NCBI GenBank assembly: GCA_002707025.1
Contig: PALG01000023.1
Span: 62,001-126,000 of the forward strand
Direction of reading: 5' to 3'
Length of the DNA: 64,000 nucleotides
Source: Flavobacteriaceae bacterium
GTDB lineage: Bacteria > Bacteroidota > Bacteroidia > Flavobacteriales > Flavobacteriaceae
Positions 1 through 64,000 of this stretch are shown piece by piece. The notes beneath the pieces are model-generated. The model ran no database searches and was not told the DNA's origin. It saw only the letters and a program-made list of their open reading frames with translations. Both the position numbers and the translations under genes were made by a program. Every line of letters begins with the position of its first letter. Positions within the stretch are counted from its first letter, which is position 1.

Positions 1-3000
1 AATGATTTTATCCTTTTTTATGGAATAGGAGTGGAAGGCTATGATGCTGAAAGCGATACACACTTAAATCCATACAGTGATGAGTCGTATTATTATATTA
101 CGGCCAATGGGGGACCAGGACTTAGGGTTCAACCTATGGTAGAGCCAGAAGGAGCTCCAAACCTTACGATTGACCAATTTCAGGAAAACCAATTTGTGGA
201 AGAAGACCTGTTCAGTCCCGCCAAAGTGGGAAGGCAATGGTACGGAAGTCGTTTCGATATAGAATCACAGCAATCTTTTGAATTCACCTTTCCCAATATT
301 GTCCCTTCTTCTGAAGTATCTGTAAAAGTTAAGGCTGCTGCTGCTTCCGAAGTGAATACCAGTATGGCTATTACGCTAAACAATACCGCAGTAAACCCTT
401 TGGAGTTTAATGGAGTTACCGGCTCTTCTATTTTAAACGATTTGCAAACTACCAATACGTTTAATGCTTCTGGGGAAACCATTACGGTAAATTTGAATTA
501 TAACAACTCTGGAAACCCTTCCAGTGTAGGTTACCTGGACTATATAAGTGTTGACGCAATTCGAAGGTTACAAGGAAATGGGGGGCAACTTCCCTTTTAT
601 AATGATGTTGTGGAAGATCCTCTGGGGGTGGTAGAATATCAAATCTCTAATGCTTCACAATTTTCTGAAGTTTGGGATGTGACCGATTATCGTCAAATAA
701 CTTTTAAGGTGAATGAGGGAAGTTCTGGGAACTTTGCTTTTAAAGCCAATTCCGGTGCTTTGAGAAAGTATGTGGCAGTGAACCCTAATGATTATTATAG
801 CCCTGTAACTGCTGCAAATAATTTTGTTCCGAATCAAGACTTAAAAGGGACCATTTTCAATGATGCTTCGGGGAATTTTACGGATATTGATTATATAATT
901 GTTACCCCAGCTTTCTTAATTCAGCCTGCTTTAAAGTTGGCAAGCCATCACAAGAATATCAACAATTATAATGTTAAGGTGGTCACCCTAGATAAAATTT
1001 ATACTGAATTTAGTTCGGGAAAGCAGGACATTGGGGCTATTAGAAATTTTGTGCGGTATGTATATGAAAATGCATCTTCCCCAGCCAAACGATTAAAATA
1101 TCTCTGTCTTTTTGGGGATACTTCGGTAGACTATAAAAACCGATTGTTCAATAACAATAATATAGTACCTACTTTTCATACGAGGAGCAGTGTGAACACT
1201 TTTTCAGATTTCATGTCGGACGATTTCTTTGTGGTGCTAGATCCTGATGAAGGCTTGGTTACTGATAATAACAATATTGACGTAGCCGTGGGACGCATCT
1301 TAGCAGACGACGTTTCTTTGGCCAATGCCATGGTGGACAAGGCAATTGATTATGAATCCAAGGTATCCTATGGAAACTGGAGAAATAATTTTGTTTTGAT
1401 TTCCGATGATGTGGATGAGCCCTATGAATATACGCAATTAGAAAAAGTATTGGACTCTATTGGCGATCGGGTGACTGCTGAAAAGCCTTACATTAATGTG
1501 AAAAAGATTCATACCGATGCATTTCAACAGGAAACCTCGGCTGGAGGAAATCGGTACCCTTCTGTAAATGAAGCCGTCGTAGAAGCGATAGAAGTTGGGG
1601 CCTTGATCGTAAATTACTTCGGTCACGGTGGCGAAGATGGGTTGGCCAAAGAGTTTATCTACACTAAAGAAGCAGCGCAAAACCTTCAAAATGAAAATAA
1701 ATATACATGTTTGGTGACGGTTACCTGCGAATTGACCAAGTTCGACAATCCGCAAAGAATTACAGCGGGCGAACTCACCTATTGGAATCGGGAAGGGGGC
1801 GCTGTATCCTTAATAACAACCACAAGGTCCATTGGGGTAAACTTGGGGGTCGATTTCAACCGTCAGTTAAATGACGTGTTATTTGGAATTGGTACCGATA
1901 ACCCTTTACCGCCCTCAGAATCTTTAATGGTGGTAAAAAACAATATATCGAACAATAATAAAAGGGTTATTTTTTATGTGGGAGACCCTGCCTTAAGATT
2001 GGCATTTCCCAAACAAAGTGTGCGGATTACCCATTTAAACGATCAGCCTATTTCGCAAGCTGCCGATACCCTAAAAGCTTTGAGTAAGGTAAAATTTAGA
2101 GGAGAGGTGGTGGACGCTTCAGGGAATTTACTTTCCAACTATAATGGGGTGGTGGAGCCTAAAGTATTTGATAAGGATGTCATGCGTCAGACCTTAGCAA
2201 ACGATGGAACTAGGGATGATATAAATGATCGGGATGGTGATGGAGATACCAATAATATTTTGTATTTGTATTTCAAAACCCTTGGTGAGACGCTTTTCAA
2301 TGGGCAAGCAACCGTAACCAATGGGGTTTTTGAATTTGAGTTTGTCGTGCCCAAGGATATTCAAATTCCAGTGGGGAACGGGAAAATTAGTCTTTATTCC
2401 GAAAGGAATAATGCCTTGGAAGATCAAACAGGCTTCAATCTGGATATACTTGTAGGTGGAATCAATGAAAATGCCCCCGAGGATACACAAGGTCCGCTCA
2501 TTAACCTCTTCATGAACGACGAGTCTTTTGTCTCTGGTGGCGTGACCAATGATTCTCCATTTCTTATTGCAAAACTCGAGGATGAAAACGGAATCAATAC
2601 GGCTAGTGGCATTGGTCATGATATTACTGCGATTTTGGATGGGGATGAAGCAAATCCATTTGTGTTGAACGAATATTATCAAGCTGAGGTAGATGACTTT
2701 ACCCGGGGAGAGGCCGCTTATAAGCTTAGGGATTTGGAAGAAGGACTCCATACATTAACCCTAAAAGCTTGGGATGTATATAATAACTCCTCCACTGCCG
2801 AAATACAATTTATTGTGGCGGGTGATGATAAGTTGGAAATTACCCGAGTGCTTAATTACCCCAATCCTTTTGTAAATTATACCGAGTTTTGGTTCAATCA
2901 TAACAGACCTTTCGAGCCACTTGAAGTGCAAGTACAGGTTTTTACCGTTACTGGAAAAATTGTTTGGACCCAAAATCAAATTGTAAATACCGATGGTTTT

Positions 3001-3141
3001 CTATCCCGTGAAATTACTTGGAATGGGAAAGACGATTTTGGGGATCGTATTGGTAAAGGGGTCTATGTTTACAAGTTAACGGTGAAATCTACCCTTACTG
3101 GACAGCAAGTTGAAAAATTTGAAAAACTGGTAATCCTCTAA
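1..3141 (+). CDS. porU: Type IX secretion system sortase PorU (5' end truncated)
   Basis: PorU is the cell-surface cysteine protease of the type IX secretion system. It removes the C-terminal sorting domain of cargo and links the cargo to a surface anchor. The frame is open from base 1, so the N-terminus lies outside the window; 1,046 residues are present. A peptidase C25 (gingipain-like) domain is visible: NYFGHGGEDG supplies the catalytic His (codon at 1624) and VTVTCELTKFD the catalytic Cys (codon at 1726). The C-terminus carries a FlgD-like Ig fold (LNYPNPF ... WNGKDDFGDRIGKGVYVYKL). porV follows 36 bases downstream, as is usual in Flavobacteriaceae. Identification rests on the C25 motifs, the large N-terminal region and this neighbour. 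Confidence 0.95.
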   Translation, partial: NDFILFYGIGVEGYDAESDTHLNPYSDESYYYITANGGPGLRVQPMVEPEGAPNLTIDQFQENQFVEEDLFSPAKVGRQWYGSRFDIESQQSFEFTFPNIVPSSEVSVKVKAAAASEVNTSMAITLNNTAVNPLEFNGVTGSSILNDLQTTNTFNASGETITVNLNYNNSGNPSSVGYLDYISVDAIRRLQGNGGQLPFYNDVVEDPLGVVEYQISNASQFSEVWDVTDYRQITFKVNEGSSGNFAFKANSGALRKYVAVNPNDYYSPVTAANNFVPNQDLKGTIFNDASGNFTDIDYIIVTPAFLIQPALKLASHHKNINNYNVKVVTLDKIYTEFSSGKQDIGAIRNFVRYVYENASSPAKRLKYLCLFGDTSVDYKNRLFNNNNIVPTFHTRSSVNTFSDFMSDDFFVVLDPDEGLVTDNNNIDVAVGRILADDVSLANAMVDKAIDYESKVSYGNWRNNFVLISDDVDEPYEYTQLEKVLDSIGDRVTAEKPYINVKKIHTDAFQQETSAGGNRYPSVNEAVVEAIEVGALIVNYFGHGGEDGLAKEFIYTKEAAQNLQNENKYTCLVTVTCELTKFDNPQRITAGELTYWNREGGAVSLITTTRSIGVNLGVDFNRQLNDVLFGIGTDNPLPPSESLMVVKNNISNNNKRVIFYVGDPALRLAFPKQSVRITHLNDQPISQAADTLKALSKVKFRGEVVDASGNLLSNYNGVVEPKVFDKDVMRQTLANDGTRDDINDRDGDGDTNNILYLYFKTLGETLFNGQATVTNGVFEFEFVVPKDIQIPVGNGKISLYSERNNALEDQTGFNLDILVGGINENAPEDTQGPLINLFMNDESFVSGGVTNDSPFLIAKLEDENGINTASGIGHDITAILDGDEANPFVLNEYYQAEVDDFTRGEAAYKLRDLEEGLHTLTLKAWDVYNNSSTAEIQFIVAGDDKLEITRVLNYPNPFVNYTEFWFNHNRPFEPLEVQVQVFTVTGKIVWTQNQIVNTDGFLSREITWNGKDDFGDRIGKGVYVYKLTVKSTLTGQQVEKFEKLVIL

Positions 3142-3152
3142 AAATTAAAAAG

Positions 3153-3160
3153 TATATTTG
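3153..3160 (+). promoter_or_regulatory. Candidate -7 box (TATATTTG) ahead of porV
   Basis: TATATTTG fits the Bacteroidota primary-sigma -7 consensus TAnnTTTG and ends 17 bases before the porV ATG, in the short porU-porV gap. No convincing -33 TTG was found at the right spacing. It may give porV expression independent of porU. Confidence 0.4.
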
Positions 3161-3177
3161 TCAAAATTTTAGTTAAA

Positions 3178-4425
3178 ATGAAGAAGTTTCTTATTGTATT
3201 CTTATTATTACCCTTCTTAGGAAAGTCTCAAACCACTGTTGTAATACCCGATGCCAACGAGTCTAGGGTGATCACTACCGGAGTTCCCTTTTTATTGATT
3301 GCTGCTGATGCACGAAGTGCAGGTATGGGAGATATTGGGGTGGCTACTTCAGCCGATGCTTTCTCACAACAATGGAACCCTGCAAAGTATGCCTTTTCTA
3401 TTTCAAAGCAGGGAGTGGGCCTAACCTATACTCCTTATTTAAGTAACTTGGTTAACGATATTTTCTTGGGAAATCTAACCTATTATAACAGAATCAATGA
3501 AAGAAGTGCTTTTGCAGCGAGTCTTCGTTATTTCAGTTTAGGGGAAATAGATATCATTACCAATCCAAATCCAACCCAAGCAGAATTGGAGAATCCTTTA
3601 ATTGAAAGTCCTAACGAACTTACCTTCGATGTTTCTTATGCGCTGCGGTTGAGTGATCGTTTTTCCATGGCTGTTGCCGGACGGTATCTTCGATCTGATT
3701 TAAGACTGCAGGTTGCTCAAGAAGATGCTACAGCCGCAAGCTCTTTTGCAGTAGATGTGGCAGGGTATTACCAAAGTGAGGAAATTGCTTATAATGATTT
3801 CAACGGGCGTTGGAGAGCAGGATTTAATCTTTCTAACTTAGGTCCAAAACTAAGTTATGACGAAGCAGGACAGGAAAACTTTTTGCCCACCAACCTAGGA
3901 TTGGGAGCTGGATTCGATTTCATTTTGGATGAATACAATAAAGTAGGTGTAAATTTAGAAGTAAACAAATTGCTGGTTCCAACACCCCCTAGATACGGTA
4001 CCGAAGTAACCTTTAACGATACCAATGGAAATGGAACTTATGAGCAAGGGGAAGATGAACTTATTTCTGAAACCAATGGTGTTATCGTGGAAGGACAAGA
4101 TCCCGATGTGAGCTTTATTTCTGGAGTGTTTCAATCTTTTGGGGATGCTCCTGGTGGTTTCAGTGAAGAACTAAAAGAATTTACTTGGGCCTTAGGTGCC
4201 GAATACTGGTACCAAGATGTATTTGCCCTTCGTACAGGATATTTTAATGAGAGTGAAGAAAAAGGTTCCCGTAAATTCCTTTCCTTAGGAGCTGGGTTCA
4301 AATATACTTCTATCAACATCGATATTTCCTATTTATTCTCCACTTCCCGAGTAAGAAGTCCGCTGGAAGGGACCCTTCGTTTTGGATTGACCTTCAGTTT
4401 TGGGGACGAATACGACGAATGGTAG
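3178..4425 (+). CDS. porV: Type IX secretion outer-membrane protein PorV (LptO)
   Basis: PorV is a 14-strand outer-membrane barrel of the FadL type that binds cargo leaving the T9SS translocon and shuttles it to the PorU sortase complex. The 415-residue protein starts with a signal peptide (MKKFLIVFLLLPFLGKSQ). The family hallmark after it, TTGVPFLLIAADARSAGMGD, is followed by the typical ATSADAFSQQWNPAKYAF. The C-terminus ends in alternating aromatic strands (RFGLTFSFGDEYDEW) as expected of a barrel. It sits directly after porU; the products work in one complex, so co-expression is likely, although a separate promoter box lies in the gap. Confidence 0.96.
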   Translation: MKKFLIVFLLLPFLGKSQTTVVIPDANESRVITTGVPFLLIAADARSAGMGDIGVATSADAFSQQWNPAKYAFSISKQGVGLTYTPYLSNLVNDIFLGNLTYYNRINERSAFAASLRYFSLGEIDIITNPNPTQAELENPLIESPNELTFDVSYALRLSDRFSMAVAGRYLRSDLRLQVAQEDATAASSFAVDVAGYYQSEEIAYNDFNGRWRAGFNLSNLGPKLSYDEAGQENFLPTNLGLGAGFDFILDEYNKVGVNLEVNKLLVPTPPRYGTEVTFNDTNGNGTYEQGEDELISETNGVIVEGQDPDVSFISGVFQSFGDAPGGFSEELKEFTWALGAEYWYQDVFALRTGYFNESEEKGSRKFLSLGAGFKYTSINIDISYLFSTSRVRSPLEGTLRFGLTFSFGDEYDEW

Positions 4426-4429
4426 GATT

Positions 4430-4912
4430 TTGAAAAAGGTAATCCTCGAGACCCACTTGGAAGTCTATGAATCTGTTTCAGAACTTCCCGAAAACATACA
4501 GGATTTAATGAATAAGGCGCAGCAAGCTCGTAAAAAGGCTTATGCGCCTTATTCACTTTTTAAGGTGGGAGCAGCGATACTGTTGGACAACGGATCTATA
4601 GTAACGGGGAACAATCAGGAAAACGCAGCATTCCCATCGGGGCTTTGTGCAGAACGCGTGGCTGCCTTTTATGCCGGAGCAGAGTTTCCGGGAATTCCAT
4701 TTAAAGCGCTAGCGATTTCAGCAGGTTCCACAAAAAGTATCAATACCCAACCTATACCCCCTTGTGGCGCTTGTAGGCAATCGCTTTCAGAATACGAAGT
4801 AAATCAAGGTTCCCCGGTAGAAATTTATTTTATGGGTGAGGAAGGTAAGGTGGTTAAGTCATCTTCGATAAAAGCCCTACTTCCTTTATTATTTGATAAT
4901 TCTTACCTGTAA
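4430..4912 (+). CDS. cdd: Cytidine deaminase, TTG start
   Basis: This enzyme hydrolyses cytidine and deoxycytidine to uridine and deoxyuridine in pyrimidine salvage. The 160-residue protein has the zinc site CAERVA (Cys plus catalytic Glu) and PPCGACRQ (two Cys), plus the substrate-side NQENAAFPSGLC motif. The first ATG in frame would remove the conserved N-terminus, so I place the start at TTG 4430, four bases after the porV stop, giving MKKVILETHLEVYESV, the usual N-terminus in flavobacteria. The frame could extend to a TTG at 4400 inside porV, which is less likely. Close spacing suggests co-transcription with porV. Confidence 0.9.
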   Translation: MKKVILETHLEVYESVSELPENIQDLMNKAQQARKKAYAPYSLFKVGAAILLDNGSIVTGNNQENAAFPSGLCAERVAAFYAGAEFPGIPFKALAISAGSTKSINTQPIPPCGACRQSLSEYEVNQGSPVEIYFMGEEGKVVKSSSIKALLPLLFDNSYL

Positions 4913-4936
4913 AAATTCACATATTTTGATTTTCGA

Positions 4937-4957
4937 GAACGTTTTCGTTCCTTTTTT
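4937..4957 (+). terminator. Candidate intrinsic terminator after cdd
   Basis: GAACG (4937-4941), a TTTT loop and CGTTC (4946-4950) form a 5-bp hairpin followed by C and six T. The stem is short, but the T tract and its place 25 bases after the cdd stop support a terminator separating cdd from pdhA. Confidence 0.5.
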
Positions 4958-4992
4958 ATAAAATTCAGGTTTTATAGAAGTTTCAAATAACG

Positions 4993-5000
4993 TATTTTTG
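4993..5000 (+). promoter_or_regulatory. Candidate -7 box (TATTTTTG) ahead of pdhA
   Basis: TATTTTTG matches TAnnTTTG and lies 41 bases upstream of the pdhA ATG, downstream of the candidate cdd terminator, so it probably drives pdhA-pdhC. No clear -33 element was found. Confidence 0.45.
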
Positions 5001-5041
5001 TTATTCGTATGTAAAATTTTGAAGATTTATCACTTCCATAA

Positions 5042-6040
5042 ATGAAAAAAATAACCAAACAGACATACCTAAATTGGTATGAGGATATGCTTTTTTGGCG
5101 CAAGTTTGAAGACAAACTAGCCCAGGTTTATATCAATCAAAAAGTAAGGGGGTTTCTCCATTTGTACAATGGGCAGGAAGCTGTGTTGGCAGGTGCCTTG
5201 CATGCCATGGACCTTTCCAAAGATAAAATGATCACCGCTTATCGTAATCACGTTCAGCCTATCGGAATGGGAGTAGATCCTAAGAAAGTGATGGCCGAGC
5301 TCTACGGAAAAGGCACGGGTACTTCCCAAGGTTTGGGTGGATCCATGCACATTTTTTCCAAAGAGCACCGTTTTTATGGGGGTCACGGAATTGTAGGGGG
5401 GCAAATTCCTCTAGGGGCCGGAATTGCTTTTGGGGATAAATACCAAGGTAATGATGCGGTCACCCTAACTTTTATGGGAGATGGTGCCACACGCCAAGGA
5501 TCCTTGCATGAAACCTTTAATTTGGCCATGCTTTGGAAACTTCCTGTGGTATTTTGTGTGGAAAACAATGGTTATGCTATGGGTACTTCCGTAGCGCGTA
5601 CCGCAAACCATACCGATATCTATAAATTAGGATTGGGCTATGAAATGCCTTGTCGCCCTGTCGATGGAATGAAGCCTGAAGTAGTGGCCAAGGAATTGGA
5701 CGAAGCTATTTCGCGTGCCCGTAAAGGGGAAGGTCCTACTTTCTTGGAGATTAGAACGTACCGTTATCGAGGACACTCCATGAGTGATGCACAGCATTAC
5801 CGAACCAAAGATGAAGTGGCCAAAATGCAAGAGCAAGACCCTATTTCTTATGTTTTGCACCATATTTACGAAAAGAAATGGGCAACCGAGAAAGAGATTG
5901 AAAAAATAGATCAGCGTGTAAAAGACCGTGTTTCCGAATGTGAGCAATTTGCCGACGAATCTCCATTCCCAGAGAAAAACGTGATGTACGATGTGGTCTA
6001 TGAACAAGAAGATTATCCATTTTTACCTCATAAATTATAA
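5042..6040 (+). CDS. pdhA: Pyruvate dehydrogenase E1 component, alpha subunit
   Basis: The alpha subunit of the heterotetrameric E1 decarboxylates pyruvate with thiamine diphosphate and passes the acetyl group to E2 lipoyl domains. The 332-residue length is normal for the alpha subunit. The ThDP/Mg site is visible as GDGATRQGSLHETFNLAMLW with VENNGYAMGT, and the phosphorylation-loop region reads YRYRGHSMSDAQHYR. pdhC starts three bases after the stop, so the two are translated from one message. The E1 beta gene is not in this window, which is common in flavobacteria where it lies elsewhere. Start ATG 5042 is preceded by a plausible promoter. Confidence 0.96.
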   Translation: MKKITKQTYLNWYEDMLFWRKFEDKLAQVYINQKVRGFLHLYNGQEAVLAGALHAMDLSKDKMITAYRNHVQPIGMGVDPKKVMAELYGKGTGTSQGLGGSMHIFSKEHRFYGGHGIVGGQIPLGAGIAFGDKYQGNDAVTLTFMGDGATRQGSLHETFNLAMLWKLPVVFCVENNGYAMGTSVARTANHTDIYKLGLGYEMPCRPVDGMKPEVVAKELDEAISRARKGEGPTFLEIRTYRYRGHSMSDAQHYRTKDEVAKMQEQDPISYVLHHIYEKKWATEKEIEKIDQRVKDRVSECEQFADESPFPEKNVMYDVVYEQEDYPFLPHKL

Positions 6041-6043
6041 ATT

Positions 6044-7693
6044 ATGGCAGAAGTAATTACCATGCCCCGATTAAGCGATACCATGGAAGAAGGAACCGTG
6101 GCTACTTGGCTTAAGAAGAAGGGGGACAAGGTGAAAGAAGGTGATATTTTAGCGGAAATCGAAACCGATAAAGCTACGATGGAGTTTGAATCCTTTTATG
6201 AAGGAACGTTACTTCATATTGGTATTCAGGAAGGTGAAACCGCTGAGGTAGATGCTCTTTTGGCCATTATTGGGGAAGAAGGGGAAGATATTTCAGATTT
6301 ATTGGAGGGTGGAAGCACTTCTGAAGATAAAAAAGACGAGAAAGCTGAAGATCCTTCTGAAGAAAAAGATGCTAAAAAAGAGACCGATTCCGAAGAAAAA
6401 GAAACCACTGAAACTGCTAATGAGGGATCAAGCCTTCCGGAAGGAGTGGAGGTGATTACCATGCCGCGATTAAGTGATACCATGGAAGAGGGAACGGTGG
6501 CGACTTGGCTAAAGAAAGAAGGCGATAAAGTGGAAGAGGGGGATATCCTTGCGGAAATCGAAACCGATAAGGCCACGATGGAGTTTGAGTCTTTTTATAG
6601 TGGAACCTTACTGAAAATTGGTATTCAGGAAGGGGAATCGGCCAAAGTGGACGCCCTTTTAGCTGTTATTGGACCTGAAGGAACCGATGTTTCAGGAATT
6701 TCTGAAGCACCTTCCGCAAGTTCCAAGAAAGCGGAACCTAAAAAGGAAACCAAAGAAGCAGCTCCCAAAAAAGAGGAATCCAAAAAAGAAGCGTCTTCAG
6801 AAACTAAAAAGACAACCACAACAAAATCAGCAACCGCTACTCCTTCTGGGGGAAGATTGTTTGCATCTCCTTTGGCTAAGAAATTAGCGGAAGAGAAAGG
6901 CATCAACTTAAACCTTATTCAAGGTTCTGGTGAGAATGGCAGAATTGTAAAGAAAGACATCGAAAACTATCAGCCGGCAGCGAGTGCTCAAGGTTACGTT
7001 CCTGTTGGGGAAGAAGTATTTGAAGAGGTCAACAATTCGCAAATGCGGAAGACCATCGCAAAGCGTTTGGCCGAATCCAAGTTTACCGCTCCGCATTACT
7101 ATCTAACCATCGAGTTGGATATGGACAATGCCATCGCTTCCCGTACTGCGATTAACAGTGATCCAGAGGTGAAAATATCTTTTAACGACATGGTGGTGAA
7201 AGCGTGTGCAATGGCTTTGAGAAAGCATCCGCAAGTAAATAGCCATTGGGATGGTAACGTTACTAAAATTGCGAAGCACATCCACATGGGCGTTGCAGTG
7301 GCTGTTGACGAAGGTTTGGTGGTTCCTGTGTTGAAGTTTGCCGACCAAATGAGTTTCTCTCAAATAGGCGCTTCCGTAAAGGAATTGGCTGGAAAAGCCC
7401 GAAACAAAAAGCTGACACCCGATGAAATGCAGGGCAGTACTTTTACGGTTTCCAACTTAGGCATGTTTGGGATTAAGGAGTTTACCTCGATCATCAATCA
7501 GCCTAACTCGGCGATTCTTTCCGTAGGAGCGATCGTTCAGAAGCCAGTAGTGAAAAATGGCGCCATTGCGATTGGGAATACGATGACCGTGACCTTGGCG
7601 TGCGATCACAGAACAGTAGATGGGGCTACAGGAGCACAGTTCCTGCAAACCCTTAGAAATTATATCGAGAATCCGGTGACCATGTTTGTGTAA
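6044..7693 (+). CDS. pdhC: Pyruvate dehydrogenase E2 (dihydrolipoamide acetyltransferase) with two lipoyl domains
   Basis: E2 forms the core of the pyruvate dehydrogenase complex and transfers acetyl from lipoyllysine to CoA. The 549-residue protein has, in order: lipoyl domain 1 (about 2-78, lipoylated Lys43 in EIETDKATMEF); an acidic/Lys linker; lipoyl domain 2 (about 136-212, Lys176 in the same motif); an Ala/Lys/Pro-like linker; a peripheral subunit-binding domain (FASPLAKKLAEEKGI ... GRIVKKDI, about 272-310); and the catalytic acyltransferase domain with CDHRTVDG (His522, Asp526). The two lipoyl domains are nearly identical, suggesting a recent duplication or gene conversion. A strong hairpin terminator follows. 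Confidence 0.96.
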   Translation: MAEVITMPRLSDTMEEGTVATWLKKKGDKVKEGDILAEIETDKATMEFESFYEGTLLHIGIQEGETAEVDALLAIIGEEGEDISDLLEGGSTSEDKKDEKAEDPSEEKDAKKETDSEEKETTETANEGSSLPEGVEVITMPRLSDTMEEGTVATWLKKEGDKVEEGDILAEIETDKATMEFESFYSGTLLKIGIQEGESAKVDALLAVIGPEGTDVSGISEAPSASSKKAEPKKETKEAAPKKEESKKEASSETKKTTTTKSATATPSGGRLFASPLAKKLAEEKGINLNLIQGSGENGRIVKKDIENYQPAASAQGYVPVGEEVFEEVNNSQMRKTIAKRLAESKFTAPHYYLTIELDMDNAIASRTAINSDPEVKISFNDMVVKACAMALRKHPQVNSHWDGNVTKIAKHIHMGVAVAVDEGLVVPVLKFADQMSFSQIGASVKELAGKARNKKLTPDEMQGSTFTVSNLGMFGIKEFTSIINQPNSAILSVGAIVQKPVVKNGAIAIGNTMTVTLACDHRTVDGATGAQFLQTLRNYIENPVTMFV

Positions 7694-7717
7694 CCAGATT
7701 CTATGTAACGTAGAAAC

Positions 7718-7753
7718 ATCCCGTTAGCTTTCTTGGAAGATAACGGGATTTCT
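7718..7753 (+). terminator. Intrinsic terminator after pdhC
   Basis: ATCCCGTTA (7718-7726) and TAACGGGAT (7741-7749) form a perfect 9-bp stem with a 14-base loop, followed by TTCTTAT. It lies 25 bases after the pdhC stop and ends the pdhA-pdhC unit. Confidence 0.8.
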
Positions 7754-7767
7754 TATATTTAGACCTT

Positions 7768-8451
7768 ATGAGCAAAAATGTTATTATTACAGGAACCAGT
7801 CGCGGAATAGGCTACGAATTGGTACCTTTATTTACCGATGCCGGTCATAATGTTTTGGCACTTTCCCGAAATGAAGTGCCAATTTCAGGATTGGATATTT
7901 CCAATTGCCAATGCATGCCTTGCGATATTACCCATGCAGCCGATTTACAAAAGGTTTCCGAGTTTCTGAAAAGCGATTGGAAACACGTGGACATCCTTAT
8001 CAACAACTCAGGAAATCTGGTTAAAAAACCCTTTTCAAAATTAAAGAAGGAAGATTTTCAGGAAGCCTATGAGGTGAATGTTTTTGGTGCGGCAGCCATG
8101 ACGCAAACAGTACTTCCATTTATGAACACCAAAGGTCATGTAGTGAACATTAGTAGTATGGGAGGGATTCAAGGGAGTGTGAAGTTTCCAGGCTTGGCAG
8201 CGTATAGTAGCAGTAAAGGAGCATTGATTACCCTCACGGAAGTACTGGCCGAAGAATATAAGGAAACGGGACCTTCTTTCAATGCATTGGCGTTGGGCTC
8301 GGTTCAGACCGAAATGTTGGAGGAAGCCTTCCCAGGCTATCAGGCGCCCTTGTCGGCTAGGGAAATGGCCAAATACATCATGGATTTTGCCCTTAAAGGG
8401 AATCAGTTTTACAATGGAAAGGTGCTTCAGGTTTCCAGTTCAACCCCTTAA
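7768..8451 (+). CDS. Short-chain dehydrogenase/reductase (SDR)
   Basis: A 227-residue classical SDR: a soluble NAD(P)-dependent oxidoreductase. The Rossmann glycine motif TGTSRGIG is at residues 8-15, the structural NNSGN motif follows the fourth strand, and the catalytic residues are Ser in NISSM and YSSSK (Tyr-x3-Lys). The GTSRGIG form with Arg after Ser hints at NADPH preference. The substrate cannot be told from sequence. The next gene starts two bases after its stop, and manC follows, so the three are probably co-transcribed, but no shared pathway is evident. Confidence 0.9.
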   Translation: MSKNVIITGTSRGIGYELVPLFTDAGHNVLALSRNEVPISGLDISNCQCMPCDITHAADLQKVSEFLKSDWKHVDILINNSGNLVKKPFSKLKKEDFQEAYEVNVFGAAAMTQTVLPFMNTKGHVVNISSMGGIQGSVKFPGLAAYSSSKGALITLTEVLAEEYKETGPSFNALALGSVQTEMLEEAFPGYQAPLSAREMAKYIMDFALKGNQFYNGKVLQVSSSTP

Positions 8452-8453
8452 GG

Positions 8454-9050
8454 ATGACAGAAGTGCTTTCAAAATACGTACCGCAAGCCTCGGTGGTCCC
8501 TGTTTTTGAAATGATTAAAACCCATCATGTACATCTAAAGATTGTGAATGAACGGGTCACCCGGCATGGCGATTACCGAAAGTTACCCGATGGCGCGCAT
8601 CAAATCACCGTAAATGCCAGTCTTAACCAATACCGGTTTTTAATTACTTTGGTACATGAGATTGCCCATTTGGTAGCCTTTACGAAATACGGCCGGTATA
8701 TAAAACCCCACGGAAAAGAATGGAAGCATACCTTTCAGCAATTGATGCTGCCTTTCCTTCGGCCAGAGATTTTCCCCAGCCATTTATTGCCGTTATTGGC
8801 AATACATTTTAAAAACCCGAAGGCGAGTAGCGATACCGATGCGAAGCTTTCATTAGCGTTGAAACAGTTTGACCCCGAGAACGATAAAAACTATATCTTT
8901 GAAATACCTTTTGGGGGTACTTTTCGATTGTATAATGGGAAAATCTTTAAAAGGGGTAATAAAAGGGTAAAACGCTATGAGTGCATCGAGGTTGCTACCG
9001 GGAGGCTTTATTTGTTTAACCCCAATGCGGAAGTGGAATATTTAAAATAA
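8454..9050 (+). CDS. SprT-like zinc metallopeptidase-domain protein
   Basis: A 198-residue protein with a SprT-like domain. The zinc site is LVHEIAHLVAF (HExxH, about residues 68-72), with a further His in KPHGKEWKHTF, the usual layout of this family. Related eukaryotic SPRTN proteases cut DNA-protein crosslinks; the bacterial members are poorly understood. No Cys-rich zinc ribbon is present at the C-terminus. It lies between the SDR gene (gap 2 bases) and manC (gap 2 bases), indicating one transcript. Function beyond metal binding and likely peptidase activity is not established. Confidence 0.85.
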   Translation: MTEVLSKYVPQASVVPVFEMIKTHHVHLKIVNERVTRHGDYRKLPDGAHQITVNASLNQYRFLITLVHEIAHLVAFTKYGRYIKPHGKEWKHTFQQLMLPFLRPEIFPSHLLPLLAIHFKNPKASSDTDAKLSLALKQFDPENDKNYIFEIPFGGTFRLYNGKIFKRGNKRVKRYECIEVATGRLYLFNPNAEVEYLK

Positions 9051-9052
9051 TT

Positions 9053-10135
9053 ATGAATCAAGACAATTTTTACGCAGTCATCATGGCTGGGGGCATTGGC
9101 TCCCGATTCTGGCCCGTGAGTACCACCCAGTTTCCTAAACAGTTTCACGATATGCTGGGAACAGGCCAAAGTTTACTGCAAAAAACCTTCAGTAGGCTCA
9201 ACCAAATAGTCCCTTCCAAAAACATTCAAATCCTTACCAACGAAAGGTACTTGGATCTTTGTTTAGAGCAATTACCCGCTATATCTGAAAGTCAAGTGGT
9301 TTTGGAACCTGCTATGCGAAATACGGCTCCATGTATCTTACTTTCCGCTTTAAAAATTTATAAAGAAAATCCTGAAGGCTTGATGTTAGTGGCGCCCAGT
9401 GACCACTGGATTGAAGATGAAGCTGCTTTTAAAAAGGATGTGGAAACGTGCTTTCAATCGTGTTCCGAAGCGGCTATTTTAATGACCTTAGGCATTGTCC
9501 CTAGCTTTCCAAATACGGGTTATGGTTATATTGAAAGTGATAAGGAAAGTGTAGAAACCATTAAACCAGTGCTTCAGTTTCGGGAGAAACCCGATTACAA
9601 AACCGCCCAACAGTTCTTAGCAGAAGGCAACTTTTTTTGGAACGCCGGTATTTTTATTTGGAGTGTAAAAAGCATTCTTGATGCTTTTCAGAAATACATG
9701 CCCGATATGTACCGTCTCTTTAACGAAGGAAGGGAAACATTGAATACGGAAAAAGAGAAAGGTTTTGTGAACAGTAACTATCCCGATGCCGAAAATATTT
9801 CCATCGATTATGCGATTTTGGAGAAAGCCGACAATGTGTTTGTGAAAAAGGCTACTTTCGACTGGAACGACTTGGGTACTTGGGGGGCTTTACACGATAA
9901 GCTGGATAAAGATTCTGAAGAAAATGCTGTAGTGCGTGCCATCCCACATTTAATAGATGCATCTGGAAATATGGTGTATACAGCAACAGAAAAATTAGTA
10001 GTTGTAGAAGGGATTAAAGATTATATTGTAGTGGATAAAGAGGACGTGTTGCTTATTTATCCTAAATCAAAAGAACAGGACATTAAAAAGTTACTAACGA
10101 ATGTGTCTGATGCCTTCGGCAAAAAATTTACTTAA
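9053..10135 (+). CDS. manC: Mannose-1-phosphate guanylyltransferase
   Basis: Makes GDP-mannose from mannose 1-phosphate and GTP for glycans and lipopolysaccharide-type polymers. The nucleotidyltransferase signature MAGGIGSRFWPVST is at residues 11-24, with LEPAMRNTAP, the metal-binding VAPSDHWI, FREKPD and the NAGIFIWSV motif following. At 360 residues it is the single-domain form: the phosphomannose-isomerase cupin of bifunctional ManC is absent. Its stop TAA overlaps the ATG of the DUF389 gene by one base (TAATG at 10133), so the two are probably translationally coupled. Confidence in the enzymatic class is high; the sugar cannot be strictly proven. Confidence 0.92.
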   Translation: MNQDNFYAVIMAGGIGSRFWPVSTTQFPKQFHDMLGTGQSLLQKTFSRLNQIVPSKNIQILTNERYLDLCLEQLPAISESQVVLEPAMRNTAPCILLSALKIYKENPEGLMLVAPSDHWIEDEAAFKKDVETCFQSCSEAAILMTLGIVPSFPNTGYGYIESDKESVETIKPVLQFREKPDYKTAQQFLAEGNFFWNAGIFIWSVKSILDAFQKYMPDMYRLFNEGRETLNTEKEKGFVNSNYPDAENISIDYAILEKADNVFVKKATFDWNDLGTWGALHDKLDKDSEENAVVRAIPHLIDASGNMVYTATEKLVVVEGIKDYIVVDKEDVLLIYPKSKEQDIKKLLTNVSDAFGKKFT

Positions 10136-11586
10136 TGGAAAACACTGAAAATAACGACAAGCAGTTAGATCAAAGTAAGGAAAGTATTAAGCAAGAAGCA
10201 AAAGGACTCTGGGCTAGGGTAAAAAGTTTCTTGGTGGAGTTACTGGACTTCCGAAGTGATACCGATAGGGAAACCACCATGGATGCCATTATCAAGGATA
10301 TTCCTTTTAAGGGTGCCACGGCTTGGATTTTGGTTTGTTCCATCTTTGTGGCATCGGTAGGGCTAAACGCAAACTCTACGGCCGTAGTTATTGGAGCGAT
10401 GCTTATTTCCCCGCTAATGGGTCCAATATTGGGGATGGGACTTTCCATTGCGATTAACGATATTGATACGCTTAAGAAATCGCTCGTCAATTTTGGAGTC
10501 ATGGTTTTTTTAAGCGTTTTAACTGCGTTTTTATTTTTTTGGTTGTTTCCACTTCGGGAAGAATCATCAGAGTTACTGGCGCGGACCAAACCCGATATTA
10601 GGGATGTGTTAATTGCTTTCTTTGGCGGATTGGCTTTAATTATTGCCCGAACCAAAAAGGGGACCATCGCGAGTGTGATATTTGGAGTGGCGATTGCTAC
10701 TGCATTGATGCCACCCTTGTGTACCGTAGGGTTTGGATTGTCCCAAGCCTTTTTAGGGAATCCCAACGGACTCTCTTTTGCGGGTGGAGCCATGTACTTG
10801 TTCATCATTAACACCATTTTTATTGCTTTAGCGACGTTTTTGGTACTGAAGTTATTGCGTTTCCCTATGCGGAAATATGCCAATTCCAAACGTCGTAGAA
10901 ATATTGCCCGATTCGCTTCTTTTGTAGCCATTTTAGTAATGGTACCTGCGGGTTTTACCTTTTACAGCGTGCTGAAGGAGAGCAAATTTAAAAATGATGC
11001 AAAACAGTTTGTGGAAACCGAATTGGAAGCGCTTCCCAATGCTTCTTATATTAAAAAATATGCAACTTTTCAGTACGATCCCGATGGCGAATCTACTATT
11101 GAGCTTACTTCTTTTGGAGGACAACAAATTGATGAAACGACTATGGCAGTGTTGCAAAGCAGGCTAAAGGATTACAAATCTCTGGGCAATACACAGCTAT
11201 TGCTGAATCAAAATGTGGAGGATAACGACCTAGAGACTGAAATGCGCTATTTAACCGAACTCCGATCCAGGGATTCTTTGGAAATTACTTCCAAAGAACA
11301 AAAAATTGCTTTCTTGGAAAAAGAAGTTTCCAAACTCATTAAGTTGGAAAAAGAGCAAATCCCTTTTAAGTCGATTACTGATGAAGCCAAGATTAATTAC
11401 GAAAACCTTTCGAGCTTGAGTTATTCTACCACGTTGAAGTCAGACTTTGAAAAAATTGATACGCTGAAGACTTTTGAAGCGCAATGGAAGAATGGGGTGA
11501 ATTCCGCTACCATTCAAAAGGACAAGGAAAGACTCTATAATTGGTTAAAATATAAATTGAATCTGGATACCTTGGTGGTGAAATAG
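10135..11586 (+). CDS. DUF389 family integral membrane protein
   Basis: A 483-residue inner-membrane protein of the DUF389 family (related to hypothetical TIGR00341/TIGR00271 proteins), function unknown. The core has the typical ANSTAVVIGAMLISPLMGPI stretch and about five to six membrane segments between residues 60 and 280, including GGLALIIARTKKGTIASVIFGVAIATALMPP. The remaining 200 residues are hydrophilic with a predicted coiled coil (roughly 350-400, TELRSRDSLEITSKEQKIAFLEKEVSKL). The ATG overlaps the manC stop by one base. Its stop abuts the stop of the convergent mlaF with no space for a terminator. Confidence 0.88.
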   Translation: MENTENNDKQLDQSKESIKQEAKGLWARVKSFLVELLDFRSDTDRETTMDAIIKDIPFKGATAWILVCSIFVASVGLNANSTAVVIGAMLISPLMGPILGMGLSIAINDIDTLKKSLVNFGVMVFLSVLTAFLFFWLFPLREESSELLARTKPDIRDVLIAFFGGLALIIARTKKGTIASVIFGVAIATALMPPLCTVGFGLSQAFLGNPNGLSFAGGAMYLFIINTIFIALATFLVLKLLRFPMRKYANSKRRRNIARFASFVAILVMVPAGFTFYSVLKESKFKNDAKQFVETELEALPNASYIKKYATFQYDPDGESTIELTSFGGQQIDETTMAVLQSRLKDYKSLGNTQLLLNQNVEDNDLETEMRYLTELRSRDSLEITSKEQKIAFLEKEVSKLIKLEKEQIPFKSITDEAKINYENLSSLSYSTTLKSDFEKIDTLKTFEAQWKNGVNSATIQKDKERLYNWLKYKLNLDTLVVK

Positions 11587-12354
11587 CTACTGGTTTTCCT
11601 GTACTTGGATATCCCGAATCTTTTTGAATAAATCGGAAGAATACACAAAACCCGTAACATCTTTGTTATCGGTTTTAAATATTTGGGTATTGTCTCCTTC
11701 CCAAGCAAGATTTCCTTTCTGAAGAAATATGATTTTTTCGCCAATTTCCATCACACTGTTCATGTCGTGTGTGTTGATTACTGTAGTGATATCGTATTCT
11801 TGCGTGATTTCCTGAATCAAATTATCGATAATAGTGGCCGTTTTGGGGTCTAGTCCAGAGTTGGGTTCATCACAAAAAAGATATTTGGGATTATTGACAA
11901 TGGCTCTGGCAATAGCGACCCTTTTTTGCATCCCTCCAGAAATCTCTGCTGGGAATTTTTTATTGGCATTTACGAGATTCACCCGTTGCAATACTTCGTT
12001 CACCCGTTCCAACATTTCCTCCTTCTTCTTTTTGGTAAACATACGTAAAGGGAACATTACATTCTCTTCAACGGTCATCGAATCAAACAACGCACCTCCT
12101 TGAAAAACCATTCCCATATGTTCCCTTAGGTCCTTCTTTTCATCATCATCCATTTCCTGGATCGCAATGTCGTTGTAATAAATTTTTCCTTCTTCTGCTT
12201 GAAAAAGCCCTAGAAGGCATTTCAGAAAAACCGTCTTTCCACTACCGCTTTGCCCAATTATTAAATTGGTTTTCCCTTTTTCGAAAGTCGTGGTAATGCC
12301 TTTCAGAATTTCTTCTTCCCCAAAACTTTTATGTAAATTTTCTACTCGAATCAT
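11587..12354 (-). CDS. mlaF: MlaF-type ABC transporter ATP-binding protein
   Basis: ATPase of a Mla/Mce-type system that moves phospholipids between membranes. The 255-residue protein shows Walker A GQSGSGKT, the Q-loop GMVFQGGALFDSMTV, signature ISGGMQKRVAIARAI and Walker B YLFCDEPNSGLDP, with the GALFDSMTV segment typical of MlaF rather than of import ATPases. The start is ATG 12354 (MIRVENLHKSFG), which overlaps the stop of the upstream permease gene as TAATG; a longer frame exists but lacks homology. No mlaD or other Mce substrate-binding gene is adjacent. Confidence 0.92.
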   Translation of the reverse strand: MIRVENLHKSFGEEEILKGITTTFEKGKTNLIIGQSGSGKTVFLKCLLGLFQAEEGKIYYNDIAIQEMDDDEKKDLREHMGMVFQGGALFDSMTVEENVMFPLRMFTKKKKEEMLERVNEVLQRVNLVNANKKFPAEISGGMQKRVAIARAIVNNPKYLFCDEPNSGLDPKTATIIDNLIQEITQEYDITTVINTHDMNSVMEIGEKIIFLQKGNLAWEGDNTQIFKTDNKDVTGFVYSSDLFKKIRDIQVQENQ

Positions 12355-13091
12355 TAGCTCAGTAATAAGGAAGTTATAATGTAATTGGTAAGAATGATTA
12401 GTACACTGGTCCAAACAAAGGAGTTGGTACTGGCCTTTCCCACTTCTAAGGCTCCTCCTTTCATATAAAACCCTTGCCAGGAAGGCACCGTTGCTAGTAT
12501 AAATGCAAAAACAAAAGTTTTGATAAACGCATACACTACGTGAAAGGGTGTGAAATCCTCTTGAAGCCCCTGTATGAAATCGGCCGAAGAACTAAATCCG
12601 CCATATACTGCTGCTACCCATCCTCCTAAAATTCCGAGAAACATGGAAAGTGCAATGACGAAGGGGTATAAGAGTAAGGCCGTAATTTTAGGGAACACCA
12701 AATAATTTAAGGGGTTGATTCCCATGACCTCCAAAGCATCAATCTGCTCGGTAACCCGCATGGAACCAATACTGGAAGTAATAAAAGACCCCATTTTACC
12801 TGCCATAATAATGGAGATGAAGGTAGGTGCAAATTCCAATACTACCGATTGTCGTGTGGCATATCCAACCAGATAGCCCGGGATAAGTGGATTATCAATA
12901 TTTAATGCCGTTTGAATGGCTACAACCCCTCCCACAAAAAAGGATATGAAAGCAACGATACCAAGGGAATTGAGGACCAATTCATCAATCTCCTTTAAGA
13001 TAAGGTCCCGTAAAACCGACCCTTTGGTAGGGCGGGTAAATACATTTTTAAGCATTAAAAAATAAGAGCCAATATCGGCGATGTACTTCAT
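12354..13091 (-). CDS. mlaE: MlaE family ABC transporter permease
   Basis: Inner-membrane permease partner of MlaF in lipid transport. The 245-residue protein has the MlaE family layout: an amphipathic N-terminus, a hydrophobic segment VAFISFFVGGVVAIQTALN, the conserved central EFAPTFISIIMAGKMGSFITS and EQIDALEVMGINPLNYLVFP, and further membrane segments to the C-terminus. Stop and mlaF start share one base. The alkaline phosphatase gene lies 19 bases upstream on the same strand, so it may belong to the same transcript. Confidence 0.93.
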   Translation of the reverse strand: MKYIADIGSYFLMLKNVFTRPTKGSVLRDLILKEIDELVLNSLGIVAFISFFVGGVVAIQTALNIDNPLIPGYLVGYATRQSVVLEFAPTFISIIMAGKMGSFITSSIGSMRVTEQIDALEVMGINPLNYLVFPKITALLLYPFVIALSMFLGILGGWVAAVYGGFSSSADFIQGLQEDFTPFHVVYAFIKTFVFAFILATVPSWQGFYMKGGALEVGKASTNSFVWTSVLIILTNYIITSLLLS

Positions 13092-13110
13092 AAGCGCTAA
13101 GGTAGCAAAA

Positions 13111-14222
13111 TTACTGGTTTGTTTGTTTTATCTCCTTTTTTTCCTCGGAAAGCAACTGTACCATTTTATGGAAAATTTCGGTGTTTTCATAAATCCCTCC
13201 AAAATTTTCAGAACCAGGTCCAAATGCAAATACTGGAACCATGGTTGCACTGTGCCCATGGGTTGAAAAGGTTGCTTCCAGTGTATTGTAATCCTCTTCT
13301 TTTGATGAAAGCGTAAAGCCACCTGTTTCATGGTCGGCAGTAACAATAACGAGGGTCTCTCCATCTTTTTCAGCAAAATCCAAAACGGTTCCTAAGGTAG
13401 TATCAAAATCAATCAATTCTGAAATAAGGTATTCCCCATTATTTTCATGACCACCCCAATCTACTTGAGAGCCTTCTACCATTAAAAAGAATCCCTTATT
13501 ATTTTCAGAAAGTTTATCCATACCCAATTGGGTAGCTTTCGGTAAAAAATCACCTCTGCCATCCAACATTCTAGGCATACTTTTAGGGGCCAAAAGATAT
13601 CCTAATTTGTCACCCTTTGAGTTTTGAAGTGATAGGGTGTCAATAATGAAACCTTTATTTTTAAAAACCTCCAAAAGATTGATACTGTCTTTTCTCTTAT
13701 TGAAATACTGCAATCCTGCGCCCGCAAAGAAATCGATTTCAGAATTTGGTAAGAAAGCGGCAATATCTTCATGGAAGTTCCGGCTCTTGGAATGTGCAAA
13801 AAAACTAGCAGGGGTAGCATGAGTAATGGAGGAGGTTGCTATAACCCCAGTCTGCATCCCTTTTTCGGAAGCAATATTCACAATATTTTTCACTTTGAGG
13901 GAATCTTTATCCAAACCGATGGCGCCATTGTAGGTTTTTTCCCACATGCGAAGGCAGTAGCACCTGCAGCCGAATCGGTGATAACCGCATTGGAAGATGA
14001 GGTTTTGATAAGCCCCACTACCGGAAATCGGTCATAATTGGAAGGACCTTCTTTGTAGAACTGTGCGGCCGATACCTGACTAAGTCCTGTACCATCGGCA
14101 ATCAATAATATAATATTTTTAGGACCTTTAGGACTGGTCGCTTTTTCAGGAAGGGTTGTTTCTTTTTCAGCGCACGCTACTAGTGAAAGTACACTCCATA
14201 AAAGAAGAAAGCTTTTTTTCAT
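13111..14222 (-). pseudogene. Alkaline phosphatase lipoprotein, interrupted by a single-base frameshift
   Basis: A PhoA-type alkaline phosphatase split over two frames. The N-terminal part (14222 down to about 13941) has a lipoprotein signal (MKKSFLLLWSVLSLVAC), the metal-binding LLIADGTGLSQ and the catalytic-Ser motif TDSAAGATAFACGKK. The second frame continues exactly with TYNGAIGLDKDS and holds HATPASFFAH, MVEGSQVDWGGHEN, TADHETGGF and HGHSATMVPVFAFG, so every metal ligand is present. The break is at a run of six T on the plus strand (13935-13940, six A in the coding sense); a seventh A would restore one 370-residue protein. A sequencing error, a real mutation or slippage are all possible. 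Confidence 0.85.
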
Positions 14223-14281
14223 TTTGGAAAGGTTTAAAAAGTAAAAATACACATTATGCCTTTCCGAGCTTCATAAAACGG

Positions 14282-15121
14282 CTACAATAACTTTTTCTTA
14301 ATATTTCGCCAGCGAAGTTTACGGATAAACTTTCCTTCCGCTTTAGAAACCAAATACTCGTTTTTCGATTTGAAATATCCTATTAGGCAATCCTTAAAAA
14401 AAGTAACGCTCTTCTTTTTCCAGGCCAGTTTAGCCGAAGCAATGGTGGTAAGCCAGAATCCGTAGCGCATTTTCTTAAATGCCTCCCCTTGTTTGTATCG
14501 GGAAGCTTTGGTGTAGGTGGCACCTGTGGGTTTTAAGTGCTTTACCGTGAGGGATTCATCGGTTTTTATGGTCCAACCATGGTATTGCGCTAATAATTCA
14601 TCTACGGTGTCCCAGCCCATGGATTTCTTCAAACCTCCTATTTCCTGAAAGCATTCTTTGCGATAGGCTTTTAAGGCTCCTCGAATATGATCTTTATTGG
14701 TAAGGTTTTCTAGTTCCCAATCATCATTTCCCTGAATGTAGCAAAATCCTCCAACCATTCCGCAATCCGGATTTTCAGCAAAAGTTTTAGAAATTTTTTC
14801 AAGATAGTTCTTCGGAAAGATGAGGTCTGCATCAAATTTGCAAATCACATCGTAATCATTCTTCAAGGTTTCATATCCTTTATAGAATGCCTGAATTACT
14901 TTAGAACCCGGAGCATGGGTCTCTTCTGAAGTGATTAAAACCGAGTGGATAAATGAATTTTTTTCTGAAAAGCGATCTATGATAGATTGTGTGCTGTCTG
15001 TGGAATGGTCATTTACTATTATAAGATTCTGGGGAAGGAGGGTTTGTTCTACTAAGGACTGAAGGGTTTTTCCTAGAAACGCTTCTTCATTATGAGCTGG
15101 GATGACAATGGCAATTTTCAT
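14282..15121 (-). CDS. Glycosyltransferase family 2
   Basis: A 279-residue GT-A glycosyltransferase. It opens with IAIVIPAHNEEAFLGKTLQSL, the nucleotide-sugar binding start of family 2, followed by the NDHSTDST motif, and has the DxD-type metal site FDADL. Later residues MGWDTVDELLAQYHGW give the usual catalytic-base region. The C-terminal 70 residues are basic and without clear membrane spans. ATG 15121 is chosen because it gives the family N-terminus; the open frame runs further upstream into the methyltransferase gene. It overlaps that gene by four bases (ATGA), so the two are coupled. The acceptor is unknown. Confidence 0.88.
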   Translation of the reverse strand: MKIAIVIPAHNEEAFLGKTLQSLVEQTLLPQNLIIVNDHSTDSTQSIIDRFSEKNSFIHSVLITSEETHAPGSKVIQAFYKGYETLKNDYDVICKFDADLIFPKNYLEKISKTFAENPDCGMVGGFCYIQGNDDWELENLTNKDHIRGALKAYRKECFQEIGGLKKSMGWDTVDELLAQYHGWTIKTDESLTVKHLKPTGATYTKASRYKQGEAFKKMRYGFWLTTIASAKLAWKKKSVTFFKDCLIGYFKSKNEYLVSKAEGKFIRKLRWRNIKKKLL

Positions 15122-15639
15122 CTTCTCCTTTCCGCATAAACGATGTAATATCGAGGGGTGATTCTTCGTAAAATAGGGCGAATTCCTACTTTTTTTACTG
15201 GATTGGTAAATTTTTCCCTTTTTTTGATGATCCATCCCGACTTTTCCAAGAGCCAGTCGAATTGCCAATCTTCAAATTCGTGATAGTGCCGATCGCGTTC
15301 ATCGGTTTTGCTTCGGTAGGCCGCTGCAAACCATAACTTTAAGGGTACGGAAGCCACCAGTTTTTTGGCTTTGATGTCCTGCAAAACATTAAAGGGGGAA
15401 ACCAAGTGTTCAAATATTTCGAAAGCGGTGACCACATCATAAGCATCGGTTTGTACGGCTGAAGTATCTAGGTCTAAATCTTCCCCTTTGGTGTTAGTTA
15501 CAGTAAATCCTTCTTTCCTTAAAATTTCAGAAAACGGATTGTCCACCCCTAAATCTAAAATTTTGTCTTCCGGTTTTAGGTGCTCTTTTACAAAACTTAA
15601 GGTGTGCTTATATCTTTTTTTAGGATAATTTTTATACAT
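15118..15639 (-). CDS. Class I SAM-dependent methyltransferase
   Basis: A 173-residue methyltransferase-like protein. Motif I is DKILDLGVDNPFSEIL, somewhat atypical because the usual GxGxG is reduced to DLGVDNPF; the second acidic position is GEDLDLD and the motif IV region is YDVVTAFEIFEHLVSPF, as in methyltransferases of the UbiE/11 type. It precedes and overlaps a family 2 glycosyltransferase, suggesting modification of a lipid or glycan, but the substrate cannot be read from sequence. Confidence 0.82.
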   Translation of the reverse strand: MYKNYPKKRYKHTLSFVKEHLKPEDKILDLGVDNPFSEILRKEGFTVTNTKGEDLDLDTSAVQTDAYDVVTAFEIFEHLVSPFNVLQDIKAKKLVASVPLKLWFAAAYRSKTDERDRHYHEFEDWQFDWLLEKSGWIIKKREKFTNPVKKVGIRPILRRITPRYYIVYAERRR

Positions 15640-15668
15640 CGTTGGGGGCTACCAAAGCAGCAAATTAA

Positions 15669-16733
15669 TTAGGGGATTCTATAAACAATGGCATTGATAT
15701 TCATCCCTGCGCCTACACTCGCAAAAATAACGATATCCCCAGAATCGATGGTATGACCATCCAATTTCCCTTTGGAAACCACATCGAATAGTGTAGGTAC
15801 GGTCGCTACACTCGAGTTTCCTAATTTGTCAATGGTCATAGGCATGACGTCTTTGGGAACTTCTTTTCCGAAAAGTTTGTAGAAACGCTGAATAATGGCT
15901 TCGTCCATTTTTTCATTGGCCTGATGAATAAATACTTTTTTTACCTCATCGATAGGAATCTGGGATTTTTCCAAACAAGCTTTCATGGCGTTGGGTACAT
16001 GTGTGATGGCAAATTCATAAATCTTTCTACCATACATTTTAATGTATCTTCTGGCATCGTTTAATTCTTGATTATACGATTCCCCAAAATAAATAAAGTG
16101 GGCTTCATCATAAGCATACGTGGCGGTATGATGTGCTAAAATTCCGTTTTCTTTATTTTCTGAATTTTCCAAGATCACAGCACCGGCGCCATCACTGTAA
16201 ATCATGGAATCCCGATCATGCATGTCTACAACTCTAGAAAGTGCTTCAGCTCCTATTACAAGGCATCTTTTAGCCATATTGGCTTTCATATATGCCTGTG
16301 CTTGAATCACTCCTTCTACCCAACCTGGGCATCCAAATAGGATGTCGTAGGCAACACATTCAGGATTTTTAATTTTTAAAATATGCTTTACTCGGGAAGC
16401 CAAACTAGGTACCGTGTCACTCTGTTGTGTTCCGTGCTTCACATCGCCGTAATTATGGGCAACGATGATATAATCTAATGTTTCCCGATCTATTTGGGCG
16501 CCTTCTATAGCTTCTTCGGCAGCTTTGGCGGCTATTTCGGAAGTTACTAAATGATCTTTTATGTACCTCCGCTCTGATATACCGGTAATGGCCTTAAACT
16601 TTTCAATAATGACCGTATTTTCATGACCGAGGGGAGTCCCATCCTCACTGTAAAAATGATGTTTTTCAAACCCCTCATTGGGGGCTACTTTACTAGGGAT
16701 ATAACTTCCGGTTCCTGTGATGATGGCGTTCAT
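15669..16733 (-). CDS. Beta-ketoacyl-ACP synthase III-like protein
   Basis: A 354-residue thiolase-fold enzyme of the FabH group, which condenses an acyl-CoA starter with malonyl-ACP. The catalytic triad is visible: Cys135 in ILFGCPGWVEG, His in VFIHQANEKM and Asn in LGNSSVAT; GAGAVILE and the C-terminal FASVGAGMNINAIVYR are also typical. It is longer than E. coli FabH (317), with an insertion near the N-terminus (HHFYSEDGTPLGHENT), so it may be one of the divergent KAS III paralogues of Bacteroidota rather than the housekeeping enzyme. It is separated from gcvP upstream by a terminator and from the methyltransferase gene by 29 bases. Confidence 0.88.
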   Translation of the reverse strand: MNAIITGTGSYIPSKVAPNEGFEKHHFYSEDGTPLGHENTVIIEKFKAITGISERRYIKDHLVTSEIAAKAAEEAIEGAQIDRETLDYIIVAHNYGDVKHGTQQSDTVPSLASRVKHILKIKNPECVAYDILFGCPGWVEGVIQAQAYMKANMAKRCLVIGAEALSRVVDMHDRDSMIYSDGAGAVILENSENKENGILAHHTATYAYDEAHFIYFGESYNQELNDARRYIKMYGRKIYEFAITHVPNAMKACLEKSQIPIDEVKKVFIHQANEKMDEAIIQRFYKLFGKEVPKDVMPMTIDKLGNSSVATVPTLFDVVSKGKLDGHTIDSGDIVIFASVGAGMNINAIVYRIP

Positions 16734-16770
16734 ATATTAAAATTTTAATAAAGGTACGAAAACGAATGTC

Positions 16771-16806
16771 TATAAAAAATAGCGCCCTTCAATTTTGAAG
16801 GGCGCT
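16771..16806 (-). terminator. Strong intrinsic terminator after gcvP
   Basis: AGCGCCCTTC (16781-16790) and GAAGGGCGCT (16797-16806) make a perfect 10-bp GC-rich stem with a six-base loop. On the minus strand it is followed by ATTTTTTATA, 20 bases after the gcvP stop. It separates gcvP from the KAS III-like gene. Confidence 0.9.
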
Positions 16807-16825
16807 ACCGTATTATTTTAACTAA

Positions 16826-19675
16826 TTATACTTCCATAAACTCCTCTATAGGAGTACAGGTACAGATAAGGTTTCGGTCTCCATAGGCGTCGTCTACCCT
16901 TCGTACGGTAGGCCAAAACTTATTTTCCGAAATATAACTCAACGGAAATGCCGCTTGCTGTCTGCTATAAGGAAAATCCCAAGTATCACTGGTGAGCATG
17001 GCTTGAGTATGCGGTGCATTTTTAAGCGGGTTGTTAGGATAGTCTTTGGATGCTTCATCAATTTCCTTTCGGATGGAAATCATGGCATCGCAAAAGCGGT
17101 CCAATTCTTCTTTACTTTCACTTTCGGTAGGTTCCACCATGATGGTTCCTGCTACCGGAAACGACACGGTAGGAGCGTGGAAACCATAATCCATTAATCG
17201 TTTGGCGATGTCGGTTACTTCGATACCGTATTCCTTGAAAGGTCGGCAGTCTAAAATCATTTCATGCGCAGCACGCCCTCTTTCCCCGGTGTATAAGGTT
17301 TCAAAGTATCCGTGAAGTCTTTCCTTGATGTAATTGGCGTTTAAAATAGCATATTGCGTAGACTTTTTTAAACCTGCTTCCCCTAGCATGCAGATGTATC
17401 CGTAAGAAATAAGACATGCTAAGGCGCTTCCCCAAGGGGCAGCTGAAATTGCCGTAATAGCACTATTTCCACCGGTTTTTACAATGGGGTTACTAGGTAG
17501 GAAAGGAACCAATTGCTCCGCTACACAAATGGGCCCCACTCCAGGTCCACCCCCTCCATGTGGGATGGCAAAGGTTTTGTGAAGGTTCAAATGGCATACG
17601 TCGGCACCAATAGCTCCAGGGTTGGTAAGCGCTACTTGGGCATTCATATTAGCACCATCCATATAAACTTGTCCGCCGTACTCATGGATAATTCCCGTAA
17701 TCTCTTTAATGGCACTTTCATAAACCCCATGTGTAGAAGGGTAGGTGACCATAAGTGCAGCTAATTGGTCTTTGTATTTTTCCGCCTTTTCACGTAGATC
17801 CTCTACATCGATATTTCCTTCTTCTGTAGCCTTGGTGACAACCACTTCCATACCTGCCATGACGGCACTTGCGGGATTGGTTCCATGGGCAGAGGAAGGA
17901 ATCAAGCAAATATTTCGGTGATGATCCCCTCTGGACTCGTGATAGGCACGAATCACCATTAATCCAGCATACTCCCCTTGGGCTCCCGAATTAGGCTGAA
18001 GGGAAGTTCCTGCAAATCCTGTAATTTCAGTAAGTTGGTTTTCTAGGTGCTTCAACATGATTTGATATCCCCTGGCTTGGTATAGTGGTGCAAAAGGGTG
18101 AATGTTTCCCCAATTGGGGTCGCTTAAAGGAAGCATTTCCGCAGCAGCATTCAGTTTCATGGTACAAGATCCAAGGGAAATCATCGAATGATTTAAAGCC
18201 AAATCCTTTCGCTCTAGTTTTTTAATGTAGCGCATCAATTCGGTTTCGCTATGATACAAGTTGAAAACCTCATGCTCTAGAAATTCCGTTTTCCGGGCAA
18301 CTTCTTTTGGAATGGCGTTTCCTTCCTTTATTTCTGAAAGCACTAACGGTGCAACACCAGCACCTTCACTAAATACCGAAAGAATGTTATTTAAATCCTT
18401 AAGGTTGATGGTTTCATTTAAAGAGATGGAAACCGTTTCAGCATCCGGATAATAAAAATTAATATTTTTCTTTTCTGAAATGGTTTTGATTTCAGCAATA
18501 TTCGCTTTCACGGCAACCGTATCAAAAAACATTTCATTTACTTGTTCATATCCTAACTTTTTCAGTCCATCTGATAAAGAAACGGCTGCATAGTGTACTT
18601 TCTGTGCAATATGTCGTAGTCCCTGTGGTCCGTGATATACCGCATACATTCCAGCCATCACGGCTAGAAGTACTTGTGCGGTACAAATATTGGAGGTAGC
18701 CTTGTCTCTCTTTATGTGTTGCTCTCGGGTTTGTAGGGCCATTCTAAGGGCGCGGTTTCCATCGGTGTCTTTTGTGACCCCGATAATTCTACCGGGAATG
18801 TGTCTTTTGTAGGCCTCTTTTGTAGCAAAATAGGCGGCATGAGGACCTCCGTACCCCAATGGGATTCCGAAGCGCTGTGTGGTTCCCACTACCACGTCTG
18901 CTCCAAAATTTCCTGGTGATTCCAGCATGACCAAGCTTAAAATGTCTGCGGCAAACGCTACTTTGATATTGGCTTCTTGCGCTTTTACCACAAAATCCTT
19001 GAAATTATGAACCGTACCGCTTTTTCCAGGGTATTGTAGTACCACCCCAAAATATTCTGAAGAGAAATCGAAAGTTTCGTGATTTCCTACAACGATTTCA
19101 ATTCCCAAGGGGGTGGAACGGGTTTGTAGGAGGGCCAAATTTTGAGGTAGGATTTCTTCAGAAACAAAAAATTTATTAACGTTATTTTTCTTCTGATCCC
19201 TATCCCTCACGGCAAATAATAACGCCATGGCTTCTGCCACGGCAGTGGCCTCGTCCAGTAGCGATGCATTGGCCAGTTCCATTCCGGTAAGGTCTGAAAC
19301 CATGGTTTGGAAATTCAAGAGGGCTTCCAGTCTTCCCTGGGCAATTTCAGCTTGATAGGGCGTATAAGCAGTGTACCATCCAGGATTTTCCAAAATATTA
19401 CGCTGAATTACTGCAGGGGTATTGGCTTGGTGGTACCCCAAACCAATGTAGGTTTTAAAAATGAGATTCTTCTCTGCTAACTCATTGATATGTTCCAAAT
19501 ATTCCTGCTCGCTCAAAGCGGGTGCTAAAGATAGATCTTCCTTTAAACGAATGTCGTCTGGAATGGTCTCATGAACAAGTTGTTCCATACTCGCTACCCC
19601 AATAGTTTTAAGCATGTTGGGAAGGTCTTTTCTTCTAGGTCCAATGTGTCTTAATGCAAAAGAATCGGTATTCAT
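16826..19675 (-). CDS. gcvP: Glycine dehydrogenase (decarboxylating), P protein
   Basis: The P protein of the glycine cleavage system decarboxylates glycine with pyridoxal phosphate and loads aminomethyl on the lipoylated H protein. The 949-residue length is that of the fused (alpha2-type) form. It begins with [17 protein letters not shown]; the PLP-binding Lys lies in [20 protein letters not shown], and the glycine-rich [20 protein letters not shown] marks the N-terminal half. gcvT and gcvH are not adjacent. It is monocistronic, with its own candidate promoter and a strong terminator. Confidence 0.97.
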
Positions 19676-19697
19676 TTAGTACGAATTAAAATTTGGG

Positions 19698-19705
19698 CAA
19701 AATTA
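19698..19705 (-). promoter_or_regulatory. Candidate -7 box (TAATTTTG, minus strand) for gcvP
   Basis: CAAAATTA on the plus strand reads TAATTTTG on the minus strand, matching TAnnTTTG, 22 bases before the gcvP ATG at 19675. No -33 element at ideal spacing was found. Confidence 0.35.
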
Positions 19706-19791
19706 CAATTTTTAAATATCAAAAAAGCCATTTTAACACCTTCAAAACACCTAATTTTTCAACTAAAACAGTGACTTACTAACACTTTGGT

Positions 19792-19799
19792 TACTTTTG
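19792..19799 (+). promoter_or_regulatory. Candidate -7 box (TACTTTTG) abutting the start of the UbiA-like gene
   Basis: TACTTTTG fits TAnnTTTG and ends only five bases before the ATG at 19805. If it is the real box, transcription would begin at or next to the start codon and the message would have almost no leader. Confidence 0.4.
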
Positions 19800-19804
19800 C
19801 TTTT

Positions 19805-20635
19805 ATGAAGCATTTAAAAAGCCTTTTTGATTTCTATTTGGAGAGCAGCATTCATGTATCCCTCGGCGTTTGTGCTTTTACTTTTTGGAGTTTTTTAGAG
19901 TTCGAAATCCCAGTAGATTGGACATTATTGGGTTATGTTTTCTTTGGAACGATTACCGGGTATAATTTTGTAAAATATGCTCCTGTTGCCGGATTGCACC
20001 ACCGAAGCTTGGCAAGAAATTTAAAAGCCATACAATTATTTTCTTTGGGTAGTTTTTTGGTGTTGCTTTATTTTGTTTTTCAGCAGTCCCAAAAAATTCT
20101 CTCTACTAGCTTTTTACTGGGTGTATTGACAATTTTATATAGCATCCCCTTTATGAAGTCAAAAAGCCTAAGAACGTTGCCAGGGGTAAAAATTTTTATA
20201 GTGGCTTTGGTTTGGGCAGGGGTAACGGTTTTGTTTCCTTGGTTTACGGGTGAAGAACAACTCGCAGGAGAAGTTTGGCTTCCTTTTGTTCAAAGAATTT
20301 TGTGGGTGGTGGTACTTACGCTTCCCTTCGAAATTAGGGACCTTGCTTACGACTTGCCGGCCTTGGGAACGATTCCCCAAAAATTGGGGGTAAGAAAGGC
20401 TAAGTTGTTGGGGGTTCTATTTCTTGTTGCCATATTACTGTTGGAGGGATTTAAAGATACTGTGAGTATGGCAGGGATCTTAGCTCTTTTTTTTGCAATG
20501 GCCCTTTCGGGAGCCTTCTTGCTAGCGGCGAAAAAAGATCAAATCATGTATTATGCTTCATTTTGGGTAGAGGCAACGCCTTTAATTTCTTTGGCAGTCT
20601 TTCTTATAATAAATGATTATTTATCCATTTCCTGA
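19805..20635 (+). CDS. UbiA-like integral membrane protein of unknown function
   Basis: A 276-residue membrane protein with seven to nine predicted spans. It resembles the UbiA prenyltransferase superfamily: GTITGYNFVKYAPVAG sits where the first Asp-rich motif is expected but lacks the aspartates, whereas LPFEIRDLAYDLPAL resembles the second motif (DxxxD). The degenerate first motif makes prenyltransferase activity doubtful. The start is ATG 19805; an in-frame TTG at 19787 overlaps the promoter box. Its 3' end overlaps the convergent anti-sigma gene by 19 bases. Confidence 0.75.
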   Translation: MKHLKSLFDFYLESSIHVSLGVCAFTFWSFLEFEIPVDWTLLGYVFFGTITGYNFVKYAPVAGLHHRSLARNLKAIQLFSLGSFLVLLYFVFQQSQKILSTSFLLGVLTILYSIPFMKSKSLRTLPGVKIFIVALVWAGVTVLFPWFTGEEQLAGEVWLPFVQRILWVVVLTLPFEIRDLAYDLPALGTIPQKLGVRKAKLLGVLFLVAILLLEGFKDTVSMAGILALFFAMALSGAFLLAAKKDQIMYYASFWVEATPLISLAVFLIINDYLSIS

Positions 20636-20862
20636 TGTAACTTCTCTTTTAAGGCTTCTTTTTTGGTTTTAGGAAAGGTCTTAAGATGTGCTTCCTTGAC
20701 AGTCTTGGTAAGTTTCTGGTTGTTTGCAGTGTATTCCCTACAGAATTTACAATATAAAAGATGGATATTAAGTTTTAATTTTTCCCAAAAAGATGCTTCA
20801 CGATATTGCGATTTATCGCAGATGTGATTCGATTCGTTACAGGTTATTTTAAACTTTATCAT
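20617..20862 (-). CDS. Candidate soluble zinc-binding anti-sigma factor
   Basis: An 81-residue hydrophilic protein without a membrane segment. Cys8, His34, Cys38 and Cys41 (in NIHLLYCKFC) have the spacing C-x25-H-x3-C-x2-C, the zinc anti-sigma (ZAS) arrangement known from RsrA. The ATG overlaps the stop of the upstream ECF sigma gene (TAATG at 20862), so the two are translationally coupled, as sigma/anti-sigma pairs usually are. The rest is Lys/Glu-rich helix. Family assignment is inferred from ligand spacing and position; no close homologue is recalled. An in-frame TTG at 20871 is a less likely start. Confidence 0.7.
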   Translation of the reverse strand: MIKFKITCNESNHICDKSQYREASFWEKLKLNIHLLYCKFCREYTANNQKLTKTVKEAHLKTFPKTKKEALKEKLHQEMDK

Positions 20863-21410
20863 TAAAACCAATTTTTATTAAGACATTCTGCAAGGGATTT
20901 TCGTGCCCTATAGATAATGACCCAAAGGTTAGACGCCGTGATATTAAATTCATTACAGATGGCTTCAGTATCCATGCCTTCGATTGTTTTCTTTTTGAAT
21001 ATGGCTGCTTGGGTTTCGTTAATGGAATCCAAGCATTGTAAAATAGCCAATCCTAATTCTTTATTTTCCATTTCGTCTTCAGCGGTGCGATCGGATAGAT
21101 CTTCTACCCGTTCCTCTAACCAATCTCCTTCACTTTCATTATCATTATAGTGAATCCTTACTTCTGCCTTGCCTTTCTTGCTATTCCTTTTTCGATAATG
21201 ATCAATAATTTTTCGCTTCAGAATAGCGATTAACCAGGTTCTTTCGGAAGCCTCTCCCTTAAAATTGTCTTTCGATTTCAAACCTGCTAAAAAAGTTTCA
21301 GAAATAAGATCCTGTGCTACCACAGGGTCGCTTACCTTTACAATGGTGTAATTGTATAGATAGTCGGCATAGCGATCTACCCAATTTTCAGGTTCTAATT
21401 GATGAGGCAT
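20862..21410 (-). CDS. ECF-type RNA polymerase sigma factor (sigma-70 family)
   Basis: A 182-residue extracytoplasmic-function sigma factor. Region 2 covers about residues 12-80 (VAQDLISETFLAGL, ERTWLIAILKRKIIDHYRK), and region 4 about 118-178 (LDSINETQAAIFKKKTIEGMDTEAI ... NLWVIIYRARKSLAECL). It has the short linker and lacks regions 1 and 3. The downstream, one-base-overlapping gene is a probable zinc anti-sigma factor, which would place the regulon under redox or zinc-linked control. A TATTTTTG box lies upstream. Confidence 0.92.
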   Translation of the reverse strand: MPHQLEPENWVDRYADYLYNYTIVKVSDPVVAQDLISETFLAGLKSKDNFKGEASERTWLIAILKRKIIDHYRKRNSKKGKAEVRIHYNDNESEGDWLEERVEDLSDRTAEDEMENKELGLAILQCLDSINETQAAIFKKKTIEGMDTEAICNEFNITASNLWVIIYRARKSLAECLNKNWF

Positions 21411-21430
21411 ATAGGTTCTTTAGCGATATT

Positions 21431-21438
21431 CAAAAATA
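21431..21438 (-). promoter_or_regulatory. Candidate -7 box (TATTTTTG, minus strand) for the ECF sigma gene
   Basis: CAAAAATA on the plus strand reads TATTTTTG on the minus strand, 20 bases before the sigma-factor ATG at 21410. It fits the housekeeping -7 consensus; autoregulation by the ECF factor itself cannot be judged. Confidence 0.35.
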
Positions 21439-21498
21439 AGTCATTAATTTATATTTGTTTAACTCATGTATCATAAAAGTAAGAAGCAGGAATTTATG

Positions 21499-21506
21499 TA
21501 TTTTTG
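21499..21506 (+). promoter_or_regulatory. Candidate -7 box (TATTTTTG) for the M28 peptidase gene
   Basis: TATTTTTG fits TAnnTTTG and ends 14 bases upstream of the ATG at 21521, in the divergent region shared with the ECF sigma gene. Confidence 0.4.
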
Positions 21507-21520
21507 AAAAAAATATACTT

Positions 21521-22963
21521 ATGAAGCTTTTAAAAGTCCTTATAGCAGTCCTTGTTGTTCACTATTCCTTACAAGCGCAGCAAGAAAGTAAATTTTATGC
21601 CACCATGTTTTTGGGCGATGCGAAGGCGCTTCAAAAGGATTTTCCTTCAGAAATTACCTTGCTGGATACCTTTGGAAATGAAGTAATTGTATACATGACC
21701 CCCAAAGCCAGTCATAAATTACATGATCGAATTTTGGTACATGGCCCTGGATATGTTTATAAGTCAAGCTATACGTCGGCATTGGAAAGTCTTTCCACTC
21801 CTAGAATGACACGTAAGGATCCCTTGGCATACACCATAACCGAAAATCAGGCAGTAAATGAGGTTTTGGAAGTGATAAACACACAGAATATTGAAGATCA
21901 AATATTGGAATTGCAAGCATACGGATCTAGACATCATACCTTGAATTCTGGTACCCAGGCTGCATTGGATTTAAAAACAAAGTGGGAAACGATAATTTCA
22001 GATTATGGCCGTGCCGATGCGAGTGTTCGTTTATATAACCACTCCAGTACGAATATGCCTTCAGTTATCCTAACAATTGAAGGGGCCGATTTGCCCGAGG
22101 AGTATGTTATTACAGGGGGGCATTTAGATTCAACGTCTTCTCCTATAGGCAACGCTCCTGGAGCCGATGATGATGCCTCCGGAATTGCTACTATTACCGA
22201 AGCGGTTCGATCACTTTTTGAAATGGGTTTTGTGCCTAAAAGAACCATAGAAATTATGGCGTATGCTGCTGAAGAAGTTGGGTTGGTAGGGTCTGATGAA
22301 ATTGCGGAAGATTACAGCAACAATGGAATAAATGTGGTTTCTTACGTACAGTTTGATATGACAAATTACCAAGGTTCTGCGAATGATATTTACTTTATTA
22401 CCGATCATACCGATAACGGGCTTACCAATTATCTCACCCAATTGTTGGATTTTTACAATGGGTCTGGGTCGCATGCCATTAGCTACGGGACGTCATTATG
22501 TAATTACGGGTGTTCGGATCACGCAAGCTGGGATGATAAAGGATATCCGGCGGCCTTTCCATTTGAGGCAAGTTTTGGACAGCATAACAATACTATACAT
22601 ACTCCTGCAGACATTTATAGTCTTTCAGGAAATGCTACCCATGCCACCAAGTTTGCCAAGCTTTGTGCTACATACCTTATTGAAGTTTCCAAAAGTGCAA
22701 CAGTTTTACAAGTGCCATCATTTTCTAATGAAACTGTTCGTTTATACAGCCAAAAGGATCAATTGTTCTATCAAATTGAAGAAGGAATTGATTTTAGCCA
22801 CTTGGCTATTTTTGATGTCCATGGTCGAAAAGTATGGGAGCAGCAAGCCGATTTTACCCTCAATGGTTTTGTCTCCATAACCGATATTGCTACCGGTGTT
22901 TATGTGGTTACTTTATCTTCGGAAACCTATGGAAAAGTGACCCGAAAGGTAACTTTTAATTAA
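21521..22963 (+). CDS. Secreted M28 family zinc peptidase with T9SS C-terminal sorting domain
   Basis: An exported aminopeptidase-type zinc protease of 480 residues. A signal peptide (MKLLKVLIAVLVVHYSLQAQ) is followed by an N-terminal pro-like region, then the M28 domain: GGHLDS (His, Asp), GADDDASG (bridging Asp), AAEEVGLVGS (catalytic Glu) and HTPADIY (His). The last 75 residues look like a type A sorting domain for the type IX system (LAIFDVHGRKVWEQQ ... GVYVVTLSSETYGKVTRKVTFN). Secretion would depend on PorU/PorV. The start at 21521 is chosen over an upstream one because it gives the signal peptide. The 3' end overlaps the convergent M3 peptidase gene by four bases. Confidence 0.92.
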   Translation: MKLLKVLIAVLVVHYSLQAQQESKFYATMFLGDAKALQKDFPSEITLLDTFGNEVIVYMTPKASHKLHDRILVHGPGYVYKSSYTSALESLSTPRMTRKDPLAYTITENQAVNEVLEVINTQNIEDQILELQAYGSRHHTLNSGTQAALDLKTKWETIISDYGRADASVRLYNHSSTNMPSVILTIEGADLPEEYVITGGHLDSTSSPIGNAPGADDDASGIATITEAVRSLFEMGFVPKRTIEIMAYAAEEVGLVGSDEIAEDYSNNGINVVSYVQFDMTNYQGSANDIYFITDHTDNGLTNYLTQLLDFYNGSGSHAISYGTSLCNYGCSDHASWDDKGYPAAFPFEASFGQHNNTIHTPADIYSLSGNATHATKFAKLCATYLIEVSKSATVLQVPSFSNETVRLYSQKDQLFYQIEEGIDFSHLAIFDVHGRKVWEQQADFTLNGFVSITDIATGVYVVTLSSETYGKVTRKVTFN

Positions 22964-24984
22964 TTCTGAAGTAATCCTGCCCTACGTAATAAAGCCTCTG
23001 GATTGGGTTCTTTCCCACGGAATTTTTTATACAGCTCCATAGGATCTTGAGTGCCTCCTTGCGAAAGGACAAACTCCTTGAACTTATGAGCCACTTTTTT
23101 ATTGAAAATCCCTTCCTGCTTGAAGTACTCGAAAGCATCGGCATCCAGTACTTCAGCCCATTTGTAACTGTAATAGCCCGCCGAATATCCTCCTTGAAAA
23201 ATATGGGAAAAAGAGGTGCTCATGCAGGTTTCAGGAGTATCTGGAAATAGTTGGGTAGACTCAAAGGCTTTGTTTTCAAACGTTTTTACATCTTGAATAC
23301 CGGAGGGATCTCCATCATGCCAAGCCATATCCAAGAGCCCAAAACTGAGTTGTCGCAAAGTTTGCATTCCTTCATGAAAACTCGCCGATTCCTTAATTTT
23401 TTCCACATATTCCATCGGAATCAATTCTCCAGTTTCATAGTGCTTTGCAAAAAGATTCAGGCTTTCCTTTTCATAACACCAGTTCTCTAACACTTGGCTG
23501 GGTAGCTCCACAAAATCCCAGTATACATTGGTTCCCGATAATCCGGCATAGGTGGTGTTGGCCAACATTCCATGAAGGGCATGCCCAAACTCATGGAATA
23601 GTGTAGTTACTTCGTTAAAGGTCAATAATGAAGGCTTGCTTTCCGTAGGTTTGGTAAAATTACAGACGATGGAAACATGCGGGCGATCATTCTTGCCCTC
23701 CTTTATTTGCTGAGGTTTGTAGCTGGTCATCCAAGCGCCGCCTCTTTTTCCGGGCCTTGGATGGAAGTCTGCATAGAAAAGTGCCACCAAAGCACCTTCC
23801 GTATCGCTCACCTCATAGGTCTTCACCTCTGGATGGTAGGTGTCTATGTTGGTTACTTCTTTGAAATGGAGTCCGTATAACTTTTCCGCAACCGTAAAGA
23901 CACCATCAATTACTTGGTGTAACGGAAAGTAGGGTTTTAATTTTTCGTCATCTAGATTAAACCGCTCTTGCTTTAGTTTTTCGGCATAATAAGCACTGTC
24001 CCATTTTTGAAGTTGGTCAATTCCGTCCAGTTTTTTAGCATACTCCTGAAGCTCATCAAACTCTGATTTTGCGGCAGGTTTGGCCTTTTCCAGAAGTTCG
24101 TTCAGGAAATCGTTTACTTTTTTTGGGCTTTCGGCCATCCGTTCTTCCAATACAAAATGTGCATGCGAGCGGTAGCCCAAAAGCTGGGCTCTTTCCTGTC
24201 GAAGCGCTACTATTTTTAGAATAGTTGCTTCATTATTGTAGGCATTATCCTGAAAGGCCTTGGCGCCAAAAGCCAGGGAAAGTTCTTTGCGAAGCTCCCT
24301 GTTTTCAGCATATTTCATAAAAGGGATATAGCTCGGGTAGTGTAAAGTGATGATCCAACCTTCCTTGCCTTTCTCCTTAGCGGTCATGGCAGCAGCTTCT
24401 TTCGCTCCTTCGGGTAGTCCCGCAAGGTCGTTTTCATTGGTAAGATGCATTTCGTAAGCATTGGTCTCGGCCAATACATTTTCCCCAAATTTCAGCGTGA
24501 GTTTTGATAATTCGGAATCGATTTTACGCAGTTGTTGTTTTTTTTCCTCGGAAAGGTTGGCCCCATTCCTGGCAAAGCCCTTGTACTGCTTCTCCAATAG
24601 CATGTGCTGTTCCGCATTTAACGAGAGTTCGTCCTTTTGTTGAAACACCAACTTTACCCGTTCAAAAAGGGCTTCATTTAGGAGTAAATCATTTTTAAAT
24701 TCTGAAAGAAGCGGCGAAACTTCTTGGGCAATTTTCTGAATTTCCTCGTTGGTTTCGGCACTGTTTAAATTGAAGAATATACTGGTAACACGATCCAATT
24801 GTTCCCCAGTGGCTTCGAGCGCTTCAGTGGTATTTTGAAACGTTGGAGCGGCTTCATTTTGGGCAATGGCTTCAATGTCCTTTTTGGTTTCAGAAATAAG
24901 CTGCTGAATCGCAGGTAAAAAATGCGCTGTTTTTATTTTTGAAAAAGGAGCGGTATTAAAAGGTTCTAATAAGGGGTTGGTCAT
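22960..24984 (-). CDS. M3 family oligopeptidase (peptidyl-dipeptidase/oligopeptidase A type)
   Basis: A cytoplasmic zinc oligopeptidase of 674 residues that degrades short peptides. The metal site is LFHEFGHALHGM (HExxH), with the downstream Glu in YWDFVELPSQVLENWCYE. N-terminal PLLEPFNTAPFSKIKTAHF is typical of the OpdA/Dcp group. No signal peptide is seen. It is the third gene of purK-purE-M3 and its ATG overlaps the purE stop by one base (TAATG at 24984). The clustering with purine genes has no clear metabolic sense and is probably operon sharing. Dcp versus OpdA cannot be decided. Confidence 0.93.
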   Translation of the reverse strand: MTNPLLEPFNTAPFSKIKTAHFLPAIQQLISETKKDIEAIAQNEAAPTFQNTTEALEATGEQLDRVTSIFFNLNSAETNEEIQKIAQEVSPLLSEFKNDLLLNEALFERVKLVFQQKDELSLNAEQHMLLEKQYKGFARNGANLSEEKKQQLRKIDSELSKLTLKFGENVLAETNAYEMHLTNENDLAGLPEGAKEAAAMTAKEKGKEGWIITLHYPSYIPFMKYAENRELRKELSLAFGAKAFQDNAYNNEATILKIVALRQERAQLLGYRSHAHFVLEERMAESPKKVNDFLNELLEKAKPAAKSEFDELQEYAKKLDGIDQLQKWDSAYYAEKLKQERFNLDDEKLKPYFPLHQVIDGVFTVAEKLYGLHFKEVTNIDTYHPEVKTYEVSDTEGALVALFYADFHPRPGKRGGAWMTSYKPQQIKEGKNDRPHVSIVCNFTKPTESKPSLLTFNEVTTLFHEFGHALHGMLANTTYAGLSGTNVYWDFVELPSQVLENWCYEKESLNLFAKHYETGELIPMEYVEKIKESASFHEGMQTLRQLSFGLLDMAWHDGDPSGIQDVKTFENKAFESTQLFPDTPETCMSTSFSHIFQGGYSAGYYSYKWAEVLDADAFEYFKQEGIFNKKVAHKFKEFVLSQGGTQDPMELYKKFRGKEPNPEALLRRAGLLQN

Positions 24985-25469
24985 TACTGGTTCAAATTTT
25001 TAGCGCCTTCTTCTACTTTCTTTTTAAGGCCTTCTTTGTAATCGATAATTGCATTTCTAATAGTTTCGTTGCTAGCACCCATGATTTGGGCAGCGAGAAT
25101 GCCCGCGTTTTTGGCGCCATTGAGCGCCACGGTGGCTACAGGTACGCCACCGGGCATCTGTAAGATGCTCAAAACGCTGTCCCAACCATCGATGGAGTTG
25201 CTGGATTTTACCGGAACACCAATCACGGGCAAGGGGGATAGGGAGGCAACCATGCCTGGTAAATGTGCAGCACCGCCAGCGCCTGCAATGATGACCGAAA
25301 TACCTCGGTTATGGGCATTTTTCCCATAGTCGAAAAGTTTGTCGGGCGTACGGTGTGCCGAAACAATATCCACTTCGGTAGTAATTCCCAATTCCTTTAA
25401 AATATCGATGGCGTCCTGCATTACTGGCAGGTCGCTGGTACTTCCCATAATAACTCCAACTTTGCTCAT
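24984..25469 (-). CDS. purE: 5-(carboxyamino)imidazole ribonucleotide mutase
   Basis: Converts N5-CAIR to CAIR in de novo purine synthesis. The 161-residue protein shows the class I PurE motifs MGSTSDLPVMQDA, SAHRTPDKLFDY and GAGGAAHLPGMVASLS. Presence of purK three bases upstream confirms the class I (mutase) route rather than the animal-type carboxylase. Its stop overlaps the ATG of the M3 peptidase gene. Confidence 0.97.
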   Translation of the reverse strand: MSKVGVIMGSTSDLPVMQDAIDILKELGITTEVDIVSAHRTPDKLFDYGKNAHNRGISVIIAGAGGAAHLPGMVASLSPLPVIGVPVKSSNSIDGWDSVLSILQMPGGVPVATVALNGAKNAGILAAQIMGASNETIRNAIIDYKEGLKKKVEEGAKNLNQ

Positions 25470-25472
25470 AAC

Positions 25473-26630
25473 TTATTTGCTTATTACTTGAATGGTGTTT
25501 TTAACTTTTTCGGCAATCTTTCGTGCCTCCGCTATATCTTTATTGACGATGGTCACATGGCCCATTTTTCGAAAGGGTCGCGTTTGTTTTTTTCCATAAA
25601 TGTGAGGGGTTACTCCCTCCATTTCCAGAATGGTACCAATATTTTGGTATACTACTTCCCCAGTATGTCCTTCGGCCCCTACCAAGTTCACCATGATGCC
25701 GCCTACTTTGCTGTCAGTTTTACCTAGTGGAAGGTCTAAAATAGCTCTTAGATGTTGTTCAAACTGATTGGTATAACTGGCTTCAATGCTATAATGACCA
25801 CTGTTGTGAGGTCTGGGAGCCACTTCGTTCACTAAAATTTCATCGGCTTCGGTCTGAAACATTTCCACGGCAAGGAGTCCTACATGCTCAAAGGCATTGG
25901 ATACTGCTTCTGCTACTTTTCGGGCTTTCTGGGCGACATTTTCATCTATTCGGGCAGGGCAGATAACATATTCCACTTGGTTCGCTTCAGGGTGAAACTC
26001 CATTTCCACAACGGGATAGGTAGTAACTTTTCCAGAAGGGTTCCGGGCAACAATCACGGCCAATTCATTTTTAAAAGGGATCAATTTTTCGGCAATACAG
26101 GAGCCTTCCGCTAGCGGGATTAAGTCTTCTGCATCCCGAATAATGGAAACCCCTTTTCCGTCGTAACCTCCGGTACAGCTTTTCCAAACAAAGGGAAAAT
26201 GCAGTTCTTTTCGGGTCACGGCTTCCGTGAGTTGAAATTTATCCTCAAACATCCGAAAGGGAGAAGTAGGAATTTGGTGTTTTTTATAAAAGGCTTTCTG
26301 AACGCCTTTATCTTGAATATTCCTTAGGGTTTTGGCAGACGGATACACTTTTTTGCCTTCAGCTTCCAAAGCTTCCAAGGCATCTACATTTACCCCTTCT
26401 ATTTCGAAGGTGAGCACATCTACTTCTTTTCCGAAGTTGTATACCGTATTGTAGTCCATTAAATCCCCTTGTTGGAAGACATCACAGGCAATTTTGCAGG
26501 GTGCTTCAGCGCTAGGGTCCAAGACGTAGGTTTTGATATCAAATTTACGGGTTTCGTAGAGCAGCATTTTTCCTAATTGGCCGCCGCCTAAAATCCCAAG
26601 GGTGAAACTGGAGGAAAAATAATTTACCAT
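25473..26630 (-). CDS. purK: 5-(carboxyamino)imidazole ribonucleotide synthase
   Basis: ATP- and bicarbonate-dependent formation of N5-CAIR from AIR. The 385-residue ATP-grasp enzyme begins TLGILGGGQLGKML, has WKSCTGGYDGKGVSII in the ATP-binding loop and NEVAPRPHNSGHYSIEA near the active site. The start is ATG 26630; the frame is open further upstream but that part overlaps the promoter region. The TACCTTTG box on the same strand ends four bases before this ATG, suggesting a leaderless message. purE follows after three bases. Confidence 0.96.
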   Translation of the reverse strand: MVNYFSSSFTLGILGGGQLGKMLLYETRKFDIKTYVLDPSAEAPCKIACDVFQQGDLMDYNTVYNFGKEVDVLTFEIEGVNVDALEALEAEGKKVYPSAKTLRNIQDKGVQKAFYKKHQIPTSPFRMFEDKFQLTEAVTRKELHFPFVWKSCTGGYDGKGVSIIRDAEDLIPLAEGSCIAEKLIPFKNELAVIVARNPSGKVTTYPVVEMEFHPEANQVEYVICPARIDENVAQKARKVAEAVSNAFEHVGLLAVEMFQTEADEILVNEVAPRPHNSGHYSIEASYTNQFEQHLRAILDLPLGKTDSKVGGIMVNLVGAEGHTGEVVYQNIGTILEMEGVTPHIYGKKQTRPFRKMGHVTIVNKDIAEARKIAEKVKNTIQVISK

Positions 26631-26634
26631 AGCA

Positions 26635-26642
26635 CAAAGGTA
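26635..26642 (-). promoter_or_regulatory. Candidate -7 box (TACCTTTG, minus strand) at the purK start
   Basis: CAAAGGTA on the plus strand reads TACCTTTG on the minus strand and ends four bases upstream of the purK ATG. Transcription from it would start at or near the start codon. The adk promoter box lies 20 bases away on the other strand, so both promoters share one short divergent region. Confidence 0.5.
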
Positions 26643-26661
26643 CAATCTTCTTTTAAATGGG

Positions 26662-26669
26662 TATCTTTG
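26662..26669 (+). promoter_or_regulatory. Candidate -7 box (TATCTTTG) for adk
   Basis: TATCTTTG followed by CACC fits the TAnnTTTG box. It is 57 bases before the chosen adk ATG (26727) and 12 before an in-frame ATG at 26682. Confidence 0.5.
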
Positions 26670-26726
26670 CACCTTTCAATTATGTGGAATTTTTTTAAAA
26701 TAGTATTCAGTAAGAAACATAAAACC

Positions 26727-27299
26727 ATGAAGAATATTGTATTGTTTGGCCCTCCCGGGGCAGGAAAAGGAACTCAAGCCGAAGTTTTAAAGGAAAAATA
26801 CCAATTGGTGCATATTTCTACCGGAGATGTCTTCCGTTATAATATCAAAAATGAAACGGAACTGGGAACCTTGGCCAAATCGTACATGGATAAAGGTCAT
26901 CTAGTGCCCGATGAGGTCACGATCAATATGTTGGAAGCCGAAGTGGAGAAAAATCCGAAGGCCAACGGATTTATTTTTGATGGTTTCCCCAGGACGGAAG
27001 CTCAAGCTGAAGCACTCTCTGAATTGATGGACCGAAAGGACAGTCAGATCAATGCCATGGTGGCTTTGGAAGTAGACGATGAGGTTTTGGTAAAACGTTT
27101 GCTTGAAAGAGGAAAAGTGAGTGGCCGTGCCGATGATGCCAATGAGGAAGTAATTCGCGAAAGAATTGCAGAATACTACAGAAAAACCGATATCTTAAAA
27201 GATTATTACCAAAAACAGGATAAGTACTACGGCGTGGACGGCGTAGGAAGTATCGAGGAAATCACGCAGCGTTTAAGCGATGTGATCGATAAATTATAA
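26727..27299 (+). CDS. adk: Adenylate kinase
   Basis: Interconverts ATP plus AMP with two ADP. The 190-residue protein has P-loop FGPPGAGKGTQAE, the AMP-binding region FDGFPRTEAQAEAL and LLERGKVSGRADDANEEVI in place of the zinc-bearing LID of longer forms, so this is the short, zinc-free type. ATG 26727 gives MKNIVLFGPPG, the normal start; an in-frame ATG at 26682 would add 15 residues of low similarity. In many bacteria adk lies between secY and infA; here it is 34 kb away and precedes obgE by three bases. Confidence 0.96.
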   Translation: MKNIVLFGPPGAGKGTQAEVLKEKYQLVHISTGDVFRYNIKNETELGTLAKSYMDKGHLVPDEVTINMLEAEVEKNPKANGFIFDGFPRTEAQAEALSELMDRKDSQINAMVALEVDDEVLVKRLLERGKVSGRADDANEEVIRERIAEYYRKTDILKDYYQKQDKYYGVDGVGSIEEITQRLSDVIDKL

Positions 27300-27302
27300 T
27301 AC

Positions 27303-28316
27303 ATGACTGAAGGAAATTTTGTTGACTATGTAAAAATCCATGTGTCTTCTGGAAAAGGAGGGCAGGGAAGCGCGCACCTACGAAGGGAAAAATTTGTGCC
27401 CAAAGGGGGGCCAGATGGCGGTGATGGAGGTCGCGGAGGTCATATCATTATCAAAGCCAACAAAAACCTATGGACTTTATACCATTTAAAATTTAAACGG
27501 CACTTTAGGGCCGAGCAGGGCATGGCGGGCGGTAAGCAGACCAGCACGGGTGCCGACGGTCCCGACATTTACATTGAGGTTCCTTTGGGTACGGTGATTA
27601 AAAATACCGATACCGGGGAGACCTTAAAGGAAATAACAGAAGAGGAGCAAGAGTACATCGTGGTGCGTGGTGGTAAAGGAGGACTAGGGAATGCTCATTT
27701 CAAGAGCTCTACCAATCAAACGCCCCGATATGCCCAGCCTGGATTGCCCGGTGAAGAAATGAATATTACCCTTGAGCTAAAAGTACTGGCCGATGTAGGT
27801 TTGGTAGGATTTCCGAATGCGGGAAAATCGACCTTGCTTTCTGTGGTAACGGCAGCCAAACCCAAGATTGCCAATTACGAGTTTACGACCTTAAAGCCTA
27901 ACTTGGGAATTGTGACCCAACGGGATTTCCAAACTTTTGTGATGGCCGATATCCCCGGAATTATTGAAGGTGCTGCGGAAGGAAAAGGGTTGGGGCACTA
28001 TTTTCTACGTCACATTGAAAGAAACTCTACGTTATTATTTCTAATTCCGGCCGATGCAGACGATATTCGGAAGCAGTACGACATTTTGCTGGATGAACTA
28101 AAACGGTACAACCCTGAATTATTGGATAAGGAGCGCCTTATTGCCATCTCCAAAAGCGATATGCTGGACGAAGAATTAAAGTCCGAAATGAAAGCCCAAT
28201 TGGATAAAGATTTCAAGGGCATGGACTATCTCTTTATTTCTTCGGTGGCGCAACAAGGTTTAACCGAATTAAAGGATAAGCTTTGGCAGATGTTGAATAA
28301 AAAGGCGGACGCCTAA
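27303..28316 (+). CDS. obgE: GTPase ObgE/CgtA
   Basis: Essential GTPase acting in late 50S subunit assembly and stress control. The 337-residue protein has the glycine-rich Obg fold (residues 1-160: [30 protein letters not shown]) and a G domain with GFPNAGKS (G1), [16 protein letters not shown] (G3/switch 2) and SKSD in the G4 position, a common Bacteroidota variant of NKxD. The C-terminal OCT domain of some homologues is missing. It is co-transcribed with adk. Confidence 0.96.
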
Positions 28317-28390
28317 AAGTGTTTGTTAAAGAATAATCAAAACCCAAACCAGCTTACCAAATTTTCAGTATATTCCATAAAATTGCTGAA

Positions 28391-28909
28391 ATGAAATACC
28401 TGTTATTTTTATTACTACCAGTTCTCGTGTCTTGTGGTGCTGCCGTTGCGGTTGACTATGAGCCTACGACCGATTTTTCGGGATATACTTCCTATAATTA
28501 CTACCCAACTATTGAATCGGGCTTAAACGATTTAGACAATAAACGCATTATGGCGGCAATCGATAGTGTGATGACCACCAAAGGCTTTGAAAAAACCGAT
28601 ACCCCACAAATTTGGGTTAATTTCTATGCCAGTGAACAGGTTTCCAATTCCAGAAGTACCATAGGCATTGGTATTGGCGGTGGGGGCGGTAATGTTGGTG
28701 TTGGGGTAAATGGAGGGATTCCAATTGGCGGAAGGCAAATAGACCAGCAATTTACCATCGATTTTGTGGATAAATTGATTGACCTTTTGGTGTGGCAAGG
28801 TGTTTATGAAACCAGTTATAAGGAAAAAGCCACTCCGTTGCAAAAAGAAGCGCACTATTATTCAGTGGTTCAGAAAATCCTGAAAAAATACCCGCCGAAG
28901 GAAAAATAA
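28391..28909 (+). CDS. DUF4136 family lipoprotein
   Basis: A 172-residue envelope lipoprotein: MKYLLFLLLPVLVSC is a signal peptide with lipobox LVSC. The following domain matches DUF4136 (YEPTTDFSGYTSYNYYP, the middle STIGIGIGGGGGNVGVGVNG glycine run, and FVDKLIDLLVWQGVYE). Family function is unknown; many members are outer-membrane proteins of Bacteroidota. It lies after obgE with a 74-base gap, and is followed by a TPR gene. Confidence 0.85.
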   Translation: MKYLLFLLLPVLVSCGAAVAVDYEPTTDFSGYTSYNYYPTIESGLNDLDNKRIMAAIDSVMTTKGFEKTDTPQIWVNFYASEQVSNSRSTIGIGIGGGGGNVGVGVNGGIPIGGRQIDQQFTIDFVDKLIDLLVWQGVYETSYKEKATPLQKEAHYYSVVQKILKKYPPKEK

Positions 28910-28929
28910 TTTCAATTTTAAAAAGTTCC

Positions 28930-28937
28930 TATTTTTG
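28930..28937 (+). promoter_or_regulatory. Candidate -7 box (TATTTTTG) before the TPR gene
   Basis: TATTTTTG fits TAnnTTTG and lies 17 bases upstream of the ATG at 28955, suggesting that the TPR gene has its own promoter. Confidence 0.45.
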
Positions 28938-28954
28938 AAATCTAATATCAAATT

Positions 28955-29908
28955 ATGAAAAAATGGCTTTTTTTATTCTTGTTGCCTACACTGATGATGG
29001 GTCAAACAACCTTTCAGCAAGCAGAAGCCTATTTTAAAATAGAACAATTCAGTAAAGCGAAGCCCTTATTTCTTCAGTATTTAAAAGACCATCCCAATCA
29101 TGAAAAAACAAGGGAATATTTAGGGGATATCGCGGGTCATGCTAAGGATTGGGACGAAGCCATGGAATATTATGAAACCTTGGTGGAAGCCAACGATACC
29201 AGTGCCAATTACCACTTTAAATATGGTGGTGCGATGGGTATGAAAGCCCTTTCCGTAAGTAAAATAAGGGCGTTGGGATACATTGGGGATATCAAGGACC
29301 ATTTTGAGCGCGCTGCAAGCCTAGACCCCAATCATATTGAAGTACGTTGGGCGCTGGTAGAATATTATATTCAGTTGCCAGGAATTGTAGGTGGAAGTGA
29401 AAAGAAGGCAATCGCATATGCCAATGAGCTTGGGGAGATTTCCCCCGTAGATGGGTACTTGGCTAATGGATACATCGCCGAATATTCCAATAGACCAGAA
29501 GATGCCGAGAAATTTTATAAAAAGGCCATAGAAGTGGGAGGTTCGGAACATACCTATGAAAAGCTGACCAGCCTTTACGAAAAGAACAACCGCCCAAAAG
29601 AGGCCATTGAAAATGCTTCCAAATCGCTGAAAGTGCATCAGCGTAACCAACTCAACTATCAAATCGGGAAAATTTCAGCACAATACAATTTAGATTCCGA
29701 ATATGGGATAAAATGTCTTAAGGCTTATATTGAAAATCATTCGGCCAAAGATGGCGTTCCGAAGGATTGGGCCTACTACCGATTGGCTCAGATCTATAAA
29801 AACAAAGGGGAGAAGCAAACGGCCCTTCAATGGATTGATAAGGCACTTACGTCCCGCCCCAATTTTGAAGAAGCCCAAAAAGAACGAAAATTGATAGAAG
29901 CTTTGTAA
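28955..29908 (+). CDS. Exported tetratricopeptide-repeat protein
   Basis: A 317-residue protein with an N-terminal signal sequence (MKKWLFLFLLPTLMMGQ) and at least four TPR helical hairpins: near residues 18-50 (TFQQAEAYFKIEQFSKAKPLF), 55-90 (AKDWDEAMEYYETLVEAN), 175-215 (RPEDAEKFYKKAIEVGG) and 285-315 (QTALQWIDKALTSRPNFEEA). TPRs bind other proteins, so a scaffold role in the periplasm is likely; the partner is unknown. It is followed by mpl after 36 bases. Confidence 0.88.
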   Translation: MKKWLFLFLLPTLMMGQTTFQQAEAYFKIEQFSKAKPLFLQYLKDHPNHEKTREYLGDIAGHAKDWDEAMEYYETLVEANDTSANYHFKYGGAMGMKALSVSKIRALGYIGDIKDHFERAASLDPNHIEVRWALVEYYIQLPGIVGGSEKKAIAYANELGEISPVDGYLANGYIAEYSNRPEDAEKFYKKAIEVGGSEHTYEKLTSLYEKNNRPKEAIENASKSLKVHQRNQLNYQIGKISAQYNLDSEYGIKCLKAYIENHSAKDGVPKDWAYYRLAQIYKNKGEKQTALQWIDKALTSRPNFEEAQKERKLIEAL

Positions 29909-29944
29909 GCTACTTCCTATCTTTATAGCAAGATTTCAGAAACT

Positions 29945-31297
29945 ATGCGAGTACATTTTATTGCCATTGGTGGTAGTGCCATGCACAATTTGGCATTAGC
30001 CCTTCACCATAAAGGATATCAAGTTACAGGAAGTGACGACGAGATTTTCGAACCTTCTAAAAGCCGCTTGCAAAAGCAAGGTTTGTTGCCTTCAGAATAC
30101 GGTTGGTTTCCAGAAAAAATTACTACCGAAATAGATGCCGTGATATTGGGAATGCATGCCAAAGCCGATAATCCCGAATTACTGAAGGCAAAAGAGCTCG
30201 ACTTAAAAATATACTCCTATCCTGAATTTTTGTACGAACAGTCCAAAGATAAAACTCGAGTGGTCATTGGGGGTTCCCACGGAAAAACCACCATCACCTC
30301 AATGATTTTGCATGTGATGCATTATCACAACAAAGAAGTGGATTATATGGTCGGGGCGCAACTGGAAGGTTTCGATACCATGGTGCATCTAACGGAAGAA
30401 AATGACTTTATGGTTTTGGAAGGGGACGAGTACCTTTCTTCAGCAATAGACCGCCGCCCTAAGTTTCATTTGTACAAACCCAATATTGCTTTGCTAAGTG
30501 GGATTGCTTGGGACCATATCAACGTTTTCCCAACCTTCGAGAATTATGTGGAACAATTCTCCATTTTTTTAAATGAAATTACCGAAGGGGGCGCCATTAT
30601 TTATAACGAAGAAGATTCCGAAGTAAAAAAAGTAGTGGAAGCGTCTACCCATACTATTAAAAAGTACCCTTATCGCACTCCAGAGCATGAAGTAGTTGAT
30701 GGGGAGACCTTGTTAGATACGCCTGAAGGGCCTATGCCTATTGAGATCTTCGGGAAGCATAATTTAAATAATTTGGAAGGTGCCCGATGGATTTGCCAAT
30801 TAATGGGGGTAGATGCAGAAGACTTTTATGAAGCGATCGCCACCTTTAAAGGTGCCAGTAAGCGTTTGGAGAAAATTGCTGAAAGTGACGATTCTGTGGC
30901 TTACAAAGATTATGCGCATTCACCCAGTAAAGTAAAAGCAACTACCGAAGCACTTAAGAATCAGTATCCAGATCGACGTTTACTTGCTTGCCTCGAACTT
31001 CATACCTATAGCAGTTTAAACCCAGAGTTTTTAAGTGAATATCAAGGGGCTTTGGATGCCGCCGATGTGGCCGTGGTTTTTTACAGTCCGCATGCGGTAA
31101 TGATCAAAGGGTTGGAAGAAATTAAACACGAGCAGATTGTAGCGGCTTTCCAGCGACAGGATTTGATGGTGTTTACAAATCCGGCCGACTTTAAAACCTT
31201 TTTGTTTACAGAAGATTTGCACAACAGTTCCTTGCTGTTGATGAGCAGCGGGAATTATGGCGGACTCGATTTTGATGAAGTAAAAAAACTATTATAG
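29945..31297 (+). CDS. mpl: UDP-N-acetylmuramate:L-Ala-gamma-D-Glu-meso-DAP ligase (Mpl-type Mur ligase)
   Basis: Mpl reattaches the recycled tripeptide L-Ala-D-Glu-mDAP to UDP-MurNAc, saving peptidoglycan material. The 450-residue protein opens HFIAIGGSAMHNLALAL, as in the Mpl/MurC group, with the Mur-ligase P-loop GGSHGKTTITSM and the central motif LSGIAWDHINVFPTFENY. The Lys/His-rich C-terminal domain has YKDYAHSPSKVKAT. The synthesis enzyme MurC would be expected in the division and cell-wall cluster, so this separate copy fits recycling. Its 3' end overlaps the convergent PaiB-like gene by six bases. Confidence 0.85.
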   Translation: MRVHFIAIGGSAMHNLALALHHKGYQVTGSDDEIFEPSKSRLQKQGLLPSEYGWFPEKITTEIDAVILGMHAKADNPELLKAKELDLKIYSYPEFLYEQSKDKTRVVIGGSHGKTTITSMILHVMHYHNKEVDYMVGAQLEGFDTMVHLTEENDFMVLEGDEYLSSAIDRRPKFHLYKPNIALLSGIAWDHINVFPTFENYVEQFSIFLNEITEGGAIIYNEEDSEVKKVVEASTHTIKKYPYRTPEHEVVDGETLLDTPEGPMPIEIFGKHNLNNLEGARWICQLMGVDAEDFYEAIATFKGASKRLEKIAESDDSVAYKDYAHSPSKVKATTEALKNQYPDRRLLACLELHTYSSLNPEFLSEYQGALDAADVAVVFYSPHAVMIKGLEEIKHEQIVAAFQRQDLMVFTNPADFKTFLFTEDLHNSSLLLMSSGNYGGLDFDEVKKLL

Positions 31298-31897
31298 ATT
31301 TTTATATATACGCTCTATAAAAGCATTGTCTTCTTCCCGGGAATTTTTAATCAATTCGTTTTTGGCCAAATGATAGTCGGTAGGGTTTTTATCCTGAGAG
31401 AGTTTAAACTTCCCTTCCCAATGGACAGGTTCAATCTCAAAAGCTTGAATATAATCAATAAGGCGATCCATGCGCGGGTCGTCTTTTTTCAATACAAATT
31501 TTTGGTCCTTTCCCTCCAAAAATTGAGTCATATCTACAAGGGTTTGTTTGGCAGCTTCAGGATCATGAATTAGGGAAATTTTTCCAGTGATATGTACCCT
31601 AATGTAATTCCAAGTGGGGAGTTGTGAGGTGCTATAAATTGCAGGGGAGATATAAGTATCTGGTCCGTTAAAAATGAGCGTCACTTCATTCCCGTTTATA
31701 AGCGTTTCCAATTGTGGGTTGCTTTTATCGATATGGGCGACCAGTTTTCCAGTCTCTTCATTGTAGATTACAGGAAGGTGTGTGGCATAAGGAACACTTT
31801 GTTTTGCTGAAAGTATTGTTCCCAAAGGATACTGTTTTATCACAGCAATCATTTTCTGAATATCACTACTTTGATGGTGGGGAGGTGGGTACATCAT
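31292..31897 (-). CDS. PaiB-like FMN-binding protein
   Basis: A 201-residue protein of the PaiB family (FMN-binding split-barrel fold), originally described as a negative regulator of sporulation and protease genes in Bacillus. MYPPPHHQSSD at the start and PLGTILSAKQSVPYATHLPV, NPQLETL and TWNYIRVHITGKI are family motifs. The biological role in Bacteroidota is not known. Two ATG codons in tandem (31897 and 31894) are possible starts; the first forms TAATG with the stop of the DUF1569 gene, supporting coupling. Confidence 0.85.
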   Translation of the reverse strand: MMYPPPHHQSSDIQKMIAVIKQYPLGTILSAKQSVPYATHLPVIYNEETGKLVAHIDKSNPQLETLINGNEVTLIFNGPDTYISPAIYSTSQLPTWNYIRVHITGKISLIHDPEAAKQTLVDMTQFLEGKDQKFVLKKDDPRMDRLIDYIQAFEIEPVHWEGKFKLSQDKNPTDYHLAKNELIKNSREEDNAFIERIYKNL

Positions 31898-32340
31898 TAC
31901 ACTCCAAACTGTCGAAGATGATGGTCTAGATGCTTAAATTGCATTTGTCCGTACTGTTGTTTGGTAAACTTGCCAAACCCAGGATGTTCGGGCCATTCTT
32001 CACGGTCTATTTGTGAGTGAAATTCATCCAACAAGGTTTCAAGATTTTTCTTTTCTTTAATAAAATCCCTAGGTTTCGTTTCTTTTAAAAATTTAGCCGT
32101 AGGTAGGTTTTTGCGCCAAGGCTTATCGTTATAAAGTGCTTTTTTGAAGAAAATTTTAGCCAATAGATTGGGCTTCATTCCGTAGTCGTTTTTACCCAGC
32201 ATAATGTTGAAAGGACCTTGACAGTGGTGCAACATTTGTCCTACAGACATTTTGCCCCATTGGCCTTGCGAGTTCTCCTCAAGTTGGTTCAACCTATTTC
32301 GGATTTCCTGATAGGTTTCTTCGTGAAATAGTGACTTCAT
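31897..32340 (-). CDS. DUF1569 (DinB-like) family protein
   Basis: A 147-residue small cytosolic protein similar to the DUF1569 family, which belongs to the DinB/YfiT-like four-helix metal-binding superfamily. His-rich positions typical of this fold can be seen in GQMLHHCQGP and in FKHLDHHLRQFG at the C-terminus. Members may be bacillithiol or mycothiol transferases, but activity here is unknown. The next gene is a PaiB-like protein sharing one base. Confidence 0.8.
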   Translation of the reverse strand: MKSLFHEETYQEIRNRLNQLEENSQGQWGKMSVGQMLHHCQGPFNIMLGKNDYGMKPNLLAKIFFKKALYNDKPWRKNLPTAKFLKETKPRDFIKEKKNLETLLDEFHSQIDREEWPEHPGFGKFTKQQYGQMQFKHLDHHLRQFGV

Positions 32341-32394
32341 TTTATAAATTGTAAGTATGGTTTTTCGTTCTTTAAAGATAGCTTAATTATTTTT

Positions 32395-33111
32395 ATGAAA
32401 AATAGTTTTTGTATGAACCCTTTAGGCACTTCATTTTCTATAAAATTATGGAACGAGGACGACCGTCCACGTGAAAAATTACGCGCTAAAGGGCGCATCG
32501 CTTTAAGTGATGCCGAATTGATTGCTATTTTAATTGGCTCGGGAAACCGTAACGAAAGTGCCGTGGGTTTGAGTCAGCGTATCTTGGCTTCCGCTGGAAA
32601 TAATTTAAACGAATTGGGGCGATTAAGTATTGAAGATTTAATGCAATTCAAAGGAATTGGAGAGGCAAAGGCTATCAGTATTACTGCAGCCTTGGAGTTG
32701 GGCCGGAGGAGGCGCTCTGAAGAAGCCCTTCAGAAGCAAAAAATCACTTCCAGTATTTCTGTGTTTGAAATCATGCAGCCCATTATAGGGGAGCTTCCCC
32801 ATGAAGAGTTTTGGATTTTATATGTAAACAATTCCAATAAAGTACTCCAAACTGCTCAACTTAGTAAGGGAGGTATTACGGGTACGGTGGTAGATATTCG
32901 TTTGGCTTTCAAAAGTGCCCTGCAATTAGGGGCGGTAGCGGTAATTTTAGCGCATAATCATCCTTCAGGAACCTTAAAGCCCAGTCAGGCAGATATTCAG
33001 CTCACCAAAAAAATGAAAATGGCCGGAGAGAGTTTGGACATAAAAGTATTGGACCATCTTATTGTGACCGAAAAAGCGTATTTTAGCTTTGCCGACGAAC
33101 AAATGTTATAG
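32395..33111 (+). CDS. radC: RadC family protein (JAB/MPN+ domain)
   Basis: A 238-residue RadC-like protein: an N-terminal helix-hairpin-helix part (LMQFKGIGEAKAISI) and a JAB1/MPN+ metalloprotease-like domain with HNHPSGTLKPSQAD (His-x-His and Asp zinc ligands). Despite the name, a DNA-repair role is not firmly shown. The motif DDRPREKLRAKG at the start is family-typical. ATG 32395 is given, but ATG 32413 (MNPLGTSFSIKL) is equally plausible. The following gene starts five bases after its stop. Confidence 0.9.
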   Translation: MKNSFCMNPLGTSFSIKLWNEDDRPREKLRAKGRIALSDAELIAILIGSGNRNESAVGLSQRILASAGNNLNELGRLSIEDLMQFKGIGEAKAISITAALELGRRRRSEEALQKQKITSSISVFEIMQPIIGELPHEEFWILYVNNSNKVLQTAQLSKGGITGTVVDIRLAFKSALQLGAVAVILAHNHPSGTLKPSQADIQLTKKMKMAGESLDIKVLDHLIVTEKAYFSFADEQML

Positions 33112-33116
33112 CTTTT

Positions 33117-34409
33117 ATGCTGCTTATTTATACCCAAAAGCTTACTCCTAGAGTAGATTATGTTTTCAAACATATTTGTACAAGAATTTTGGGACTTAAA
33201 ATTGAATTTACTTCTGCTATTGAAGAATTTATTTCTTACCCTGGGGTAAAATTATCCTATGGGAAGCAGCCCTTGGGTAATGAATTGTTTTTTTATTCTC
33301 AGGGATTATTGCAAACCCAAGGGTTTGAAGATGTCTCCATTAGCGTTAAACCTTGGGAAGAAACCGTTGGCTTTTTTTCGGCTTCCGAAAAAAGTGCATT
33401 ACCCTTCGATATTTTTGCTGCTTCCTTCTACTTGTTGAGTCGCTATGAAGAGTTTCAACCCCATGTAAAAGATGCCTTGGGAAGGTTCCCCGCTCAAGAA
33501 AGCCTGGCTTACAAAGAAGGGTTTTTGGAGCAGCCGGTTATCGACCTTTGGGCCTTTAAATTTAAAGCCGTGCTGTCTGAAAATTTTTCAGAAATGGAAT
33601 TTCCTAAAAGGAGTTTTCAAATTCATAATATCGTAGAAGCCAAAAGGCCTTATGAGTTTTTGCAACGGGGTTTTTTACGTAGCTTCTTGGGTTTTGGAGG
33701 AGACTTTTGGAAGCTGAGGTTACGCAGGGTATTTCTTAGAACCCGTGTATTGCTCCATCTTCGGAAGGATCCGTATGATACCTTCAATTGGATACTGAAT
33801 AATGATAAAAACAGTCGTGCCAAGCTTACGGTGTTTTTTTTATTGGGAGAGGGGTATACATTTCGGGAAGATTTTAACACCAAGAAGGAAAAATTCAAAA
33901 ACTTAATTAAATATGTGGGGGATTATAGCGAGATAGGGTTGGCTTTTTCGTATCATGCTTTACACGATTATGAAAAGTTGAAACTTCAGAAAAAACAATT
34001 AGAGGAAATTACCCATCGGCCTTTGCAAAGTTCTTTCAACGATAAACAATTAATTAATTTACCCACCATTTACAGGGATCTTGTGGAGTTGGAGATAGAA
34101 AGGGATTTTACCATGTTTTATTATAACGAAATTGGGTTTAGGGCTGGAACTTGTACGCCTTTCCTGTTCTATGACCTAGATTATGAGGTGAAAACCCCTT
34201 TAACAATTCATCCTGTGGTAGGGAAGTCTTTGGCCCTTACCCTAGGGAATGAAAATGATTTGGAAGGACGAATTATGAAAGTCTTTCATTGGGTTGAAAA
34301 GGTACAGGGTACTTTTTCTTTTTTCTTTTCCAACCGTGATTTTTCCCAATCCAAGGAAAATAAGACTTGGCGTTATTTATTTTCTGAAAAGTTGAATCCG
34401 CATGCGTAA
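33117..34409 (+). CDS. DUF7033-type polysaccharide deacetylase-like protein
   Basis: A 430-residue protein of a Flavobacteriaceae family usually annotated as polysaccharide deacetylase family. Recognised from LPFDIFAASFYLLSRYEEF, GRFPAQESLAYKEGFLEQP, the middle TVFFLLGEG and the C-terminal NEIGFRAGTCTPFLFYDLDYE. The metal-binding Asp-His-His of true NodB deacetylases is not evident, so catalysis is uncertain. No signal peptide is seen. It is co-directional with radC and overlaps yjjG by eight bases. Confidence 0.75.
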   Translation: MLLIYTQKLTPRVDYVFKHICTRILGLKIEFTSAIEEFISYPGVKLSYGKQPLGNELFFYSQGLLQTQGFEDVSISVKPWEETVGFFSASEKSALPFDIFAASFYLLSRYEEFQPHVKDALGRFPAQESLAYKEGFLEQPVIDLWAFKFKAVLSENFSEMEFPKRSFQIHNIVEAKRPYEFLQRGFLRSFLGFGGDFWKLRLRRVFLRTRVLLHLRKDPYDTFNWILNNDKNSRAKLTVFFLLGEGYTFREDFNTKKEKFKNLIKYVGDYSEIGLAFSYHALHDYEKLKLQKKQLEEITHRPLQSSFNDKQLINLPTIYRDLVELEIERDFTMFYYNEIGFRAGTCTPFLFYDLDYEVKTPLTIHPVVGKSLALTLGNENDLEGRIMKVFHWVEKVQGTFSFFFSNRDFSQSKENKTWRYLFSEKLNPHA

Positions 34410-35088
34410 TTTGGTTGAGCATATATTTTTTGATCTAGATCATACCCTATGGGATTTTGATAAAAATTCCCGTTTGGCCTTTCAGCGAATGTTTCAGTAC
34501 CATGGTATTACAGTTAACCTGGAAGATTTTCTTACCATCTATGAACCCATCAATTTTCAGTATTGGAAGTTGTATCGAGAAGAAAAAGTGACCAAGCAGC
34601 AGTTGCGTAGGGGAAGGTTTGCAGAGGCTTTTCGTCCTTTTGGGATTCATTATAATGAGACCGATCTGGATGACTTGGCAAATTCCTATATTGTAGAACT
34701 ACCCAAAGACAATCATCTTTTTAAGGGGGTCATGGAAATTTTGGAATACCTATCCCCAAATTATTATTTACATATTATTACCAACGGGTTTCAGGAAGTA
34801 CAGCATCTAAAACTTCAAAATAGTGGTATTTCTGCCTATTTTAACACGGTAACTACTTCAGAGGAGGTAGGGTTAAAGAAGCCCCATCCTGTTATATTTA
34901 AAAAGGCCCTGGAAAAAGCCAAAGCTGCTCCAGCCAAAAGTTTGATGGTGGGCGATACCTTTGAAGCCGATATTTTAGGAGCCGAAGCTGTGGGGATGCA
35001 TACTCTTTTCTTTAATTATAGGAAAGATAAGATCCCAGAGCATTACGTAAAAATTGATGACATTTCCGAAATTAAAAAACATCTGTAG
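34402..35088 (+). CDS. YjjG-type HAD nucleotidase
   Basis: A 228-residue HAD-superfamily hydrolase of the YjjG (noncanonical pyrimidine nucleotidase) type. HAD motif 1 is FDLDHTLWDFDKNS, motif 2 is the ITNG of YLHIITNGFQ, motif 3 the Lys in VGLKKPHPVIF and motif 4 MVGDTFEADILGAEAVGM. The cap is inserted after motif 1. In Escherichia coli YjjG removes mutagenic pyrimidine nucleotides. The ATG lies inside the preceding gene (eight-base overlap), so translation is probably coupled. Confidence 0.88.
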   Translation: MRNLVEHIFFDLDHTLWDFDKNSRLAFQRMFQYHGITVNLEDFLTIYEPINFQYWKLYREEKVTKQQLRRGRFAEAFRPFGIHYNETDLDDLANSYIVELPKDNHLFKGVMEILEYLSPNYYLHIITNGFQEVQHLKLQNSGISAYFNTVTTSEEVGLKKPHPVIFKKALEKAKAAPAKSLMVGDTFEADILGAEAVGMHTLFFNYRKDKIPEHYVKIDDISEIKKHL

Positions 35089-35132
35089 TCATACAATTTG
35101 CGTAACTAATTACGTTACATAATAAAAGCCCT

Positions 35133-35690
35133 ATGAAAAAGAACCTGCTTGTACCCATTTTGGGGGTGCTACTATGTTTATGGATGGCTTCCTGTGTCAA
35201 GGATACCGATTTCGATCAAGCTGAAAATATTACCCTAACTCCTGTGGTAGAGTTAGATTTAATTTATTTCGATCTAGAAGCTGCCGATTTTTATAATGAT
35301 GAAACCAATACCCCGAGACTCACAGTTTCCGATACTACTGAAATACGTTTTTTGGATGACACTGAAATTCAGGAGAGCCTTAAAAAAGCCGAATTTCTTT
35401 TTGTTTTCACCAATAGCATCCCCAGATCTTTTCAAGCCGATTTCCAATTTCTTGACGTAGCTAATGAAACCACCTATGCTACTTCCACTACTGTCGCTGA
35501 AGGATCTCCAGAGAACGCTGTGTTATCTGAATTTACAGAGACCGTTGAAGGCAATGATATTTTGGCATTGACCCAGGCCGACAAAGTAGTAGTTTCTTTG
35601 ACCCTTCCTTCATCTGATGCAAATCTTGAAGGCTCCCTAAATCTTAAGTCCAAAACCACCTATTACCTCGAAATTAAGGAACGAAACTAA
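35133..35690 (+). CDS. Lipoprotein of unknown function, first gene of a DUF5723 cassette
   Basis: A 185-residue lipoprotein: signal peptide ending LWMASC, then KDTDFDQ. The acidic residues after the lipid-bearing Cys resemble the Bacteroidota lipoprotein export signal for surface display, though only approximately. The mature part is rich in Thr, Asp and Glu with beta pattern; no family was recognised. It precedes a DUF5723 outer-membrane protein by four bases and an exported protein after that, so the three should be one unit. No Shine-Dalgarno is seen. Confidence 0.75.
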   Translation: MKKNLLVPILGVLLCLWMASCVKDTDFDQAENITLTPVVELDLIYFDLEAADFYNDETNTPRLTVSDTTEIRFLDDTEIQESLKKAEFLFVFTNSIPRSFQADFQFLDVANETTYATSTTVAEGSPENAVLSEFTETVEGNDILALTQADKVVVSLTLPSSDANLEGSLNLKSKTTYYLEIKERN

Positions 35691-35694
35691 TACC

Positions 35695-37101
35695 ATGAGA
35701 TTTTTATTTTGCTTATGTGTAGCCTTCGGGCTTAAGGTGGGTTTTGCCCAAAACAAACAAGTTTTATACGGGCTTGAGGAGGTTCCCCAATCCCTATTAT
35801 TGAACCCTGGAGTAAAAGTACCCCAGAAAATGCACTTTGGAATCCCTTTCCTTTCCCACATACACCTAAATGCTGGAGCAAGTGGAATAAGTACTTATGA
35901 TATTTTTGGGAATACTGGAGAAGATATAAATGATAAGATAGAAAGAAAAATTTTTGAAATGAAGCCCACCGATTTCTTTACCGCTACCCAGCAATGGGAG
36001 CTCCTAAATTTTGGATGGCGCTCAAAGAGGGATGTTTATTTTTCAGGAGGAGTGTATCAAGAGTTTGATTTTATTAGTTATTTTCCGAAGGACTTAGCGA
36101 TATTGGCGTGGGAGGGAAATGCCAACTATTTGGGGTATGAATTTGATTTAGGGGAACTGAGTACCAGAGGGGATTTGCTAACGGTGTATCATTTTGGAGC
36201 TAATAAACAGCTCACCAATAAACTTACTCTAGGTATAAGGGCCAAAGTATATTCCAGTATATTAAGTGTGAGTAGTACCCACAACCAAGGAACTTTTGTG
36301 ACCACGGAAGGAGGAGACAATGGTAATAATATTTATCAGCATACCATACGAAATGCGGATGTTATGGTACAGACTTCAGGGATTGTTTCTTTAGAAGATA
36401 ACTTTTCGGCTGGTGAGCTTATTGGGAGAAGTATGCTAGGTGGAAATCTTGGAATAGGATTGGATATAGGAGCTACCTACGATATCAATTCCCGTTGGAC
36501 CGCCACGGCAAGTGTTCTGGATGTTGGGACTATTTTTCATGCCAACTCGGTTGAGTCTTACCATGCATATGGGGACTACACATTAGAAGGAATAGAGCTT
36601 ATTTTTCCTCCGTTAAATGAAGGACAGGGAACACTTCCCTATTATGATAATTTGGAAGAAGAACTAGAACAGGAAATTCCCATAGACACTTTAAATTCTT
36701 CATACTCCGAAATGCGTCCCGTAAAGATGAACGCCTCATTACAGTATCGCTTTGGAAAGCGAAGTGGGGGAGGGCAGGAATGTGATTGTAGAAATAAAGG
36801 AGGTGCTGTAGAAAGGGAGCAGGTAGTTGGGCTTCAGTATTTTAGTGTTTTCAGGCCCAAAGGACCACAAATGGCTGGAACCTTATTTTATCAAAGGAGA
36901 TTATTTAGGTTTTTGTCGGCAAAAGCTACTTATACCATAGATTCTTATTCAAGTTCTAATATAGGTTTAGGGGTTGTAGGGGATTTAGGGAAGTTTAATT
37001 TTTACGTGGCAGCAGATAATATCCAACGGTATGGAAATTTGGCAAAGGCAAAAAGTGTATCTTTACAGCTAGGATTTAACATCAAATTCCATGAAAATTA
37101 A
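35695..37101 (+). CDS. DUF5723 family outer-membrane protein
   Basis: A 468-residue envelope protein with signal peptide MRFLFCLCVAFGLKVGFAQ. It matches DUF5723 (LYGLEEVPQSLLLNPGVKVP; LHFGANKQLTNKL-like barrel segments; GLGVVGDLGKFNFYVAADNI near the end), a Bacteroidota family of predicted outer-membrane barrels with unknown function. It is longer than the 400 residues typical of porins and has a Cys-rich GQECDCRN loop. The 3' end overlaps the next gene by 11 bases. Confidence 0.8.
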   Translation: MRFLFCLCVAFGLKVGFAQNKQVLYGLEEVPQSLLLNPGVKVPQKMHFGIPFLSHIHLNAGASGISTYDIFGNTGEDINDKIERKIFEMKPTDFFTATQQWELLNFGWRSKRDVYFSGGVYQEFDFISYFPKDLAILAWEGNANYLGYEFDLGELSTRGDLLTVYHFGANKQLTNKLTLGIRAKVYSSILSVSSTHNQGTFVTTEGGDNGNNIYQHTIRNADVMVQTSGIVSLEDNFSAGELIGRSMLGGNLGIGLDIGATYDINSRWTATASVLDVGTIFHANSVESYHAYGDYTLEGIELIFPPLNEGQGTLPYYDNLEEELEQEIPIDTLNSSYSEMRPVKMNASLQYRFGKRSGGGQECDCRNKGGAVEREQVVGLQYFSVFRPKGPQMAGTLFYQRRLFRFLSAKATYTIDSYSSSNIGLGVVGDLGKFNFYVAADNIQRYGNLAKAKSVSLQLGFNIKFHEN

Positions 37102-37846
37102 ATTATTGCTCTTATTTCTTCTTGTAAGTGTCTTTTATCATGTAAAAGCACAAGAAAATTTATCAAATTACTCCTACATCGTGGTTCCCACGAAATTTGA
37201 TTTTCTAGACGAGCCCGACAAGTATCAACTAAATTCAATTGCGAAATTTTTGTTCAATAAGCATGGGTTTAATGCTTTTTTTGAAGAGGAATTACCCGAT
37301 GTAAGAAGATGCGACGGTCTTTATGCAGAAGTGATTGGGGTCCCTAATTTTATATGGACAAAGGTCACGGTAGTGATTAAAGATTGTTATGGTACAGAGT
37401 TGTTTAGAACCATGGAAGGAAGAAGTAAGTTGAAGGCATTTAAAGATACCTATAATGAAGCCATGCGCATGGCTTTTGAGAGCTTTGCAGGTTTAGGTGT
37501 TAAACAACCAGCTGTAGGTAGTGAAGTTGTAAAAAATACAGAAATAAAGGAAAAAGAGGGAAGCCCTTCAAATTCTTTAAATTTTCCAAAGGCTAAGTAC
37601 TCAAATTATTCAAAAGATGGAACGTCTTATCTGCTTCAGAAAACCAACGAAGGATATAGCTTATACCAAGAAACTTTAAAGGCACAAGATGGATTACAAT
37701 ATGAAGGAAAGCTTTTTGTGGTAGAAGGCGTCCTTTTTTTTGAAGATGTTTCTGAAGAACGATTTATAGCAAGTTTTGATGCCGATGGCAGTCTTAAAAT
37801 TGTAAACGATAAAGGGGCACCTACTGTATACCAAAGAAATAACTAG
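37091..37846 (+). CDS. Exported protein of unknown function, third gene of the DUF5723 cassette
   Basis: A 251-residue protein with a signal peptide (MKIKLLLLFLLVSVFYHVKAQ). The N-terminal half contains SYIVVPTKFDFLDEPDKYQL and FFEEELPDVRRCDGLYAEV; the C-terminal 90 residues are beta-like (YLLQKTNEGYSLYQE). No family was recognised with confidence. Its start lies inside the DUF5723 gene, so it is coupled. The 3' end overlaps rarA (convergent) by four bases. A role in envelope structure is suggested only by context. Confidence 0.7.
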   Translation: MKIKLLLLFLLVSVFYHVKAQENLSNYSYIVVPTKFDFLDEPDKYQLNSIAKFLFNKHGFNAFFEEELPDVRRCDGLYAEVIGVPNFIWTKVTVVIKDCYGTELFRTMEGRSKLKAFKDTYNEAMRMAFESFAGLGVKQPAVGSEVVKNTEIKEKEGSPSNSLNFPKAKYSNYSKDGTSYLLQKTNEGYSLYQETLKAQDGLQYEGKLFVVEGVLFFEDVSEERFIASFDADGSLKIVNDKGAPTVYQRNN

Positions 37847-39120
37847 AAATTGTACTTGTCCTTCCAAAGTTGCTTTAGGTGATTTTTCAATGAATTTTCT
37901 TTGACATTAGCCCCCGGCTTATAAAATGTAGTCCCCGAAATTTCTTTAGGTAAAAACTCATGTGGGACAAAATTCCCTTTAAAATCGTGCGCATATTGAT
38001 AGGCTGCACCATACCCTAACTCTTTCATAAGCTTTGTAGGGGCATTTCTAATGGATAATGGGACAGATAGATCGCCGGTCTTCCTAACAGTTTGCTGTGC
38101 TTCTTTAATAGCCTTATAAGTAGCATTACTTTTAGGAGAGCTAGCTAGATATACCGTACACTCGCTTAAAATGATACTAGCTTCTGGGTATCCAATGGTA
38201 TTTACTGCCTGAAAGGTAGCATTGGCAAATACTAGTGCTGTGGGATTTGCCAGACCGATGTCTTCAGAAGCCGCTATGATTAACCTTCGGGCAATAAATT
38301 TTAAATCTTCCCCTCCTTCAATCATTCGTGCCAACCAATATACAGCGGCATTTGGGTCGCTTCCTCTAATAGACTTAATAAATGCTGAAATAATATCATA
38401 ATGCTGTTCACCGGTTTTATCATATAAGACCGTATTTTTTTGGGCTTTTTGCATCACCATTTCATTGGTCACTTTCACGGATTCACTGGTTTCAGAAAGT
38501 ACGACCAATTCGAGGGTGTTCAATAGTTTTCTGGCATCCCCTCCCGAAAGTCTTATCAAGGCTTCCGTCTCTTGAAGGGTAATTTTTTTTTGGGAAAGGA
38601 GTTCATCTTTTTGAATGGCTCTTTTCAAAAGATTTTCCAAATCTTCTTTGCTGAAAGGCTTTAAAACAAATACTTGACATCTTGACAATAATGCAGGGAT
38701 AACTTCAAAGCTTGGGTTTTCTGTGGTAGCCCCAATGAGTGTAATCCAGCCTTTTTCTACAGCGCCTAAAAGTGAGTCTTGTTGGGATTTACTAAAGCGG
38801 TGAATCTCATCGATAAAAAGTATAGGGCTTTTCGAAGAAAATAACGTGTCGTTTTGTTTTGCTTTCTGAATCACTTCCCTCACAGCGGCTACGCCACTAT
38901 CAATGGCACTTAAAGTGTAAAAAGGCCGTTGCGATTCTTTTGCTAAAATATTTGCTAAGGTTGTTTTTCCAGTTCCTGGTGGGCCCCAGAATATCATAGA
39001 AGAAATCATTCCAGACGATAACTGTGCGGCAATAGCTCCTTTATCACCTACCAAGTGTTGCTGGCTAAGGTATTCTTCTAATGAATTTGGACGGATTCTT
39101 TCCGCTAACGGTTGACTCAT
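37843..39120 (-). CDS. rarA: Replication-associated recombination protein A (RarA/MgsA)
   Basis: An AAA+ ATPase acting at stalled replication forks. The 425-residue protein has Walker [17 protein letters not shown], Walker [17 protein letters not shown] (DEIH) and sensor 1 [13 protein letters not shown], then the conserved [15 protein letters not shown] and [15 protein letters not shown] at the C-terminal half. It starts [25 protein letters not shown], typical of the family. It stands alone on the minus strand; its 3' end overlaps the convergent gene. Confidence 0.95.
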
Positions 39121-39199
39121 GCCATAAAATTACAATTTTAATAGTGCGTTTTGCTGTCAAAATAGCATATTTTTAAAAAGAGGATTACTTTTTGAACAA

Positions 39200-39952
39200 A
39201 TGAAACCTATGCATTCTAAAACTTCTTTTCAATTTTCCTACGACGTAATTTTCTTCCCCATTTTGTTGGTAATTTCCATTTGGGTAGTTTTCTGGATGGA
39301 AACCCGTTTGGGAGTAAGATTGACGAAGTGGGGAATCTATCCCTTAGAGGTTTCAGGCTTAAAAGGAATTTTAGTGGGGCCATTTGTCCACGGAAGCTTA
39401 AAGCACCTATTCAATAACTCTATTCCATTACTTGTATTGACAGCAGCCCTTTTTTATTTTTATCGTAATATTCGGTGGCAAGTATTCTTATATGGCTGGA
39501 TATTAACAGGACTGCTCACTTGGTTCATAGCAAGACCTGCTTGGCATATTGGTGCAAGTGGAATTGTTTATTTGTTGGCTTCATTTCTATTTTTTAAAGG
39601 AGTATTTTCAAAACAGTTTCAGTTGGTAGCTTTATCTTTAATCGTTGTTTTTCTATACGGAAGTTTGCTATGGTATTTGTTTCCAATAGATCCAAAAATT
39701 TCCTGGGAAGGGCATGCTTCCGGATTTGCTGTAGGATTCTTTTTTTCTTTAATTTTTAGAAAGAATCCTATTGAACAAACAAAATTTGAATGGGAAAAGG
39801 ATACTTATAAGGAAGCCGATGATCCCTTCTTACAGCATTTTGATGAAGATGGAAATTTTATCGAGTCCCTTCCAGAAGAGCCTAGTGATGAAAAAATACC
39901 TCAGGATTCAATAAAAATTCACTATCACTTTAGAACTACTGAAGAGGAATGA
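39200..39952 (+). CDS. Rhomboid family intramembrane serine protease
   Basis: A 250-residue membrane protease of the rhomboid family, which cuts single-span membrane proteins inside the bilayer. The catalytic Ser is in WHIGASGIVY (GxSG), the catalytic His in WEGHASGFAVGF and the HGSLKHLFNNSIPLLVLTA segment gives the conserved loop before. About six membrane segments are seen between residues 12 and 190; the last 55 residues are acidic and cytosolic (DEDGNFIESLPEEP). Its stop abuts the convergent rlmB stop. Confidence 0.92.
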   Translation: MKPMHSKTSFQFSYDVIFFPILLVISIWVVFWMETRLGVRLTKWGIYPLEVSGLKGILVGPFVHGSLKHLFNNSIPLLVLTAALFYFYRNIRWQVFLYGWILTGLLTWFIARPAWHIGASGIVYLLASFLFFKGVFSKQFQLVALSLIVVFLYGSLLWYLFPIDPKISWEGHASGFAVGFFFSLIFRKNPIEQTKFEWEKDTYKEADDPFLQHFDEDGNFIESLPEEPSDEKIPQDSIKIHYHFRTTEEE

Positions 39953-40693
39953 TTATGCCAAATTCCTTTGTCTTACAATTTCGTATAAGAAAGCTCCACA
40001 AGCTACAGAAACATTTAAAGAATTTATCTCGCCAAGTAGGGGTAGCGCTGCTTGTTCATCTAATAAGGGAAGAACAGACTTGGTAATACCTTTCCCTTCA
40101 GAACCCATGATTATAGCTAACGATTCATCTAGTTTAATATCATAGATATTTTTAGAAGATTTTTCGGTAGCTCCTACTGTCTTAATACCCGAAGCTTTAA
40201 GGTAATAGATAGCATCTTTTATGTGATCTACTTTACAAATAGGAATATTGAAAATAGCCCCAGCCGAGGTTTTTACAGCATCACCAGTAATTGGGGCACT
40301 TCCCGTTTTTGGAATGATGATGGCATCGACACCTGTGCATTCTGCTGTCCTTACAATAGCTCCAAAATTCCTTACATCACTTATTTGATCGAGAATAATA
40401 AAAAGCGCTGCACTTTTATTGTTTAGTGTTTTCTCTACAACCTCTTCAAGGGGAGTCAAAGTAATGGGAGAGATGATTGCTGCTACACCTTGATGATTCG
40501 ATTTTGTAAGTTGATCCAATTTTTGAGAAGGGACATAATTTATTTGAAGACCTTTTTTACTGGCATCATCTATAATTTGATCCAATTTTGAACTAGATGT
40601 ATCTTTTTGGATATAAATTTTATCTAGATGTACTTCAGAACTTAAAGCCTCGATAATAGGATAAATTCCAAAAATTAAGTCGGTTTTTTTCAT
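39953..40693 (-). CDS. rlmB: 23S rRNA (guanosine-2'-O-)-methyltransferase RlmB
   Basis: A SPOUT-class RNA methyltransferase of 246 residues that methylates the 2'-O of G2251 in 23S rRNA. The N-terminal substrate-binding domain begins DLIFGIYPIIEAL; the knot domain has DVRNFGAIVRTAECTGVDAI, IIMGSEGKGITKSV and LNVSVACGAFLYEI. These three motifs are the TrmH/RlmB signature. It is monocistronic, with a short gap after to the terminator at 40704. Confidence 0.92.
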   Translation of the reverse strand: MKKTDLIFGIYPIIEALSSEVHLDKIYIQKDTSSSKLDQIIDDASKKGLQINYVPSQKLDQLTKSNHQGVAAIISPITLTPLEEVVEKTLNNKSAALFIILDQISDVRNFGAIVRTAECTGVDAIIIPKTGSAPITGDAVKTSAGAIFNIPICKVDHIKDAIYYLKASGIKTVGATEKSSKNIYDIKLDESLAIIMGSEGKGITKSVLPLLDEQAALPLLGEINSLNVSVACGAFLYEIVRQRNLA

Positions 40694-40703
40694 AAGATAA
40701 AAA

Positions 40704-40736
40704 TAAAAAAACCATCCAGATGTCTGGATGGTTTTT
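40704..40736. terminator. Bidirectional intrinsic terminator between rlmB and the SusCD locus
   Basis: AACCATCCAGA (40710-40720) and TCTGGATGGTT (40723-40733) form an 11-bp stem with a two-base spacer; there is an A tract on the left and a T tract on the right, so it can end transcripts in either direction. On the minus strand it lies 22 bases after the stop of the lipoprotein gene and before rlmB. Confidence 0.85.
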
Positions 40737-40757
40737 AGTAAAATTATGGATTAACTA

Positions 40758-41336
40758 TTAGTTAGGATCTGAGAATTCAACTTCATAGTTAAGAGCTTGT
40801 AACAGACCAGCTGCATTTAAAAGTACGGTGTTTGTGTTTCCACCGTTCCATGTTCCTCCAGTTGGGTCTGGTTCGTCATCTGCAGTAGGACATTCACAAG
40901 CAGGTGCTATATAGCTGTACACAGTACCGTCTTCAATTGTTACGGTAGCAAAAAACTCGAAGCTATCTCCTGATTCAAATGCTGAAGCATCAGCAAGCCC
41001 AAAGAAAGAGGCCATATCATCACCAGAGAAGCTAACATCAAATGGGAAAGTAGTCGTACTTTTCCAAGCTAATGTGTCTTCTGGAGCTCCTTCGAAAAAT
41101 CCACGTACACTTAGTTCGTAGTTGGTTACATTTCCATTAGGATCTTCTGTTACTGCATTAAAACTTGCAGAAGTAGGATCTCCTCCAGCTTCAAATACGG
41201 GTTGTGAAACAAACTTCACATAACCACCATTGGTTAATTCTGGAACTCTTGCTTTGTCTTCATCTTCACAACTTGCAAAAACCAATGCTATGGCAAGAAT
41301 CGAGATGTAAGAATATAAATATTTGAAATTTTTCAT
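40758..41336 (-). CDS. Surface lipoprotein of a SusCD locus, function unknown
   Basis: A 192-residue lipoprotein: ALVFASC ends the signal peptide, followed by EDEDKAR, an acidic stretch right after the lipidated Cys that fits the Bacteroidota lipoprotein export signal for the cell surface. The rest is beta-rich (GGYVKFVSQPVFEAGG; NYELSVRGFFEG), with a short Cys pair (ACECPTADDE). Family not recognised; it occupies the place where SusE/F-like surface glycan binders lie in such loci. It follows susD by 18 bases and ends at a clear terminator. Confidence 0.75.
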   Translation of the reverse strand: MKNFKYLYSYISILAIALVFASCEDEDKARVPELTNGGYVKFVSQPVFEAGGDPTSASFNAVTEDPNGNVTNYELSVRGFFEGAPEDTLAWKSTTTFPFDVSFSGDDMASFFGLADASAFESGDSFEFFATVTIEDGTVYSYIAPACECPTADDEPDPTGGTWNGGNTNTVLLNAAGLLQALNYEVEFSDPN

Positions 41337-41354
41337 AATATATACTTGTTTTTA

Positions 41355-43004
41355 TTAGTCAACAAGACCTGATGGGTTGTTATCCCAAAATACAGGAGTT
41401 GTTAATGGTTTAGGTGAAATGTTTGGATTTCCATCTGTTTCTGTCTGAGGATACTGGAATGATCTTGGGAAAGAACCAGCAGGGAAAATTGGAGACTGAA
41501 CATCTGGATATCCAGTTCTTCTCAACGTATTGTAAGGCTCTACACCGTTACCCCATGAAGCTAAATAGTACTCTCTAGCAATAATAGCTAATTTTCCACT
41601 TGGACTAGCACCATTATATTCATTTGTTACACGGTTTACATAAGCATCAATATCTGCTTGTGTCATCCCAAATCCTTCTGGATCAACGGCACTACCGCCA
41701 AAGTTGCTAACTTTCTCCATACTTAAACGAATCCCTTGTTGTAACAAAGACAATGCGTTTCCGTTTGTGTTTAAAGTAAGTGCTGCTTCAGCCAATGCAA
41801 AGTGCGTGAATGAAGAAAGGAACATGGGTGTAATACCTTCTCCACCTAATGTTTCTGTTAAAGTTCTCGCTTGTACAAGCTGATCTTTATCAAAAGCACC
41901 ACCACCTGGATACAATCCATAGATACTTCTTAAGAAGTTGTCATTTGGTAGTCCTTCATTATCAGCGTGATCTCTACCCCAGTAAAGGTTTCCTACATAA
42001 CAATAATCGTAGTTTCCTTCTCCTTCACAAGGTAGGTTAGAACCTGAAGGAGCACTAGAAGATTGTCTGTAAATATAGTAACGAGTTCTTGGATCAATGA
42101 TACCTGTTTCAACAAATGGAGGTTGTGCATCTCCTGCGTTCAATAGATCTAAGAAATAGTTGCTCATTCTAGTTCCAGCACCACCTGCTAGATAGTTTCC
42201 GGTAAAGAATGGATGTCTACTTTCTGGAAGATCAGAAGTCCCGTAGTCAAAATCAAAGTCTTCATCAATTGTGTCAATGATGTTAGATCCTAACACTGAA
42301 TTAATCCCTTGCGCTGCTCCAGCAGGATCAGTCAATCCTAAGTTTAGATATGCTCTAATTTTTAAAGTGTTTGCTAATGCAATCCAGTTAGCTGCATCAA
42401 AACCTGAATCGGTGTAGTACAAGTCTTCTGGCTGAGGGGCATTCACTTGAATACCTTCATTTAACTTAGCAATGGCATTATCTAACAATTCAAGTTGTGC
42501 TTGGTATACGAGAGTTCCAGGATCAGTATTTGGATTTGGAAACTCTTCTGGCATCACAGCTTCAGAATAAGGAACATCACCAATAAAATCCACTAAAAGG
42601 AAATAAGAATAAGCCTCTAGGATGTATCCTACACCTAAGTGGTAAGGTACTCCATCTCTTCCATCTTCGATTAATGAAGCATCGATATCTTCAAGGACAT
42701 CTATGTTTGCGAAAAGCTGGTATGAAGATCCCCACTCCCCGTTAAGGGTAGGGGCAGATACCACGTTGTTATAAGTTGAAAACTGATTTACTTGTCTTGT
42801 AATAGCAGCCGCTGGACCACTATATCCTCCAAATATTCCATTGAATGAAAGCTGAATATCGTTCAATACGAAACTTGGATCTGCTGAGTCACTAGTAACG
42901 TTGTTGGGACTTGTAAGAAGCTCCAATTCGGATACCTCACAAGAAGTAGTCACTACAAGTCCTGCCAACGCTAGTGCATAATATAATTTTTTAAATTTTC
43001 TCAT
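41355..43004 (-). CDS. SusD/RagB family outer-membrane lipoprotein (SusD-like_2 type)
   Basis: Surface lid protein that closes the SusC channel over bound ligand. The 549-residue protein has a lipoprotein signal (VVTTSC) and the SusD fold with YHLGVGYILEAYSYFLLVDFIGDVPYSEA in the TPR part and IAREYYLASWGNGVEPYNTLRRTGYP near the C-terminus, the latter typical of the SusD-like_2 group. It lies 46 bases after susC and 18 before the lipoprotein. No glycosidase, protease or regulator is adjacent, so the ligand cannot be deduced. Confidence 0.93.
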   Translation of the reverse strand: MRKFKKLYYALALAGLVVTTSCEVSELELLTSPNNVTSDSADPSFVLNDIQLSFNGIFGGYSGPAAAITRQVNQFSTYNNVVSAPTLNGEWGSSYQLFANIDVLEDIDASLIEDGRDGVPYHLGVGYILEAYSYFLLVDFIGDVPYSEAVMPEEFPNPNTDPGTLVYQAQLELLDNAIAKLNEGIQVNAPQPEDLYYTDSGFDAANWIALANTLKIRAYLNLGLTDPAGAAQGINSVLGSNIIDTIDEDFDFDYGTSDLPESRHPFFTGNYLAGGAGTRMSNYFLDLLNAGDAQPPFVETGIIDPRTRYYIYRQSSSAPSGSNLPCEGEGNYDYCYVGNLYWGRDHADNEGLPNDNFLRSIYGLYPGGGAFDKDQLVQARTLTETLGGEGITPMFLSSFTHFALAEAALTLNTNGNALSLLQQGIRLSMEKVSNFGGSAVDPEGFGMTQADIDAYVNRVTNEYNGASPSGKLAIIAREYYLASWGNGVEPYNTLRRTGYPDVQSPIFPAGSFPRSFQYPQTETDGNPNISPKPLTTPVFWDNNPSGLVD

Positions 43005-43050
43005 CTTTTAAATTTTTTGTTTAAATAATTTCAGACGTTCTAAAAGTTAT

Positions 43051-46000
43051 TTAAAAAGTTGCTTTTACACTGAAAGAATATCTTCTGTTTGTAGGCCCTG
43101 TTTGGAATTCTAGACCTTGTCCATTACCAACACCAGTACTAAGCGCTTCTGGGTCAATATTAAATGCCTGTGGTATGTTGAATGTTCTAACATACAAGTT
43201 TTGACCTGTTAATCCAAAGGATACAGAACCAAAAGGTGTCTTGTCTAGTAATTTGCTAGGCAAAGCATAAGTAAGGGATACTTCTCTTAAACGTAAGTGA
43301 GAAGCATCATAGATACCTTGTCCTACAGGATCCACTAAGTTGATGAAGTACACATCATTGGCACCAATTTGAATATTGTTTTCAATGAAATTACCACTTC
43401 CGTCAAGTAATGGTTGACCTGTATTTGGGTTAGCTAAAATACCAGGAATTACAAAAGTCCCCTCTCTGTTGTCCACGTTTACGGTTGTTACACCACGTCT
43501 GTAATACTGAGATGCAGTTTGAGAATAAATATCCCCTCCGTGCTGGTATTCTACTTGTGCAGAAAGCGTTAAGCCTTTGTAGCTAAATGATTGAATTGTT
43601 GTTGCATTCCAATCTGGGTTAGGATCACCAACAGTTTCGATAGGTAGACCTAAATCATCACTATTGATTATCTTACCGTCAGTAGCATTGATTAATAACT
43701 GTCCTTCTACTCCTAGTTGAGGAATTCCTAATTCATTATCATTTTGTGTAGCTGGATCATATCTAGTTCCATAGCTACCTTTAATTACACCTAAAGGCTC
43801 TCCTTCAGAAGCATAGTTACCAAGACCGATGAATCCAGCAAATGGAAATGCTTCAAGATCCCCTATGTCTGTAACTACGTTTTCGTAAGCAGTAAAGTTA
43901 TTTCTCATATCCCAACGGAAATCACCTGCGATGATTGGCGTGATGTTTAAACCAACTTCAATACCTTCAATTTCACTACTTGCAATGTTATCTGCAATAA
44001 ATTGGAATCCTGTAGATGGGTTAAGAGGTCTTGTTACAATTTGGTCTGTAATATCTCTCTTGTAAACAGTCGCATCTAATGTCAATCTCTTTTTGAAGAA
44101 TTCGGCCTCCAATCCAAGTTCAAATTCTTCTTGAAGCTCGGGCTTAAGCTCTCTGTTTGCTCTAGTAGTTGGTAGAGAGTTTACAGTTGTAGCTAAACCA
44201 CCAGGTCTCACAAAAGTGTTTGCTGTTGCAGCTAATACAGCTCTTGTATTATAAGGACCAGGAAATCTTGCAGATGTTCCGTAACCAGCTCTAATTTTAA
44301 GATAACCTAAACCATCATTACTTCCAAAACCGTCAATAGAGGTTGGAGTAAATGCAATGGAGGCACCAGGATAAAGTAAAGATCTGTTTTGTTGCTCAAC
44401 TGTAGAAGCCCAGTCATTTCTTGCAGATAAGTTCAAGAATAAGAAGTTCCCATAGTCAAATTGAGTTTCCCCAAAAGCACCAATTACATTTTGCTCAAAT
44501 CTTCTATCCAAACTAGTATTACTAACAGGGTCTAGGTTGGTGGAATTAAGAAAGTTATTGTGGTTAAAGAAACCAAATACAACTTGTTGGTTACTTACAA
44601 TACCAAATTGCTCATAGGTATCTCTTCTTGCGTTCACACCTATCGTTGCTTGACTTAAGTTAAAGTCTTCAGCAATTTCAATATTATTGAACGAAACATT
44701 GAAGTTGTGGTCAAAGATATAATTGTTAGCACTTGTGGTTCTCAAATACCCGCCATTGTTATAAGGGGCAGTTACAGCTCCGCTAGCTACCCGAAACTCT
44801 TGGTTTTCGTTATAGGTATCTAGACCAAATCGGTAGAATGCAGATACTTTATCACTTATTTCATAAAGCATAGAAACTTTACCGTAGAAACGACTTGTTT
44901 TTTGTTCGTTACCGGCATAATTCAACAACCAGTATGGGTTTTCTTGGTCATTTCGATAATACACACTTGATCTGTCGTTAGGATTTTCAAACGGTAAGTT
45001 GTTCAAATCCAAGTTTCTTGGGATAAAAAGTGTTCTAGTAAAAATAGAAATAGCTCCAGCAGCATTATTTGCAGCAATTGGAGGAGTATTAATTCTCAAA
45101 TTACTATAGTTTGCTGTTCCATCAAAAGTAAATTTATTACTTAGTTTGGCAGTTCCTCCCATACCAATGTTATAACGCGTAAGTCCGTTATTTGGAATAT
45201 ATCCATCTTCAGAAGTATAACCGAAGTTAAGGTTGTATCGGCTTCCGCCTTCTCCAGGAGAACCAGCGACGTTTACCGAAGTGGTATTTCCTAGACCTGT
45301 TCTAAAGAAGTTTTCTACGTTATTAGGCACGGCAGTGTAAGGAATTTCTAATCCATCAAATTCAGGAAAAACATCCCCAAGACTAGCGTATGGGTGATCA
45401 ATTAGTAAACCAGCATCGAATCTTGCACCCCAGTTTCCAACGAAACCTGGGTTGATGGTATTGTCTGAACCTTGCCCGTATTCATTTTGATAATCTGCTA
45501 GGTTGTTGATTTTAGTAGCATAAACCGATTGAGAAAGTGTTACCTCAAACTTTTTATTAAGCTCTTTAGAACTACCATTCTTAGTGGTAATCAATACAAC
45601 CCCGTTTCTACCTTGTTGTCCATACAATACGGCAGCACTCAAACCTTTAAGGATTTGAACACTTTCGATGTTGTTTGGATCTAAATCCAAGAAACGGCTA
45701 CTGGTTACGGTGTTACCGCCACCAAATCCAGTTTGTTGGTTGGTTGAAGAGTCAAACGGTACACCATCAACTACGAAAAGTGGCTGGTTGTTACCATTAA
45801 TAGAACTCTTAGAACGAATGATGAAGTTTGTACCAGATCCAGTGGCACCACTGTTACCAACAACTTGTACCCCTGCAACTTTACCATTAAGGCTTCTTAC
45901 TACATCAGATTCAGGTTTGTTTTCAATTTCTTCAGCATTTAAGGTGGTCACTGCATATCCAAGAGATTTCTCAGATTTTGGTCGACCATACCCAGTTACA

Positions 46001-46317
46001 ACCACTGTTTCCAATTCTGCCAAGTCTGGCTCCATGGAAAAAGAAATATTGGATGCTGCTCCAACAGTTCTTTCAGTTTTCTTGTACCCTACATAGGTGT
46101 ACACAAGTACTTGTCCTGTACTGGCAGTGACGGTATAGTTTCCGTCAAAGTCAGTTTGGGTACCTGTTGTCGTACCTTTGATAATTACATTAACCCCAGG
46201 GAGCGGCAGACTATTTTCGTCTGTGATTGTTCCTGAGATCGTTTTTTCTTGTGCGAACGTAAGTTGCACTACAAACGCTAGTAAAAGCGTTAAAAATCCA
46301 CTAAACTTTGTTCTCAT
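43051..46317 (-). CDS. SusC/RagA family TonB-linked outer-membrane transporter
   Basis: A 1,088-residue TonB-dependent channel. After the signal peptide (LLLAFVVQLTFAQ) comes the carboxypeptidase-regulatory-like domain (ISGTITDENSLPLPGVNVII), a TonB-box-like LETVVVTGYG, the plug (SDVVRSLNGKVAGVQV; LKGLSAAVLYGQQGRNGVVLI) and a 22-strand barrel ending NRRYSFSVKATF. The start at 46317 (MRTKFSGFLTLL) gives a proper signal peptide; the open frame continues upstream. It heads susC-susD-lipoprotein on one transcript ending at 40704. Confidence 0.95.
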   Translation of the reverse strand: MRTKFSGFLTLLLAFVVQLTFAQEKTISGTITDENSLPLPGVNVIIKGTTTGTQTDFDGNYTVTASTGQVLVYTYVGYKKTERTVGAASNISFSMEPDLAELETVVVTGYGRPKSEKSLGYAVTTLNAEEIENKPESDVVRSLNGKVAGVQVVGNSGATGSGTNFIIRSKSSINGNNQPLFVVDGVPFDSSTNQQTGFGGGNTVTSSRFLDLDPNNIESVQILKGLSAAVLYGQQGRNGVVLITTKNGSSKELNKKFEVTLSQSVYATKINNLADYQNEYGQGSDNTINPGFVGNWGARFDAGLLIDHPYASLGDVFPEFDGLEIPYTAVPNNVENFFRTGLGNTTSVNVAGSPGEGGSRYNLNFGYTSEDGYIPNNGLTRYNIGMGGTAKLSNKFTFDGTANYSNLRINTPPIAANNAAGAISIFTRTLFIPRNLDLNNLPFENPNDRSSVYYRNDQENPYWLLNYAGNEQKTSRFYGKVSMLYEISDKVSAFYRFGLDTYNENQEFRVASGAVTAPYNNGGYLRTTSANNYIFDHNFNVSFNNIEIAEDFNLSQATIGVNARRDTYEQFGIVSNQQVVFGFFNHNNFLNSTNLDPVSNTSLDRRFEQNVIGAFGETQFDYGNFLFLNLSARNDWASTVEQQNRSLLYPGASIAFTPTSIDGFGSNDGLGYLKIRAGYGTSARFPGPYNTRAVLAATANTFVRPGGLATTVNSLPTTRANRELKPELQEEFELGLEAEFFKKRLTLDATVYKRDITDQIVTRPLNPSTGFQFIADNIASSEIEGIEVGLNITPIIAGDFRWDMRNNFTAYENVVTDIGDLEAFPFAGFIGLGNYASEGEPLGVIKGSYGTRYDPATQNDNELGIPQLGVEGQLLINATDGKIINSDDLGLPIETVGDPNPDWNATTIQSFSYKGLTLSAQVEYQHGGDIYSQTASQYYRRGVTTVNVDNREGTFVIPGILANPNTGQPLLDGSGNFIENNIQIGANDVYFINLVDPVGQGIYDASHLRLREVSLTYALPSKLLDKTPFGSVSFGLTGQNLYVRTFNIPQAFNIDPEALSTGVGNGQGLEFQTGPTNRRYSFSVKATF

Positions 46318-46570
46318 TTTATAATTTATTTGAATTAGCCAATGCCAAAAATCACAATAAAAAGTTAAATACACAACTTTTTAAACTTAAAATTTCCTTT
46401 TTTTTTACCATAATGTTACGCTATTGTTATTACTATTAATGATTGTTTTGGGCGCCAAAGAATTAAAAAATTCAAATCGATTTCTGTAAAATTCAATAAA
46501 AAAGTTGAAGAATGGTCATAAAGGGCAATCGTCTTGGTCGCTATTTATAAATTTTGTGGCAAACCTTGGT

Positions 46571-48274
46571 CTAAAAACTTGAATTTAGACTAATATGAAC
46601 CTTGGTGTTGTAAAATTCAAAGTTTTGATCCTTGGAGATGCCGTTGGCAATGTTTAAGCGGAATAAACCTGCTTTGGTATTCAATCCTATTCCTAGCCCA
46701 AAGCTATATAACTCGCTGCTTATATCTAAAGTTTTGTTTTCAAAATAGCCCACATCTATAATACTATGTATGTAAGAGCTGCTGTTTAGTAAATAACGGT
46801 ATTCTGTGTTGACCACAGATAAGAGTGATGCATCTATGCTGTTTTCATTGAATCCCCGGATGCTGTTGATTCCCCCAAACCTGAAAAGTTCATTGCTTAG
46901 GTAGGTGTCGCTGGATAGGAATTGTGTATTGTTTTGTAAGTACACCGAGTTTCTTGCATTTAAATTGAAAATTTGACTTAATGTGGCTCCTAATCTTACT
47001 TGGTCTTGTTCGCTTTCGCTTGAGCTTCGCTTTCCGATTTCAGTTTCAAGACCTATAATTGTTTTTAAGGGAAATAGCGGGCTTTTTTGTTGAATGGTGT
47101 AATTTGCTCCTAGTAAAACAAAATCTGATTTGAAATCTTCCACGGCCAAGCCGGCAATATTCTCATTAAGAAGGTTGCTCGATTCGTATGCTTTGTAACC
47201 AGAAAAAAAACTAAGCCTGGGGGAAGGTTGGTAATGGACTTTAGCCAATTGCTCTGTGGTGGAAAATGTACTGTCCCTTTTAAAGATTTTTAATTCCAGG
47301 CTTATCCCAAAGGGCGACTTAAATAAATAGGGTAGATAAGTTCTTACCCTGAAATTCTGTTGGTCGTTTCCATCAGCTTTGTAATTTAACAACAATTGTT
47401 CGCCAAAATTAAGGTTGTTGTTGAGCTCCAAATTTAAATACCCGTTAAATTCCAATTTTTGAGTTTCTTCATTGGTGGCAAACCCTAGTATTCCATCAAA
47501 ATTATTATTGTTGGCTTTTTCTATGTAAAAATAAAGTGTAGTCGAGTCTTTTTTGAAGAGCGCTTCAGGAGGCTTTATAGCATTGGCAAACCCGAGGTTG
47601 TCGATGATGTCATTTTGTTTGTTGATTTTGGTTTGATTGAATATTTTGCCTTTTTTTATCCCGACAAAATACTTTAAAAAGGAAACGGGGAATTTTTCAT
47701 ACCCTTTTATAACAATGCCGTCTATGGTTCTTGTTTGGTTCTTGGTTTGAAGTAACCGCGCGCTTAAAACCTCCCGATTTATTTTTTTAATTTCCGATAG
47801 CTGAAGTTTGCTGAAGGGGTCTCCTTTTTCAGCATTAAATTTAGTGAGTAGTTTGAGGCTTCTTTCTAAGTTTTCAATAGCAACTTCAAAACTGGTGTCT
47901 GAAACAGTTTTGGATATTTTTTTTAATTCGCCAAGGGGGAGGGTTCCTTTTTCAAATTGGATTATAATGGTGTTCCACCGGTTTCCTAGAAAATACGTTG
48001 CTTGGTACGTAGAATCATTTTTTTTTGAAATATTTTCCAATTCAGATTCTAGGTACCCCTGTTTTTGAAAAACCGTTAAAAGGGTTTCGGCTCCGTCTTT
48101 AAGTTCGTTGAAATTTTGAAACTTTTTTTGGAATGCAAGATTTTCCTCAAGGGTTTTTAGGGCATCCTTTTCTGCCGAAATATCCAAATATACATTTTGG
48201 GCTTTTAAGTTTCCATAAAAGAAGATACATATATTAAGGTATAAAATGAAACGTATAATTGAGCTCAAAATCAC
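46571..48274 (-). CDS. Omp85/BamA-superfamily outer-membrane protein
   Basis: A 567-residue outer-membrane protein with a GTG start and a signal peptide (ICIFFYGNLKAQ). The N-terminal half looks like periplasmic POTRA-like modules (TIDGIVIKGYEKFP; GKIFNQTKINKQNDII), and the C-terminal half is a barrel with the L6 motif NSIRGFNENSI (VRGF/Y in BamA and TpsB) and a final strand ending HISLNSSF. It differs from BamA in its shorter length (about 570 versus 800), and may be a TamA-like or two-partner secretion-type member. It stands alone and diverges from the str operon promoter. Confidence 0.8.
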   Translation of the reverse strand: MILSSIIRFILYLNICIFFYGNLKAQNVYLDISAEKDALKTLEENLAFQKKFQNFNELKDGAETLLTVFQKQGYLESELENISKKNDSTYQATYFLGNRWNTIIIQFEKGTLPLGELKKISKTVSDTSFEVAIENLERSLKLLTKFNAEKGDPFSKLQLSEIKKINREVLSARLLQTKNQTRTIDGIVIKGYEKFPVSFLKYFVGIKKGKIFNQTKINKQNDIIDNLGFANAIKPPEALFKKDSTTLYFYIEKANNNNFDGILGFATNEETQKLEFNGYLNLELNNNLNFGEQLLLNYKADGNDQQNFRVRTYLPYLFKSPFGISLELKIFKRDSTFSTTEQLAKVHYQPSPRLSFFSGYKAYESSNLLNENIAGLAVEDFKSDFVLLGANYTIQQKSPLFPLKTIIGLETEIGKRSSSESEQDQVRLGATLSQIFNLNARNSVYLQNNTQFLSSDTYLSNELFRFGGINSIRGFNENSIDASLLSVVNTEYRYLLNSSSYIHSIIDVGYFENKTLDISSELYSFGLGIGLNTKAGLFRLNIANGISKDQNFEFYNTKVHISLNSSF

Positions 48275-48391
48275 GATAAAATCTTCGGTAAATCTAACGT
48301 TAATAAGCGTCTTTTCATATTTGAAAATTTAAATAATTGTAAATCAAAGAAAAATAAACAATAGGGTGTTGTATTAATAAAATTTAATTTC

Positions 48392-48399
48392 TACCTTTG
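48392..48399 (+). promoter_or_regulatory. Promoter of the str/S10 ribosomal super-operon (-7 box TACCTTTG)
   Basis: TACCTTTG fits TAnnTTTG, and a TTG at 48369-48371 lies 20 bases upstream, the expected -33 spacing. Transcription should start near 48405. Just downstream, CCCTT (48403-48407) and AAGGG (48412-48416) could form a small hairpin at or near the 5' end. Confidence 0.6.
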
Positions 48400-48455
48400 C
48401 CGCCCTTTAATAAGGGAAAATTATATCAATTTATTAAGTATAACAAGGATATTAT

Positions 48456-48830
48456 ATGCCAACTATTTCACAATTAGTACGAAAAGGAAGAGCCAAAATA
48501 ACTAAGAAGAGTAAATCGGCTGCTTTGGATTCGTGCCCGCAACGCCGCGGTGTGTGTACACGTGTGTATACGACTACTCCTAAGAAGCCAAACTCTGCAA
48601 TGCGTAAAGTTGCAAGGGTGAGGTTAACCAACGGAAAAGAAGTGAACGCGTACATCGGTGGTGAAGGTCACAACCTCCAAGAGCACTCGATAGTATTGGT
48701 TAGAGGTGGAAGGGTAAAAGATTTGCCAGGTGTGCGTTACCACATTGTTCGTGGAGCTTTGGATACTGCAGGTGTTCAAGGAAGATTACAACGTAGATCT
48801 AAATATGGAGCAAAACGCCCTAAAAAGTAA
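48456..48830 (+). CDS. rpsL: Ribosomal protein uS12
   Basis: Small-subunit decoding-centre protein, 124 residues. [18 protein letters not shown] and [17 protein letters not shown] are intact: the Lys residues that change in streptomycin-resistant strains are wild type, and the Asp that is methylthiolated in other bacteria is present. First gene of the ribosomal cluster, 57 bases after the promoter box; rpsG follows after 25 bases. Confidence 0.99.
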
Positions 48831-48855
48831 TTCAAACAACTTTTAAAGAGAAGCA

Positions 48856-49332
48856 ATGAGAAAAAGACAGGCCAAAAAAAGACCACTTTTACCAGATCCA
48901 AAATTTAACGATCAGTTGGTAACACGTTTTGTGAACAACATGATGTGGGATGGTAAGAAGTCGGTGGCTTTTAAAGTATTCTACGATGCAATTGACATTG
49001 TGGATGAAAAGAAACAAGATGAAGAAAAAACGGCTTTAGAGCTTTGGAAAGATGCACTTTCCAATGTAATGCCTCACGTAGAGGTTCGTAGCCGAAGAGT
49101 TGGAGGGGCCACTTTCCAAATTCCTATGCAAATTCGCCCAGACCGAAAAATTTCAACCGCTATGAAGTGGTTGATTGGTTACGCTCGTAAGCGTAATGAG
49201 AAGTCTATGGCTCAGAAATTGGCTGCTGAAATATTAGCGGCTGCTAAAGAAGAAGGCGCTGCGGTTAAAAAGCGTATGGATACCCATAAAATGGCCGAAG
49301 CAAATAAAGCATTCTCACACTTTAGATTCTAA
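48856..49332 (+). CDS. rpsG: Ribosomal protein uS7
   Basis: Primary rRNA-binding protein of the 30S head, 158 residues ([19 protein letters not shown] at the start, [21 protein letters not shown] in the middle). fusA starts four bases after the stop, as in the E. coli str operon, where S7 represses translation. Confidence 0.99.
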
Positions 49333-49336
49333 AAAA

Positions 49337-51472
49337 ATGGCACAAAGAGATTTAAAATTTACAAGAAATATTGGAATTGCTGCGCATATTGATGCTGGTA
49401 AAACAACAACTACAGAACGTATTCTTTACTATACAGGTGTGAGTCACAAAATTGGTGAGGTGCATGATGGTGCCGCTACCATGGACTGGATGGAGCAAGA
49501 ACAGGAGCGAGGGATTACCATTACTTCTGCGGCTACTACTTGTACGTGGAGATTCCCATTAGAGAATGCGCAACCTACTCCAGATACGAAAGATTACCAT
49601 TTTAACATTATCGATACTCCCGGTCACGTAGATTTTACCGTAGAGGTAAACCGTTCCCTTCGTGTATTGGATGGTCTGGTATTCTTGTTTAGTGCGGTTG
49701 ATGGTGTAGAGCCTCAGTCCGAAACAAACTGGAGATTGGCAGACAATTACAAAGTACCACGTATTGGTTTTGTAAATAAAATGGACCGTCAAGGGTCTAA
49801 CTTCTTGGCTGTTTGTCAGCAGGTAAAAGATATGTTGAAGTCGAATGCTGTGCCAATTGTATTGAACATTGGGGATGAAGCAGACTTTAAGGGAATTATC
49901 GATTTAGTAAAAAACCGTGCCATCATATGGCACGATGAAACTCAAGGAGCTACTTTCGATGTGGTGGATATCCCTGAGGATATGAAAGCAGAAGCTAAAA
50001 AATACCGCGGACTTCTTATTGAAGAAGTTGCTGCGTATGATGAAAATCTGCTTGAAAAATATATGGAAGATGAAGACTCTATTACTGAAGAAGAAGTGCA
50101 TGCTGCGCTTCGTGCTGCAGTAATGGATATGAGCATCATCCCAATGATTTGTGGTTCTGCGTTTAAGAACAAAGGAGTGCAATTCTTGTTGGATGCGGTT
50201 TGTCGTTACCTTCCTTCACCAGTAGATAAAGATGCAATCGATGGAGTAAATCCAGATACGGGTAAAGAAGAAAGCCGTAAGCCGGACGTTACAGCGCCAT
50301 TTGCTGCCTTGGCATTTAAGATTGCTACCGATCCTTTTGTAGGTCGTTTGGCATTCTTCCGTGCGTATTCAGGTAGATTGGATGCTGGTTCTTATGTATT
50401 GAACAATCGTTCTGGTAAGAAAGAGCGTATTTCCCGTATCTACCAGATGCACTCTAACAAGCAAAATGCTATTGATTATATCGAAGCAGGTGATATTGGA
50501 GCTGCTGTTGGTTTTAAGGATATTAAAACTGGAGATACCCTTTCTGATGAAAAAGCACCCATCGTATTGGAATCTATGGATTTCCCAGATCCCGTAATTG
50601 GTATCGCTGTGGAGCCAAAAACAAAAGCTGACGTAGATAAACTAGGTATGGCTCTTGCAAAATTGGCAGAAGAAGATCCAACATTTACCGTACGTACCGA
50701 CGAGGCTTCAGGCCAAACGGTAATCTCAGGTATGGGTGAGCTTCACTTAGATATTATCGTAGATCGTTTAAGACGAGAGTTTAAAGTAGAGGTAAATCAA
50801 GGGAAGCCTCAGGTAGAGTATAAAGAAGCTATTACCAGAAATGCAGATCACAGGGAGGTTTACAAGAAACAAACCGGTGGTCGTGGTAAATTTGCCGATA
50901 TCGTATTTACCTTAGGGCCTGCTGAAGATGAGAAAACTGAAGGACTTGAGTTTGTAAATGAAATTAAAGGGGGTAACATTCCTAAGGAATTTGTTCCTTC
51001 TGTAGAAAAAGGATTCAAGGAAGCCATGAAAAATGGTCCTTTGGCTGGATTCGAAGTGGATAGTATGAGAGTAGTCTTAAAGGATGGATCTTTCCACCCT
51101 GTAGATTCGGATCAGTTGTCTTTCGAATTGGCGGCTAAATTAGGTTTCAAGGCGGCTGCTAAAGCTGCGGGAGCTGTGATATTAGAACCTATCATGAAGC
51201 TGGAAGTATTAACTCCAGAAGAAAATATGGGTGATATCGTAGGAGACCTTAACCGTCGTCGTGGTCAAGTGAACAATATGAGTGATCGTGCTGGTTCAAA
51301 AGTAGTGAAGGCTGAGGTGCCACTTTCTGAAATGTTTGGTTATGTAACCACTTTAAGAACACTTTCTTCAGGACGTGCTACTTCTACCATGGAATTTTCA
51401 CACTATGCTGAAACTCCTTCTAATATTTCAGAAGAAGTAATTGCAGCAGCAAAAGGAACCGCTAACGTTTAA
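49337..51472 (+). CDS. fusA: Elongation factor G
   Basis: GTPase that drives translocation and, with RRF, ribosome recycling. The 711-residue protein has G1 [15 protein letters not shown], switch 1 [13 protein letters not shown]3 DTPGHVDF and G4 NKMD, and all five domains to the C-terminus ([22 protein letters not shown]). It is followed by rpsJ after 11 bases; tuf, which follows fusA in E. coli, is missing here, as is usual in Bacteroidota. Confidence 0.98.
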
Positions 51473-51483
51473 TATTTTCAGCA

Positions 51484-51789
51484 ATGAGTCAAAAAATCAG
51501 AATTAAATTAAAATCTTACGATCATAATTTAGTAGACAAATCTGCTGAAAAAATCGTAAAAACAGTAAAAAGCACTGGGGCTGTGGTAACAGGGCCAATT
51601 CCATTACCTACCCATAAAAAGATCTTTACCGTGTTGCGTTCGCCACACGTAAACAAGAAAAGTAGAGAGCAATTCCAATTAAGTTCTTACAAAAGATTAT
51701 TGGATATCTACAGTTCTTCTTCCAAAACCATCGACGCTCTAATGAAATTAGAGTTGCCAAGTGGTGTGGAAGTAGAGATCAAGGTGTAA
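51484..51789 (+). CDS. rpsJ: Ribosomal protein uS10
   Basis: 30S head protein, also NusE in antitermination complexes; 101 residues ([40 protein letters not shown]). It joins the str part to the S10 part of the cluster. The gap to rplC is 143 bases and strikingly structured, unlike the short spacing elsewhere. Confidence 0.99.
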
Positions 51790-51932
51790 TTGATATAGCA
51801 CGCAATCGTGCAGACATGTCCTAAGCTGCGAGCGAGGGAAAAACGGAGAACAAGATAACATTCACAGGGCTGAATTTATTTTGGCCCTGTTTTAATTTGA
51901 ATACTAATATTAATAACTAATAAATAATAACT
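51790..51932 (+). promoter_or_regulatory. Structured rpsJ-rplC spacer: candidate ribosomal-protein leader/attenuator
   Basis: The spacer holds two hairpins. The first is GCACG (51798-51802), loop CAAT, CGTGC (51807-51811). The second is ACAGGGC (51864-51870) with GCCCTGT (51884-51890), a 7-bp stem followed by TTTAATTT, the form of an intrinsic terminator. Between them lies a purine-rich stretch. A terminator-like hairpin inside an otherwise tightly spaced operon suggests attenuation or a ribosomal-protein binding site, as for L4 in the E. coli S10 leader, but the site and partner are inferred. Confidence 0.5.
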
Positions 51933-52544
51933 ATGTCTGGGTTAATTGGAAAAAAGATAGGGATGACCAGCATCTTTGACGAGAAGGGGAAGAATATTCC
52001 TTGTACCGTTATTGAGGCAGGCCCCTGTGTTGTTACCCAAGTCAGAACCAATGAGGTTGACGGGTATGAAGCTCTTCAACTTGGTTTCGATGACAAAAAG
52101 ACTGTCAACAAAGCTGCCGAAGGTCACGCCAAGAAAGCAGGAACTGTTGCCAAGCGCAAAGTTGTCGAATTCCAAGGTTTCGAAGATGCTTACAAATTAG
52201 GTGATACAATCACCGTAGAGCACTTTATCGAAGGAGAATTCGTGGATATTTCTGGGACTTCCAAAGGTAAAGGATTTCAAGGAGTTGTAAAACGTCACGG
52301 TTTTGGTGGTGTGGGTCAATCTACTCACGGTCAGCATAACCGTTTAAGAGCTCCTGGTTCTATTGGTGCTGCTTCGTATCCTGCGAGAGTTTTCAAGGGA
52401 ATGCGTATGGCTGGCCAAATGGGAAATGAGAAAGTAAAAGTGGAAAACCTAAAAGTGTTGAAAGTGGTTCCTGAAAAGAACTTACTTGTTGTGAAAGGAT
52501 GTATTCCTGGACACAAAAACGCTTATGTAACGATTACAAAGTAA
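51933..52544 (+). CDS. rplC: Ribosomal protein uL3
   Basis: Early-assembly 50S protein near the peptidyl transferase centre, 203 residues ([20 protein letters not shown] at the start). The extension loop reads [20 protein letters not shown], with the Gln that is methylated in E. coli. Its TAA overlaps the ATG of rplD (TAATG). Confidence 0.99.
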
Positions 52545-53173
52545 TGAAGGTAGCAGTTTTAGATAAAAACGGAAAAGATACGGGTAGAAAGGTAGAGCTT
52601 TCTAAAGACGTATTCGGAATTGAGCCTAACAATCACGCTGTATATCTTGATGTAAAGCAATACCTTGCCAATCAAAGACAAGGAACGCACAAAGCAAAAG
52701 AGCGTGCTGAAATTACTGGTTCAACCAGAAAAATCAAGAAGCAAAAAGGAACTGGTACGGCCCGTGCAGGAAGTATCAAGTCTGGAGTATTTAAAGGAGG
52801 AGGAAGAATGTTTGGTCCAAGACCCAGAAACTACTCTTTCAAATTGAATAAAAACCTAAAGCGTTTGGCGCGTCGTTCAGCTTTAACAATGAAAGCTAAC
52901 GATAAAGCCATCGTGGTATTGGAAGACTTTAATATGGACACTCCTAAGACCAAAGAATTCACTTCAGTATTGAAGTCGTTAGGTCTTGAAAACAAAAAAT
53001 CTTTGTTTGTGTTGGGAGAGTCAAATAATAATGTATATTTGTCGTCTCGTAATTTGAAAGGCGCTGAAGTTATAACAAACTCAGAATTAAGTACTTATAA
53101 AATTATGAATGCAAATAACGTTGTGTTATTTGAAGGTTCTTTGGAAGGAATTGCAGAAAACTTAAGTAAATAG
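52544..53173 (+). CDS. rplD: Ribosomal protein uL4
   Basis: 50S protein lining the peptide exit tunnel, 209 residues. ATG 52544 ([19 protein letters not shown]) overlaps the rplC stop by one base. The tunnel loop is [27 protein letters not shown], written here in two parts: [17 protein letters not shown] and [10 protein letters not shown]. In E. coli L4 represses the S10 operon; the spacer before rplC is a candidate target. Confidence 0.98.
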
Positions 53174-53180
53174 AAACAAG

Positions 53181-53471
53181 ATGGACATCTTAATAAAACC
53201 TATTATTACAGAAAAAGCTACAAGAGAAGCGGAGGATAAAAACCGTTTTACTTTTGTAGTAAACCCAAAGGCGAATAAGATAGAAATCAAAAATGCGGTG
53301 GAAGCTGCATATGGTGTTTCTGTGACTAAAGTTCGCACAATGAATGTCCGCCCAGATAGACGTGTTCGTTATACGAAAACGGGTATCCAAACTGGTAAAA
53401 CAAATGCTTACAAAAAAGCAATTGTACAGGTGGCGGAAGGTGATACAATCGATTTTTACGCTAACATCTAA
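53181..53471 (+). CDS. rplW: Ribosomal protein uL23
   Basis: Exit-tunnel-rim protein that docks trigger factor and SRP; 96 residues (MDILIKPIITEKATREAEDK, NKIEIKNAVEAAYGVSVTKV). Starts seven bases after the rplD stop. Confidence 0.98.
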   Translation: MDILIKPIITEKATREAEDKNRFTFVVNPKANKIEIKNAVEAAYGVSVTKVRTMNVRPDRRVRYTKTGIQTGKTNAYKKAIVQVAEGDTIDFYANI

Positions 53472-53496
53472 TTATTAGATTTAAAGAAAGACAACA

Positions 53497-54327
53497 ATGT
53501 CAGTAAGAAAATTAAAGCCTATCACCCCGGGACAGCGTTTTAGAGTTGTTAATGGTTTTGACGCCATTACTACTGATAAGCCGGAGAAGAGTTTACTTGC
53601 TCCGAAAAAACGTTCTGGTGGTAGAAACAGTCAAGGAAAAATGACCATGCGCTATAGAGGTGGAGGTCATAAAAAACGTTATAGAATCATAGATTTTAAA
53701 CGTGATAAGCACGGTATTCCCGCAACCGTTGCTACGATCGAATACGATCCTAACCGTACTGCATTTATCGCTTTGGTAAATTACCAAGATGGTGAAAAGC
53801 GTTACGTTATTGCACAAAATGGACTTCAAGTAGGTCAAAATATTGTTTCTGGCGAGAGCGTTGCTCCCGAAATTGGAAACAGTATGGCCTTAGCAAATAT
53901 CCCATTAGGTACCATTATATCTTGTATTGAACTTCACCCAGGACAAGGGGCCGTGATGGCTCGTAGTGCCGGGGCTTTTGCTCAATTAATGGCAAGAGAT
54001 GGAAAAGGAAAATACGCTACTGTGAAATTGCCATCTGGGGAAACCCGTTTAATCCTTGCTACATGTATGGCAACTATTGGGGCGGTTTCGAACAGTGACC
54101 ACCAATTGATGGTTTCCGGTAAAGCAGGTAGATCAAGATGGTTGGGTAGAAGACCAAGAACTAGAGCTGTAGTAATGAACCCAGTAGATCACCCAATGGG
54201 TGGTGGGGAAGGACGTGCTTCTGGAGGACACCCAAGATCAAGAAAGGGTATTCCTGCAAAAGGATACAGAACTCGTTCTAAAACTAAAGCAAGTAATAAA
54301 TATATCGTAGAACGTAGAAAGAAATAA
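53497..54327 (+). CDS. rplB: Ribosomal protein uL2
   Basis: 50S protein needed for subunit association and peptidyl transfer; 276 residues. The conserved C-terminal [18 protein letters not shown] holds the His close to the peptidyl transferase centre. The N-terminus ([20 protein letters not shown]) is normal. Follows rplW by 25 bases. Confidence 0.99.
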
Positions 54328-54330
54328 ACT

Positions 54331-54609
54331 ATGGCAAGATCATTAAAAAAGGGACCTTACGTTCACTATAAGCTAGAGAATAAAGTTCAGCAAAATGTTG
54401 AGTCTAATAAGAAAACCGTTATCAAAACTTGGTCACGTGCTTCTATGATTACTCCAGACTTTGTTGGGCAAACCATTGCGGTTCATAATGGAAAACAATT
54501 TGTTCCTGTATACGTAACCGAAAACATGGTAGGACATAAATTAGGAGAATTTTCACCTACAAGATCATTCCGTGGTCATGCAGGTGCTAAAAACAAAGGA
54601 AAAAAGTAA
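54331..54609 (+). CDS. rpsS: Ribosomal protein uS19
   Basis: 30S head protein contacting the A-site finger; 92 residues ([36 protein letters not shown]). It starts three bases after rplB. Confidence 0.99.
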
Positions 54610-54615
54610 TAAGCC

Positions 54616-55023
54616 ATGGGAGTTCGTAAAAGAGAAAGAGCAGAACAAATCAAAGAGGCAAAGAAGACACAGTATTTTGCCAAATTGAACAATTGCCCTA
54701 CATCACCCAGAAAAATGCGTCTGGTAGCAGACTTAATTCGTGGTGAAAAGGTAAATAAAGCCCTTAATATATTGAAGTTCAGTAACAAAGAGGCTTCCAT
54801 TCGTTTGGAAAAACTCCTTCTTTCTGCCATTGCAAATTGGCAAGCAAAGAATGAGGATGCTTCTCTAGAAGATGCTGATCTTTTTGTAAAGGAAGTTCGT
54901 GTGGATGGTGGTAGAATGTTGAAAAGACTTCGCCCAGCACCACAAGGACGTGCGCATAGAATTAGAAAACGTTCCAACCACGTAACAGTTGTGCTTGGAG
55001 CTAACGATAACACACAAAGCTAG
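54616..55023 (+). CDS. rplV: Ribosomal protein uL22
   Basis: 50S protein whose hairpin lines the exit tunnel; 135 residues. The core is [20 protein letters not shown] and the hairpin region [20 protein letters not shown], without mutations known to give macrolide resistance. The N-terminus carries a charged extension ([16 protein letters not shown]). Confidence 0.98.
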
Positions 55024-55030
55024 AAAGTAA

Positions 55031-55750
55031 ATGGGACAGAAAACAAATCCAATCGGAAACCGCTTAGGTATCATTAGAGGATGGGAATCCAACTGGTACG
55101 GAGGTAACGACTACGGCGATAAATTAGCCGAGGACGATAAGATTAGAAAATATGTTCACGCTCGTTTAAGTAAAGCTAGTGTGTCTAGGGTAATTATTGA
55201 GCGTACCCTAAAACTTGTAACCGTTACTATCACCACGGCTCGCCCAGGTATCATTATTGGTAAAGGCGGCCAGGAGGTAGACAAGTTAAAGGAAGAGCTT
55301 AAAAAAATTACCGGTAAAGAAGTACAGATCAATATCCATGAGATTAAAAGACCTGAACTTGATGCTAACCTTGTAGCTGCGAGTATTGCAAGACAGATTG
55401 AGAATCGTATCTCTTACCGTCGGGCAATTAAAATGGCTATCGCTGCTGCTATGCGTATGAACGCAGAGGGAATCAAGATTCAAATCTCAGGCCGTTTGAA
55501 TGGTGCCGAAATGGCCCGTTCGGAAGCTTACAAAGATGGTCGTATTCCTTTATCAACCTTTAGAGCCGATATAGACTATGCCTTAGTGGAAGCTCATACT
55601 ACCTATGGTAGACTGGGAGTAAAGGTATGGATTATGAAAGGTGAAGTATATGGTAAAAGAGAGCTTTCTCCATTAGTAGGTCTTTCAAAGAAAGGTTCTG
55701 GAAAAGGTTCTGGTCGAGGTGGTAACAAATCACGTCGTAACAGAAAGTAA
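55031..55750 (+). CDS. rpsC: Ribosomal protein uS3
   Basis: 30S protein of the mRNA entry tunnel with helicase role; 239 residues. KH domain motif [20 protein letters not shown]-terminal domain [20 protein letters not shown], and a Gly/Ser/Lys-rich tail ([20 protein letters not shown]). It starts seven bases after rplV. Confidence 0.99.
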
Positions 55751-55769
55751 TTTTTAAAGATTAAAGAAA

Positions 55770-56189
55770 ATGTTACAACCTAAAAGAACAAAATACCGTA
55801 AACAACAAAAGGGACGTATGAAAGGTAACGCTGGAAGAGGAAACCAGCTATCTTACGGAACTTTTGGTATCAAATCATTAGACTCACAGTTCTTGACAGC
55901 TCGTCAAATTGAAGCAGCGCGTATTGCCGCTACCCGTTATATGAAAAGGGAAGGTTCCATCTGGATCATGATATTTCCAGATAAGCCAATCACGAAGAAG
56001 CCTCTCGAGGTACGTATGGGTAAAGGTAAGGGTGCTGTAGAATATTGGGCTGCTGTTGTTAAACCTGGTCGAATTTTGTTTGAAGTATCTGGAGTGCCTA
56101 TGGAAACTGCTAAAGAGGCTTTACGTCTTGCGGCTCAAAAACTTCCAGTGCGTACAAAATTTGTAGTATCCAGAGACTATCAAGCTTAA
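55770..56189 (+). CDS. rplP: Ribosomal protein uL16
   Basis: 50S A-site region protein, 139 residues ([20 protein letters not shown]). [14 protein letters not shown] marks the loop reaching the peptidyl transferase centre, which includes the Arg that is hydroxylated in other bacteria. Confidence 0.99.
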
Positions 56190-56208
56190 TTTTTTGAAAT
56201 TGTCATTT

Positions 56209-56400
56209 ATGAAACAGTCAGAAATTAAAGAAGCATCAACAGCGGAGCTACAAGAAAAGTTAGCCGAATTAAAAAAGGCAAATACCGATCTTAAAATAGC
56301 ACACGCTATATCACCGTTGGAAAATCCAATTCAGCTTAGAGCTCAAAGAAAAGCGATAGCTAGAATTGCGACCGAACTAACAAAAAGAGAAGTGCAATAA
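56209..56400 (+). CDS. rpmC: Ribosomal protein uL29
   Basis: Small helical protein beside the exit tunnel, 63 residues. ATG 56209 (MKQSEIKEASTAELQEKL) is chosen; an in-frame TTG 15 bases upstream adds only MKLSF. NPIQLRAQRKAIARIATEL closes the family signature. Confidence 0.97.
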   Translation: MKQSEIKEASTAELQEKLAELKKANTDLKIAHAISPLENPIQLRAQRKAIARIATELTKREVQ

Positions 56401-56415
56401 TTGCGAAGCTGAAAG

Positions 56416-56673
56416 ATGGAAAAAAGAAACTTAAGAAAAGAACGTATAGGTGTAGTAACCAGTAACAAAATGGAAAAATCCATTGTGGTTAGCGAGGTGA
56501 AAAAAGTAAAACACCCAATGTACGGAAAGTTCGTTTTGAAAACGAAAAAGTACGTTGCACACGACGAGAAAAACGACTGCAACGAAGGAGATACTGTAAA
56601 GATCATGGAAACAAGACCTTTAAGTAAAACCAAGTGTTGGAGATTAGTAGAAATTATTGAAAGAGCGAAGTAA
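56416..56673 (+). CDS. rpsQ: Ribosomal protein uS17
   Basis: Early 30S assembly protein of OB fold, 85 residues ([39 protein letters not shown]). rplN starts two bases after its stop. Confidence 0.98.
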
Positions 56674-56675
56674 TC

Positions 56676-57044
56676 ATGATACAGCAAGAATCTAGACTTA
56701 AAGTAGCAGACAACACCGGAGCCAAAGAAGTACTTTGTATTCGTGTGCTTGGAGGAACCAAAAGAAGATATGCTTCTATTGGTGACAAAATTGTAGTTTC
56801 CGTAAAAGAGGCAACTCCCAACGGGAACGTTAAAAAAGGAACTGTTTCTACCGCTGTAGTGGTACGTACTGTAAAAGAGGTGAGAAGACCCGATGGCTCC
56901 TATATTCGTTTCGACGATAACGCCTGTGTGTTGCTAAATGCGCAAGGTGAAATGAGAGGAACCCGTGTTTTTGGACCTGTAGCAAGAGAGCTTCGTGATA
57001 AGCAATTTATGAAAATAGTATCATTGGCACCAGAGGTGCTTTAA
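56676..57044 (+). CDS. rplN: Ribosomal protein uL14
   Basis: 50S protein of the subunit interface, 122 residues ([40 protein letters not shown]). First gene of the classical spc block. Confidence 0.99.
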
Positions 57045-57056
57045 TACGAAAAAAAG

Positions 57057-57371
57057 ATGGCAAAGCTTAAATTAAAGTCAGGAGATAGCGTAATAGTAAC
57101 TGCTGGAGACCATAAAGGAATGGAAGGTACCGTATTACGTGTATTTCTTGAAAAAAATAAAGCAATAGTTGAGGGAGTTAACCTTGTAAAGAAGCATGAG
57201 AAGCCAAGCGCGGCCAATCCTCAGGGTGGAATTACCGAAAAAGAAGCTCCTATTCATATTTCAAACCTTTCTTTGAAAGATCCTAAATCTGGTGAAGCCA
57301 CTAGAGTAGGTTATAAAATGGAAGGAGATAAAAAAGTACGATTTGCTAAAAAATCGAATCAAGTATTATAG
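57057..57371 (+). CDS. rplX: Ribosomal protein uL24
   Basis: Assembly-initiator protein of the 50S subunit, 104 residues. The KOW motif is [20 protein letters not shown], and [20 protein letters not shown] follows as in the family. It precedes rplE by two bases. Confidence 0.98.
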
Positions 57372-57373
57372 TT

Positions 57374-57925
57374 ATGGGATATACACCAAGACTTAAGGAA
57401 GAATACAAGAGCAGAGTAATCAATGCTCTTACAGATGAATTTGGCTACAATAATGTAATGCAGGTGCCAAAACTAGAGAAAATAGTAGTTTCTCGAGGAG
57501 TAGGTAGTGCAGTAGCTGATAAGAAGTTGATCGAATATTCGGTTGACGAATTAACGAAGATTACCGGTCAAAAAGCCGTGGCAACCATTTCTAAGAAAGA
57601 CGTGGCAACATTTAAGTTGCGTAAAGGGATGCCTATTGGTGCTAAGGTAACACTTCGTGGAGAAAGAATGTACGAATTCCTAGATAGGTTAATTACTTCC
57701 GCTTTACCACGTGTACGTGATTTTAACGGAATTAATGCTACAGGATTTGACGGTAGAGGTAACTACTCTTTAGGAGTTACCGAGCAAATTATTTTCCCTG
57801 AAATCGATATCGATAAAGTGAAGAAAATTGAAGGAATGAATATTACTTTCATTACTTCTGCCGAAACAGATCAAGAAGCAAAATCTTTATTAACCCAACT
57901 AGGATTACCTTTTAAAAAGAATTAA
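57374..57925 (+). CDS. rplE: Ribosomal protein uL5
   Basis: 5S rRNA-binding protein of the central protuberance, 183 residues. [20 protein letters not shown], the [20 protein letters not shown] region and [20 protein letters not shown] are intact. Two bases separate it from rplX and three from rpsN. Confidence 0.99.
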
Positions 57926-57928
57926 GAG

Positions 57929-58198
57929 ATGGCAAAAGAATCAATGAAAGCCCGTGAGGTAAAGCGTCAAAAATTGGTAGAAAAGTATGCAGAAAAGCGT
58001 AAGGCTTTAAAAGAAGCTGGAGATTATGAAGCATTGCAAAAACTACCAAAAAATGCTTCTCCTGTACGTTTGCACAACCGTTGTAAGCTTACCGGAAGAC
58101 CAAGAGGGTATATGAGAACTTTCGGGATTTCACGTGTAATGTTCCGTGAAATGGCCAACAAAGGTTTAATTCCAGGAGTTAGAAAAGCTAGCTGGTAA
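57929..58198 (+). CDS. rpsN: Ribosomal protein uS14, zinc-free long form
   Basis: 30S head protein of 89 residues. [20 protein letters not shown] is the conserved part; only one Cys is present, so this is the C-minus form that does not bind zinc. The gap to rpsH is 64 bases and can fold. Confidence 0.98.
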
Positions 58199-58262
58199 TA
58201 ATAAGTTTAACTGGTTGTAGGTTTCAGTATTACTGGAAAACCACATCCGCAATTTAATATAA
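58199..58262 (+). promoter_or_regulatory. rpsN-rpsH spacer with potential hairpin
   Basis: TGGT (58212-58215) with ACCA (58240-58243) and the inner TTTCAGT (58222-58228) with ACTGGAAA (58232-58239, one bulge) can form a two-part stem around a three-base loop. S8 controls the spc operon in E. coli; here the fold would sit directly before rpsH. This is a suggestion from position and folding by eye only. Confidence 0.35.
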
Positions 58263-58664
58263 ATGAATACAGATCCCATTGCAGATTTTCTAACCAGAGT
58301 TAGAAATGCAGTACTTGCAGGCCACAGAGTAGTGGAGGTTCCTGCATCTAACATTAAAAAGGAAATCACCAAAATCCTTTTTGATCAAGGCTATATTTTA
58401 AGCTATAAGTTTGAAGAAGGTAACAACCCTCAAGGAACTATCAAGATCGCTTTAAAGTATGATAAGCTTACCAAAGATCCGGTGATTAAAAATATTGAAA
58501 GAGTAAGTAAACCAGGTTTACGTAAATATTCTGGTGCTTCCGGGATGCCTCGTGTATTGAACGGTTTGGGAATTGCTATCGTGTCTACCTCTGCTGGGGT
58601 TATGACTGCGAAGCAGGCCGAATCTCAAAATGTAGGTGGAGAAGTATTGTGTTACGTTTACTAA
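58263..58664 (+). CDS. rpsH: Ribosomal protein uS8
   Basis: Primary 16S-binding protein of the 30S platform, 133 residues (NTDPIADFLTRVRNAVLAGH; LGIAIVSTSAGVMTAKQAES). In E. coli it represses the spc operon. The upstream spacer is longer than usual and structured. Confidence 0.99.
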   Translation: MNTDPIADFLTRVRNAVLAGHRVVEVPASNIKKEITKILFDQGYILSYKFEEGNNPQGTIKIALKYDKLTKDPVIKNIERVSKPGLRKYSGASGMPRVLNGLGIAIVSTSAGVMTAKQAESQNVGGEVLCYVY

Positions 58665-58677
58665 AAAAGACTAAGAA

Positions 58678-59220
58678 ATGTCAAGAATAGGAAATAGCCC
58701 AGTAGTAATTCCAGACGGTGTAACCGTCGAGGTAAAGGAAAATACCATTACCGTAAAAGGGAAATTAGGCGAGTTAACCCAAGATTTTGATGGAGTTAGC
58801 GTAAAAGTAGAAGAAGGAACTGTTTTAGTTGAACGTCCTTCTGATGCAAAAGATCACAGAGCAAAACATGGTTTGTACCGAGCTCTTGTAAACAATATGA
58901 TTCAAGGTGTGTCTCAAGGATGGACCAAGCAATTAGAATTGGTTGGAGTTGGGTATCGTGCCAGTAACCAAGGCCAAAAATTGGATATCGCGATTGGTTT
59001 TTCTCACAACATCGTGATGGATATCGCGCCAGAGGTGACAGTGGAAACCATTAGTGAAAAAGGAAAGAATCCTATTGTAAAATTAACCTCTCACGATAAA
59101 CAATTGGTGGGGCAAGTTGCGGCAAAGATTCGCGCTTTCCGTAAGCCAGAGCCTTACAAAGGAAAAGGTATTAAGTTTGTTGGAGAACAAATTAGAAGAA
59201 AAGCAGGTAAATCTGCATAA
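58678..59220 (+). CDS. rplF: Ribosomal protein uL6
   Basis: 50S protein near the factor-binding site, 180 residues, with two repeated alpha/beta domains (SRIGNSPVVIPDGVTVEVKE at the start; KPEPYKGKGIKFVGEQIRRK at the end). Confidence 0.99.
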   Translation: MSRIGNSPVVIPDGVTVEVKENTITVKGKLGELTQDFDGVSVKVEEGTVLVERPSDAKDHRAKHGLYRALVNNMIQGVSQGWTKQLELVGVGYRASNQGQKLDIAIGFSHNIVMDIAPEVTVETISEKGKNPIVKLTSHDKQLVGQVAAKIRAFRKPEPYKGKGIKFVGEQIRRKAGKSA

Positions 59221-59231
59221 GACATTAAGTT

Positions 59232-59588
59232 ATGGCATTATCTAAAAGCAAAAGAAGAGAAAGAATTCGCTTCAGAATTAGGAAAACGGTTTCTGGAACT
59301 GAACAACGTCCTCGTTTGGCAGTTTTCAGAAGCAATAAAGAAATTTATGCGCAACTTATTGACGATGTAAATGGTAAAACCATTACTGCTGCATCTTCAA
59401 GAGATAAAGATATTGATACCGCTAAAGTAGACAAAAGCGAAGCCGCTAAATTAGTAGGCAAAGCAATTGCTGAAAAAGCTATTAAAGCAGGTTTTGAAAC
59501 CGTTGCTTTCGATAGAGGTGGTTATTTGTACCACGGAAGAGTTAAATCATTAGCAGAAGGTGCTCGTGAGGGCGGACTAAAATTCTAA
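59232..59588 (+). CDS. rplR: Ribosomal protein uL18
   Basis: 5S rRNA-binding protein, 118 residues ([40 protein letters not shown]). Follows rplF by 11 bases and precedes rpsE by four. Confidence 0.99.
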
Positions 59589-59592
59589 GAAT

Positions 59593-60117
59593 ATGTACCA
59601 AGATTATAAAAACGTAGAAATAGTAAAGCCCGGAGGTCTTGAATTGAAAGATCGTTTGGTAGGAGTACAACGTGTAACTAAAGTAACCAAAGGTGGTAGA
59701 GCATTCGGTTTTTCTGCTATTGTTGTAGTAGGAGATGAAAAAGGAGTGGTTGGCCACGGATTGGGAAAATCTAAAGATGTAGCTAGTGCCATTGCCAAAG
59801 CTATTGAAGATGCTAAAAAGAATCTGGTTCGCATTCCTTTAAATAAAGTAACCCTTCCGCACGAGCAAAAAGGAAAGTACGGAGGTGCTAGAGTAACTTT
59901 GTTACCGGCAGCACCTGGTACAGGAGTAATTGCTGGTGGTGCGGTACGTGCGGTACTGGAAGCAGTTGGAGTTCACGATGTATTATCTAAGTCTCAAGGA
60001 TCCTCAAATCCACATAACGTGGTAAAAGCTACTTTCGATGCTTTACTTCAATTAAGAAGTGCCGAAACCGTAGCCAAGCAAAGAGGTATTTCCTTGGAAA
60101 AATTGTATAAAGGTTAA
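59593..60117 (+). CDS. rpsE: Ribosomal protein uS5
   Basis: 30S protein of the decoding region and mRNA entry, 174 residues. Double-stranded-RNA-binding-like domain [20 protein letters not shown] and C-terminal [20 protein letters not shown]. No change typical of spectinomycin resistance is visible in the KGGRAF loop. Confidence 0.99.
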
Positions 60118-60130
60118 AATACTAGAAGTT

Positions 60131-60310
60131 ATGGCAAAGATAAAAGTAACAAAGGTTCGTAGCGACATTAAACGTCCTGAAACCCAAAAGAGAACTCTAA
60201 AAGCTCTAGGTTTGAAAAAAATTGGTCAAACTGTAGAGCATGATGATACGCCAACGATTCTTGGTATGATAAAAAAAGTTAATCACCTAGTTTCCGTAGA
60301 AACTAAATAA
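60131..60310 (+). CDS. rpmD: Ribosomal protein uL30
   Basis: A short gene of 59 residues: it begins MAKIKVTKVRSDIKRPETQK and ends MIKKVNHLVSVETK, the expected L30 fold (IKRPETQKRTLKALGLKKIG). It sits between rpsE and rplO exactly where L30 occurs in bacterial spc operons. Gap of 13 bases to rpsE and 11 to rplO. Confidence 0.96.
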   Translation: MAKIKVTKVRSDIKRPETQKRTLKALGLKKIGQTVEHDDTPTILGMIKKVNHLVSVETK

Positions 60311-60321
60311 GATATTGAACA

Positions 60322-60774
60322 ATGGATTTAAGTAATCTAAAACCTGCTGAAGGTTCTGTAAAAAAACAGGGAAAGCGCGTAGGGCGAGGCCAAGGTTCTG
60401 GTAAAGCTGGAACAGCTGGTCGTGGGCACAAAGGTGCGAAGTCACGTTCTGGATACTCCAAAAAATTAGGTTTTGAAGGAGGGCAAATGCCATTACAACG
60501 TCGTGTTCCTAAGTTTGGATTTACAAATATTAACCGTAAAGAATACCAAGGGGTAAATATTGATACCCTTCAACAATTGGTAGATGAAAAGAAAATTAAG
60601 GATACTGTAGATTTTGATACCTTAGTAAGTTTGAGGTTGGCCAGTAAGAATGATCTAGTAAAAATACTAGGTCGTGGAGAGCTTAAGGCAAAATTAACTG
60701 TAACAGCTCATAAATTTACCGCTAGTGCTAAAGCTGCTATTGAGGCTGCTGGTGGGGAAGCCAAAACCTTATAA
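60322..60774 (+). CDS. rplO: Ribosomal protein uL15
   Basis: Late-assembly 50S protein, 150 residues; N-terminal Gly/Arg-rich KRVGRGQGSGKAGTAGRGHK and GFEGGQMPLQRRVPKFGFTN are typical. Confidence 0.99.
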   Translation: MDLSNLKPAEGSVKKQGKRVGRGQGSGKAGTAGRGHKGAKSRSGYSKKLGFEGGQMPLQRRVPKFGFTNINRKEYQGVNIDTLQQLVDEKKIKDTVDFDTLVSLRLASKNDLVKILGRGELKAKLTVTAHKFTASAKAAIEAAGGEAKTL

Positions 60775-60785
60775 TACGATACAGG

Positions 60786-62129
60786 ATGAAATTTATCGAA
60801 ACCATAAAAAATGTTTACAAAATAGAGGAGCTTCGAAACCGAATCATCCTTACCCTAGGGTTGTTGCTTGTGTATCGTTTTGGAGCACAAGTGGTGCTTC
60901 CGGGAATCGATGCAGCGAGACTCACAGAGTTTGCTGGAAAATTTGATGATGGCGGTATAGGAGGTCTATTGAACGCCTTTACAGGAGGTGCTTTTGCAAA
61001 TGCCTCTATTTTTGCATTGGGAATCATGCCTTACATTTCTGCATCCATTGTGGTGCAGTTAATGCAAATAGCAGTTCCTTACCTTCAGAAACTTCAGAAA
61101 GAAGGAGAAAGCGGAAGGAAAAAGATCAATCAAATTACCCGATGGTTAACCATCGGTATTTGTTTGGTGCAAGCACCCAGTTATCTAGCGGGTCTACCTG
61201 CATTAGGAGTGCCACAAGAAGCTTTTGTGATGGGGCAATCCGTCATGTTTTATGTTTCTTCTATCTCCATACTGGTAACAGGATGTATTTTTGCCATGTG
61301 GTTAGGTGAAAAAATTACTGATAAAGGAATTGGAAACGGTATCTCCATTCTTATTATGGTTGGGATCATCGCTAGACTACCCTTAACTTTTGCTCAAGAA
61401 TTTGCGTCTAGAGTATTAGAATCTAACGGTGGCTTAATTATGATTTTAATTGAATTGGTAATATGGTTTGTGATTATTTTACTTTCCATTATGCTGGTCA
61501 TGGCTGTTCGTAAAATTCCTGTACAGTATGCAAGAAGAACCGCAAGTGGCAGCTACGAGAAGAATGTATTTGGTGCTAGACAATTTATTCCCTTAAAGCT
61601 GAATGCTTCTGGGGTAATGCCTATCATCTTTGCACAAGCAATTATGTTTGTGCCTTCTGCAGTGGCAAGTCTTTCCGAAAGTGAATTGGCACAGACGATA
61701 CGAGCTAATTTTAGTGATATATTTGGATTGTGGTACAATGTGGTGTTTGCCATTCTGATTATCATATTCACCTATTTCTATACAGCTATTACCGTCCCTA
61801 CCAATAAAATGGCAGACGACTTGAAACGAAGTGGTGGTTTTATTCCTGGTATCAAACCTGGAACCGAAACTGCTGAATATTTGGACCGAATTATGTCCCA
61901 GATTACCTTCCCTGGATCTATATTCTTGGCATTGATTGCCATCTTCCCTGCTTTTGTAGTGAAGATTTTAGGAATCCAACAAGGTTGGGCATTATTCTAC
62001 GGTGGTACCTCACTACTTATTATGGTTGGGGTAGCGATCGACACAATGCAACAAATTAACTCCTACTTATTGAACCGTCACTACGATGGTTTGATGAAAA
62101 GTGGAAAAAACAGAAAAGCAGTAGCTTAA
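60786..62129 (+). CDS. secY: Protein translocase subunit SecY
   Basis: Ten-span channel of the Sec translocon, 447 residues. The plug and first spans ([21 protein letters not shown]), the [14 protein letters not shown] segment, and the cytosolic loops [10 protein letters not shown] and [19 protein letters not shown] that contact the ribosome and SecA are intact. infA begins one base after its stop. adk, its neighbour in many bacteria, is absent here. Confidence 0.99.
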
Positions 62130-62130
62130 T

Positions 62131-62346
62131 ATGGCAAAACAACCCGCAATAGAACAAGACGGAACCATTGTAGAGGCATTGTCCAATGCAATGTTTCGTG
62201 TAGAACTTGAAAACGGACATATTGTAACTGCGCATATATCCGGGAAGATGCGTATGCACTATATCAAATTACTTCCTGGGGATAAAGTAAAACTGGAAAT
62301 GAGCCCTTACGATTTAACCAAGGCTCGTATAACTTATAGATACTAA
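62131..62346 (+). CDS. infA: Translation initiation factor IF-1
   Basis: Small OB-fold factor, 71 residues ([40 protein letters not shown]). It binds the 30S A site during initiation. One base separates it from secY and four from rpmJ. Confidence 0.99.
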
Positions 62347-62350
62347 AGAG

Positions 62351-62467
62351 ATGAAAGTAAGAGCATCAGTTAAAAAAAGAAGTGCCGACTGCAAAATTGT
62401 ACGCAGGAAAGGCCGTTTGTATGTAATTAACAAAAAGAACCCAAGGTTTAAACAAAGACAAGGATAA
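62351..62467 (+). CDS. rpmJ: Ribosomal protein bL36, zinc-free form
   Basis: A 38-residue gene: [20 protein letters not shown] at the start, [17 protein letters not shown] at the end. The family length and [15 protein letters not shown] fit bL36. Only one Cys is present, so the C-x2-C-x12-C-x4-H zinc site is missing and this is the zinc-independent type. It lies between infA and rpsM, the normal bacterial place. Confidence 0.96.
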
Positions 62468-62469
62468 TT

Positions 62470-62844
62470 ATGGCAAGAATCGCAGGTGTAGATATCCCAA
62501 AACAAAAAAGGGGTGTAATCGCGTTAACGTATATCTTTGGAATCGGTAAAAGCCGTGCCAAGGATATCCTAGAAAAAGCCGGAGTAGACGAAGACAAAAA
62601 AGTAAACGATTGGAACGATGATGAAATCGGTGCCATTCGTGATGCTGTTTCGTACTTCAAGATCGAAGGTGAATTACGTAGTGAAATCCAATTGAACATC
62701 AAACGTTTGATGGATATTGGTTGTTACAGAGGTATTCGTCACAGAACGGGACTTCCTTTAAGAGGACAACGTACCAAGAATAACTCGAGAACTAGAAAAG
62801 GAAAACGTAAAACAGTTGCTAACAAGAAAAAAGCAACTAAATAA
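62470..62844 (+). CDS. rpsM: Ribosomal protein uS13
   Basis: 30S head protein contacting the P-site tRNA and the 50S, 124 residues ([40 protein letters not shown]). It opens the alpha-operon part. Confidence 0.99.
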
Positions 62845-62855
62845 TACCTAGAGAT

Positions 62856-63254
62856 ATGGCAAAGTCTAGTACAAAAGCAAAAAACACAAAAAAACGTAAA
62901 GTTAATGTGGAAGCTAATGGTGAAGCACATATCGCTTCTTCATTCAATAACATTATCATTTCGTTGACCAATAAGAACGGAGATGTGATCTCTTGGTCTT
63001 CCGCCGGTAAAATGGGCTTTAGAGGATCTAAGAAAAACACTCCTTACGCTGCTCAGCTTGCTGCTGAAGATGCTGCAGGTGTTGCACATGAAGCGGGTCT
63101 TCGTAAAGTGAAAGTATATGTTAAGGGACCTGGAAATGGTAGGGAATCTGCCATTCGTTCACTTCACAATGCAGGAATTGAAGTAACTGAAATTATTGAT
63201 GTTACTCCAATGCCGCACAACGGGTGTCGTCCTCCAAAACGTAGAAGAGTTTAA
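62856..63254 (+). CDS. rpsK: Ribosomal protein uS11
   Basis: 30S platform protein next to the mRNA exit, 132 residues ([38 protein letters not shown]). Its N-terminus is extended with Lys. The gap to rpsD is 85 bases. Confidence 0.99.
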
Positions 63255-63339
63255 TAATTTATAATAAGTATCAACCTGAAGGTGCGAGAACTAGAGGATG
63301 ACCTTAATTTAGTTTTCCCTTCAAAATTCAATTTTTAAA
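63255..63339 (+). promoter_or_regulatory. rpsK-rpsD spacer with alternative hairpins
   Basis: An AGGT (63280-63283) can pair either with ACCT just upstream (63274-63277) or, as AAGGT (63279-63283), with ACCTT (63301-63305) downstream, so two mutually exclusive small folds are possible ahead of rpsD. S4 controls the alpha operon in E. coli. Stems are short; the call rests mainly on the gap length. Confidence 0.3.
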
Positions 63340-63945
63340 ATGGCAAGATATACTGGTCCAAAAACTAAAATCGCCCGTAAGTTCGGTGAAGCTATTTACG
63401 GAGAAGACAAAAATTTCGAAAAAAGAAATTATCCTCCAGGACAACACGGTCAAAACCGTAGAAGAGGTAAAAAATCTGAATACGCTATTCAGTTAGCTGA
63501 AAAGCAAAAAGCTAAGTATACCTATGGTATTCTTGAGCGTCAGTTCCGAAACATGTTTAAGAAAGCAACCGCTGCACAGGGTATTACCGGTGAAGTATTG
63601 CTTCAATTATGTGAGTCGCGCTTAGACAACGTGGTTTACCGTATGGGGATTGCTCCTAGCCGTAACGCTGCAAGACAATTGGTTTCTCACCGCCACATCA
63701 CGGTGAATGGTGAAAAGGTAAATATTCCTTCTTACCAATTAAAAGCTGGTGATGTTGTTGGAGTAAGAGAGAAATCAAAATCCTTGGAGGCTATTGAAGT
63801 TTCTTTGGCAAATGCCAACAACGTTTACGAATGGATTACTTGGAATGGGGAAAAGAAAGAAGGTACTTTTGTTTCTGTGCCTCAAAGAATTCAAATTCCA
63901 GAGAACATCAACGAGCAGTTCATCGTCGAATTATATTCAAAATAA
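63340..63945 (+). CDS. rpsD: Ribosomal protein uS4, zinc-free form
   Basis: Primary 30S assembly protein, 201 residues. The N-terminal domain lacks the Cys cluster of zinc-binding S4, and the S4 RNA-binding domain is present ([40 protein letters not shown]). It precedes rpoA by 24 bases. Confidence 0.99.
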
Positions 63946-63969
63946 TCTAAAACACACACGAGTCAAATT

Positions 63970-64000
63970 ATGGCAGTATTTACATTTCAAAAGCCTGATA
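63970..64000 (+). CDS. rpoA: RNA polymerase alpha subunit (first 31 bases)
   Basis: The open frame starting at ATG 63970 reads MAVFTFQKPD before the window ends, the usual first residues of flavobacterial RpoA, and it lies directly after rpsD as in all alpha operons. Only ten residues are visible, so the call rests mainly on position. Confidence 0.85.
   Translation, partial: MAVFTFQKPD

Follow-up and report, generated by a model that had tools for sequence, protein, structure and literature searches.

The window (the whole stretch of DNA that was analysed, 64 000 nucleotides) carries on its forward strand the genes rpsL, rpsG, fusA and rpsJ, followed by rplC, rplD and further ribosomal protein (r-protein) genes. 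All eight proteins that were tested (S12, S7, EF-G, S10, L3, L4, L23 and S4) were confirmed by Pfam. The rpsJ gene ends at position 51789 and rplC starts at 51933, leaving a gap of 143 nt (51790–51932), exactly as stated in the original prediction, which had been made from the sequence of the window. Both stems named there were also located: a GCACG/CGTGC hairpin at 51798–51802/51807–51811 and an ACAGGGC/GCCCTGT stem at 51864–51870/51884–51890, the latter within a terminator of 11 pairs. The most conserved part of the spacer, a 34-nt core between the two hairpins (51814–51847), was absent from that prediction. The features of the locus are as follows.

48369–48399, + strand: promoter-like TTG-N20-TACCTTTG 5′ of rpsL, from sequence
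51484–51789, + strand: rpsJ (S10), Pfam PF00338
51798–51811, + strand: P0, small hairpin GCACG-CAAT-CGTGC, presence kept by position, sequence variable
51814–51847, + strand: core ACAUGUCC...GGAAAAACGGA, presumed ligand-binding domain, from the R2 model match (see below) and conservation
51819–51839, + strand: P1 hairpin, 51819–51821/51837–51839 with inner part 51825–51826/51832–51833, from pair counts
51840–51846, + strand: 3′ part of the core, predicted to be able to pair with 51887–51893 (outer antiterminator helix)
51851–51858, + strand: 5′ arm of the inner antiterminator helix, partner 51876–51883, from prediction and controls
51860–51875, + strand: apical antiterminator hairpin AUUCA/UGAAU (51860–51864/51871–51875), predicted, containing the terminator 5′ arm
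51864–51890, + strand: intrinsic terminator hairpin, 11 pairs, 51864–51874/51880–51890, from fold and covariation
51890–51898, + strand: U-rich terminator tail UUUUAAUUU, from sequence
51933–52544, + strand: rplC (L3), first gene 3′ of the element, Pfam PF00297
52544–53173, + strand: rplD (L4), encoding the likeliest candidate ligand, Pfam PF00573

The 143-nt spacer folds with a predicted energy of −31.7 kcal/mol (z = −3.5, with 2/200 shuffles equally good), and the segment 51812–51898 by itself gives z = −2.7, again with 2/200 shuffles equally good. Base 51890 is both the last base of the terminator stem and the first of the U-rich tail. The region 51864–51898 is a good predicted intrinsic terminator, with a GC-rich hairpin and a U-tract, and its hairpin (51864–51890) ranks first among the terminator-like sites of 47000–64000. 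There are 19 such sites in this region compared with a shuffle mean of 13.6 (s.d. 4.5) and, since this is just slightly above expectation, the case is built on conservation and not on the hairpin by itself.

A conserved core and a covarying terminator

A scan with the L3 protein of the window gave 80 named loci, of which the nearest by L3 (92%) is a metagenome-assembled genome (MAG) titled Aequorivita. Spacers were parsed for 78 of these loci and for the genome of the window itself; 48 of the resulting 79 contain the core, and the 31 coreless spacers include members of other families. From an alignment of the 48 elements we built covariance model R1 (core and terminator); a second model, R2, covers the core only and scores 51.7 bits in the genome of the window. 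In the sampled family f1, which we infer from the titles of the named loci to be the Flavobacteriaceae, R1 matches 201 of 249 genomes (182 of the 210 good ones) and R2 matches 198. In a sample of the order, R1 was found at E ≤ 1e-5 in 24 of 296 genomes, all of the same family; the family is represented there by 50 genomes, and the 26 misses comprise 25 members of genus g135 and one other. The element is dispensable, as R1 has no match in 48 of the 249 family genomes and in 26 of the 50 in the order sample. Across a sample of the phylum, R1 matched 27 of 395 genomes at E ≤ 0.01. Eighteen of these belong to the family, G320 with a weak score of 27.4 bits; the other nine do not, and none of the nine exceeds 38.7 bits. 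The best of these nine (L112), the one that was inspected, has neither S10 nor L3 nearby.

The genomic position of the element is nearly constant. Among 127 loci (L086–L112 and L125–L224), which are not all independent because some genomes entered twice (e.g. G050 as L086 and L130), the element is flanked by S10 and L3 in 125; L3 alone is present in one (L179), and another (L112) has neither and is a chance match. The element thus lies just 5′ of an r-protein gene, rplC, in 126 of the 127, the position expected of an r-protein leader. A search of 18 genomes with R2 gave 15 matches, the nine best of which lie between rpsJ and rplC; the six weak ones (L234–L239, ≤23.9 bits) lie elsewhere, with S10 and L3 absent. 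Weak matches of R1 elsewhere (the 13 inspected loci L112–L124) lack a pattern-defined core as well as S10 and L3. This constancy bears on the reading of the core as a riboswitch, in which its ligand would be a small molecule, for example a nucleotide serving as a growth signal, instead of a protein. A compact, highly conserved unpaired sequence adjoining an expression platform would suit such an RNA. Known riboswitch classes usually precede several kinds of gene, however, whereas all core-bearing matches in the inspected loci precede rplC, and we regard a riboswitch as quite improbable in comparison with the r-protein leader set out below.

The core has the layout ACAUGUCC-hairpin-GGAAARAYGG, which in the window reads ACAUGUCC-hairpin-GGAAAAACGG. 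Its 3′ end is GGAAAAACG in 144 of 159 elements and GGAAAGACG, GGAAAAATG, AGAAAAACG or GGAAAGATG in the others. The invariance of AUGUC and GAAARAYG is partly built in, since the pattern by which elements were selected required these letters; the same pattern is satisfied by all 125 parsed spacers that were selected with R1 instead. The hairpin in the middle of the core (P1) has a 3 × 3 internal loop in most cores (NGA opposite RAR in many relatives), which is replaced by Watson–Crick pairs in some. Across 100 model-aligned elements, one of its inner pairs is GC 85 times and AU 15 times. Tested on 49 cores alone, P1 exceeds shuffles in the number of cells paired, in cells changed on both sides and in covariation score (0/500 shuffles each), but not in pairs with a double change (136/500) or in further pair types (415/500). 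The pairing of P1 is thus modestly supported by covariation; much of the core is invariant, and covariation is therefore unable to prove the core fold. Upstream of the core, the presence of P0 is kept with little regard to its sequence: for the 40 nt 5′ of the core, the predicted fold is more stable than in shuffles (p ≤ 0.05) in 99 of the 134 spacers of sufficient length (mean z = −2.7), 25 of the 159 being too short.

Two further identities of the core were considered. A k-turn, which is defined by a 3-nt bulge, is rejected because the internal loop here is symmetric and without one. Mimicry of rRNA was examined against four rRNA loci of relatives, in which short patterns from the core gave scattered near-matches only and the core model, run unfiltered, reached at best 9.5 bits (E of about 1), nothing clearly above chance. 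Sequence likeness to rRNA was thus not detected in these four loci, and no ligand is backed by mimicry. The assembly of the genome of the window (99.93% complete, 33 contigs) has itself no 23S rRNA match, which is probably an assembly gap.

The core begins with AUG, and it could be asked whether AUGUCC opens a tiny open reading frame (AUG UCC UAA in the window) the translation of which steers folding. The initial AUG is required by the selection pattern, yet is also found in all of the spacers selected with R1. Of 159 elements, 66 have a stop as their third codon and 93 a sense codon (GGA in 42, TTA in 17 and CGA in 14 being the commonest), so that the frame is not kept. With a stop in so few, this reading was rejected as extremely improbable.

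The terminator covaries strongly. In 100 model-aligned elements, 98.6% of its cells are paired and seven of ten pairs show double-sided changes. For the whole structure 87.8% of cells are paired, compared with 83.3% when the 3′ letters are shuffled (0/500 as good) and 27–52% on sliding; these percentages are biased upwards by the kinship of the sequences and by the use of the model itself to fit the alignment. A hairpin with a T-rich tail was detected in all 159 elements (median −14.0 kcal/mol, range −19.7 to −2.0 kcal/mol), a count that includes, as do all others, a few elements in which the pick of the detector is doubtful (e.g. L031, L041 and L069). The conserved pairing in relatives on which the original prediction had staked its case is therefore present, with covariation in the terminator and, modestly, in P1.

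Predicted alternative folds, promoter-like boxes and proposed attenuation

Pairing is also possible between the A-rich stretch 3′ of the core and the terminator, of which it would engage the loop and 3′ arm. Energy tests of this alternative were carried out on the 159 elements after these had been made unique. The two arms of the antiterminator from the same genome pair at −5.49 kcal/mol, compared with −3.87 kcal/mol when arms are taken from other genomes (0/2000 permutations as good), the own arm having a median rank of 28th of 159, and with −2.68 kcal/mol for shuffled arms, than which the own arms are better in 149 of 159. When transcripts are cut before the terminator closes, the inner antiterminator helix is part of the minimum free-energy structure in 129 of 159, against 74.4 with shuffled arms. 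In a second test, the terminator was forbidden by soft constraints and native sequences were compared with sequences in which either the arms or the core tail had been shuffled; the native antiterminator state lies below the shuffled-arm state in 154 and below the shuffled-core-tail state in 146 of 159. Of the two antiterminator helices, the inner one is predicted in 156 of 159 elements and the outer one, formed between the core sequence AAAAACGG and the foot and U-tract of the terminator, in 80. A mutually exclusive antiterminator is thus supported by the shuffling and cross-pairing controls. Compensatory changes, scored on a tree for 156 of the 159 elements, are clearest where C faces G (9/9, with three independent pairs and none in the wrong direction), which falls short of significance because three independent pairs are too few. 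A G in the 5′ arm faces C in one of six cases and A in five (four independent pairs, mostly unchanged), which leaves a pairing rule for this class unsupported.

These results bear on one alternative, a constitutive partial terminator that would lower the expression of rplC and the genes beyond it by a fixed fraction, the sequence upstream sensing nothing. The good hairpin and U-tract exist, and the terminator state is the more stable in many relatives, being lower by a median of 4.8 kcal/mol (the gap does not exceed 1 kcal/mol in 41 and 3 kcal/mol in 58 of the 159); in the window the two states are separated by 0.2 kcal/mol (antiterminator −22.8 kcal/mol, terminator −23.0 kcal/mol). A fixed terminator would, however, leave unexplained both the core that is kept in 198 of the 249 family genomes and the antiterminator, which is not a general property of terminators: in a control set of 34 ordinary terminators from the window and loci L001–L080, native minus shuffled energy averages −0.29 kcal/mol compared with −4.90 kcal/mol for the elements, and a gain of at least 2 kcal/mol is seen in 1/34 compared with 149/159. 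We therefore consider a constitutive terminator unlikely and retain the reading as a switch.

Promoter-like sequences were located with the motif TAnnTTTGC, which we take to be the Bacteroidetes −7 box. In the window it occurs 5′ of rpsL (48392–48400) and inside fusA (50887) and is absent from the rpsJ–rplC spacer; over the whole window its frequency is at chance level (16 found, 16.6 expected). As the spacer is without such a box, rplC is here probably reached via read-through, a promoter within rpsJ or fusA being a possible alternative route. Among the 159 unique spacers, 11 have the box between the rpsJ stop codon and the core (shuffles: mean 0.68, largest 2); the looser TAnnTTTG also gives 11 against 5.2 expected, and the stricter form was chosen after the matches to the loose motif were known. 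At locus L179 (− strand, 600–1801), the element precedes rplC with S10 absent from the 890 nt upstream; the upstream open frame of 264 residues is unmatched in Pfam, and 5′ of the element there is a TAAATTTGC box. A rearrangement may have split the str and S10 parts at this locus. To judge from L179, where it is kept without S10, and from the 11 spacers with a box 5′ of the core, the element goes with rplC. Some lineages would have it as the leader of a separate transcript; in others, this genome among them, it would be an in-line attenuator.

Among the 31 coreless spacers, 14 have TAnnTTTGC in the rpsJ–rplC gap (1.1 on average in shuffles, 5 at most), many of them from Flavobacterium (L044, L045, L047, L052–L054, L057, L058, L061–L065 and L067), and several of these appear by eye to have a terminator after rpsJ. 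In coreless relatives a separate promoter seems to replace the attenuator.

The attachment of the element to rplC is at odds with a role for it at the end of the preceding transcript, either as a small RNA acting in trans through the core or as a stabilizing 3′ end of the rpsJ mRNA. A core and terminator closing a well expressed mRNA, as that of rpsJ presumably is, form the usual layout of small RNAs derived from 3′ untranslated regions, and P0 could shield the end. Against this, the element of L179 stays with rplC where S10 is missing, promoter-like boxes separate rpsJ from the element in the 11 spacers described above and an antiterminator would have no obvious use in a small RNA. We judge this alternative very improbable.

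We consider it likely that the spacer is a cis-acting attenuator RNA, an r-protein leader for the rplC–rplD–rplW–rplB... unit that would sense an r-protein, most probably L4. Conservation, position, terminator covariation, the modestly supported pairing of P1 and two-state potential are the computed properties behind this model; the ligand, the direction of the response and termination in vivo are the parts of it that we infer. The nascent RNA would have two exclusive folds downstream of the conserved core. In the antiterminator, the A-rich stretch would take up the loop of the terminator and the upper part of its 3′ arm; for roughly one element in two, a further helix is predicted between the AAAAACGG of the core and the foot and U-tract of the terminator. 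The alternative fold would have a closed terminator, and transcription would end before rplC. With an excess of the r-protein (most likely L4, less likely L3), the core would be bound and its AAAAACGG withdrawn from the antiterminator, allowing the terminator to form; in a shortage the polymerase would read through. In this genome the str genes (rpsL, rpsG, fusA and rpsJ) would be split from the later genes on one read-through transcript, while, with a promoter close by on its 5′ side, the element would be an ordinary 5′ leader in some relatives. The original proposal that expression from rplC onwards is separable from that of rpsL–rpsG–fusA–rpsJ is borne out in part, in that a conserved attenuator-like RNA is predicted in the spacer and the split looks complete in some relatives, namely those with boxes (11/159) and L179. 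That the control point has moved to a place after rpsJ, as was also proposed there, is a possible reading of an element that was found in one family only.

According to Eckert and Weinberg (PMC7247131), a known ligand encoded within the operon is the best guess for the ligand of a leader; L4 is therefore the first candidate, a tentative choice that we hold at slightly less than even likelihood. L3 is a less likely second. The possible candidates also include two proteins that act as regulators elsewhere, S4, which is encoded downstream, and S8, which presumably is. If the model is true, a control point inside the str–S10 supercluster sets S12, S7, EF-G and S10 apart from the rest.

Conserved silent sites in rplC

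A codon scan of seven genes (1205 codons; loci L001–L069, 64–69 loci per gene) found runs of at least three codons with normalized entropy below 0.12 in rplC alone, in exactly three blocks; isolated low-entropy codons occur in the other six genes too.

51933–51946, + strand: rplC block 1, AUGUCUGGGUUAAU, codons 1–5, almost no synonymous variation
52035–52048, + strand: rplC block 2, ACCCAAGUCAGAAC, codons 35–39, almost no synonymous variation
52083–52094, + strand: rplC block 3, GGUUUCGAUGAC, codons 51–54, invariant at synonymous sites in 159 genes

In the 159 element-bearing genomes, codons 2–4 (TCT GGG TTA), 35–38 (ACC CAA GTC AGA) and 51–54 (GGT TTC GAT GAC) have normalized entropies of 0 to 0.06, while in rpsJ of the same genomes not one codon falls below 0.1. 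Codons 2–14 are also constrained relative to the rest in rpsJ (0.49 versus 0.74) and rplD (0.45 versus 0.74), and block 1 may be partly a general gene-start effect; blocks 2 and 3 are not so explained. The start of rplC, AUGUCUGGGUUAAUUGGAAAAAA (51933–51962), and the core of the leader, AUGUCC...GGAAAAACGG (51816–51846), have AUGUCY and GGAAAAA in common, which could be chance (Gly-Lys-Lys codons) or a common binding site.

Whether or not the leader is there, all 50 genomes that represent the family in the order sample have exact, correctly spaced copies of blocks 2 and 3. So do two of the three genomes from f2, another family of the order, but no other genome among the 296. The blocks are independent of the leader, being kept in the 25 members of g135 that R1 does not match. 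Among the named loci without the leader, most Flavobacteriaceae keep the blocks; they are absent from two MAGs titled Flavobacteriaceae (L014 and L070) and from the more distant L072, L074, L075 and L078–L080, and L076 has an exact block 2 and a block 3 with a single change. For block 3, a pairing partner is predicted in codons 26–29 (52008–52018). An RNAalifold model of rplC nucleotides 1–175 from 38 sequences is ambiguous, with double changes in 2/33 pairs, and serves as no more than a pointer; comparison of the blocks with the four rRNA loci gave short or mismatched matches only.

The blocks are perhaps a structured intragenic RNA, a candidate translational operator, and hint at a further RNA element that is invisible if spacers alone are inspected. 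Such an in-frame RNA would be the older of the two, as it is kept without the attenuator and in two f2 genomes. That the S10–spc–alpha genes of Flavobacteriaceae are controlled via rplC by two new RNAs, a bistable attenuator and an in-frame translational operator responding to the same r-protein, is a speculative extension that we regard as rather doubtful.

Comparison with known systems

With Rfam 15, no family reaches its gathering threshold in the window; the comparison with ribosomal leaders suggested in the original prediction thus yielded no leader or other family above threshold. Under relaxed settings, DapZ matches over the element on the + strand (51752–51897) with 17.5 bits where 56 would be needed (E = 1.1), and sca_ncR27 was likewise a sub-threshold match in the window. 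The region 47500–64000 gave four sub-threshold matches away from the element, and 20 relatives gave one CRISPR-repeat model (L137), outside the element. The 85-nt gap ahead of rpsD (63255–63339 of the window) has no Rfam match even at E ≤ 10; an S4 leader has been reported ahead of rpsD in Flavobacteria (Table 1 of PMC7247131).

In the accessible parts of the open-licence literature (including PMC2864571 and PMC9723704) we found no description of an rplC leader in Flavobacteriaceae, nor is one contained in the corresponding parts of two other motif collections (including PMC11109978). The latter source describes the rpsJ motif RLC-47-1 of Peptostreptococcaceae, a candidate r-leader of the S10 gene; it lies in the 5′ UTR of rpsJ and in a different phylum from the element described here. 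In Eckert and Weinberg (2020; PMC7247131), r-leaders of Flavobacteria are exemplified by those of S4, S15, S16 and L19, which are likewise family-restricted structured RNAs before r-protein genes. Table 1 of that source has no Flavobacteria motif before rplC, its only motif with rplC as the first gene being an L4 candidate of Archaeoglobi.

The balancing of r-protein synthesis in Bacteroidota seems little studied, and a family-wide attenuator with two predicted states, natural absences and a defined core offers a testable case; the attenuator could become an Rfam family. Among the systems most like it is the S10 operon of E. coli, which is under the control of uL4 through premature termination at an intrinsic terminator in the RNA preceding the genes (PMC10931766). 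An intrinsic attenuator hairpin for S10-operon genes is common to both. The E. coli leader, however, opens the operon and precedes rpsJ, whereas the present element lies after rpsJ and measures about 80 nt from core to tail; by position it does not fit the E. coli L4 leader family. In the rplJL (L10–L12) attenuator of Bacillus subtilis, binding of an r-protein selects between antiterminator and terminator (PMC10931766), a choice that resembles the proposed rplC switch. That attenuator differs in operon, ligand and RNA, having a kink-turn domain and an anti-antiterminator. On the best reading, the element is a family-specific r-protein leader and would exert a type of control that is known from other bacteria but of which we found no description for these genes in this family.
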